Notes under the pieces: model-generated
What the model saw: only the letters and a program-made list of their open reading frames with translations
Told to the model about the DNA's origin: nothing
Database searches by the model: none
Made by a program: the position numbers and the translations under genes
Shown: positions 1-38,292 of the stretch, piece by piece
How positions within the stretch are numbered: position 1 is the first letter of the stretch
Layout of the letters: every line of letters begins with the position of its first letter
Source: Muribaculaceae bacterium Isolate-013 (NCI)
GTDB taxonomy: Bacteria > Bacteroidota > Bacteroidia > Bacteroidales > Muribaculaceae
Direction: 5' to 3'
NCBI GenBank assembly: GCA_004102785.1
Contig: SCEJ01000030.1
Location: 1 to 38,292 of the forward strand
Length of the DNA: 38,292 nt

Positions 1-15
1 CTTCGGGCTACGCCC

Positions 16-71
16 TCAGTCAACTCCGCCCAGGGATAGGACCCGGTCAGTCAACCCTCTCCAGAGATAGG
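16..71. repeat. Imperfect direct repeat, two 25-bp copies
   Basis: Bases 16-40 and 47-71 are two copies of a 25-bp unit that starts TCAGTCAAC and ends GATAGG, 31 bp apart start to start, matching at about 20 of 25 positions. A third GTCAAC occurs near 104. The function is unknown; it lies upstream of the LRR-gene promoter. There are too few copies and no proper spacers for a CRISPR array. Confidence 0.5.
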
Positions 72-165
72 GTAAACCAATATCAGTAAACATACCAAAT
101 CGAGTCAACCATTTTCAGGAACGGACAATTAATGATGCGGATGTTGGATATTTCTGTGCAAAATG

Positions 166-196
166 ATTGGGATTTGTGATTTTTTGCATATCTTTG
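166..196 (+). promoter_or_regulatory. Bacteroidetes-type promoter of the LRR gene
   Basis: A -7 box TATCTTTG (189-196) fits TAnnTTTG, and ATTG (166-169) lies 19 bases upstream as a -33 element. Transcription would begin near 203. This puts a GTG codon at 201 at or before the RNA start and supports the ATG at 294 as the true start of the downstream gene. Confidence 0.6.
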
Positions 197-293
197 TGGA
201 GTGTTGATGTTGTGGCGTGCTGTATTTGCTATTCATAACCGATTATTGCGCCTGTCAGCAGTCAAATCAAACCAATATTCACTAACCAACAAC

Positions 294-3200
294 ATGATGA
301 TGAGAAAAGGATTACTTTTCGCGCTCGGGCTTTTGACCGCCGGGGCGGCCTACGGGCAGGATACCGGTAAGATCACACTTACCACCAACGCGCCGGTAGG
401 CACCGTGGTGAAATTCCTGCCGAATGTGGTGTCAGCCACCCGCCCGATATCCATTGACTGGGGCAATGGTGTGATTGTAAAGGAAACCGTCAATCCGCAG
501 CAGGCCGCCTGGCAGCGCTGGGTGGAGGGCACAGTAGAGGGCGGCACAATCACAATATCGGGTGATATAACGGAGTTTTCGTTTCAGGAGGCGCAGCTTG
601 CCACGGCCGAGGTCGAGGGTATGTCGAACCTGGAGTCACTGACATTGTCGAAAAACGAGATTACCTCGTTCTCCCTTTCCGGAATTACGCCGCTAAAATC
701 TCTCGATCTGGGGCATAACAAGATTGCCAACAGCCCCTACAACAATCCTACTCTCTCGCTTGAAAATGCTGCCAAAACACTCAAGCACCTCACTGTAAGC
801 TATAACGAGGGGTTGCAATGTCTGAAGATTGACGGCCTGATCAATCTCGAATATCTTACGGCAAACGACTGTCCCGATCTGGCCTCGATTTTCATCTGCC
901 TCCCCGAGGAGTCGCATCCGTCGTTGGTAAACATAAACCTCGACAACTGTAACCTGGGGCATTTCTACCCAGTGTCGATGCCGTCGCTGCGCGTGCTTAA
1001 CCTTGCTCACAACAATCTTATAACCGGCGAGCAGGATTATGATCCATTCCGGATGGGTGATTATCCCGCGCTGACACAGCTCGATGTGAGCGGAAACACC
1101 GGTATCGAGGAGATTGACATCACTTCATGCACCAAGCTCGAGCAGTTCCGCGCCAACGACTGCAATCTCTCGCGCCTTGACCTGGGGCAGGCTAAAGAGC
1201 TTCTGACTCTCTCTGTGAAGAACAACAATCTCCGCACTCTCGACCTGGGCAACAACACTGCCCTGAAGAATATCTATATCGGCGGAAACCCGATAAAGGA
1301 TTTCGATGCATCGCAGTTCCCGATGCTCACCACCCTCGACATCTCCAACACGCAGATTTCGCGCGTTGACCTGATGAAGGCGTATTATCTTACCGATTTC
1401 TATGGCAACGGCTCGCTGATTGAATGGGTGGATTTCGGCGGCCAGCAGGCCAACCGTATGACTAAAATCGACCTGCGCGACTGTACCTCCTTCACCCCCG
1501 AGAGCATGACCTACACGCTCCACACTCTGCCGCAGGCCCGCCGGGCTTACTCGGCAAATCTGCTCCTTGAAGGCTCGCCTTACGAGCACGCCGATTTCTC
1601 TTGGGCGCTCGACACGGATATGAACTGGATTCTTGATGTGCAGGAGGGTGACGGCACGGCCAAAAACACTAAGCTTAATGTGACTGTGAGCGGCGCAACC
1701 TTCACCGGCGAGAAGAAAACCGGCCATCTCGACAGGCTTTATCCCTACTTCGGCCTCGGACTCGACTATGAGCTTGACATATATCAGGCCGACGGCGGCA
1801 CTTTCCTGCTTGCCCAGTGGCAGCCGCCCTATTTCCAGACTATAAAGAGTGTCACCGATGAGGCGCTCAAGGGGGTGCCGATGTATGCCTATGTGTATCC
1901 CGACGAAGGGCAGGTGTTCAAGAGCGTGACTGTCAACGGCAAGGAGATAAAGTCGCAGTGGTTCATGATTTCCGAGGATGCCGATATCAAGGTGAATTTC
2001 GCCGAGATAGGCGCCGAGCCGTCGGTGGCCTTTACGGTTGCGCCGGGTCAGAAAATGTCGTTCCTTCTCAACACGGTGGATAATAACGGCACCGTGGAAA
2101 TCGACTGGGGCACCGGCGCCCGCACTCCGTATGAAGGGCAGAAAGCATATACCTCAGGCTCTTATCAGATTGGCGGCACACGTATCGACGGCACTGCCGC
2201 CGGCTCCACTGTGACGCTCTACGGCGATATCGCCGCTGTCGACGCAAGCGGATTCGGCGATGTCGCCGAGGATTTCGGTCTGTGGGACAATGCCATCACC
2301 GCCGTTGACCTCTCCGAGGCCTCCTCGCTTAAGTTCCTGAACCTCTACTGGAATCCCGTGGCCGACATCGACCTTTCGGGATGCCCCGACCTGGAGATTC
2401 TTAATGTGAGCTACACGGCCATGACATCGCTCGACCTCAGCCATACCCCCGGCCTGCTCTGGCTGGAGGCTTACTCCGACGGCTTTGAGAGCGATGCAAT
2501 CATGCCTCTTTCCACGCTCGACATCTCAAACCTCCCGGCTCTGATGTATCTTGATGTGAAGAACAATAAGCTGACCTCTATCGACTTGACGCACAACTAT
2601 ATGCTGCGGTGGGTGAATCTCAACGGCAACAACCTCACATCGGTTGACCTCAGCGGCTGCACCGGACTGATTGAGCTGAACATATCGCGCAACGCGCTGA
2701 CGTCGCTCGATGTTACAAAGCTCACCTCACTGGTAAATCTCGCTGCCGACGGCAATAATCTCACATCTGTCGACCTTAGCAAAAACATTGCCCTGGAGTC
2801 GCTGATGCTCGGCAACAATGCCATAAAGAGCCTCGACACCTCCTCGCTCAAAAACCTCCAGACGCTCTATATCAACGGCAACGGTATGACGGCCGACGAG
2901 CTCAACGACCTCTATTATCTTCTCCCGGTGAGAATCGACAAGGACCCCGACAACACCGGCGGCGTTGGCGCGCTTAGCTGGAACCTGGCTGTGATTCAAG
3001 GTGGAGACAAGGTGGAGAACGACGGCCGCCGCGCCGACTCGTCGATTGCTGTCGACCGCCAGTGGACCCCATCGCACAACGGTTCGAACGGCGGCTCCGA
3101 CTATGCCTATCTCGACATTCTCCCCACCTCCAACGGCATTTTCACCGTTGTTGACGCCGACGGCAACGTCTACACCCACGGCTCCAAGGTGCCCAAGTAC

Positions 3201-3575
3201 ACCCAGCTTGAAATCAAGGCTGTGCCTGCCGAAGGATACGAACTTAAATGTTACAGCCTCAATGGCGAGGAACCGGTCTACGAGTCATCGTTCGCCATGC
3301 CCGGCATCTACACCAAGCTCGGTGTGACCTTCGGCCGTCAGAACGGTCTTGACATCGCCACATCAGGCGCGGCAAGCGTTTCGGCCGTGCGTTCCACCAT
3401 CGTTGTGAAATGCGAAATCCCGGCCGAGGTTGAAATCTACAACACCGCCGGCATATGCGTGGCCCGCGACGCCATCGCTTCAGGTGCAGGCAGCTACACC
3501 GTGTCCGCCGGCATCTACATTGTGAAAGTAACCGGCCCTGCCGGAACCTCCACCGTATCCGTGGCCGTGAAGTGA
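294..3575 (+). CDS. Secreted leucine-rich-repeat protein with C-terminal sorting-type domain
   Basis: A 1093-residue protein. The chosen start gives a clean signal peptide (MMMRKGLLFALGLLTAGAAYG, cleaved before QD); the same frame is open back to a GTG at 201, but that lies at the predicted transcription start. The body is an internal duplication: each half opens with a beta-rich stretch containing IDWGNG or IDWGTG (near residues 45-80 and 580-640), then runs into many LRR units of the type LxxLDLSxNxLTS. The last 75 residues or so (EVEIYNTAGICVAR...GIYIVKV...VAVK) resemble the beta-sandwich C-terminal domain of type IX secretion cargo, which suggests export to or beyond the cell surface. Such LRR proteins usually bind protein or glycan ligands; the ligand here is unknown. 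It is flanked by its own promoter and terminator, so it looks monocistronic. Confidence 0.85.
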   Translation: MMMRKGLLFALGLLTAGAAYGQDTGKITLTTNAPVGTVVKFLPNVVSATRPISIDWGNGVIVKETVNPQQAAWQRWVEGTVEGGTITISGDITEFSFQEAQLATAEVEGMSNLESLTLSKNEITSFSLSGITPLKSLDLGHNKIANSPYNNPTLSLENAAKTLKHLTVSYNEGLQCLKIDGLINLEYLTANDCPDLASIFICLPEESHPSLVNINLDNCNLGHFYPVSMPSLRVLNLAHNNLITGEQDYDPFRMGDYPALTQLDVSGNTGIEEIDITSCTKLEQFRANDCNLSRLDLGQAKELLTLSVKNNNLRTLDLGNNTALKNIYIGGNPIKDFDASQFPMLTTLDISNTQISRVDLMKAYYLTDFYGNGSLIEWVDFGGQQANRMTKIDLRDCTSFTPESMTYTLHTLPQARRAYSANLLLEGSPYEHADFSWALDTDMNWILDVQEGDGTAKNTKLNVTVSGATFTGEKKTGHLDRLYPYFGLGLDYELDIYQADGGTFLLAQWQPPYFQTIKSVTDEALKGVPMYAYVYPDEGQVFKSVTVNGKEIKSQWFMISEDADIKVNFAEIGAEPSVAFTVAPGQKMSFLLNTVDNNGTVEIDWGTGARTPYEGQKAYTSGSYQIGGTRIDGTAAGSTVTLYGDIAAVDASGFGDVAEDFGLWDNAITAVDLSEASSLKFLNLYWNPVADIDLSGCPDLEILNVSYTAMTSLDLSHTPGLLWLEAYSDGFESDAIMPLSTLDISNLPALMYLDVKNNKLTSIDLTHNYMLRWVNLNGNNLTSVDLSGCTGLIELNISRNALTSLDVTKLTSLVNLAADGNNLTSVDLSKNIALESLMLGNNAIKSLDTSSLKNLQTLYINGNGMTADELNDLYYLLPVRIDKDPDNTGGVGALSWNLAVIQGGDKVENDGRRADSSIAVDRQWTPSHNGSNGGSDYAYLDILPTSNGIFTVVDADGNVYTHGSKVPKYTQLEIKAVPAEGYELKCYSLNGEEPVYESSFAMPGIYTKLGVTFGRQNGLDIATSGAASVSAVRSTIVVKCEIPAEVEIYNTAGICVARDAIASGAGSYTVSAGIYIVKVTGPAGTSTVSVAVK

Positions 3576-3607
3576 CGTAGCCCCGCACTCCCAGCCCCTC
3601 TCAACGA

Positions 3608-3653
3608 GGGTGAAAAAAGCCAAGTCGATATCGATTTGGCTTTTTTTCACCCC
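3608..3653. terminator. Bidirectional rho-independent terminator
   Basis: GGGTGAAAAAAGCCAA at 3608-3623 pairs with the complementary arm ending in CACCC at about 3636-3652, with an A-run on one side and a T-run on the other. It can stop the LRR transcript from the left and the queE transcript arriving on the minus strand. Confidence 0.8.
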
Positions 3654-3935
3654 GACCTGAAGCTCGCGCTACCTACCCCCGTTTAATTGCCCCCCTACAT
3701 GCCGTCTGCCATAGGGCTTATCAAATCTGTCGAATACCATCAGGCAGTAGGGACGCTCCGCGGAGTGTCTGGTGAATTGGGTGATTTCCAATCATTCATG
3801 CTGACGCTCCGCGGAGCGTCAGCACTGCAAGGCTGATTTTCGGCAATTTAGATATACCGTTCCCTTACATGAGGGGTTGGCATGGATGAGCCGAGAGGAG
3901 CCGAGCCGGGAGAAGGTGGGCGTTGCGGGCAGGGG
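3654..3935. other. Intergenic region, no gene seen
   Basis: These 282 bases between the terminator and the end of queE hold no credible coding frame. The only structure visible is a perfect palindrome at 3800-3823 and a near copy at 3752-3769. Confidence 0.6.
3752..3823. repeat. Perfect 24-bp palindrome plus an 18-bp near copy
   Basis: Bases 3800-3823 form a perfect inverted repeat (GCTGACGCTCCG followed by its exact complement). Bases 3752-3769 carry the core GACGCTCCGCGGAGTGTC, the same palindrome with one change, 49 bp away. There is no T-run, so it does not look like a terminator. It could be a dispersed palindromic repeat or a dimer-binding site. Confidence 0.7.
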
Positions 3936-4550
3936 TCAGGGGATGGCGAGGAGTTTGTGGGTCTGGAGTGAGAGGCGCCAGCGGGGATGGGCGAGGCAGT
4001 AGGCGATGGCGGCGGAGGTGATGGCGGCGTTGCGCGTGGGGTCGCCGGTGTCGCATGGCTGCAGGGTGTGGTGTGCGGGGGCGACGGGGAGGTGGGGTGA
4101 GCCGGGGGCGTAGAGTTCCATGCGGTTGGTGGTGTCGTAGACCACTTTCAGTTCGTCGATGCGCTCCAGACGCAGCGGCAGGCGGGGCTCGGTGAACTCG
4201 AACTTCGGGGAGCATGTCACCCAGTCGATGAGAGCCACGGGGAGGGGGAATGTGCCGTTGGTCTCCACCTGGATATAATAGCCGGCGCGGCGGAAAGCCG
4301 AGAGGAGCGCTTCGTCGAGCTGCAGGGCAGGCTCGCCGCCGGTGAACACCACATGGCGTGCGGGGTGCGCCGCGGCTGCGGCGAGGATCTCGTCGGCGGT
4401 CATCGGGGTGGCTGCGGAGTGGTCGGTGTCGCAGAAAGGGCAGCGCAGATTGCAGCCTGAAAGACGCACGAACACCGCAGGGGTGCCGGCGTGGCACCCC
4501 TCGCCCTGGAGTGAGTAGAATATCTCGTTTACGCGGTAGGCGGATTGCAT
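3936..4550 (-). CDS. queE: 7-carboxy-7-deazaguanine synthase
   Basis: A radical-SAM enzyme that rearranges 6-carboxytetrahydropterin to 7-carboxy-7-deazaguanine on the way to preQ0 and queuosine. The 204-residue protein opens with the family signature VNEIFYSLQGEG (7-18), has the cluster-binding C33-x3-C37-x2-C40 in SGCNLRCPFCDTDH, and the SAM-contacting FTGGEP segment near residue 70. The ATG lies 5 bases after the queD stop codon, which implies co-transcription with queD, the enzyme that makes its substrate. The length is slightly short but usual for compact bacterial forms. No queC is in the window. Confidence 0.93.
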   Translation of the reverse strand: MQSAYRVNEIFYSLQGEGCHAGTPAVFVRLSGCNLRCPFCDTDHSAATPMTADEILAAAAAHPARHVVFTGGEPALQLDEALLSAFRRAGYYIQVETNGTFPLPVALIDWVTCSPKFEFTEPRLPLRLERIDELKVVYDTTNRMELYAPGSPHLPVAPAHHTLQPCDTGDPTRNAAITSAAIAYCLAHPRWRLSLQTHKLLAIP

Positions 4551-4555
4551 GGCAT

Positions 4556-4924
4556 TCAGATGCTGAAAGGGTGGGGGAGGTGCGCCGGGGCGTCATCGGC
4601 CACATAGATGGCGGAGTTGCCTTCGCTCTCCTGCACGGCGGTCATGTAGCACTCGGGTATCTGCTGGGTAATCCAGCGCGCGAGGTTTTCGGCGGTGGGA
4701 TTGAAGGGGAGCAGCTCATTGAAGTTGCCATGGTCAAGGTAGCCATGTATGCGGTCTTTTATATGCTTGAAATCACAGACCATGCCGTCGGCGTTGAGCG
4801 TGGCGGCGCGGCAGTATACGGTCACAATCCAGTTGTGTCCGTGCAGACGCGAGCAGGCGCTTTCGTAGCTGAGCTCAAGCCGGTGGCATCCGGCGATTTC
4901 CATTCTTTTTGATACGTAATACAT
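4556..4924 (-). CDS. queD: 6-carboxytetrahydropterin synthase
   Basis: Converts 7,8-dihydroneopterin triphosphate to 6-carboxytetrahydropterin. The start at 4924 gives a normal 122-residue protein beginning MYYVSKRMEIAGCHRLE; the frame is open further upstream, but the extra residues overlap murA and are low-complexity. Zinc ligands are H14 and the HGH pair H28/H30, the catalytic cysteine is C24, and LDHGNFNEL plus the late ESEGNSAIY glutamate are family positions. The gene starts 13 bases after murA ends and is followed 5 bases on by queE. Confidence 0.93.
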   Translation of the reverse strand: MYYVSKRMEIAGCHRLELSYESACSRLHGHNWIVTVYCRAATLNADGMVCDFKHIKDRIHGYLDHGNFNELLPFNPTAENLARWITQQIPECYMTAVQESEGNSAIYVADDAPAHLPHPFSI

Positions 4925-4937
4925 CGCAGGTGTGGTG

Positions 4938-6254
4938 TCAGAAACGGGTGATGGATGCTCCGAGCTGGCCGAGGCGTGAGTCGATATCCTCGTAGCCGCG
5001 GTCAATCTGCTCGATGTTGCCTATAACGCTGGTGCCCTTGGCCGACATGGCGGCCAGGAGCATGGCGATGCCGGCGCGGATGTCGGGTGAGCTCATGCGG
5101 TTGCCGCGGAGGGTGAATTTGTGGTCGTGGCCTATTACAACGGCGCGGTGGGGGTCGCAGAGTATAATCTGCGCGCCCATGTCGATGAGGCGGTCAACGA
5201 AGAAGAGGCGGCTCTCGAACATCTTCTGGTGGATGAGCACGCTGCCGCGGCACTGTGTGGCCACAACGAGGAGCACGCTCAGGAGGTCGGGAGTGAGGCC
5301 CGGCCATGGGGCGTCGGCGATGTTCATTATCGAGCCGTCGAGAGCGGTGTCGACCACATAGCTCTCCTTGGCGGGGATATGGAGGTCGTCGCCCTGCTGC
5401 TCCACGGTGATGCCCAGACGGCGGAAGCTCTCGGGGATGATGCCGAGATTCTGCACGCTAACGTTCTTGATGGTGATGGAGCTCTGCGTTATGGCCGCCA
5501 TGCCGATGAAGCTGCCCACCTCGATCATGTCGGGGAGTATGCGGTGTATGGCGGTTGTGGGGTGGCTGATGGCTCCGCCGATGGAGAGGAGATTGGAGCC
5601 TATACCCCCCACGCGCCAGCCCATTGCCTCAAGCAGGCGCGAGGTCTGCTGCACGTATGGCTCGCAGGCGGCGTTGTAGATTGTGGTGGGGCCGTCGGCA
5701 TATGCCGCGGCCATCAGTATGTTGGCGGTGCCGGTCACCGAGGCTTCGTCAAGGAGCATGTAGCACCCCTTGAGCGAGCCCCCTTCGGGCACGGAGAGGA
5801 GGTATGCCCCCTTTTCGGGCTGATATTCGCAGGAGGCTCCGAGGTTGAGGAAACCCTGGATGTGGGTGTCGACCTTGCGGCGGCCTATCTGGTCGCCTCC
5901 CGGCTTGGGGAAGTAGGCCTTGCCGAAGCGTCCCAGCAGAGGGCCGACCACAAGCACCGAGCCGCGCAGCGCCGCGCAGCGCTTGATGAAATCGTCGCTG
6001 AGCGTATAGTCTAGGTCGATATCCTTGGCCTGGAAGTTATAGCGCCCTTTTTCGATGCGTTTCACGCTGACTCCCATCTGCTCGAGCAGGGCAATGAGGT
6101 TTTTCACATCACGTATCTCAGGGACATTGGCAATTTCCACCGGCTCCGGGGTGAGGAGTGTGGCGGCGATTACCTGCAATGCTTCGTTTTTGGCGCCCTG
6201 CGGGGTGATTTCGCCCGACAGTTTGCGGCCTCCTTCTATTACGAATGAACTCAA
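4938..6254 (-). CDS. murA: UDP-N-acetylglucosamine 1-carboxyvinyltransferase
   Basis: The first committed peptidoglycan step: transfer of enolpyruvate from PEP to UDP-GlcNAc in the cytoplasm. It is 438 residues, normal for the family. K22-N23 in QGAKNEAL matches the essential Lys22/Asn23 of the E. coli enzyme. In the active-site loop, PKPGGDQIGRR has Asp121 where E. coli has Cys115; fosfomycin inactivates MurA by attacking that cysteine, and a natural Asp is known from intrinsically resistant enzymes such as that of Mycobacterium tuberculosis. It begins 20 bases after murB ends, so the two are probably co-transcribed. Confidence 0.95.
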   Translation of the reverse strand: MSSFVIEGGRKLSGEITPQGAKNEALQVIAATLLTPEPVEIANVPEIRDVKNLIALLEQMGVSVKRIEKGRYNFQAKDIDLDYTLSDDFIKRCAALRGSVLVVGPLLGRFGKAYFPKPGGDQIGRRKVDTHIQGFLNLGASCEYQPEKGAYLLSVPEGGSLKGCYMLLDEASVTGTANILMAAAYADGPTTIYNAACEPYVQQTSRLLEAMGWRVGGIGSNLLSIGGAISHPTTAIHRILPDMIEVGSFIGMAAITQSSITIKNVSVQNLGIIPESFRRLGITVEQQGDDLHIPAKESYVVDTALDGSIMNIADAPWPGLTPDLLSVLLVVATQCRGSVLIHQKMFESRLFFVDRLIDMGAQIILCDPHRAVVIGHDHKFTLRGNRMSSPDIRAGIAMLLAAMSAKGTSVIGNIEQIDRGYEDIDSRLGQLGASITRF

Positions 6255-6274
6255 TTTCTTTTCAGTTTTTCAGG

Positions 6275-7318
6275 TTAACGAATGTAGATTACCTCGGGGG
6301 TGAGCGTCACGCCGAACCGCTGGCGCACACGGGCCGAAACTTCTGCGGCAAGGGTGGCGACATCGGCTCCGGTGGCTCCGGAGGCATTGACCAGCACCAG
6401 CGGCTGCGAGGGCCAGAGGGCGGCTCCGCCACAGGTGAGCGTTTTGCATCCGGCCTTGTCGATGAGCCAGGCCGCCGAAAGCTTTATGCTGCCGTCGGGC
6501 AGCCGGTGGCCTGACGGCTCCATGCCGCTCAGGCAGATAATCTGCTGATACTCGTCGGCCGACACCACGGGGTTCTTGAAGAACGAGCCGGCGCTCCCTG
6601 CTTTGGATGGGTCAGGGAGTTTGCGGTCGCGCACGGCGAGCACGGCGGTGCGTATCTGCCGCGGCGTGAGCGCGGAGGCAGCTTCGGCCGTGATTTCATC
6701 GTAGCCGAGAGCTTCGGTAAGTCCGCGGTAGGAGAGGTTGGCGCGGCAGGGGCGCGACAGCCTGAAGGTCACCGCGGTGATGATATAGCGCCCGCTGTTT
6801 TCGGGAGCCTTGAAAATGGACGTCCGGTAGCCGTAGCCGCAGTTGGCCGCCGGCATTTCGGCGGTCTGCCCTGTGCGTGTGTCGAACACTTTGAGCGTCA
6901 CCGCGGCGTCGGCGAACTCGGCGCCGTAGGCTCCGGCGTTCTGCACCGCTGCACCCCCTACCGAGCCCGGGATGCCCGAAAGATTCTCGAGACCCCAGAG
7001 ACCGGCTTCGGCGGCGAGGCTGCATGCCCTGTCGAGCTGGAGCGCCGCTCCGCATTCCATCAGGGGAAAGTCGGTGTCGAGTCCGCGCCAGGTTACGCTG
7101 TCGTTGCGCGAGGTGATTACTGCGCCCGGATAAAAGCCGTTGACGAACAGCAGGTTGCTGCCGCCGCCGAGTGTGATGTACGGGCGGCGGAACACCCCCT
7201 GGCTGTGCAGCGCGGCAAGGTCGCTGTCGGTATCGTATTCAAACAAAGAGCCACATCCGGCAGTGATGCCGAATGTGGTCAATGAGGTAATATCTGCGTT
7301 TTCAGACTGTTTTATCAT
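6275..7318 (-). CDS. murB: UDP-N-acetylenolpyruvoylglucosamine reductase
   Basis: An FAD enzyme that reduces the MurA product to UDP-N-acetylmuramate with NADPH. It is 347 residues, like the E. coli (type I) enzyme. Visible motifs are GGGSNLL (51-57, FAD pyrophosphate), NAGAYGAE, and SAGSFFKNP with Ser245 as the likely proton donor; TPEVIYIR at the C-terminus carries the conserved late Glu. First gene of the murB-murA-queD-queE run. It lies 57 bases downstream of nqrF on the same strand, so read-through from the nqr operon is possible; a GC-rich hairpin lies just before its ATG. Confidence 0.95.
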   Translation of the reverse strand: MIKQSENADITSLTTFGITAGCGSLFEYDTDSDLAALHSQGVFRRPYITLGGGSNLLFVNGFYPGAVITSRNDSVTWRGLDTDFPLMECGAALQLDRACSLAAEAGLWGLENLSGIPGSVGGAAVQNAGAYGAEFADAAVTLKVFDTRTGQTAEMPAANCGYGYRTSIFKAPENSGRYIITAVTFRLSRPCRANLSYRGLTEALGYDEITAEAASALTPRQIRTAVLAVRDRKLPDPSKAGSAGSFFKNPVVSADEYQQIICLSGMEPSGHRLPDGSIKLSAAWLIDKAGCKTLTCGGAALWPSQPLVLVNASGATGADVATLAAEVSARVRQRFGVTLTPEVIYIR

Positions 7319-7332
7319 TGAATCACGGATTT

Positions 7333-7351
7333 TGCGGCGCGTGGCGCCGCA
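7333..7351 (-). other. GC-rich hairpin directly upstream of murB
   Basis: TGCGGCGC and GCGCCGCA form a perfect 8-bp stem around a 3-base loop, ending 14 bases before the murB ATG in the minus-strand transcript. No T-run follows, so it is not a standard terminator. It could stabilise a processed end between nqrF and murB or limit ribosome access to murB. Confidence 0.5.
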
Positions 7352-7375
7352 GTGTGTGGGAGCGGGTGGCGTGCG

Positions 7376-8668
7376 TCAGCCGCCGAAGTTGTCGTAGTGG
7401 ATGCTTTCGGGTTCCACGCCCAGCGAGTAAAGCATCTGGTTTACGGCGTTGCTCATCGGGCCGGGGCCGCACATGTAGTATTCGATATCCTCGGGCGACT
7501 CGTGGTCCTTGAGGTAGGTGTCGAGCATTACCTGGTGCACGAAGCCGGGTGTGTACTTCACTCCGGCGGCATCGGCGGCGGGGTCGGGGCGGTCGAGTGC
7601 CAGGTGGAAATGGAAGTTGGGGTATTCCTTTTCGAGCTGGAGGAAGTCGTTGAGATAGAACACCTCGTTGAGGGCGCGCGCACCGTAGAAGTAGTGCATT
7701 TCGCGGTCGGTGGTGTGGAGGGTCTTGGTCATGTGCATGATCTGGGCGCGCAGGGGTGCCATGCCGGCGCCGCCGCCTACCCATATCATCTCGGCCTTGG
7801 AGTTGAAGTTGGGGTGGAAATCGCCGTAGGGGCCGCTCATCATCACCTTGTCGCCGGGCTTGAGGGTGAAGATGTAGCTGGAGGCGATGCCGGGATTCAC
7901 GTCCATGAACCCTACTTCGGGTTTTGGCTTGAACGGCGGGGTGGCTATGCGCACCGTGAGCATGAAGCGGTCGCCTTCAGCCGGGTAGTTGGCCATGGAA
8001 TAGGCGCGCACGGTTGTCTCGGTATTGACGCATTTGAGCGAGAAGAGGCCGAATTTCTCCCATGCCGGCAGATATTCGTCGCCGATGGAGGCTTTGTCGA
8101 TATCCTTGTCGTAGTCGATGCTGAAGGGTGGAATCTTGATCTGTGCGTATGAGCCGGGGATGAAGTCCATATGGGCGCCTTCCGGGAGCGCCACGATGAA
8201 CTCCTTGATGAAGGTGGCCACGTTCTTGTTCGACACCACCGTGCATTCGTATTCCTTGATGTCGAGCACCGAGGCGGGCACTTTTATGTCGAGGTCGTTC
8301 TTCACTTTCACCTGGCATGCGAGGCGCCAGTTGTCCTTCATCTCCTTGCGGGTGAAGTGCACGGCCTCGGTGGGTAGAATCTCGCCGCCGCCGGCAGTGA
8401 CCTGCACCTTGCACTGGCCGCAACTGCCTTTGCCGCCGCAGGCCGAGGGGAGGAACACGTTCTTGGTGGCGAGCGCCGACAGCAGCGGCGCTCCGGAGGC
8501 CACCTCCACCTTCTTGTCGTTGTTGATTGTCACCTCCACATTGCCCGAGCTTACGAGGAATTTCTTGGCCACGAGGAGCACCGTGACCAGCAGGAGTGTC
8601 ATTATCAGAAATATGCCCGCACCGAGAAGGATAGTCTGCCCCGTGAGGTTTGTTTCCAGCATTATCAT
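7376..8668 (-). CDS. nqrF: Na+-translocating NADH:quinone reductase subunit F
   Basis: The NADH-oxidising entry subunit of the NQR sodium pump. An N-terminal membrane helix (about 12-35) is followed by a [2Fe-2S] ferredoxin domain with Cys77, Cys83, Cys86 and Cys118, then a ferredoxin-reductase module with the FAD-binding RAYS (221-224), the NADH-binding GGGAGMAPLR (298-307), YMCGPGPM, and the family ending HYDNFGG. It is 430 residues; an in-frame ATG two codons later is also possible. Last gene of nqrABCDEF, 19 bases after nqrE. Confidence 0.96.
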   Translation of the reverse strand: MIMLETNLTGQTILLGAGIFLIMTLLLVTVLLVAKKFLVSSGNVEVTINNDKKVEVASGAPLLSALATKNVFLPSACGGKGSCGQCKVQVTAGGGEILPTEAVHFTRKEMKDNWRLACQVKVKNDLDIKVPASVLDIKEYECTVVSNKNVATFIKEFIVALPEGAHMDFIPGSYAQIKIPPFSIDYDKDIDKASIGDEYLPAWEKFGLFSLKCVNTETTVRAYSMANYPAEGDRFMLTVRIATPPFKPKPEVGFMDVNPGIASSYIFTLKPGDKVMMSGPYGDFHPNFNSKAEMIWVGGGAGMAPLRAQIMHMTKTLHTTDREMHYFYGARALNEVFYLNDFLQLEKEYPNFHFHLALDRPDPAADAAGVKYTPGFVHQVMLDTYLKDHESPEDIEYYMCGPGPMSNAVNQMLYSLGVEPESIHYDNFGG

Positions 8669-8687
8669 CGTGATATGTCGTTAAATG

Positions 8688-9305
8688 TTAGAGTTTTATG
8701 CCGAGGAAGCTCATGAATGCTATGCCCATCAGCGCGCAGAGTATGAAGGTGATGCCGATGCCTTTGAGCGGTCCGGGCACGTTGGAGTAGGTGGCCACGC
8801 GCTCGCGTATGGCGGCTATGGCGGTGATTGCCAGCAGCCATCCCAGTCCCCAGCCGGCGCCGGCGCATGTGGCCGTCCAGGCGTTGGCGAACTCGCGCTG
8901 CTGCATGAACAGCGAGCCGCCGAGAATGGCGCAGTTCACGGCTATCAGCGGCAGGAAGATGCCGAGCGAGGCGTAGAGCGACGGCGAGTATTTCTCGACG
9001 GCCATCTCAACGAGCTGTGTCATCGACGCGATTACGGCGATGAAGAGAATCAGCGACAGGAAGCTGAGGTCGACTTCGGCATAGGCGGCCGAGAGCCATG
9101 TGAGCGCTCCGGGACGGAGCACATAGTTCTCAAGCATGTAGTTGATGGGGAGGGTCACCACCAGCATGAACGTTACGGCCACGCCGAGACCGAAGGCGGT
9201 CTTCACGTTCTTGGAGACTGCCAGGAAGGAGCACATCCCCAGGAAGTAGGCGAATACCATGTTGTCGACGAAAATCGACCGTATGAAAAGATTGAAGTTT
9301 TCCAT
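8688..9305 (-). CDS. nqrE: Na+-translocating NADH:quinone reductase subunit E
   Basis: A 205-residue integral membrane subunit. ATG at 9305 (MENFNLFIRSIFVDNMVFAYFLG) was preferred over a TTG two codons upstream. It has about six hydrophobic helices, with conserved cysteines in GMCSFLA and in NCAILGG that in characterised NQR enzymes help hold an intramembrane iron centre with NqrD. NqrD and NqrE are distant homologues with inverted topology. The hydrophobic pattern and position between nqrD and nqrF leave little doubt. Confidence 0.95.
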   Translation of the reverse strand: MENFNLFIRSIFVDNMVFAYFLGMCSFLAVSKNVKTAFGLGVAVTFMLVVTLPINYMLENYVLRPGALTWLSAAYAEVDLSFLSLILFIAVIASMTQLVEMAVEKYSPSLYASLGIFLPLIAVNCAILGGSLFMQQREFANAWTATCAGAGWGLGWLLAITAIAAIRERVATYSNVPGPLKGIGITFILCALMGIAFMSFLGIKL

Positions 9306-9341
9306 TGTCAAGTGTTGTCCGGGCTTTTTAGTGGTGACGTG

Positions 9342-9968
9342 TTATTTTTCCTGAAGCTCTTTGTTGCGTGCGCGGTGCACCCAGATGATGCAGGCCACCA
9401 CGATAAGGGCCATGGGGGGGAGTATCATCAGGCCGTTGTTGGCGTAGCCGGCCTCGTAGAAGCTCTGCGGCACCACCTGGAATCCGAGGACTGTGCCCGA
9501 GCCGAGGAGCTCGCGGAAGAATCCGGTGATTATAAGGATTATGGCATAGCCGATGCCGTTGCCGATGCCGTCGAGGAACGAGGGCCAGGGCTTGTTGCCC
9601 ATGGCGAATGCCTCAAGGCGCCCCATGAGGATACAGTTGGTGATAATCAGGCCGATGAACACCGATAGCTGCTTCGACACATCGTAGGCGTAGGCCAGCA
9701 GGAGCTGGTTTACGATGATTACCAGGGCCGCCACCACCACGAGCTGCACGATGATGCGGATATTGGTGGGTATGGTGTTGCGTATCAGTGATATGATTAC
9801 GTTGGAGAATGCCAGTACGGCTATCACTGAGATGCCCATCACTATTGCGGGCTCGAGTTTGGCGGTTACTGCCAGGCATGAACAGATGCCGAGCACCTGC
9901 ACAATCACGGGGTTGTCCTTGGAAAAAGGATTGAAGAAAATATCCTTGTAGCTAACTTTTTCTGCCAT
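9342..9968 (-). CDS. nqrD: Na+-translocating NADH:quinone reductase subunit D
   Basis: A 208-residue membrane subunit with about six helices. The N-terminal FFNPFSKDNPVIVQVLGICSCLAVT and the central LIITNCILMGRLEAFAMGN are family hallmarks; the cysteines in GICS and TNCI match the iron-centre positions shared with NqrE. It partners NqrE in the sodium-translocating core and lies 12 bases after nqrC. Confidence 0.95.
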   Translation of the reverse strand: MAEKVSYKDIFFNPFSKDNPVIVQVLGICSCLAVTAKLEPAIVMGISVIAVLAFSNVIISLIRNTIPTNIRIIVQLVVVAALVIIVNQLLLAYAYDVSKQLSVFIGLIITNCILMGRLEAFAMGNKPWPSFLDGIGNGIGYAIILIITGFFRELLGSGTVLGFQVVPQSFYEAGYANNGLMILPPMALIVVACIIWVHRARNKELQEK

Positions 9969-9980
9969 TTTTCCGGAGTG

Positions 9981-10727
9981 TTATTTGTTGTCGGCGGCCT
10001 GCGGGGCGCTTCCGGTTGTGTTTGCGGCGAGGTTCGCCAGATATGCCTTGTAGGGGGTGAGGCAGTCATCGAGCATGGCGCCTACACCTTTGGAGGTTAT
10101 GGTGCCGCCCGATATGCCGTCGACATAGTCGGCGTCGCCAGTGGGTTTCTGCCCCTTTTTAACTACTTCCACAGGGGTGAATGTGTTGTTTTTGAACACT
10201 TTCAGGCCCTCGAACTGTGTGGTGAAGTCGGGCTTGGTGATTTCCGCGCCCAGGCCCGGGGTCTCCCCCTGGTGGTCGAAGAAAGCGCCGTAGATGGTAG
10301 TGCCGTCGTCGTTGAAAGCCACATATCCCCATATCGGCCCCCAGAGGCCCATGCCTGCGACGGGGAGGATATATTTGGTGCCTGCCTCGGGAAGCTGGCA
10401 TACGTAGACCGGCAGGAGGCGTTCGCCGACCGGTTTGCGGGCCTCGGCGGCCACGTTCACGTCAAAGGCTTCGGCGCCTTCCACTTCCTGCCCGTCGGCG
10501 TTGACAACGAGCTGGCGGGTGATGTATCTGTTGAAGTCGGCGACTACCGTGGCGCGGTCGGCCGGCATGTGCACCGACTGGAGAATCTGCCCCATCTTGT
10601 CGGCGCTGGCATTCTCCTGCTGCCTCGGCTTGAGCTGCATGGCTGTGAAAGCCAGGGCCGTGCCTACGATGAGCACCATCACTGTGATGTAGATGATGGT
10701 ATAGGCGTTGCTCTGCTTGTTTATCAT
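9981..10727 (-). CDS. nqrC: Na+-translocating NADH:quinone reductase subunit C
   Basis: A 248-residue subunit with one N-terminal helix (about 9-30) and a periplasmic FMN-binding domain. DGISGGTITS (203-212) is the covalent flavinylation motif; a threonine here (T209 or T211) should carry FMN through a phosphoester bond attached by ApbE, which is not in the window. The motif reads SGGT rather than the commoner SGAT. Placed between nqrB and nqrD in the standard order. Confidence 0.95.
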   Translation of the reverse strand: MINKQSNAYTIIYITVMVLIVGTALAFTAMQLKPRQQENASADKMGQILQSVHMPADRATVVADFNRYITRQLVVNADGQEVEGAEAFDVNVAAEARKPVGERLLPVYVCQLPEAGTKYILPVAGMGLWGPIWGYVAFNDDGTTIYGAFFDHQGETPGLGAEITKPDFTTQFEGLKVFKNNTFTPVEVVKKGQKPTGDADYVDGISGGTITSKGVGAMLDDCLTPYKAYLANLAANTTGSAPQAADNK

Positions 10728-10776
10728 TTTAAGGTGTGGTTGTCAGAGTGAGTCAATTTTGTGTTTTCGGTTGGTG

Positions 10777-11997
10777 TCAGCTACGGGCGGCGGCGCGGCG
10801 CAGGCGGCGTCGCACGTTGGCTTCAACCACGCAGTAGTCAATCAGCGGTGCCAGTGCGTTCATCAGCAGCACGGCAAGCATGGCGCCTTCCGGGTAGCCG
10901 TTGTTGTAGGTGCGGATGATGATGGCCACAGCCCCTACGAGGAATCCGTAGATGTACTTTCCGGTGTTGGTGCGGCATGAGGTCACGGGGTCGGGCGCCA
11001 TGAACACTGCGGCGAAAGCGAATCCGCCGAGGCAGAGCTGTTCGCCGACCGAGAGGAACGAGGCGGGATAGGTGGGGGTGGCGCACCAGTGGGCGATGAG
11101 CGACATCACCGCGCCGCCGGCGAATACCGAAAGGATAATGCGCCACGACGCTATGCCGGTGGCCAGCAGCAGGGCCGCGCCGATGAGGATGCACAGCGTG
11201 GAGGTCTCGGCGAAAGAGCCGGGGATAAGTCCTAAGAACATCTGCCAGAGGTCGATAGCCTGGCCGTTGACACCCTGGAGCGAGGCAGCGGCTTCGGCGG
11301 CGTTCTGCGCGCCTGAAGTGGCGATCTGCCCCAGCGGTGTTGCGCCGGTGAAGCCGTCGGGAGCCATGCCGCCCAGGCCGAGGATGGAGTCGTGCGAGAT
11401 GAACACGCTGTCGCCCGACATCTTGGCCGGATATGAGAAGAAGAGGAAGGCGCGCGTCACCAGAGCCACGTTGAAGATGTTGTAGCCTGTGCCTCCGAAC
11501 ACCTCCTTTACGAAGATCACAGAGAAGGCCGTTGCCACGGCAATCATCCACAGCGGGGTCTCCACCGGGCATATCATCGGAATGAGGATACCCGTCACAA
11601 GGAAGCCCTCCTGAATCTCCTCGCCGCGCCACTGCGCCACGCAGAATTCTATGCCGAGGCCTACGAAGTAGGATACCACAATTGCGGGCAGTATGGCGGC
11701 CAGGCCGTAGAGGAACATCTCCCAGAAGGGGAATTCAGTGGCGCCGCAGGCCAGCCAATGCTGGTAGCCGCAGTTGTACATGCCGAAAAGCAGACATGGC
11801 AGCAGCGCCACAATCACGATTATCATCGTGCGCTTGGAGTCCATGCTGTCGTGGATATGCACACCCGAGCGCGAGGTTTCACGGGGGGTGAACAGGAAGG
11901 TGTCGAAGCCGTCGTAGACCGAGCGGAAAGCATGCAGTTTCCCTCCCGGCTCGAATGCGGGCCTCGCCTTGTCCATCAGTTTTTTAAGTGCTTTCAA
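10777..11997 (-). CDS. nqrB: Na+-translocating NADH:quinone reductase subunit B
   Basis: The 406-residue core membrane subunit, which binds riboflavin and a covalent FMN and forms the main sodium pathway. DGFTGATPLG (214-223) is the flavinylation site, with T220 the expected modified threonine. About ten hydrophobic segments follow the soluble N-terminus containing HIHDSMDSKRTM. A 48-base gap separates it from nqrA. Confidence 0.96.
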   Translation of the reverse strand: MKALKKLMDKARPAFEPGGKLHAFRSVYDGFDTFLFTPRETSRSGVHIHDSMDSKRTMIIVIVALLPCLLFGMYNCGYQHWLACGATEFPFWEMFLYGLAAILPAIVVSYFVGLGIEFCVAQWRGEEIQEGFLVTGILIPMICPVETPLWMIAVATAFSVIFVKEVFGGTGYNIFNVALVTRAFLFFSYPAKMSGDSVFISHDSILGLGGMAPDGFTGATPLGQIATSGAQNAAEAAASLQGVNGQAIDLWQMFLGLIPGSFAETSTLCILIGAALLLATGIASWRIILSVFAGGAVMSLIAHWCATPTYPASFLSVGEQLCLGGFAFAAVFMAPDPVTSCRTNTGKYIYGFLVGAVAIIIRTYNNGYPEGAMLAVLLMNALAPLIDYCVVEANVRRRLRRAAARS

Positions 11998-12045
11998 AAC
12001 TGTAAGAATTTATCTTTGGTGTGATTTTGGGTTTATTGCTGCTGG

Positions 12046-13401
12046 TCACTGCAGTTCCTTGCGCAGGTAGTCGAGCCCCTGGCGTATGATTTTCTGCAGC
12101 TCGAGTTTCGAGGTGTCGACATATTCGGCGAGTGCGAAATCCTCGGGGGCCACCTCATATATGCCGAGCTGCTCCATACGGTCGATGTCCTTGGCCAGCA
12201 CGGCCTTCACGAGGTACTCGGGCAGGATATCCATCGGGAACACTTTGTCGTACTGTCCGCTCATTATCATGGCGCGGCGGCCTCCATGGAGGCGGGCGTC
12301 GGGCTTGAATCTTTTTTTGCCGAAGAGGCGCGCGGGGAAGGAGGGGGAGGTGCTCATTTTCTCAGTCGAGAGGGAGGCCCATCCCATGAATTCGTCAACG
12401 TCATCTCCTTCGGGAATCACTGTCACCTGCGTGTAGGGGAAGCGGAGGTAGCCGTCGGCAGGCACTGCCACGCCGGTGAGCACGTTGCCCGAGATTATGC
12501 GGCGGTGGCGCGGGGTGTCGTCGAGCTCATCCTTGAGCAGGTCGGCCATGTCGGCTCCGATAATGGTGCGCGCCATGTGCGGAGTCTTTACTTCCGAGCC
12601 GGTGATGGCCACGGTGGTCACGGCGGGCACTGTGCCGTCGGTCAGCAGCGAGCCGATTCGCCACAGGGTGTCGAGCGAGAGTGTCATCACGGTCTCGCCT
12701 TTGTTTACCGGGGCTATTGCTGCTATCGCCGGGCCGGCGTTTCCTGCCGGATGCGGACCGGTGATGTCGGCCATTTCCGCGCCCTTGATGTCGGGCATCC
12801 CCTGCGAGGGGCGGCGTGTGATGTAGACTTTTCCTTTGGTGAGTGTGGCCAGGAGTCTCACGCCGGCTTCAAGGCGGCTTACGGTGTCGGCCGTGAAGTC
12901 GTGGCGGCTTACCGCCAGGGGCGCAGAGTCGAAACCGGTCACGAAAATGTCGCGGATGGTGGCGTTCGGGTCGGTTACGATGTCGTAGGGGCGCTGGCGT
13001 GTGAATGCCCACAGTCCTGACTCCAGCAGGAGGGCGCGTGCCGCCTCGGCATTGTTGGCTGCTTTGGCTGTGTCGAATCTCACTGCTTCTCCATCGGGAT
13101 TCACTTCTACTGTCACCCGTTCGATTTTGCGGCGCTCGCCGCGCACCACGGCTTTCACCGTGCCTGCAACGGGTGATACGAGTTTCATGCCGGGTGTGTT
13201 CTTGTCGCGCAACAGAGGCTGGCCGGCCTTCACGGTGTCGCCTTCGCGCACCTCGGTCTTCGGTATGAAACCGGCAAAATCATCGGGCGTGACGGCTACG
13301 GTGGCCGGGGTCACCATGGGCGCGTCGTCAGGCTGCGGTGTTGCCACGGCGCCTGCCAGACTTAGGTCGAGTCCTTTTTTGAGTTTTATGGAAATACTCA
13401 T
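12046..13401 (-). CDS. nqrA: Na+-translocating NADH:quinone reductase subunit A
   Basis: The 451-residue soluble cytoplasmic subunit, implicated in quinone binding. The start MSISIKLKKGLDLSLAG and the barrel-sandwich motif PGMKLVSPVAGTVKAVVRGERR are typical, as is the C-terminal Cys-free segment rich in DILPEYLVKA and CYEV-like EVAPEDFALAEYVDTSK. It is the first gene of the operon; a -7 element at 13548-13555 on the minus strand is the best promoter candidate, giving a leader of roughly 140 bases. Confidence 0.95.
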   Translation of the reverse strand: MSISIKLKKGLDLSLAGAVATPQPDDAPMVTPATVAVTPDDFAGFIPKTEVREGDTVKAGQPLLRDKNTPGMKLVSPVAGTVKAVVRGERRKIERVTVEVNPDGEAVRFDTAKAANNAEAARALLLESGLWAFTRQRPYDIVTDPNATIRDIFVTGFDSAPLAVSRHDFTADTVSRLEAGVRLLATLTKGKVYITRRPSQGMPDIKGAEMADITGPHPAGNAGPAIAAIAPVNKGETVMTLSLDTLWRIGSLLTDGTVPAVTTVAITGSEVKTPHMARTIIGADMADLLKDELDDTPRHRRIISGNVLTGVAVPADGYLRFPYTQVTVIPEGDDVDEFMGWASLSTEKMSTSPSFPARLFGKKRFKPDARLHGGRRAMIMSGQYDKVFPMDILPEYLVKAVLAKDIDRMEQLGIYEVAPEDFALAEYVDTSKLELQKIIRQGLDYLRKELQ

Positions 13402-13547
13402 TATTATATATAGAGGATATGTTTGCTGTTGGAGAAGTTCTGTTGCTGTAACCTTGAATTCATGGAAACCTCCGCCGAAATGCCACGCGGCATCACGGGT
13501 GTGACTGCTGAATTACGGAAAAATTTCCTCAATTCGATTTTCGCCTG

Positions 13548-13555
13548 CAAAGATA
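13548..13555 (-). promoter_or_regulatory. Candidate -7 element for the nqr operon
   Basis: Read on the minus strand this is TATCTTTG followed by CA, an exact TAnnTTTG -7 box common before Bacteroidales genes. No convincing -33 TTTG is visible 19-21 bases upstream, so the call rests on one box and its position about 147 bases before nqrA. Confidence 0.45.
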
Positions 13556-13758
13556 CGCAATATTTTTCTCATTTGCATTCTCGCGGCGGTATAATTTTGA
13601 AGCTTCCGGTCAATATCTGCAATATTTTCAGCATGTCGCGGCGTCGGGTCTTTGTGTGCGTAGCGACAGGGCTTCCGGCGTGGCTTCAGCCCCGTGGAGA
13701 ACTCCCGGCAAAACAGCGAAAAATGTATAATCAACTCATAAAATTACCACCGAAAAAT

Positions 13759-13789
13759 TTTGTCAGTTAAAAATATAGTAATAATTTTG
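13759..13789 (+). promoter_or_regulatory. Strong Bacteroidetes promoter about 520 bp before exbB
   Basis: TTTG at 13759-13762, exactly 19 bases, then TAATTTTG at 13782-13789: a full match to the -33/-7 consensus. Transcription would begin near 13796. No equally good promoter is visible closer to exbB, so either exbB has a leader of about 510 bases or the site drives an unannotated RNA. Confidence 0.65.
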
Positions 13790-14308
13790 CAGAAAGCTTC
13801 TGCCGCAGATTCCACGCGAGGTTTCTGCCAGGAAAAGTCCGCAATGCCGGAGTGTAATAATGGTGTTGCCAGCAAGCGGTTGGCAGTCAGGATTTTTTGA
13901 TGCGCATCCACTACCATGATGAACTTTCGCGCCAAACACCTTGTCGGCTCTCATTCTTGAGTGTGCAACACTTTTTAACCCCACTGTACAGCGATTCCCG
14001 GGCAATCCGGGATAATATCGGGTGGCTTCTGCCGTTTATACCTCAGAAAACATGGCCCGCCAAATCGCTTACAGGTTTTATCCCCCCGCATCTGCGGGTC
14101 ATGGCATTGCCTCTCTCCCCGATATGCAGTGAAATGAGATTTGTGAGTTTTTGCATGTCCTGCCGTTACAAACTTATCACTCCTGAAGCTGCCGCTCCCT
14201 CTCCGGGATTCTGCCGACGGGCAGCCTCCCGCGCCAACACAAAACGATACAGTGATTAGAAACTATCATTATTAATATCATTCAATTCTAAAAGTACTTA
14301 TTCAAATT

Positions 14309-15184
14309 ATGGAAGCTCAAAAGCCCAACGCCGCTCCTAAAAGCGCGGCCACCCTTAAGCCCGGTACCAACGTTCGCGGTATCAAGAACGCTTTCCTGGT
14401 GATCATCGCCTGCTTCGTGATTGCCGTATGCCTCTTCCTCTTTGTGTTCGGTCACCCCTCGCACTTCGACGTTGAAGGTTTTGACGGTGCCTCCATGTGG
14501 TTCGCCGACGAAGCCCAGAGCAAGGCTCACCCCATTGACCTTATCGGTACAGTATTCAAGGGCGGTATCATCGTGCCCATCCTCCAGACTCTCTTCCTCA
14601 CCGTTATCGTTCTCTCCGTAGAGCGCGCCATCGCCCTCAAGTCCGCCAAAGGCACAGGCTCCATCGCCAAATTCGTTGCCGGCGTGAAGAAATGCCTTGA
14701 GAAGAACGACATCGCCGGTGCCCAGGCTCTCTGCAAAAAGCAGAAAGGCTCTGTTGCCGCTGTTGTTTCTGCCGCCCTCACCCGCTACGAAGAAATGGAC
14801 AAGAACACCGTCCTGACCAAAGAGCAGAAAATCGCCACCCTTCAGAAAGAAGTTGAGGAAGCTACCGCCATCGAGATGCCCTCGCTGCAGCAGAACCTCC
14901 CCATCGTGGCTACCCTCACCACCCTCGGTACTCTCGTAGGTCTTCTCGGTACCGTACTCGGTATGATCAAATCGTTCCAGGCTCTTTCCGCATCCGGTGC
15001 TCCCGACTCCACCGAGCTCTCCACCGGTATCTCCGAGGCTCTTGTGAACACCGCCTTCGGTATTGCCACCGGTGCCTTCGCCGTTATCTCCTACAACTTC
15101 TACACCAACAAGATCGACAACCTCACCTACGCTATCGACGAAATCGGTTTCTCGATTGTACAGTCGTTCGCAGCTACCCACTGA
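14309..15184 (+). CDS. exbB: ExbB/TolQ/MotA-family proton channel
   Basis: A 291-residue inner-membrane protein that with ExbD uses the proton gradient to energise TonB. One helix lies near 27-48, one near 85-107, a cytoplasmic loop follows, and a helical hairpin holds the core motif VATLTTLGTLVGLLGTVLGMIKSF (about 196-222) and the final helix TAFGIATGAFAVISYNFY. It starts the exbB-exbD-exbD-tonB run. The N-terminus has a soluble KPNAAPKSAATLKPG tail typical of Bacteroidetes forms. Confidence 0.92.
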   Translation: MEAQKPNAAPKSAATLKPGTNVRGIKNAFLVIIACFVIAVCLFLFVFGHPSHFDVEGFDGASMWFADEAQSKAHPIDLIGTVFKGGIIVPILQTLFLTVIVLSVERAIALKSAKGTGSIAKFVAGVKKCLEKNDIAGAQALCKKQKGSVAAVVSAALTRYEEMDKNTVLTKEQKIATLQKEVEEATAIEMPSLQQNLPIVATLTTLGTLVGLLGTVLGMIKSFQALSASGAPDSTELSTGISEALVNTAFGIATGAFAVISYNFYTNKIDNLTYAIDEIGFSIVQSFAATH

Positions 15185-15242
15185 TCCCGTTTACTCAGTT
15201 AAACACCCTAACTTTTTAACAACCCGTTTAACCTAAGTAAAT

Positions 15243-15998
15243 ATGGGAAAAGTAAAAATTAAAAGAAAGAGTACCCTCATCGACATGACCGCGATGAGTG
15301 ACGTTACCGTTCTTTTGCTTACTTTCTTCATGTTGACTTCAACCTTCCTCCAGAAGGAGCCTGTGACGGTAATCACACCGTCGTCGGTTTCGGAGATCAA
15401 GGTGCCCACTGCCAATGTGGTGAACGTGCTGGTGAGCCCCGCAGGCCAGGTATTCCTGGGCCTCAACGGCGATGCCGAGAACGCAGAGGAATGGGGCTCG
15501 GAAGCCATCCGTGGCGAAGTGCTCCAGACCATGGCCGCCGACTACAAGGCCAAGACCGGCAAGGACGCAGGCATCACCAACGTCGACATTTTGAAATTCC
15601 AAAAGAACGCCACTTTCGGAGTGCCCATTGAGAAAATGCATGAGTTCCTCATGCTTGACCAGACCAAGCAGGACGAGTTCCTGGCTCAGACCGCCGACAA
15701 GCCCGTGGTTCTCGGCAACCTCAAGCCCTCCGACGTAGGCATCCCCTTCAAGGATATCGTTTATAAGGACGAAGCCGGAAACTCGATTGTGACCAATCAG
15801 TTCCAGATGTGGATGCGAGCCATTTACAACTCAAAGAACACCAACATTCATGACGCCATCCAGAAGGGCGAAGGCATCGCGGTGAAGTCTGACCGTGGCA
15901 CCAAGTACGAAACTATCCAGAAAGTGCTTGACAACCTCCAGACCATCAAGATGAACAAGTTCTCCGTCATGACTGCCCTTAAAACCGAAGCTGACTAA
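15243..15998 (+). CDS. exbD: ExbD/TolR-family energiser, first copy
   Basis: 251 residues: short cytoplasmic tail, one helix (about 18-36) in MTAMSDVTVLLLTFFMLTS with Asp20 at the proton-carrying position (E. coli ExbD Asp25), and a periplasmic domain. The periplasmic part is longer than in E. coli ExbD (about 140 residues) and carries an insertion around 85-210. It overlaps nothing but is only 2 bases from the second exbD, so the two are surely co-translated and may form a hetero-oligomer. Confidence 0.9.
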   Translation: MGKVKIKRKSTLIDMTAMSDVTVLLLTFFMLTSTFLQKEPVTVITPSSVSEIKVPTANVVNVLVSPAGQVFLGLNGDAENAEEWGSEAIRGEVLQTMAADYKAKTGKDAGITNVDILKFQKNATFGVPIEKMHEFLMLDQTKQDEFLAQTADKPVVLGNLKPSDVGIPFKDIVYKDEAGNSIVTNQFQMWMRAIYNSKNTNIHDAIQKGEGIAVKSDRGTKYETIQKVLDNLQTIKMNKFSVMTALKTEAD

Positions 15999-16000
15999 CC

Positions 16001-16717
16001 ATGGCACAGATTGAACAATCATCGGGCGGCAAGCAGAAAAAAGGCGCCCAGAAAAAGATGTCAATTCATGTCGACTTTACCCCTATGGTTGATATGAACA
16101 TGCTTCTGATTACGTTCTTCATGCTGTGTACCACCATGATCAAGTCACAGACTCTGTCGATTTCCCTGCCTACCAACGAAAAGGTGCAGCAGGAAGACCT
16201 TCAGAAAGCTAAGGAATCAGAAGCCGTCACCCTCATTCTCGACACAACCTACGACGAGAACGGTGGCGTTAAGGACAACACCGTGTACTACTACTTCGGA
16301 CAGCCCCTCTTCGAGAAGAGCGGTGACAAAATCACCTCTTCCTCGATTATGGTGTCGAAGTTCGAGGGCAACGTGGGCAAGGAACTCAAAGGTATCCGTC
16401 AGATTCTCCACAATCGCAACGAGGAAGTTCTTCGCCAGGTTGAGGAGCAGAAAGACAAATGGCGTAACAAGCAGATTACCGAAGAGCAGTTCCAGGAAGC
16501 TGCCAAGAAGATTCGTAACAACTCCGAGCTGACCCGCCCCGTAGTAATCATCAAGCCCCTGAACAACGCCTCCTGGGAAAGCGTCATCGCCGCTCTCGAC
16601 GAGATGCAGATCAACCAGATTTCGCGTTATCAGATCGGTATCCCCTCGCCTGAGGATCTCGGAATGGTCGAGGCCACTCCCGAGTATCAGAAGGCCCACG
16701 CTAACGACAAGCAGTAA
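16001..16717 (+). CDS. exbD: ExbD/TolR-family energiser, second copy
   Basis: 238 residues with a basic cytoplasmic tail (GGKQKKGAQKK), a single helix in FTPMVDMNMLLITFFMLCTTM with the conserved Asp near residue 31, and a periplasmic domain containing an internal helical insertion (about 125-170, rich in K, E and Q). It begins 2 bases after the first exbD and ends 45 bases before tonB. Tandem, diverged ExbD genes are common in Bacteroidetes TonB loci. Confidence 0.9.
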   Translation: MAQIEQSSGGKQKKGAQKKMSIHVDFTPMVDMNMLLITFFMLCTTMIKSQTLSISLPTNEKVQQEDLQKAKESEAVTLILDTTYDENGGVKDNTVYYYFGQPLFEKSGDKITSSSIMVSKFEGNVGKELKGIRQILHNRNEEVLRQVEEQKDKWRNKQITEEQFQEAAKKIRNNSELTRPVVIIKPLNNASWESVIAALDEMQINQISRYQIGIPSPEDLGMVEATPEYQKAHANDKQ

Positions 16718-16762
16718 GCAGAGTTCTATATATTTTACTAACAGATTAAAGAAGAATCAGAC

Positions 16763-17623
16763 ATGGCAAAAGATGTAGATCTCTCATCAAAAGAATGGAC
16801 CGACATTGTCTTTGAAGGCAAAAACAAGGAATTCGGTGCATACCAGCTTCGCTCTACAAGCGACCGCCGCCACAACAAGGCCGTGCTCTTCACAATCATC
16901 GGTCTGATAGTTGTGCTCGTTGGCGGGTATTTCTGGGGAATGTACTCCGACTACAAGCGTGCCGAATATGAGGCACAGCTCCAGGCACAGCTCGAGCAGC
17001 AGCTCGCAGCCCTGGCCGAAGAGCCCGTGGAGGAGGATCAGCCCGAGGAAAACCAGGCTATCGAGGAACCCGAGCCTGAACAGGCTACCCCCGAGGAAAT
17101 CCTCAACACCATCAAGGATACCCAGATTGCTGTGGTAGCCGATACCGAGGTTAAAGAGGATATCACCTCCAAGGATGAAGTGCAGGAGTCGACCGCTGCC
17201 GCAGGTGCCACCACCTTCGACAAAGGTACCGATGACCTTAACGTAGTCCGCAATCACAAGGACGAAATTATCGTCGAGGAGAAGAAACCCGAACCCAAGA
17301 AGGATGAAATCTTCACCGCAGTAGAGCAGATGCCCCAGTTCCCCGGTGGCGACGCTGAGCTCTACAAGTGGATTTCCTCTCACATCAAGTACCCCACAAT
17401 GGCTGCCGAGAACAACATCCAGGGCCGCGTGACAGTACGTTTCGTTGTGAAGGAAGACGGCTCTATCGGCCGTGTGGAGGTGCTCCGCGGCAAGGACCCC
17501 GATCTTGACAAGGAAGCTCAGCGAGTTGTAAAGACTCTGCCCAAGTTTATCCCCGGCAAGATGAACGGCCGTGCGGTGCAGGTTTGGTACACTCTCCCCA
17601 TCAACTTCAAGCTCCAGCAGTAA
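16763..17623 (+). CDS. tonB: TonB energy-transducing protein
   Basis: 286 residues. The N-terminal FEGKNKEFGAYQLR segment is a Bacteroidetes TonB hallmark; one helix spans about 41-60 (TIIGLIVVLVGGYFWGMY), then a periplasm-spanning Glu/Pro/Gln-rich region (about 68-190), then the C-terminal domain from EQMPQFPGGDAELYKWISSHIKYP through GRVTVRFVVKEDGSIGRVEVLRG to WYTLPINFKL. It couples the ExbB/ExbD motor to outer-membrane SusC-type and siderophore receptors. A terminator follows. Confidence 0.94.
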   Translation: MAKDVDLSSKEWTDIVFEGKNKEFGAYQLRSTSDRRHNKAVLFTIIGLIVVLVGGYFWGMYSDYKRAEYEAQLQAQLEQQLAALAEEPVEEDQPEENQAIEEPEPEQATPEEILNTIKDTQIAVVADTEVKEDITSKDEVQESTAAAGATTFDKGTDDLNVVRNHKDEIIVEEKKPEPKKDEIFTAVEQMPQFPGGDAELYKWISSHIKYPTMAAENNIQGRVTVRFVVKEDGSIGRVEVLRGKDPDLDKEAQRVVKTLPKFIPGKMNGRAVQVWYTLPINFKLQQ

Positions 17624-17670
17624 TGCCCGGCAAGGTTCCGGCCTGAAAGCCAAACCTTACCTTACTAATA

Positions 17671-17710
17671 AAACAGCGTGACGGTTAATGCCGCCACGCT
17701 GTTTCTGTTT
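17671..17710 (+). terminator. Terminator of the exbB-tonB operon
   Basis: AAACAGCGTG (17671-17680) pairs with CACGCTGTTT (17695-17704); an inner CGG/CCG extends the stem. A T-rich tract follows. It lies 47 bases after tonB. Confidence 0.8.
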
Positions 17711-17750
17711 GTGATGGAATCATATCATTTGCCCGGCCTGAGAGGGATTT

Positions 17751-17779
17751 GTGCGCACGTGAGTGTACGCAGTGTACGG
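17751..17779. promoter_or_regulatory. Candidate upstream activator site for the sigma-54 operon
   Basis: The 8-bp palindrome GTGCGCAC (17751-17758) is followed by a tandem 9-bp repeat, AGTGTACGC then AGTGTACGG (17762-17779). It lies about 65-95 bases above the -24 element, the usual distance for an NtrC-type enhancer. The assignment to the regulator encoded in the same operon is an inference. Confidence 0.45.
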
Positions 17780-17843
17780 AATCGGACGGTTTTGTTGTCG
17801 CTGCAATATTGTATATCGTTGATTTATAATGGAATATATTTAT

Positions 17844-17859
17844 TGGCACGGTTTTGGCA
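17844..17859 (+). promoter_or_regulatory. Sigma-54 (-24/-12) promoter of the export operon
   Basis: TGGCACGGTTTTGGCA differs from the consensus TGGCACG-N4-TTGCA at one position. The invariant GG (17845-17846) and GC (17857-17858) are at the required spacing of 12 bases. Transcription would start near 17870, about 34 bases before the first gene. No competing -33/-7 promoter was found here. The operon itself encodes an NtrC-type activator, the class that sigma-54 promoters need. Confidence 0.75.
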
Positions 17860-17903
17860 TATATAATAGGCAAACCAATTAAAAAGCAACACAGACCATC
17901 TGT

Positions 17904-19157
17904 ATGGATAGAGAAATTTCAAAGGAAGAACGGCGTAAGGCGCAATTGAAGCGTATTGCGATACCGGCCTCCGTATTTGCCGCGGTGTGCGTTGCCGTGG
18001 TATGGATTGTCATCGGCATGACCCCCTCGGTCAGGGAATCGTCGCTGCGGTTCTCCACGGTTGAGGAGGGCACACTCGAGACTGTTGTGTCGGGGAGCGG
18101 CCGCGTGGTGCCGGCTTTCGAGCAGACAATCAATTCGCCGATACAGTCGCGCATTGTCGAGGTATACTGCCGCGAGGGCGACAGTGTGGATGCCGGCACG
18201 CCGCTGATGTTGCTTGACCTCCAGTCGGCCAACACCTCGTTGCAGAAACTTGCCGGAGAGCGTCGCATAAAATCGTACCGCAACCGCCAGGAGGATATTT
18301 CGGCCAGCAACGACATTACCAATCTTGAGATGGAAATCAAAGTTAAGGAGATGGCAGTGAGCCGTCTGGCCGCCGTTGCCGAGAATGAGCGGAAACTCGA
18401 CAGCATAGGTTCAGGCACCGGCGAACAGGTGCGTCAGGCCGAGCTCGCGCTCAATACCGGCCGCCTTGAGCTCGCCCAGTTGCGCAAACGTCTTGTCAAC
18501 CTCCGCGAAAGCAACCGCGCTGCAGAGGCATCGCGGGCGGTAGAGCTCTCGATTGTCGACGAGAACTATGGCGAGATGGCCCGCACACTCGAGGACGCAC
18601 GCCTTAAATCCCCCCGCAAGGCTGTTGTGACCTACATCGCCAACGAGATAGGGCGCCAGGTGGCCGCCGGCGAGAAGGTTGCGGTGGTGTCGGATCTCAG
18701 CCACTTCAAAGTCACAGGCTCGGTGGCAGAGTCGTTCTCCGACAAGCTTTTCACCGGAGCGCCGGCCATAGTGCGCATAGGGCGAACGGAGCTTCGTGCC
18801 AGGGTGTCGAATGTCACGCCCCAGAGCAAGGAGGGAGCCATTGCATTCACTGTTATTCTCGACGATGACAGCAACCGTAAGCTGCGTTCCGGCTCCAGCG
18901 CCGAAGTGTATGTGATGACCGATATAAAGGAGAATGTGCTCCGGGTGGGCAACGGCTCATACTATTCCGGCCCCGGGAGCTACAATATGTGGGTGATGTC
19001 GGCCGACGGCACCAAGCTCGAAAAGCGCGCCGTGCAGCTCGGCGAGTCATCGCCCGATCATGTGGAGGTGCTGTCGGGCTTGTCGCCGGGCGAGCAGGCC
19101 GTGATTTCCGACATGAGCCAGTACAAGACCAATTCCACTCTTAAAATCAAGAAATAA
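17904..19157 (+). CDS. HlyD/MacA-type membrane-fusion (periplasmic adaptor) protein
   Basis: 417 residues. A cytoplasmic basic tail is followed by one inner-membrane helix (about 18-40), a split lipoyl domain starting VVSGSGRVVPAFEQTINSPIQSRIVEVYCREGDSVDAGTPLMLLD (about 63-108), a coiled-coil hairpin (about 110-215, e.g. LEMEIKVKEMAVSRLAAVAENERKLDS), and a beta-barrel part with GSSAEVYVMTDIKENVLRV. Such adaptors join an inner-membrane MacB-like transporter to a TolC-like outer-membrane channel; all these partners follow on the same strand. It is the first gene after the sigma-54 promoter. Confidence 0.9.
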   Translation: MDREISKEERRKAQLKRIAIPASVFAAVCVAVVWIVIGMTPSVRESSLRFSTVEEGTLETVVSGSGRVVPAFEQTINSPIQSRIVEVYCREGDSVDAGTPLMLLDLQSANTSLQKLAGERRIKSYRNRQEDISASNDITNLEMEIKVKEMAVSRLAAVAENERKLDSIGSGTGEQVRQAELALNTGRLELAQLRKRLVNLRESNRAAEASRAVELSIVDENYGEMARTLEDARLKSPRKAVVTYIANEIGRQVAAGEKVAVVSDLSHFKVTGSVAESFSDKLFTGAPAIVRIGRTELRARVSNVTPQSKEGAIAFTVILDDDSNRKLRSGSSAEVYVMTDIKENVLRVGNGSYYSGPGSYNMWVMSADGTKLEKRAVQLGESSPDHVEVLSGLSPGEQAVISDMSQYKTNSTLKIKK

Positions 19158-19175
19158 TCTAATAAAACCACAGAT

Positions 19176-19847
19176 ATGCTTATCCAACTCAAAGAAATCA
19201 CAAAAGTGTACCGTACACGCGAAATAGAGACCACAGCTCTCGACAACGTCAACATCGGAATCGAAAAGGGAGAATTCGTAAGTGTGATGGGCCCCTCGGG
19301 ATGCGGCAAGTCGACCTTGCTCAACATTGTCGGGCTTCTTGACAAGCCAACCTCAGGCTCGGTGACAATCGACGGGGAGCTTACATCGGAGCTTTCCGAC
19401 CGCGCTTTGGCCGCGCTCCGCAACCGGCGGCTTGGCTTCGTGTTCCAGAGTTTCCACCTTATCCCCACGCTGAATGTGGCCGACAATGTGGAGCTGCCGC
19501 TTATCTACCGCAAAGGGGTGAGCGCTTCCGAACGGCGCCGCCTGGTGGAGGAGGTGCTTGAGAAAGTGGGGCTGTCGCACCGCACACGCCATATGCCTGC
19601 CCAGCTCTCCGGCGGCCAGAGCCAGCGTGTGGCCATAGCGCGCGCCATTGTCGGTTCGCCGGAAATAATCCTTGCCGACGAACCTACCGGCAACCTCGAC
19701 TCCAGGATGGGAGCCGAGGTGATGGATATTCTTCACCGCCTCAACCGCGAGGACGGAAAGACAATCGTGATGGTGACACACAATGAGGAGCAGGCCCGCC
19801 AGACCGACCGCATAATCCGCTTCTTCGACGGGCGTCAGGTGCAGTGA
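19176..19847 (+). CDS. ABC transporter ATPase, MacB/LolD type
   Basis: A 223-residue stand-alone nucleotide-binding protein. Walker [10 protein letters not shown] (39-47), Q-loop Gln91, signature LSGGQ (144-148), Walker B IILADE with PTGNLDS (about 164-176) and the switch His202 are all intact. The PTGNLDS extension is typical of the MacB/LolD/FtsE group, which drive mechanotransmission in the periplasm rather than classic transport through the membrane. It is the only ATPase in the operon and must serve all four permeases. Confidence 0.94.
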
Positions 19848-19885
19848 CTGAAATTTACGTCTGAGTAACTTTTAGATTTATCAGG

Positions 19886-21184
19886 ATGATATTAAGAATA
19901 ATCAGGCAGACAGTGTGCCAGGCGCGCCGTCAGTGGGAGATGTCGCTGGTGAGCCTGTTCGGCACGGCTTTCGCCATCTTTCTTGTAATGGTGGTTGTGG
20001 TGGTCAACAGGGTCGATCATGCGCCGTTTCCGCCGGTCAGTGACCGCGCGCGTCTGCTTTACGCCCGCGGGGTGGATATATCTTTCGGCAACGGAAGCCG
20101 GAGCGCGGCCTATTCGCCGGCTTTCGCCATGGAGATTTATGCCGGACTGCCCGGCTCCGATGCTATGGCGATGTATTCATGGCTCGACGAGTGCGACGCC
20201 GCGGTGCGCGGCTCGGGGGCTTTCAATGTGAATCTGCGCCGTGTCGGGGGCGACTACTGGAAGATATTCGACTTCCGATTTCTGGCCGGCGCCCCGTTCA
20301 GGCCCGCCGCCGGGAACCGCAAGTATGATGCGGCCACTCCGGTGGTGATTTCCGAGAGCGTGGCCAGGAGGCTGTTCGGGTCGGCCGGTGACGATGTGGT
20401 GGGGCGTGAGGTGCTCATCAGCCATGCGCCGCGCAAGGTGTGCGGGGTTGTGGCCGAAGTCACTCCGCTGGCCGATATGGCCTACTCGCAGGTGTGGATT
20501 CCGTTTGAGGGGCCGGTTGCTACGGCTGTGCCTGTCGACTTCAATGATTTTTACGGCGAGTGCCAGGCTGTGGTGCGTATCGCGCCGGGTTCCTCTCTCT
20601 CTGCCGTCAAGGCCGAGGCAGGGCGCCGCTATGAGGCGGCCGCACGCCGGCTGGCCGCCGGCGGCTATGAGCTGAACATACATTTTCAGCCTCATACCCT
20701 CGCAGAGTTCAAATCGACGTACGGCACAAACTCCGACCCGGCCGAGGAGACACAGTGGCGCACGTGGCTGGTCTATGCCATCCTCCTTATTGTGCCGGCA
20801 ATCAACCTCTCGGGGATGACCCACAGTTTTCTGCGGCGCCGGCGCACGGAGCTGGGAGTGCGCAGGGCCTTCGGTTCTACCCGCGGCCGCATAATCATGG
20901 ATGTTTTTGCCGAAAATCTCCTTGTCACCCTGGCCGGGAGCATCATCGGGCTCGTGGCGGCATGGATTTTCCTGTGGCTGTTTGTCGATTCGTTTGTTGC
21001 GGTAAAGACCTGGGAGACTGTTTTTGCCTCGGTCACAGTGGCGCCGGCGATGTTGTTCAGTTGGAGCGTATTCGGATACGCGGTGCTGTTCTGCCTGGTG
21101 CTCAACACACTGAGCGTGGGTGTGCCTGCGTTTTCGGCCGCGAGAATGAACCCTGTGGAGGCCATATCGGGCCGTGACGACTGA
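19886..21184 (+). CDS. MacB/FtsX-type permease A1
   Basis: 432 residues. Helix 1 (about 19-42), a large periplasmic domain, then three C-terminal helices (about 293-312, 338-366, 387-415): the MacB topology with four helices. The loop after helix 2, FLRRRRTELGVRRAFGSTRGRI, is the coupling segment that contacts the ATPase. It is clearly paralogous to the third permease (22505-23791), sharing a start of the type LRxTxxxxRRQ, SDRxRxL, and the same coupling segment. MacB-like systems export peptides, lipids or drugs; the substrate is not known. Confidence 0.88.
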   Translation: MILRIIRQTVCQARRQWEMSLVSLFGTAFAIFLVMVVVVVNRVDHAPFPPVSDRARLLYARGVDISFGNGSRSAAYSPAFAMEIYAGLPGSDAMAMYSWLDECDAAVRGSGAFNVNLRRVGGDYWKIFDFRFLAGAPFRPAAGNRKYDAATPVVISESVARRLFGSAGDDVVGREVLISHAPRKVCGVVAEVTPLADMAYSQVWIPFEGPVATAVPVDFNDFYGECQAVVRIAPGSSLSAVKAEAGRRYEAAARRLAAGGYELNIHFQPHTLAEFKSTYGTNSDPAEETQWRTWLVYAILLIVPAINLSGMTHSFLRRRRTELGVRRAFGSTRGRIIMDVFAENLLVTLAGSIIGLVAAWIFLWLFVDSFVAVKTWETVFASVTVAPAMLFSWSVFGYAVLFCLVLNTLSVGVPAFSAARMNPVEAISGRDD

Positions 21185-21206
21185 TTCACCATTCAAATGC
21201 CTTACA

Positions 21207-22487
21207 ATGAAAAGAAAACTTGCAAAACAGATGTGTGCCCAGTGGCGCTCCAATGTGTGGCTCGTTGTGGAGCTTATGGTGGTGAGCGTGGTGCTGTGGT
21301 ATGTCAATGACTATATTTTCGTCCGCACTGCCGAGAATCTTCAGGATGAGGGCTTCGACCCCGCGGAGGTTTACCTTGTGAAGTACAGGGTAGGGGATGT
21401 GCCTGACGGAGCCGATACCGACAGCCTCACTGTGGCATGGGCCGGCGAGCTCGGCCGCCGGATAGCCTCGCGCCCCGATGTGGAGTGCTGGAGCCTTGAT
21501 GAATACAGCACGCCGTATTTCCGCAGCAATTATGGCACGTCGCTTTACGATGTGGCAGATTCCACGGCTTCGCTCGGATCCTCGGCTTCGCTGAAGGTGT
21601 CGATGCGGCTCGGATTCGTGACTCCGGGGTATTTCTCAGTGCTCCGCATAGGGGGGATAAACGGCGAGACTCCGGCGCAGATGGACAGCATAATCGCCGC
21701 CGGCAAGGTGATTCTCTCGGAGAATGTGGTGTATCACGAGGAGCCCGGCGCACGCCGGGGGCGTCCCGTGGCCGGCGAACTCATAGGCCGTCGCTATATT
21801 ATCGACGGAGTAAAGCGCCCTGTGGAGGCCGGCGCGCTGATGAAGCCGCAGCTACGAAGCACCTACGAGTCGGTGCGGCTAAGCGCCCAGGTGTATGTGC
21901 CCTACGGGCTGTTTGCCTACTGCTCCGAGCCCGATTTGCTGGTGCGTCTCAAGGAGGGAGCCTCGGCTTCGAAGTTCATTGCCGATCTAACTGGTCCGGA
22001 ATCGGGCATATATTCCGTGGGAGGTCTGTATCTGAGCGGAGTGCAGCCGCTTGATGCGGTGCGCAGGGCAAGCGCGGCCGAGGAGGGGCGAACTGTGAAT
22101 GTGCATATCCTTGCAGTCATCTTCCTGCTTTTGAATGTGTTTCTGGGGCTGCTCGGTTCATTCTGGTTCCGCACCCAGCGGCGCACCCAGGAGATTGCCG
22201 TGCGCATGGTGGCCGGCGCCCGCCGCCGGCAGGTGATGGCGCGCATGATCAGCGAGGCGCTTCTGCTGCTGGTCATAGCCACGGTGCCGGCTCTGTGCAT
22301 CGACTTTATGGCGGGACGAGCCGAACTGCTCTCAACCTGGGAAGGCTCCAGCTTCTCTATGATGCGTCTGTGGATTGCCGGAGCCATCACTTTTGTGCAG
22401 ATGGCGGTGATGGTGGTCACCGGCACAGCTTTGCCTGCATGGAAGGCCATGCGCATCAGCCCGTCGACAGCTCTTCAGTGTGAATAG
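21207..22487 (+). CDS. MacB/FtsX-type permease B1
   Basis: 426 residues from the ATG at 21207 (MKRKLAKQMCAQWRSN), chosen because the paralogue at 23802 begins the same way; an ATG-less extension reaches back into the previous gene. It has helix 1 (about 15-35), a periplasmic domain with the shared INGETPAQMDSIIAAGKVILSENV segment, and three C-terminal helices. The coupling segment reads FRTQRRTQEIAVRMVAGARRRQV. A and B types differ enough that an A-B heterodimer is likely. Confidence 0.87.
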   Translation: MKRKLAKQMCAQWRSNVWLVVELMVVSVVLWYVNDYIFVRTAENLQDEGFDPAEVYLVKYRVGDVPDGADTDSLTVAWAGELGRRIASRPDVECWSLDEYSTPYFRSNYGTSLYDVADSTASLGSSASLKVSMRLGFVTPGYFSVLRIGGINGETPAQMDSIIAAGKVILSENVVYHEEPGARRGRPVAGELIGRRYIIDGVKRPVEAGALMKPQLRSTYESVRLSAQVYVPYGLFAYCSEPDLLVRLKEGASASKFIADLTGPESGIYSVGGLYLSGVQPLDAVRRASAAEEGRTVNVHILAVIFLLLNVFLGLLGSFWFRTQRRTQEIAVRMVAGARRRQVMARMISEALLLLVIATVPALCIDFMAGRAELLSTWEGSSFSMMRLWIAGAITFVQMAVMVVTGTALPAWKAMRISPSTALQCE

Positions 22488-22504
22488 ACAAATCCGTAAT
22501 TGTT

Positions 22505-23791
22505 ATGATATCCAAAATATTAAGACAGACTTGGCATGAGGTGCGCCGACAGCCGGTAATCAGCATAGTGAGCATGGTGGCCACGGCCTTCACCATATTC
22601 CTGGTGATGTCAATGTCGGTCATCGACCGTGTGAAGACGGCCGGCTTCGCTCCGGAGAGCGACCGCGGGCGTATGCTTGTGGCCACCGGAGTCAATATCA
22701 AAGATTCTACCGGGGCCGATGGCTCTTCCTGTTACTCGCAGTCGTTTCTTCATGAACTTTACGACAGTATCGATGCCGTGGAATCGATGGCCATGTTCAC
22801 CGGAACTCCCGGTTCCAGCGATATCAGTGTGCCCGGAAAATCGCCGATGAATGCAAACTTCATATTGGCCGACAACGGTTTCTGGGAAGTGTTCGATTTC
22901 AGGTTCATCTCCGGCAAGCCTTACAATGTAAGTGAGGTGATATGGGATGGCGGCCAGGTGCCTGTGGTTGTGACCGGGAGTGTGGCCCGCGGGCTTTACG
23001 GTAGCACCGACGTGGTGGGGCAGACGTTGCTCATCGGGCGGCAACCGTATAAAATCTGCGGAGTGGTGGAGGATGTGTCGCCGCTTGCATCGTATGCCTA
23101 CGCACAGTTTTTCGTGCCTCTGCAATATGAGAACAAGGGAGCAGTCACGGCGAGAGAGGATTTTTTCGGAAGATTGCGTTGTGTTGTCGTGGCCCGCGAT
23201 GCCGCGGATTTTCCGGCGATACGTCAGGAGGTCGCCAGGCGTTATGAGGCCGTGAACCGGCGTATAGCTCCGTTCGATATGAACGTGGCCCCCCATTCCC
23301 AACCCTACACCGTGGCACAGGCAGCTACTGTGGCCGGCACCAACGGCGACCCTGACGACAACAGTTTGTGGTGGGTGAAGTATATGGTGCTTCTCCTTGT
23401 GCCGGCGATAAATCTATCATCGATGACCTCATCGCTGCTGCGTCGCCGCCGCATGGAGATTGGTGTGCGCCGCGCTTTCGGCGCCACCCGCGGGCGCCTC
23501 GCCTCGGGTATCCTGATGGAGAATCTGGTGGTTACCGTGGCCGGCACTCTGGTCGGGCTCGCCGCTTCATGGCTGTTTGTATGGCTGGGGATAGAGTATT
23601 TTGTATCCTCCAGCAGTTTTGAGCGTACTTTTGTCCCGGTCAGTGTTTCCCCCACGGTGCTCTTCAGTTGGGCCACATTCTCAATCGCGGGCGTCTGTGC
23701 GCTGGCGCTGAATCTTCTGAGCTCGGGGCTGCCGTCGTGGAACGCCGCACGGCGTAATCCGGTAGAGGCTCTTTCCGGTCATGAAAAATAA
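22505..23791 (+). CDS. MacB/FtsX-type permease A2
   Basis: 428 residues, with helix 1 near 18-41, a periplasmic domain and three C-terminal helices. The coupling segment LRRRRMEIGVRRAFGATRGRL nearly equals that of permease A1, whereas the periplasmic domains have diverged more, as expected if the duplicated pairs handle different ligands. It begins 17 bases after B1 ends. Confidence 0.87.
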   Translation: MISKILRQTWHEVRRQPVISIVSMVATAFTIFLVMSMSVIDRVKTAGFAPESDRGRMLVATGVNIKDSTGADGSSCYSQSFLHELYDSIDAVESMAMFTGTPGSSDISVPGKSPMNANFILADNGFWEVFDFRFISGKPYNVSEVIWDGGQVPVVVTGSVARGLYGSTDVVGQTLLIGRQPYKICGVVEDVSPLASYAYAQFFVPLQYENKGAVTAREDFFGRLRCVVVARDAADFPAIRQEVARRYEAVNRRIAPFDMNVAPHSQPYTVAQAATVAGTNGDPDDNSLWWVKYMVLLLVPAINLSSMTSSLLRRRRMEIGVRRAFGATRGRLASGILMENLVVTVAGTLVGLAASWLFVWLGIEYFVSSSSFERTFVPVSVSPTVLFSWATFSIAGVCALALNLLSSGLPSWNAARRNPVEALSGHEK

Positions 23792-23801
23792 TCGATGGAC
23801 T

Positions 23802-25085
23802 ATGAAACGTAAACTTTCCCGACAGATTTGCGCCGAATGGCGCTCGAACATATGGCTCTTCGTGGAGCTGCTGGTAGTGAGCCTCGTGCTTTGGTGGATC
23901 AACGACTACTTCTATGCCGTAAGGCAGATTCGTGTGGAGCCTTACGGCTTTGACACACGCGGAGTGTACAAGCTCAGCTATGCTTTAGATTACTCAAAGC
24001 AGGATGGGCTTACCGACAGCGTGGCGCAGGCGCAGGTTGACGCCGTCATGGCGCGTCTGCGCGCCGAACCGGCCATCAGCTCCGCCGCGCTTTCGTGCGG
24101 CATCACTCCCCACAATTATAATTTCCAGGGGAGTCCGCTATTCCTTGCCTCCGACTCCGGTCTATGTGTGGGGATTCCCGGGCATGGCCTTCCCCGCTGC
24201 GGCATCGACGGGCGCGGTGATATATGCCAGACTCTCGGCATAACAGGCGCCAACGGCGAGACTCCGGCCGAACTCGACAGGATTCTTGCCGGGGGCAAGG
24301 CGCTGATAACCTCTAACGTGCGGCTCTACAACACCGGTGGAGGCGATGTGCCGCCCGAGAAGGCGGTAGATGCGTCGAATGTTGTAGGCAAGGTGTTTAA
24401 TGTCAATGCCTTCGGTGGTGCACCCGTCATGGTGGGAGGCGTAATCCTGCCGCAGAAACGCGCCACCTACGAATCGGCCGCCGACATGGTATGCATATTG
24501 CTGCCGCAGAATTTCTATTTCGGACTCTGGGGTGATATACTTGTGAGGGTCAAAGACGATTATCCGGGCGATTTTGCCGCGGACCTGCGCCAGCGGCTTG
24601 CCCGCGACTATTCGCTGGAATATATCTATCTCACCGATGTGGAGGATATGGAGGAAATCAGGGTGTTCAACGACCGCGATATGGACCAGCAGGAAAGGCT
24701 TTATATGGCGATGTGCGTGTTTCTGATGGTCAACGTTTTTCTCGGTCTGCTGGGTTCGTTCTGGTTCCGCACGCAGCAGCGGGCTTCCGAAATCGCAATA
24801 AGGATGGTGAGCGGCGCCTCGCCGCGCCATATCATAGCGCGTGTGCTTGCCGAACCGCTTCTTCTTCTGCTGGCTACTGTGCCGTTTGCCGCCGCGGTGG
24901 TGTGGCTGCTGCGCGGGGCGGAAGAGTTTGTTTCGCAGCAGGTTGAGCTTGATGTGCTGCATGCGGTCGGTGTGGTCGGAGCGGCCACATATGCCGAGAT
25001 GGCCCTGATGGTGGTGCTCGGTGTGCTCTTTCCGGCTGTCAAGGCCATGCGCATGCGTCCGGCGGCAGTGCTTCAGGAAGAATAA
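23802..25085 (+). CDS. MacB/FtsX-type permease B2
   Basis: 427 residues from the ATG at 23802 (MKRKLSRQICAEWRSN), 10 bases after A2 ends. An ATG at 23781 in the same frame overlaps the A2 stop and is the alternative. It is the partner copy of B1: the first 35 residues and the VNVFLGLLGSFWFRTQQRASEIAIRMVSGA segment are nearly identical between the two, while the periplasmic middle is more divergent. Confidence 0.87.
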   Translation: MKRKLSRQICAEWRSNIWLFVELLVVSLVLWWINDYFYAVRQIRVEPYGFDTRGVYKLSYALDYSKQDGLTDSVAQAQVDAVMARLRAEPAISSAALSCGITPHNYNFQGSPLFLASDSGLCVGIPGHGLPRCGIDGRGDICQTLGITGANGETPAELDRILAGGKALITSNVRLYNTGGGDVPPEKAVDASNVVGKVFNVNAFGGAPVMVGGVILPQKRATYESAADMVCILLPQNFYFGLWGDILVRVKDDYPGDFAADLRQRLARDYSLEYIYLTDVEDMEEIRVFNDRDMDQQERLYMAMCVFLMVNVFLGLLGSFWFRTQQRASEIAIRMVSGASPRHIIARVLAEPLLLLLATVPFAAAVVWLLRGAEEFVSQQVELDVLHAVGVVGAATYAEMALMVVLGVLFPAVKAMRMRPAAVLQEE

Positions 25086-25094
25086 GTTAAGTTT

Positions 25095-26585
25095 ATGCGA
25101 CACTATTTCATACACATATTATTAATATCAGCCGTGGCATTTGTAAACCATGCCGCAGCCCGGGCACAGGCGGCCGGAGTCGTAGAGCTTACTCTCGACG
25201 ACGCGGTGGCCCGCGCCCGCGCCGCGAGCGTGGATGCCGCCGTGGCTCTCGACGAGCTGCGCTCGGCCTACTGGGAATACCGCACCTATCGCGCCGAGCT
25301 GCTGCCTGAAGTGACTTTCGAGGCCACTCTGCCCCATTACGCCAAACAGTATTCCACTTATATGGACTCCAATGGCGCTTTCTCTTTCGTGCGTACAAAC
25401 TATCTGGAGGCCGTGGGGCAGTTGTCGCTCACTCAGAACATCTGGCTCACCGGCGGCACACTGTCGCTGAGCACCTCGCTCGACCTTATAAAGGAGTTTG
25501 ACTCCGGAAGCCGCAACCGTTTCATGTCGATACCGGTGGCTCTGACCCTGAACCAGCCTGTTTTCGGGGTCAACAACGTGAAGTGGAACCGCCGAATCTC
25601 TCCGGTGCGTTACGAGGAGGCCAAGGCGGCCTTCCTCAGCGCCACGGAGGATGTGGCCATGAATGCCATTACCTATTATTTCAACCTGCTGATGGCCGAC
25701 GAGGATGTGGCCACCGCACGCCAGAATCTCGCCAATGCCGAGAAACTTTACTCGTTTGCGCAGGAGAAGAGGGAGATGGGAAGAATCTCTAAAAACGACC
25801 TGCTGCAGATGGAGCTGAATCTGCTCAATGCGCGCGCCACTCTCACCGATGCCGAAAGCACGCGCAAGAGCGCCATGTTCCAGCTTGCATCCTTCCTTGA
25901 CCTTGAGGAGGATGCGGAACTGCGCCCGGTGGTGCCGGCTATGGTGCCCGATGTGGAGGTGACTTTCGCCGACGCGCTCGACAAGGCTCTTGCCAACAAT
26001 AAGTTCGCAAAGAATCTGCGCCGCCGCCAACTGGAGGCCGATTATGAGGTGGCCAAGGCCAAGGGCGACATGCGGCAGATCAACCTCTACGCCCAGGTGG
26101 GATACACGGGTGCGGGGCACAATGCCGGCGACTCCTACCGCGGCCTGCGCGACAACCAGGTTGTGGAGGTGGGGGTGCGCATCCCGCTCATCGACTGGGG
26201 CAAGCGCCGGGGCCGTGTGAGGGTGGCGCAGTCAAACCGCGAGGTGGTGCAGAGCCGTCTGCGCAAGGAGACCCAGGATTTCAACCGCGACCTTTTCGTG
26301 CTTGTGGAGCGCTTTGCCAACCAGGGGGAGCAGGTGCGGATCGCCCTGCGTGCCGACACCATAGCCTCGCAGCGTTACCGCACCAATGTGGAGACCTACC
26401 TTATCGGCAAGATTTCCACCCTCGACCTCAATGACTCGCAGGCATCGAAGGATGACAGCCGCCGCCAGTATATATCGAATCTCTACCGATACTGGTCGTA
26501 TTACTATCAGTTGCGCTCTCTCACCCTCTGGGACTACGAGCGCCGCGAGCCTCTGACGGCGGATTTTGAAAAAATCATTAAATGA
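25095..26585 (+). CDS. TolC-family outer-membrane efflux channel
   Basis: 496 residues with a signal peptide (about 1-25, ending AARAQA). Two OEP repeats of long helices and strands can be followed, e.g. LTLDDAVARARAASVDAAVALDEL, then MNAITYYFNLLMADEDVATARQNLANAEKLYSFAQEKREMGRISKNDLLQMELNLLNARATLTDAESTRKSA, and the mirrored RQLEADYEVAKAKGDM...VGVRIPLIDWGKRRGRVRVAQSN. It provides the exit duct for the adaptor-permease complex. It begins 9 bases after permease B2. Confidence 0.92.
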   Translation: MRHYFIHILLISAVAFVNHAAARAQAAGVVELTLDDAVARARAASVDAAVALDELRSAYWEYRTYRAELLPEVTFEATLPHYAKQYSTYMDSNGAFSFVRTNYLEAVGQLSLTQNIWLTGGTLSLSTSLDLIKEFDSGSRNRFMSIPVALTLNQPVFGVNNVKWNRRISPVRYEEAKAAFLSATEDVAMNAITYYFNLLMADEDVATARQNLANAEKLYSFAQEKREMGRISKNDLLQMELNLLNARATLTDAESTRKSAMFQLASFLDLEEDAELRPVVPAMVPDVEVTFADALDKALANNKFAKNLRRRQLEADYEVAKAKGDMRQINLYAQVGYTGAGHNAGDSYRGLRDNQVVEVGVRIPLIDWGKRRGRVRVAQSNREVVQSRLRKETQDFNRDLFVLVERFANQGEQVRIALRADTIASQRYRTNVETYLIGKISTLDLNDSQASKDDSRRQYISNLYRYWSYYYQLRSLTLWDYERREPLTADFEKIIK

Positions 26586-26621
26586 CAGCCCGTTCGTTCT
26601 ATTTTCACTAATTTTGCAAAT

Positions 26622-27938
<1,317 letters not shown>

Positions 27939-27971
27939 CTGGTCGTTTCTTTTTACCCACAGCTACTCCGG

Positions 27972-29267
27972 ATGTCGTCGAGATTCATATATATAATACT
28001 GTTTGCCGCCACTCTGGCCGTCACTGTAATGGCGGCGGTGTGGCTTCCGGCTGATTTTCATCCGGCGGTCATAGTGGCGGGTGTGGTGCTCCTTGCCCTG
28101 GAGGTGTGGCTCTATGTGGCCCTGGTGCGGCCGGTGCGTACGCTGGCCAACGGCATTGGGCTTATCAGGGCGCAGGATTTCTCTTCACGTCTTGCCAAGG
28201 TAGGGCAGATTGACGCCGACAGGCTGGTGGAGACGTTCAACCGCATGATGGATGTTCTCAAATCGGAGCGCCTGCGCCTCAACGAGCGCAACAATTTTCT
28301 TCAGTTGCTGATTGACGCATCGCCGGCGGCTATCGTGGTGGGTGACTTTGACGGCCGTGTGACTGACTGCAATCCGGCTGCCGTGGCGCTGTTCGGCGCT
28401 TTGCCGCCCGGAGCCACGCTCGCTTCTCTCCCCGGTGATCTTGGCGCCGCCTGCGCCTCGCTTCCCCGCGGAGCTTCGGCCATGGTGCGTCTGTCGAACA
28501 CGGAAATCTACCGGTGCAGCTCGCTGTCGTTCATGGAGTCGGGTTTCTCGCGTCCGTTCCTGCTTGTGGAGAGCGTGACCGAGGAGGTACGCCGGGCCGA
28601 GCGGCAGGCCGGCCACCGCATAGTGCGGGCCATGGCGCATGAGGTGAACAATACCATCGGCGGCGTTGGCACGATATTGGAAATACTGGCCGACACCCCC
28701 CTTGACGCGCCGATGCATGATGCCGTGTCGGCGTGCCTGGAGCGTTGCCGGGCACTGTCGGGGTTTGTCACCGATTATGCCTCGGTGGTAAAGGTGCCGG
28801 CGCCGGAGTGTATGCCTGAGAATCTGTCGGAGATGGTGGCGGGGATGCTCCCTTTCTTCTCGGGTCTTTTGCCGAGGGATGGCGCGATTTCCATCACAAT
28901 GCATGCTGACGGTGGCAATGTGGTGGTCAATGCCGACAAGGTGCTGTTTCAGCAGGCTATGGTGAATATTGTGAAGAACGCGGCCGAAAGCATTCTTTCG
29001 GCCGGAGGCTCGGGTGAAATCCGTATAGAGGTCGGCGACGCCCCGGCGCGTGTGGTGGTGGCCGACAATGGCCCCGGACTTTCGTCAGAAGTGGCCGGCC
29101 GGCTGTTCGCGCCATTTTTCACCACCAAGCCCACGGGGCAGGGGCTGGGACTGATGTTGGTCGGCGAGATTCTCGACGGTCACCGCTGCCGCTACTCTCT
29201 GCGCACCGATCCCACTGACGGACTCACGCGTTTTTCCATTATATTCCCGTCGTCGCGGAAACAGTAG
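27972..29267 (+). CDS. NtrB-type histidine kinase, cognate of the sigma-54 regulator
   Basis: 431 residues. Two helices (about 4-24 and 32-52) enclose almost no periplasmic loop, followed by a HAMP-like segment (about 53-100), a PAS domain (about 107-200), an HisKA-type dimerisation helix with His223 in RAMAHEVNNTIGG, and an ATPase domain with N-box NIVKNAAES (N335), DNGPG (365-369) and GQGLGL (389-394). The lack of an external domain suggests it senses the membrane, an inner ligand, or the transporter itself. It begins 33 bases after the regulator gene. Confidence 0.93.
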   Translation: MSSRFIYIILFAATLAVTVMAAVWLPADFHPAVIVAGVVLLALEVWLYVALVRPVRTLANGIGLIRAQDFSSRLAKVGQIDADRLVETFNRMMDVLKSERLRLNERNNFLQLLIDASPAAIVVGDFDGRVTDCNPAAVALFGALPPGATLASLPGDLGAACASLPRGASAMVRLSNTEIYRCSSLSFMESGFSRPFLLVESVTEEVRRAERQAGHRIVRAMAHEVNNTIGGVGTILEILADTPLDAPMHDAVSACLERCRALSGFVTDYASVVKVPAPECMPENLSEMVAGMLPFFSGLLPRDGAISITMHADGGNVVVNADKVLFQQAMVNIVKNAAESILSAGGSGEIRIEVGDAPARVVVADNGPGLSSEVAGRLFAPFFTTKPTGQGLGLMLVGEILDGHRCRYSLRTDPTDGLTRFSIIFPSSRKQ

Positions 29268-29353
29268 CTTTTAACAAACTCTAAAATACATCGTCCGATA
29301 GCTGCCGATAACGCGGAATTTTGTAATTCTCCGCGATATAAAACGGGAAAAGC

Positions 29354-29382
29354 GTGGATAAAATTAAAAGCAAGTGGATAAA
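29354..29382. repeat. Direct repeat GTGGATAAA, two copies 20 bp apart
   Basis: Copies at 29354-29362 and 29374-29382 lie about two helical turns apart, upstream of the recombinase, as expected for arm-type or accessory protein sites. A third copy occurs at 34940-34948. Confidence 0.4.
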
Positions 29383-29535
29383 CGGATTAGCAAGATGCTG
29401 TTTTTCCGCGATTTGCCTGCAAATGGGGCGATTTTCTCAAAAAGTACACCTTTTGTACCCCGTTAGAAGAACATTCGGGATAAGTGAATTGTTAAGGACT
29501 GTAAACGGCGATTTTCAAAATGTTATGCCCGCGCT

Positions 29536-29543
29536 TATCTTTG
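29536..29543 (+). promoter_or_regulatory. -7 element of the integrase gene
   Basis: TATCTTTG is an exact TAnnTTTG box; the -33 region has only TTTTC (29512-29516). Transcription would begin near 29550, which favours the ATG codons at 29555/29561 over the upstream GTG at 29354. Confidence 0.5.
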
Positions 29544-29560
29544 CGGGAAAATTCATGATT

Positions 29561-30814
29561 ATGGCAAAAATAGAAAATCGCAAGAAACAGAATCCCAAGC
29601 TCCAACAGTCCGAACTGAGCGACGGACGCGCCAGCCTCTATCTGGAATACTACATAGGAAGAACCGAGACTCCCGTGCTTGACGAGAACGGTGAGCAGGT
29701 GTTCTACACCGAGGGGGCAATGGCGGGCAAACCCAAATTCAAAATCAAACATACCCGTAAGAAGGAGAATCTCAACCTCTATATCTGGCTGCATCCAAGA
29801 ACCCCGCAGGAGCGTTTGCAGAACAGGAACACACTCGCTCTTGCCGAGAAGATACGCTTCGAGCGTGAGCAGACATTCCTCGAAGACCGCGAAGGCTACC
29901 GGCTGCGCAAGGAGATGGACGATGATTTCATCGAGTTCTGCCGTGAGTTCTGCAAATCCCCGACCCTTACCAGACACATTCAGGATGTGCAGCTTCGCGG
30001 ACTCAAAAAATTCATCAACTTCCTTGCCTCCACACCGAGATACGAAAAATTCAAGGACAGCCTGAAGATGAAACAGCTCACACCCGAAATGGTGGGTGCG
30101 TTTGTTGAATACCTGAAAGCCAACGGACGGGGCGACGGGCCGAAAGCCTATTTCCGGCTGTTCAAGCGTATGGTTACCGCAGCTGTTGACAAAGACCTTA
30201 TCAAGAAGAACCCCTGTCGCGGATTCGTCATCAAGAACGACAACATGACGCTGCAAAAGGAGATTCTACTCCCTGAGGAGATAGACCGTCTCGTGGCGAC
30301 ACGATTCGAGGGCGAGAAAACCGAGGTACACCGCGCCTTTATCTTCGGTCTCTATACCGGGGCGCGCTGGTGCGACACCAGCAAGCTGACTTACCGCAAT
30401 GTCGATTACACCACAAAGACCCTGCGTTTCCAGCAGCAGAAAACAAAGGGACACAGCAACTGCAGCTGGGTGATAGTTCCGCTGAACGACACACTGATCC
30501 GCCTTATCGGACAGCCGGAGGGGGATGACTATGACGAGCGCATATTTAAGTTGCCGCTTTATGATACCTGCAACCGCTATCTGGGCAAATGGGTTAAACT
30601 GGCGGGCATAAAGAAAAAAATATCATGGCACTGCGCGAGGCACAGTTTTGCAGTGAATGTCCTGAACCGGGGAGCCAACATCAAGACGGTATCAAGTCTT
30701 CTCGGCCACACATCGCTCAAAATGACAGAACGGTATCTCCATGTCGTTGACAGTCTGAAACAGGACGCAATAGATTCGCTGGGAGAAATCAAATTCAGTG
30801 CCGTAGGCAGCTGA
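29561..30814 (+). CDS. int: Tyrosine recombinase (integrase)
   Basis: 417 residues from the ATG at 29561; an in-frame ATG at 29555 and a GTG at 29354 lie upstream, the latter before the predicted promoter. It has an N-terminal SAM-like core-binding domain (about 120-215, e.g. DFIEFCREFCKSPTLTRHIQDVQLRGLKKFINFL) and a C-terminal catalytic domain with Arg269 (GARWCD), Lys294/296, His357-x2-Arg360 (WHCARHSF), His383 (LLGHTS) and the nucleophile Tyr392 (TERYLHV). The full catalytic set is intact. It should integrate and excise the element that follows. A terminator closes the gene. Confidence 0.93.
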   Translation: MAKIENRKKQNPKLQQSELSDGRASLYLEYYIGRTETPVLDENGEQVFYTEGAMAGKPKFKIKHTRKKENLNLYIWLHPRTPQERLQNRNTLALAEKIRFEREQTFLEDREGYRLRKEMDDDFIEFCREFCKSPTLTRHIQDVQLRGLKKFINFLASTPRYEKFKDSLKMKQLTPEMVGAFVEYLKANGRGDGPKAYFRLFKRMVTAAVDKDLIKKNPCRGFVIKNDNMTLQKEILLPEEIDRLVATRFEGEKTEVHRAFIFGLYTGARWCDTSKLTYRNVDYTTKTLRFQQQKTKGHSNCSWVIVPLNDTLIRLIGQPEGDDYDERIFKLPLYDTCNRYLGKWVKLAGIKKKISWHCARHSFAVNVLNRGANIKTVSSLLGHTSLKMTERYLHVVDSLKQDAIDSLGEIKFSAVGS

Positions 30815-30838
30815 CGGAAAGTATCATCCAATAATATC

Positions 30839-30879
30839 AAAGAACCGATGAATCGTAATGATTTGTCGGTTCTTTTGCC
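30839..30879 (+). terminator. Integrase terminator
   Basis: AAAGAACCGA (30839-30848) pairs with TCGGTTCTTT (30866-30875), followed by T and a short non-T tail. It separates int from the excision genes. Confidence 0.7.
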
Positions 30880-31111
30880 ATATATGCCTTACAGATGACA
30901 AAATAATGCCAATCTCCTGCCATAAGCATATTTATAAAATCAAAACAGTTGTTGACATTGTTGTTTTCAGTGTGCTGCGGGAACCCCGTGATTCGCGGGT
31001 ATGCCAAACCCTGTAAACTATATAAGCATATCAGTCCTGACTGGACACATTCACCACATAGGAACGTGGGATTTTTATAAATACACACCGCAGCGTCCGC
31101 TTTTACGATAA
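30880..31111. other. AT-rich control region before the excision genes
   Basis: No gene is credible here. It contains the 10-bp direct repeat ATAAGCATAT at 30922-30931 and 31022-31031, exactly 100 bp apart, and a short inverted repeat around GGAACCCCGTGATTCGCGGG (about 30980-30999). It is a plausible binding region for the HTH proteins that follow. Confidence 0.4.
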
Positions 31112-31456
31112 ATGGATAATACAAGTTTTGTGATTCTCCCTGTCGAAAAGGTCAGGGAGATGATAGAGATTGCCGTGTCCGGTTGCTTCGACAAGGCACT
31201 TGCCGCATTGCAACCCAGACAAGAGTCGGAATCGGTTGACATAGAGGGAGCTTTGGAGTTTCTCAATTCCAACGGCTACCGTATAGCCAAAGGGCAACTT
31301 TATAAGGAGACATCCGCAGGAAACATACCCTATCATAAATTCGGGCACCGGCTGCATTTCAAAATATCAGAACTGCGGGAATGGGCGGAGACACGGCTGG
31401 TAAACGGCAATTCCGTGGGGTACTACTGTAACGGAAAGTTCAACAAACGCCGATGA
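31112..31456 (+). CDS. Excisionase-like helix-turn-helix protein
   Basis: 114 residues. The middle (about 48-92: VDIEGALEFLNSNGYRIAKGQLYKETSAGNIPYHKFGHRLHFKISELREWAE) is a MerR/Xis-type winged HTH of the helix_turn_helix_17 kind, with the wing GNIPYHKFGHRLHF. The tail is basic (NGKFNKRR). It comes first in the excision module and probably acts as a recombination directionality factor or repressor. Confidence 0.75.
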   Translation: MDNTSFVILPVEKVREMIEIAVSGCFDKALAALQPRQESESVDIEGALEFLNSNGYRIAKGQLYKETSAGNIPYHKFGHRLHFKISELREWAETRLVNGNSVGYYCNGKFNKRR

Positions 31457-31724
31457 CAGACGGATATTGCACGGTGGCAGAAAAATGGCAGGACAACGGC
31501 AGATACCTGTCAGGGAATATCACACATATACAGCGTTTTATCACTGAAAATCGTCATAAGAGATAATTAAATCCAGTACAGACAATGATAAATAATCAGA
31601 GACCCCCTCCCGGATGCAATGCCATCCTAAAAAGGCATAGATACTGTGCCACTCCGAAAAAACAATAAACATAATTGGAGCGAAATCGTCAGATAGGCTC
31701 CCTAACACCTAATCACTACTTCAA
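31457..31724. other. Leader region of the xis operon
   Basis: 268 bases without a gene. An ATGCC/GGCAT hairpin (31619-31638) is the only clear structure. No consensus promoter was found. Confidence 0.35.
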
Positions 31725-32135
31725 ATGACTGAAACAGTAACAGTTTCAAGCAGCGAATTAAGTGCTATGAGAGCCGAACTGAGGGATCTCCGGGGCACTG
31801 TCGCATCGCTGGCGACAATCATTCATAAAATGATTCACTCGCCGGCTACCATCAGACATAACAAGGATGATGAACACCGTTCACTCACCGATGCGGAACG
31901 CGAATACCGGATCGACCGTCAGGAGCTTCAGGCACTCCTCGGCGTAAGCGAGAGGACCGCATACCGCAGGATAAAGGAGTACGACTTCCGTGTATTGCGC
32001 GATAAAGGCGATACAAAATTCATACTCGGAGAAGTCATTGACATTATAATTTACCACGGCCTCGGCTGGCACCGCTCCTCACTTGACAAGATACTGTCAA
32101 GACGCACCATAAAATCAAGGACACGACTGGCATGA
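31725..32135 (+). CDS. Small HTH protein, Xis2c-like by position
   Basis: 136 residues. An N-terminal coiled coil (SSELSAMRAELRDLRGTVASLATIIHKMI, about 9-38) precedes an HTH (about 63-100: IDRQELQALLGVSERTAYRRIKEYDFRVLRDKG). Its stop overlaps the next start by 4 bases (ATGA), so the two are translationally coupled. In CTnDOT two small basic proteins, Xis2c and Xis2d, precede orf3 and exc in just this way. Confidence 0.75.
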   Translation: MTETVTVSSSELSAMRAELRDLRGTVASLATIIHKMIHSPATIRHNKDDEHRSLTDAEREYRIDRQELQALLGVSERTAYRRIKEYDFRVLRDKGDTKFILGEVIDIIIYHGLGWHRSSLDKILSRRTIKSRTRLA

Positions 32136-32428
32136 ACCGGACATTTGAGAAAACCGTCCTCGGCCTCCTTCAGACAGTTCTGGAAAGAATGGATTTCCTT
32201 GAACGGAAGATGACCTCCAAAGGGAATTGTCCGCAGGAGGAACCGAGAAGATGGACACCGAAAGATGTTGAGCGCAGGTTCGGCCTCGGTCTCCGCCAGC
32301 AATACAACCTGAGGGCCAAAGGAATCCTGCCGTACTTTCAGAAAACGCCAAACGGCCCGATTTCATATCTTCCGGCCGATGTCCTTGACTACTATTTCGG
32401 AGACGGCGGAACACCGCCGCAAGAATAA
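32132..32428 (+). CDS. Small HTH protein, Xis2d-like by position
   Basis: 98 residues with an N-terminal helix pair (LGLLQTVLERMDFLERKM) and a C-terminal winged HTH (about 41-88: RWTPKDVERRFGLGLRQQYNLRAKGILPYFQKTPNGPISYLPADVLDYYF). It shares its start with the end of the previous gene, 20 bases before the DUF4099/DUF3945 gene. Likely needed for excision with the preceding gene product. Confidence 0.75.
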   Translation: MNRTFEKTVLGLLQTVLERMDFLERKMTSKGNCPQEEPRRWTPKDVERRFGLGLRQQYNLRAKGILPYFQKTPNGPISYLPADVLDYYFGDGGTPPQE

Positions 32429-32447
32429 CCCAAAGTAAAATTACACT

Positions 32448-33821
32448 ATGGCACAAGACCAGACAAACGAGAAAGACCAGGTGCTTATCGCCCGCAACAA
32501 CGAGACGGGAGAGACAGGCGCTGTGAAAGGTCTGAAACAGGACGGCACACCGGACATGACGCCGTCGAAGTCCGCCAGACTGAGCGATCTCGTGGTATTC
32601 AATATCCACAAGAGCCCGCTGGAGGCTTTTCTCTCCAACTTCGTGAGGCAGTGCAAGAACCCTTCGATGTTCAGTTTCTTCAAAGTAGATGCCGACAACG
32701 TGAACAGTGTCGGACAGGTCGTCGAAGACGCGCTTAAAGACCCGGAGGCGAACAAAGCCATGCTTTCGGAGGCTAAAGTGGAAGTCAAGGCGACGAACCG
32801 CAACAGCCATGCGATAGACGAATCCAGAATCGACTGGCAAGGTCTGAAAGACCGCTGGGGCATCGACCGCGAAATACTTGAAAAAAGCGGAGACCTCAAG
32901 GAGATGCTCTACAATCGCAAATCCCGGCTGGTAACCATTACCCCGACATTCGCCGGAGAGAAATATTCGCTGGAAGCGCGTCTGTCATTCCGCGAGGACG
33001 CCAACGGGAATATCAAGGTCGTACCCCATTTCATCCGCAAGGAGCCGAATCTCGATCAGGAGTTCAACGGGGTCAAGTTCACGGACGAGGACAAGCAGAA
33101 CCTCCGTACCACCGGCAACCTCGGAAGGCTCGCCGATGTCGTTGACAAGGAGACCGGGGAGGTCATCCCCTCGTTCATCAGCATCGACCGCCAGACAAAC
33201 GAGATACTCAGCGTACCCGCCAAGTCCGTGTTCGTCAAGGACACCATCGGGCAGACAAAACTTGACATGGGAGAGATCAACACCCTCAAAAGCGGCAAAG
33301 CCATTCCTGACAAGGAAATCGTTGACCGCAAGGGCAATAAATATACCGTAACGCTTCAGGTAAGCGCGGACAGGCGCGATGTGGAGTTTGTGCCTTCATA
33401 CTCCTCTCAGAAACAGGCGCAGAGTGAAAGCAACGGTCAGAAAAAATCCACGTGGCTCACGCAGGACGGCAAAATCAAGCCTATCACAAAATGGTCTGGA
33501 GTGCCGATGACTGAAAAGCAGCAGGCGGACTATGTCGCCGGCAAGACCGTGGTTCTCGACAATATGGTTGACAAGGACGGGAAACCCTGCACCGTCTATC
33601 TGACATTCAACATGAACAAGCAGCGTCCCACCACCTCCTTCAAGGATCCGCGTCAAGCTGAGTCGATAACTCCTGCCAACGAAAGCCGCACCCAGATGGC
33701 TGTCAACAATGACGGAAAGACCGACGAGGCAACGAAGAAAATCAAGGAGCCTCTCGACAGAGGACAGACCGGTCCGAAGAACGAGAGCCAGCAGAAAAAA
33801 TCAAAGGGGCGCAAGATGTGA
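32448..33821 (+). CDS. DUF4099/DUF3945 mobile-element protein (Orf3-like position)
   Basis: 457 residues. A DUF4099-like part lies at about 120-200 (IDWQGLKDRWGIDREILEKSGDLKEMLYNRKSRLV). It is followed by three copies of a roughly 43-residue DUF3945-type unit at 211-252, 274-316 and 353-397, each with a T-x-x-Q/D-x-x-L-x-x-G-x opening, a VDK/DRK-G turn and a hydrophobic strand with N or R near the end. The C-terminus is Lys/Gln-rich and disordered. The function is unknown; such proteins are common in Bacteroidales conjugative elements and here sit where CTnDOT orf3 lies, before exc. Confidence 0.75.
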   Translation: MAQDQTNEKDQVLIARNNETGETGAVKGLKQDGTPDMTPSKSARLSDLVVFNIHKSPLEAFLSNFVRQCKNPSMFSFFKVDADNVNSVGQVVEDALKDPEANKAMLSEAKVEVKATNRNSHAIDESRIDWQGLKDRWGIDREILEKSGDLKEMLYNRKSRLVTITPTFAGEKYSLEARLSFREDANGNIKVVPHFIRKEPNLDQEFNGVKFTDEDKQNLRTTGNLGRLADVVDKETGEVIPSFISIDRQTNEILSVPAKSVFVKDTIGQTKLDMGEINTLKSGKAIPDKEIVDRKGNKYTVTLQVSADRRDVEFVPSYSSQKQAQSESNGQKKSTWLTQDGKIKPITKWSGVPMTEKQQADYVAGKTVVLDNMVDKDGKPCTVYLTFNMNKQRPTTSFKDPRQAESITPANESRTQMAVNNDGKTDEATKKIKEPLDRGQTGPKNESQQKKSKGRKM

Positions 33822-33881
33822 CCTCCCGCACAGCCCCGTCCACTTTATCCAACATCCAAAACTAAAAACAACCGTAAAATA

Positions 33882-34844
33882 ATGAATAATATACTTATAA
33901 TCACAGAAAGCCGCACCGTGGCAAAGACAATCGCACAGGCACTTGGCGCCAACGTACTCCACAAAGGATACTTCGGCAAAGGACAGATGGCCGTCACATG
34001 GACAGGCGGCGGCATCATCTCCTCGCGTCCCAAATGCAAATTACAGTTCACCGTGTCCTCGGACATGACGGCTGACGAGACATTTGCCGCCAACTTCGAC
34101 TTCTCTGTACGAAAGGACAGCAAGGGTAAAGGCAATCGCCGCGCCAGCGAGAAGGACGAGGCCCAGATAGGCGTGATACAGCGCCTGTGGCGCAACGCCT
34201 CCACAATCGTCAACGCCATGAAGCCCTCCGCTCCCGGAGAAGTGATATTCACTTCATTGAGCAACTATATCGGCATCGACCGTCCCGTCGTGCGGATGTG
34301 GCTGACATCCATAACCCGCAAGGAGATTGTGGCATCACTGGAGAACGGCGGCAACGCTCCCGAATATTATGCAGAGTTCCATGACAACGCGATTGCGGAA
34401 CATACAATCGGGGCGCATCCGATAGAACCCGACTATGCCGGGCTGGAACCATCGCAGGGACTGTGGTGCATGGCGGACCTCAAAGCCGCCGCCCTGACAC
34501 TATGGGGCTGGGCGCCGGCAAAAACAGCCGGGGTAGCGTATGCACTCTATAACAAGGGACTCATCAGTTATCCTTCCGACAACACATCCACGCTCCCCCT
34601 CTCGCTGACGGCAACCGTCGGGGACACATTCGCCAACCTGCGCCATCATCCCGTTCTGGGCAAGAAGGCGACTTCGGTGTCAGTGACAGGAGCCGAAAGC
34701 GTATGGTCCGACGACACTGACGCGCTCCATGCCGTAACGGTAACCGGACTCTATCCCGTTGACCTCTCACGGGAGGAAGAAATGCTCTATATTGTCGTCG
34801 CAGACCACATCCTCGATGTTTTCAGCCCCGGAAAGAGCGAATGA
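33882..34844 (+). CDS. Short topoisomerase IA-like protein (Exc-like), acidic triad lost
   Basis: 320 residues that can be followed along topoisomerase III: TOPRIM-like start ILIITESRTVAKTIAQALG, then SAPGEVIFTSLSNYIGIDRPVVRMWLTSITRKEI (115-148) aligning without gaps to the DREGE segment, then ALYNKGLISYPSDNTSTLP (221-239) with the nucleophile position Tyr230, and the ALHAVTVTGL segment. The metal-binding DxDxxxE is replaced (Lys113, Ser115, Glu120) and the Arg after Tyr-Pro is Ser. CTnDOT Exc is about twice as long. It may be a non-catalytic structural homologue. 60 bases separate it from the preceding gene. Confidence 0.7.
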   Translation: MNNILIITESRTVAKTIAQALGANVLHKGYFGKGQMAVTWTGGGIISSRPKCKLQFTVSSDMTADETFAANFDFSVRKDSKGKGNRRASEKDEAQIGVIQRLWRNASTIVNAMKPSAPGEVIFTSLSNYIGIDRPVVRMWLTSITRKEIVASLENGGNAPEYYAEFHDNAIAEHTIGAHPIEPDYAGLEPSQGLWCMADLKAAALTLWGWAPAKTAGVAYALYNKGLISYPSDNTSTLPLSLTATVGDTFANLRHHPVLGKKATSVSVTGAESVWSDDTDALHAVTVTGLYPVDLSREEEMLYIVVADHILDVFSPGKSE

Positions 34845-35060
34845 GAACTGAAAAACCCGGATTTATTTCGCGCTCTGCGGATAAATGACTAATTTAGCCA
34901 CTGAATCACAGTCTTAAAACGGTTATTTTCGTTCTGGCTGTGGATAAAGTGGCAGTAGGCGGGAGGGAAACCCGCCTACTTTTTTACCGGCGCATAAGCC
35001 GGCCATTCCCTCCATAATCAAAAAGCAGGAGGGCAAAGCCATCGGAAAATCCACACTGAA
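34845..35060 (+). ncRNA. Candidate small RNA or attenuator region after the exc-like gene
   Basis: A near-consensus promoter (TTTCG at 34866-34870, TAATTTAG at 34890-34897) would start a transcript near 34904, ending at the strong terminator at 34954-34985: about 82 nt. From memory, CTnDOT encodes the roughly 90-nt regulatory RNA RteR just after exc. The terminator loop GGAGGGAA (34962-34969) is also complementary to TTCCCTCC (35006-35013). There is no sequence identity claim; only place and form agree. Confidence 0.4.
34954..34986 (+). terminator. Strong rho-independent terminator after the excision module
   Basis: A perfect 10-bp stem, AGTAGGCGGG (34954-34963) with CCCGCCTACT (34971-34980), a 7-base loop and a T-run (34980-34985). 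A second hairpin, CCGGC/GCCGG (about 34988-35002), follows. Confidence 0.85.
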
Positions 35061-35507
35061 ATGGAAACACCGAAAAAATACGGTGAGCCGGATTTCTATA
35101 TCGGCTATCTCCGTGAGCATCTTAAAGAACATCATTTCGATAAAGAGAACACACAGAAATTCATAGAGAACCGCGTCGATGACGCACTTGAGACCTACAC
35201 CGGAGAGTTCGCATCTGGCAGACCGCCTTATATCTGCCATGAGCTTGCGATGCGGACACTGCTTGAAAAGCTGTATGTATCCCGCTTCGACATAATATAT
35301 CATATCATAGAAGAAGACTGCTGGCTGCGTCTTGACCCGTCTGTATGGGAAGTGACGGCTGTGCATTTCGCATCGGACAGGGAGATAAACGCGATACTTG
35401 ACAAGTATGGCGCGGACGGCGGTTTTCTTGAAAAGGAGGGTTACCCGGCGATGCGTCTGGAGCTTCTCGGCATCTTGAACGAGAAACTGGACGGCTATGA
35501 GTTATAA
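35061..35507 (+). CDS. DUF1896 family protein
   Basis: 148 residues, mostly helical ([76 protein letters not shown]). It matches the DUF1896 family found in Bacteroidales conjugative elements, usually just before the large methylase/helicase gene. Its last 11 bases overlap the methylase start (ATGAGTTATAA), so the two are translationally coupled. Function unknown; the tight link suggests it works with the methylase. Confidence 0.75.
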
Positions 35508-38160
35508 CCGGCTTCAGACAATGCGAGACAACATCGAGGCGATACGGCTTGCCCTGCGCCTCGGTGTTGCAGGACGCTCGGCCCAGACTCCCGAAGAACG
35601 GGAGGTGCTGAGAAAGTACGCCGGATTCGGCGGTCTGAAATGTATCCTCAACGATGCAAACGAGCTGTCAGACGCTGCCAAGTGGAGCAAATCGGACATC
35701 GAGCTGTTCATGCCCACGGTTGAACTGCGCCGCCTTATCCACGACTATACAAAGGATGACAAGGAGTTCGCACGGTATATGGACTCGCTGAAAGCATCGG
35801 TGTTAACGGCGTTTTATACGCCGACACCCGTTGTGGACGCTCTTTCGGATGCTCTGAAATACTCCGGCGTTGAGGTAAAAAGTTTTCTGGAACCGTCCGC
35901 CGGACAGGGTGCCTTCATAGATTCCTTTCTGCGTAATGACCTGTATCCCGGTACGGAGGTACTGGCGTATGAGAAGGATTTGCTCACGGGCAAAATCCTG
36001 TCAGCCCTGCATCCGTCGATCCTGACCCGTATAGAGGGATTCGAGAAGATTGAGCGCGACTTCGACGGCTATTTCGATGTCGCCGCCTCCAATGTCCCTT
36101 TCGGTGATTTTGCGGTTCCGGACCCGGCGTATGCCGTGAGCAAGGAGATTGCCTACCGTCAGGCGACAAAGACGATTCATAATTATTTCTTCCTGAAGGC
36201 TCTCGACCAAGTGCGCGAGGGTGGTCTTGTGGCGTTCATAGCCTCACAGGGAGTAATGAACGCCGCCAGCCCTTTCGTGCGCATGGAGCTTGTGAAACGC
36301 GCAGACCTTGTGGCGGCTCTGCGACTGCCAAACAATACTTTCTCCGACAATGCCGGAACCGATGCGGGGTCTGACCTGATTATACTCCAGAAGCATACGG
36401 GAAAGAAAGCGTTATCGGCAGATGAGGAATTCTTCATTCAGTCGGTAGTTGACCGGGGTACGAAGGTGCCGGGCAACAAGTTTTTTCAGGCATTTCCGCA
36501 GAATGTGATATGCACGGATGCCAAAGTTGGCACAGACAAGTATGGCAAACCGGCAATCATCTATAAGCATGACGGGGGTGTTGACGGCATAGCCAATGAT
36601 TTGCGGACTGCGCTCGATGACTCGTTGCATCTTCGTCTGAATCTCGAACTGTATAATTCCAACGGTATCAAACCGCCTACGCTCGACCCTGTAAAACCGA
36701 CTCCGACACCGAAGCCGGAGGTAAAGCCGACACCCGAAGTCAAGCCGGAACCACCGAAACAGAAGCCGCTTGCTGATAAGATTGAGCAAAGAAATGAGCC
36801 GTTGCTCAAACAGTATCAGGAAATGAAGAAGAAACATCCTGATGCGATTTTATTGTTTCGTGTCGGGGATTTCTATGAGATTTTCGGCGAAGACGCGGTG
36901 CAAGCCTCGGATATACTCGGTATTACGCTGACCCGCAGACAAAGCGGAATAGACAGCCGTATTGAGTTGGCGGGATTTCCACATCATGCCCTCGATGTCT
37001 ATCTACCCAAACTTGTTCGGGCAGGTAAGCGCGTGGCTATATGTGAGCAGCTGGAAGACCCTAAGCTGAAAAGGACTCCTGAGAAGAAAGCCGAAGCACC
37101 GAAACCCGCACCCACGACATCGAAAATGGCAGATACGCCTCTGATCGCGCAGTTCAAGGGAATAAAGAGAGAACATCCTGATGCGCTGGTCCTTTTCAGA
37201 ATCGGTGACTTTTACGAGACTTTCGGCAAGGATGCGGTCGAAGCTTCCGAGATATTGGGAATTACCCTTACCAGAAGGCTGAACGGGAACGCCGGCTCCA
37301 TTGAGTTGGCTGGATTTCCGCAACACGCGCTTGATGCCTATCTCCCGAAACTTATTGCCGCCGGCAAACAAGTGGCTCTCTGCGAGGAATCCAAAGAGAA
37401 TCGACAGAAAATGAAGGTTGTCGAGGTAGTCACTCCGCAAGATAAGGCACAAAAGAAGGTTGAGCCGAAGCCGGAAGCACCACGTGCACCCGTTGACCCA
37501 CCCGAAACAGAACCGGCCAAAGAGATAGAAACCGACGGTGGGCCGGATTATGCCGATAATCCTGACCCTCGTCTTTTTGCGTACAATCTTTTCGGAGAAC
37601 TGGAGCCGATACAGAAAAAGAACAGCCGACGCCAGTATAAAGAGAAGCCGGAAGAAAAGACCGGACCTGCGCCACGCGCTGAAGCCAAGACTGTAAAGGC
37701 CCCGGCATTCCGCAAACTGAGCGAGAAGGAGCTGGAATTTTACGGTGCCTTGAACTGGGACGACAATCCGCCTATCAACGGTTTTTATGAGGCTATGATG
37801 TCGATTGCCCACCGCCAGATGAAGGAAATGCGTCTTGAAAAGGAGGCTCAGGAAGCGGCACAGGCAGCAGGCATCGCCGCCGGTGAGACTTACATCGAAA
37901 AGACAGAAGGAGATTTCATCCCCAGCGGTCTCAACCGTACCGAAAAGGTAACGGCTATACCTATTGAGCGCGATATGTCGCCCCGTCCTTTCTCGGAGGA
38001 TATTCAGTTCTTTCACAAGAACGGCACTATGGTGGTACAGGACGGTATGGTCGGAGTCCTTTCGGATGTCCGCAAGATCGGCGCGACATTCAACCCGCTT
38101 GAAATGAAACCGGAACAGGAGAAACGCGCCATGCTTTACATTACCATATCGGAAACATAA
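35497..38160 (+). CDS. N6-adenine-methylase-like protein with two MutS domain I copies, probably truncated
   Basis: 887 residues. Residues 1-390 are an N6-DNA-methylase fold: AdoMet motif [10 protein letters not shown] (131-140), catalytic-loop ASNVPFGD (197-204, NVPF where free methylases have NPPY/F). A Pro/Lys linker (about 398-425) follows, then two units like MutS domain I at about 434-522 and 548-633; each keeps the mismatch-binding Phe-x-Glu ([14 protein letters not shown]) and the ALDxYLPKLxxAGKxVAxCE ending. The last part (about 690-887) resembles the linker seen in long methylase/helicase proteins of Bacteroidales elements, but the frame stops at SET before an expected helicase. Likely cut short at 38160. 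Confidence 0.8.
36796..37395 (+). repeat. Tandem MutS domain I repeat inside the methylase gene
   Basis: Unit 1 is about 36796-37062 and unit 2 about 37138-37395. The proteins align throughout: [20 protein letters not shown] against [20 protein letters not shown], and [17 protein letters not shown] against [17 protein letters not shown]. The two are closer to each other than either seems to be to housekeeping MutS, which points to duplication after capture. Confidence 0.8.
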
Positions 38161-38191
38161 GTATATCGTAAAAATAAATTAATGTATTGAT

Positions 38192-38292
38192 ATGTTAAGC
38201 CGCAGGTCTACAGAAATTAATCATGTATCGTTTACCAACGTTGGAGAGGATGTCTTCTACGGTGGCGAACAAGACGTGTTTATCTCCGTAGA
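38192..38292 (+). CDS. Start of an unrecognised gene, runs off the edge
   Basis: An ATG at 38192 opens a frame to the end of the window (33 codons: MLSRRSTEINHVSFTNVGED and on). It is preceded by an AT-rich stretch that looks unlike the methylase gene. No family is recognised. It may belong to an insertion that interrupted the methylase gene, but the fragment is too short to be sure it is coding. Confidence 0.35.
   Translation, partial: MLSRRSTEINHVSFTNVGEDVFYGGEQDVFISV

Follow-up and report, generated by a model that had tools for sequence, protein, structure and literature searches.

The locus and its genes

The window, that is, the whole stretch of 38,292 nucleotides analysed from Muribaculaceae bacterium Isolate-013 (NCI), ends with a methylase-type open reading frame of 887 amino acids on the plus strand (35497-38160), preceded by genes of a mobile element; the features relevant to this account are the following:

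29354..30814, plus strand: tyrosine integrase, probably of the element
32448..33821, plus strand: DUF4099/DUF3945 protein of the same element
33882..34844, plus strand: topoisomerase III-like protein of the same element, short (320 aa)
35061..35507, plus strand: DUF1896 gene, just upstream of the methylase gene
35497..38160, plus strand: putative DarB-like (LPD36-type) adenine methyltransferase frame with two MutS-I units, 887 aa, the N-terminal part of a longer gene
35497..36696, plus strand: LPD36-like N-terminus (GFGG, residues 43-46) and putative methyltransferase core (EPSAGQG, residues 132-138; SNVPFG, residues 198-203)
36673..36795, plus strand: Pro/Lys-rich linker, residues 393-433, with 13 Pro in 41 residues
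36796..37074, plus strand: MutS-I unit 1 (GDFYEIF), residues 434-526
37075..37134, plus strand: short Pro/Lys-rich linker between the units (composition counted over residues 527-548)
37135..37437, plus strand: MutS-I unit 2 (GDFYETF), residues 547-647
38158..38292, plus strand: end of a multicopy repeat that terminates the frame, read as one end of an insertion element, with 14 copies in the genome

As for the genetic context, membership of an integrative conjugative element is the best explanation for the methylase gene: relaxase, coupling protein and integrase genes were found beside its relatives L027, L028 and L024, and in L028 the relaxase and TraG/T4CP (coupling protein) genes adjoin the relative itself. 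Beside the closest relative, L044, stands a DUF4099-type protein with only 45% identity to its counterpart in the window, and a 666-aa protein in the place of the topoisomerase is 21-24% identical to the window protein over the matched parts; on such comparisons, the methylase gene apparently changes from one element backbone to another. The 320-aa topoisomerase III-like protein is about half as long as this 666-aa protein, with a gap between its Toprim and topoisomerase parts. Repeats around the element genes were examined and gave nothing informative.

Elsewhere in the window, a MacB/FtsX-type ABC efflux set (HlyD, ABC, four permeases, OEP; 17904-29267) adjoins the integrase, and a sigma-54 response regulator and a histidine kinase come after this set; a leucine-rich-repeat protein of 1,124 aa is encoded at 201-3575, with an InlB B-repeat-like divergent domain below the cut-off (21 vs 23.6 bits).

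Domain composition of the 887-residue frame

Regarding the MutS-like part, the Pfam family MutS_I matched the frame in two stretches with an E-value of 4.4e-63 and 211 bits (cut-off 20.6); in a scan of the whole genome, unit 1 scored 116.7 bits at 36799-37074 and unit 2 102.9 bits at 37135-37437, and a third match, in a 972-aa frame on contig C32, was taken as the MutS of the host itself. A profile compared with the solved E. coli MutS (1e3m) matched at 2.3e-31, with positions 1-100 on residues 11-110. A chance match is ruled out by the 211 bits together with the hit on the solved structure. Both units contain Phe-x-Glu, as GDFYEIF in unit 1 and GDFYETF in unit 2, and these residues fall on Phe36 and Glu38 of the E. 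coli protein because the match to 1e3m spans equal lengths, a correspondence by position offset and not by residue-by-residue alignment.

The rest of MutS is missing: Pfam found no connector, core, clamp or ATPase family of MutS in the frame at E ≤ 0.1, and domains II-V with the ATPase had no Pfam match in either the window frame or L044; with the NCBIfam MutS models, the best stretches end by model position 100 of about 800.

As for the N-terminal part, its 400 residues matched the PHROGs family 'DarB-like antirestriction' at 2.6e-61, while Pfam Eco57I stayed below its cut-off (14.4 vs 25.3 bits). The GFGG sequence corresponds to the LPD36 motif GxG(G/A/S) and is invariant in 26 of 26 aligned sequences; the names of this motif and of NPP(Y/F) follow the available text of PMC5512222. 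In the putative methylase core, T108, N199, P201 and F202 are equally invariant (26/26), and P109 of the expected TP motif varies. The catalytic-type motif reads N-V/I-P-F, whereas NPP(Y/F) is expected of an adenine methyltransferase core; this departure counts against taking catalysis as given, and the methylase should be regarded as putative. The invariance of N-x-P-F and the DarB-like PHROG nevertheless support a methylase assignment at the level of sequence. A search of the PDB with the methylase profile gave no matches at 0.01, ArdcN had no Pfam match in the window frame or in L044, and a C-terminal SNF2 helicase is absent from the window frame. Membership of a defence system was considered and rejected, as PADLOC returned only weak helicase and methylase matches (best 2.1e-08).

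These results agree in most respects with a sequence-only reading of the same DNA, which had described two MutS mismatch-recognition domains at 36796..37395 in the methylase-like protein of a conjugative element, both keeping Phe-x-Glu and lacking clamp, core and ATPase. The MutS_I profile bears out the two domains, the retained residues lie at positions 36 and 38 of E. coli MutS, no other MutS family appeared, and the DarB-like PHROG, N-x-P-F and the conjugative gene context fit the proposed host protein. As for the span, the start of unit 1 was right, and unit 2 runs about 40 nt past the end then given. The apparent truncation of the frame by an insertion element had been missed. The interpretation is partly supported; the functions it conceived of, reading of distorted DNA or competition with host mismatch repair, are candidates.

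A gene probably interrupted by an insertion element

The 887-aa frame was rejected as a natural protein on three grounds: its relatives extend past the stop, the 135-nt repeat that closes it occurs at 14 places, and a helicase half lies on contig C379. Uninterrupted relatives have frames of 2,023-2,160 aa in the order methylase, one or two MutS-I units and SNF2-type helicase, and the window frame ends, after residue 887, where these go on. An apparently intact gene with one unit also occurs in a cultured commensal, Duncaniella muris DSM 103720 (loci L063 and L067). The closest of them among the best 80 of 284 relatives, L044 (a Muribaculaceae MAG from water deer colon), is 93% identical to the window in the methylase region; its frame of 2,160 aa (2,149 from ATG) contains two MutS-I units and a helicase part, with Helicase_C above its cut-off (36.4 bits, cut-off 23.5) and SNF2-rel_dom below (20.9, cut-off 24.9).

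The last 135 nt of the window occur at 14 places in the same genome, the window included, with 99-100% identity; 12 of these 14 copies were seen at contig ends, and the repeat is absent from the genomes of 30 relatives. The helicase half on contig C379 (4,221 nt) is 90% identical to L044 and resumes the gene at the residue right after the break; immediately ahead of it, the opening bases of the repeat stand in reverse complement. TA is found on both sides of the break, and the 9 repeat copies compared all share their bases from TAA on. No transposase of the insertion element was seen; the apparent TA duplication presumably points to an IS630/mariner-like element. Judging from these two contigs of a draft assembly, an insertion element most likely split the methylase-helicase gene in this host. 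The missing helicase is apparently due to this insertion, and the window copy would therefore give at most a fragment with methylase and MutS-I units and without helicase.

Other breaks were observed among the relatives. In L024 (13858-16223) the methylase-helicase gene is broken exactly before helicase motif I (GTGKT), as it is in L025 and L050-L052; the break in L024 is followed by a frame with reverse transcriptase, intron maturase and HNH domains, a group II intron, and then by the rest of the helicase. In L096, L106 and L122, which have no MutS-I and whose frames end at 12710 or 12686, the frame breaks at LDTPW before RPSDL; they share the tail VRHEVA, and a YxDD motif lies some 1.5 kb further downstream; a second group II intron may sit in a conserved helicase motif here. 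The gene is also broken at, or close to, conserved positions of the helicase in L160, L161 and L162 (after DESH) and in L053 and L071 (before WAAIFA), and insertions seem to strike the helicase half repeatedly. Finally, an open frame of 6,342 aa on contig C276 of the same genome is 29-34% identical to parts of the methylase and the helicase and may encode a giant DarB-like phage protein.

Distribution of MutS-I without the rest of MutS

In the sample of the host family, 148 of 149 genomes matched MutS_I and 30 of the 149 had two or more matches; in at least three of those 30 (G075, G107 and G135; 26 of the 30 were relisted) the extra match looks like a piece of MutS. More than one match was rare in the wider samples: only G000, G026 and G048 in the order sample, where 117 of 119 genomes matched, and only G000 and G309 in the phylum sample (147/148), with an apparently split MutS in G309. 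In these samples, orphan MutS-I units belong mainly to this gut family, and others occur on plasmids and in phage records.

As for the proteins that carry them, the 80 genome loci compared are the best 80 of 284 methylase relatives, so the shares of the classes are biased toward the methylase type. Among them, loci L044-L071 have MutS-I on the methylase frame in 26 of 28 cases, with two units in L044 and L066; the exceptions are L045, where MutS-I lies on the next frame, and L069, which ends at a contig end. Loci L072-L123, from the same best 80 and with the same kind of methylase, have MutS-I in 0 of 52 cases, some of them incomplete; the domain is therefore not needed for the core job of the protein.

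A second architecture combines ParB_N, HTH_ParB and a C-terminal MutS-I (L126, L135, L036, L137, L144); ParB-type proteins with a C-terminal MutS-I were also seen in L229 and L231-L235, among Bacteroidales genomes and IMG/VR contigs, and a ParB scan of the viral collection gave MutS-I on the ParB frame in 25 of 78 loci. The domain is further found with ArdcN and MPTase-PolyVal (L041, L158, L159, L205), and at the N-terminus of a class of proteins mostly of 389-446 aa, of which the L035 member adjoins an ArdcN-MPTase gene. It stands after the helicase in L142 and in a Prevotella plasmid protein of 3,234 aa (L204). A Chroococcidiopsis plasmid protein (L203, 3034-9804; 2,256 aa) combines a Strawberry-notch helicase with MutS-I and a weak N6_Mtase match (18.5 bits, cut-off 20.4); this organism lies outside the phyla named in the available text of PMC5512222. 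Bacteroides phage B124-14 (L139:2543-2788) encodes a stand-alone MutS-I of 81 residues, annotated as a putative mismatch repair protein, next to genes for a putative resolvase and a nuclease.

Retention of Phe-x-Glu and selection on the units

Two sets of units, overlapping in some loci, were compared, with identical units counted once and fragments under about 70 profile positions (60 in the second set) left out. In the first set, Phe-x-Glu was kept in 30 of 30 distinct methylase-type units, 38/38 MutS, 14/14 'solo' units (some of which are MutS pieces at contig ends, e.g. L127 and L140), the single helicase-C-terminal unit (L142; 1/1) and the single phage unit (1/1), and in 5/7 ParB units, 1/8 of the N-terminal class and 0/3 ArdcN units. 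In the second set, it was kept in both methylase/helicase plasmid proteins (L203 and L204, as GDFYE) and both MutS, in 1/1 ArdcN, 10/20 ParB and 10/11 other units; the methylase/helicase fusions outside the main class (L142, L203, L204) are thus 3/3. The possibility, raised by the sequence-only reading, that homologues lose the motif has a divided outcome: the methylase type retains it throughout, and many other orphan units have lost it.

Class labels come from Pfam on examples and otherwise from motif, position or frame length. The ParB members L038 and L149 had no Pfam run of their own and aligned over their full length with the other ParB members; the N-terminal class (N446) rests on Pfam for L035, L145 and L150 of its 8 members, a ninth, L042, having been dropped as a fragment, and its only unit with Phe-x-Glu is that of L145 (526 aa).

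Both window units are under purifying selection. The Nei-Gojobori dN/dS of the window against L044 is 0.063 for unit 1 and 0.084 for unit 2; of 435 pairs, 85 have a dS of 0.05-1.5, and their median dN/dS is 0.069. In the methylase class, the codons of GDFYE change synonymously and the residues do not; synonymous change is largely saturated, yet the motif is invariant. Of 45 columns conserved at ≥90% in the 38 MutS rows, the methylase class relaxes 7 and leaves the other 38 unrelaxed. Identity to MutS domain I of the same and related genomes is 67-82% for unit 1 and 59-62% for unit 2; the net charge of the units did not clearly separate the classes.

Origin and pairing of the units

A tree of 102 units over 99 columns, whose bootstrap is unsettled, placed 57 mobile units on one side of a branch (support 99/91), nearest to the MutS rows of the host family, a grouping named after the tree had been seen. 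The mobile units would descend from the MutS of gut Bacteroidales. An origin inside the host-family MutS is no more than possible, as the constrained tree that holds the 14 host-family MutS rows together is not rejected (p-AU 0.29). A single clade of methylase units was not rejected either (p-AU 0.069) and is likewise only a possibility. The ParB unit of L126 and some solo units fall among the MutS rows, so a second capture is possible.

As for the pair, the two window units are 57% identical, and in the tree the second unit shares a branch with the second units of L044 and L066 and the unit of L055 (support 96/88); together these results exclude a recent duplication of unit 1 as the source of unit 2. 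From this grouping, the doubling is not private to this host, and the pair seems to predate the divergence from these relatives.

Proposed function and alternatives

Read from the sequence, the domain family, the retained Phe-x-Glu, the purifying selection, the order of the domains and the conjugative context form the basis for any functional proposal. The one favoured here, for which the chances are judged slightly better than even, is that the MutS-I units are tethered readers of DNA structure in an anti-restriction methylase-translocase. The intact gene would encode a DarB-like polyvalent protein that begins with an adenine methyltransferase and ends with an SNF2-type translocase, with one or two MutS-I modules between them on Pro/Lys-rich, probably flexible tethers. 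Lone units would bind DNA as they do in MutS, with Phe wedging at weakly stacked, mismatched, bulged or hairpin sites and Glu beside it, and, once the element has entered, would hold or place the methylase-translocase at structured or freshly copied parts of its DNA; the positioned methylase may then modify the element DNA and so protect it from restriction.

In MutS, as reported in the accessible text of the review PMC3848065, Phe36 stacks on the mismatched base, Glu38 hydrogen-bonds the same base, and the change of Phe36 to Ala disrupts specific binding; for DarB, that of PMC5512222 reports protection of DNA in cis against EcoK1-like type I enzymes. That an isolated unit binds DNA, what it would bind and how this would influence methylation or restriction are predictions of the proposal. 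Within MutS, DNA is gripped by the clamp and the partner subunit as well, and a lone domain I may bind weakly. The 52 relatives without MutS-I, the broken state of the window copy and the reading N-V/I-P-F also count against the proposal. Tethered reading of structure is favoured because Phe-x-Glu is strictly kept in the methylase class, unlike in the ParB and ArdC-linked classes. A bolder form of it, considered unlikely, is that the paired readers locate mismatches, hairpins or loops in element DNA that is entering or freshly replicated and direct the loading of the methylase-translocase, which would make the protein a structure-directed modifier; if this were true, mismatch recognition, normally a trigger of repair, would serve as an anti-restriction signal of self-marking, and the second unit would make the reader bivalent.

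A rather unlikely alternative, though one with a published precedent, is that the units bind single strands or secondary structure in a generic way and head a protein carried along with the transferred strand, mismatch reading being irrelevant. Such binding is what the available text of PMC5512222 proposes for MutS-I in polyvalent proteins, and it suits the frequent lack of Phe-x-Glu in the ArdC-linked units (kept in 1/8 of the N-terminal class, and in 0/3 plus 1/1 with ArdcN) and in the ParB fusions (kept in 5/7 and 10/20), but the motif is invariant in the methylase class (30/30), which generic binding would not need.

It is quite improbable that the units act as decoys for mismatch repair, covering mismatched or heteroduplex sites when element DNA enters or recombines and keeping the host MutS away, so that the element would escape correction and could still recombine with diverged copies. 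The identity to MutS domain I of the same and related genomes (67-82% and 59-62%) and the mismatch-touching residues retained in both units agree with this; however, lacking the clamp, the domain should be a weak competitor of full MutS, and the parts of MutS that MutL contacts (connector, core and ATPase) are absent from the window frame. The position between methylase and helicase and the loss of Phe-x-Glu in ParB and ArdC-linked units are left unexplained as well, and among the papers listed by the literature search none appears to describe such a decoy. Finally, a useless domain captured by chance and tolerated on flexible linkers, as its presence in some methylase relatives and absence from others might suggest, is scarcely credible and largely refuted by the selection data, with a dN/dS of 0.06-0.08, a motif invariant despite largely saturated synonymous change, and recurrence of MutS-I in several architectures.

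Whichever applies, the residues for mismatch reading are kept in one kind of fusion and often lost in others, and these natural variants let one ask what a lone domain I recognizes and by what means a DarB-like protein selects its DNA.

Comparison with known systems

The survey of polyvalent proteins to which the present family is closest is presumably the work of Iyer et al. Its text, as far as available (PMC5512222, J Bacteriol 2017), describes MutS-I in polyvalent proteins of conjugative elements from Bacteroidetes and Firmicutes, about 80% of them with ArdC-N, and proposes that the domain recognizes features of single-stranded DNA; the doubt of the sequence-only reading about a prior description is answered by it at the level of the class. 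Those proteins and the window family share a domain I without the rest of MutS, Bacteroidetes conjugative elements and an inferred role as DNA-binding module, and differ in that the former are mostly linked to ArdC-N and the latter to a methylase-helicase. The same available text mentions no methylase-helicase fusion, tandem units, cyanobacterial cases or class-wise state of Phe-x-Glu, and the fusion may be in its figures or supplements. Among the papers listed, the literature search found no other description of a methylase-helicase fusion with MutS-I, which is no proof of absence, and nothing on an isolated MutS-I domain; in PMC12704722, on ParB domain fusions, 'MutS' is absent from the main text.

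The ParB_N and HTH_ParB proteins with MutS-I, seen in genomes of gut Bacteroidales and on IMG/VR contigs, resemble the window protein in having this domain and no other part of MutS; they differ in their DNA-binding partner and in keeping Phe-x-Glu only in part (5/7 and 10/20). With the DarB-like dyad (phage P1 DarB; LPD36-MTase-SNF2), the window gene has in common the LPD36-like GxGG, a putative adenine-methylase core, the mobile-element context and, in its intact relatives, an SNF2-type helicase; it differs in having MutS-I between methylase and helicase, and its copy in the window is without the helicase, apparently through insertion. MutS1 shares domain I with Phe-x-Glu (unit 1 67-82% and unit 2 59-62% identical), whereas the window protein lacks connector, core, clamp and ATPase, has the domain in two copies and fuses it to a methylase.

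In conclusion, the borrowing of MutS-I has been known since 2017 for related proteins, and its paired, well-preserved form in a methylase-helicase is a little-described variant; MutS domain I, known as part of one repair machine, is a portable module in at least three kinds of DNA-handling proteins, namely methylase-helicases, ParB proteins and ArdC-metallopeptidases.
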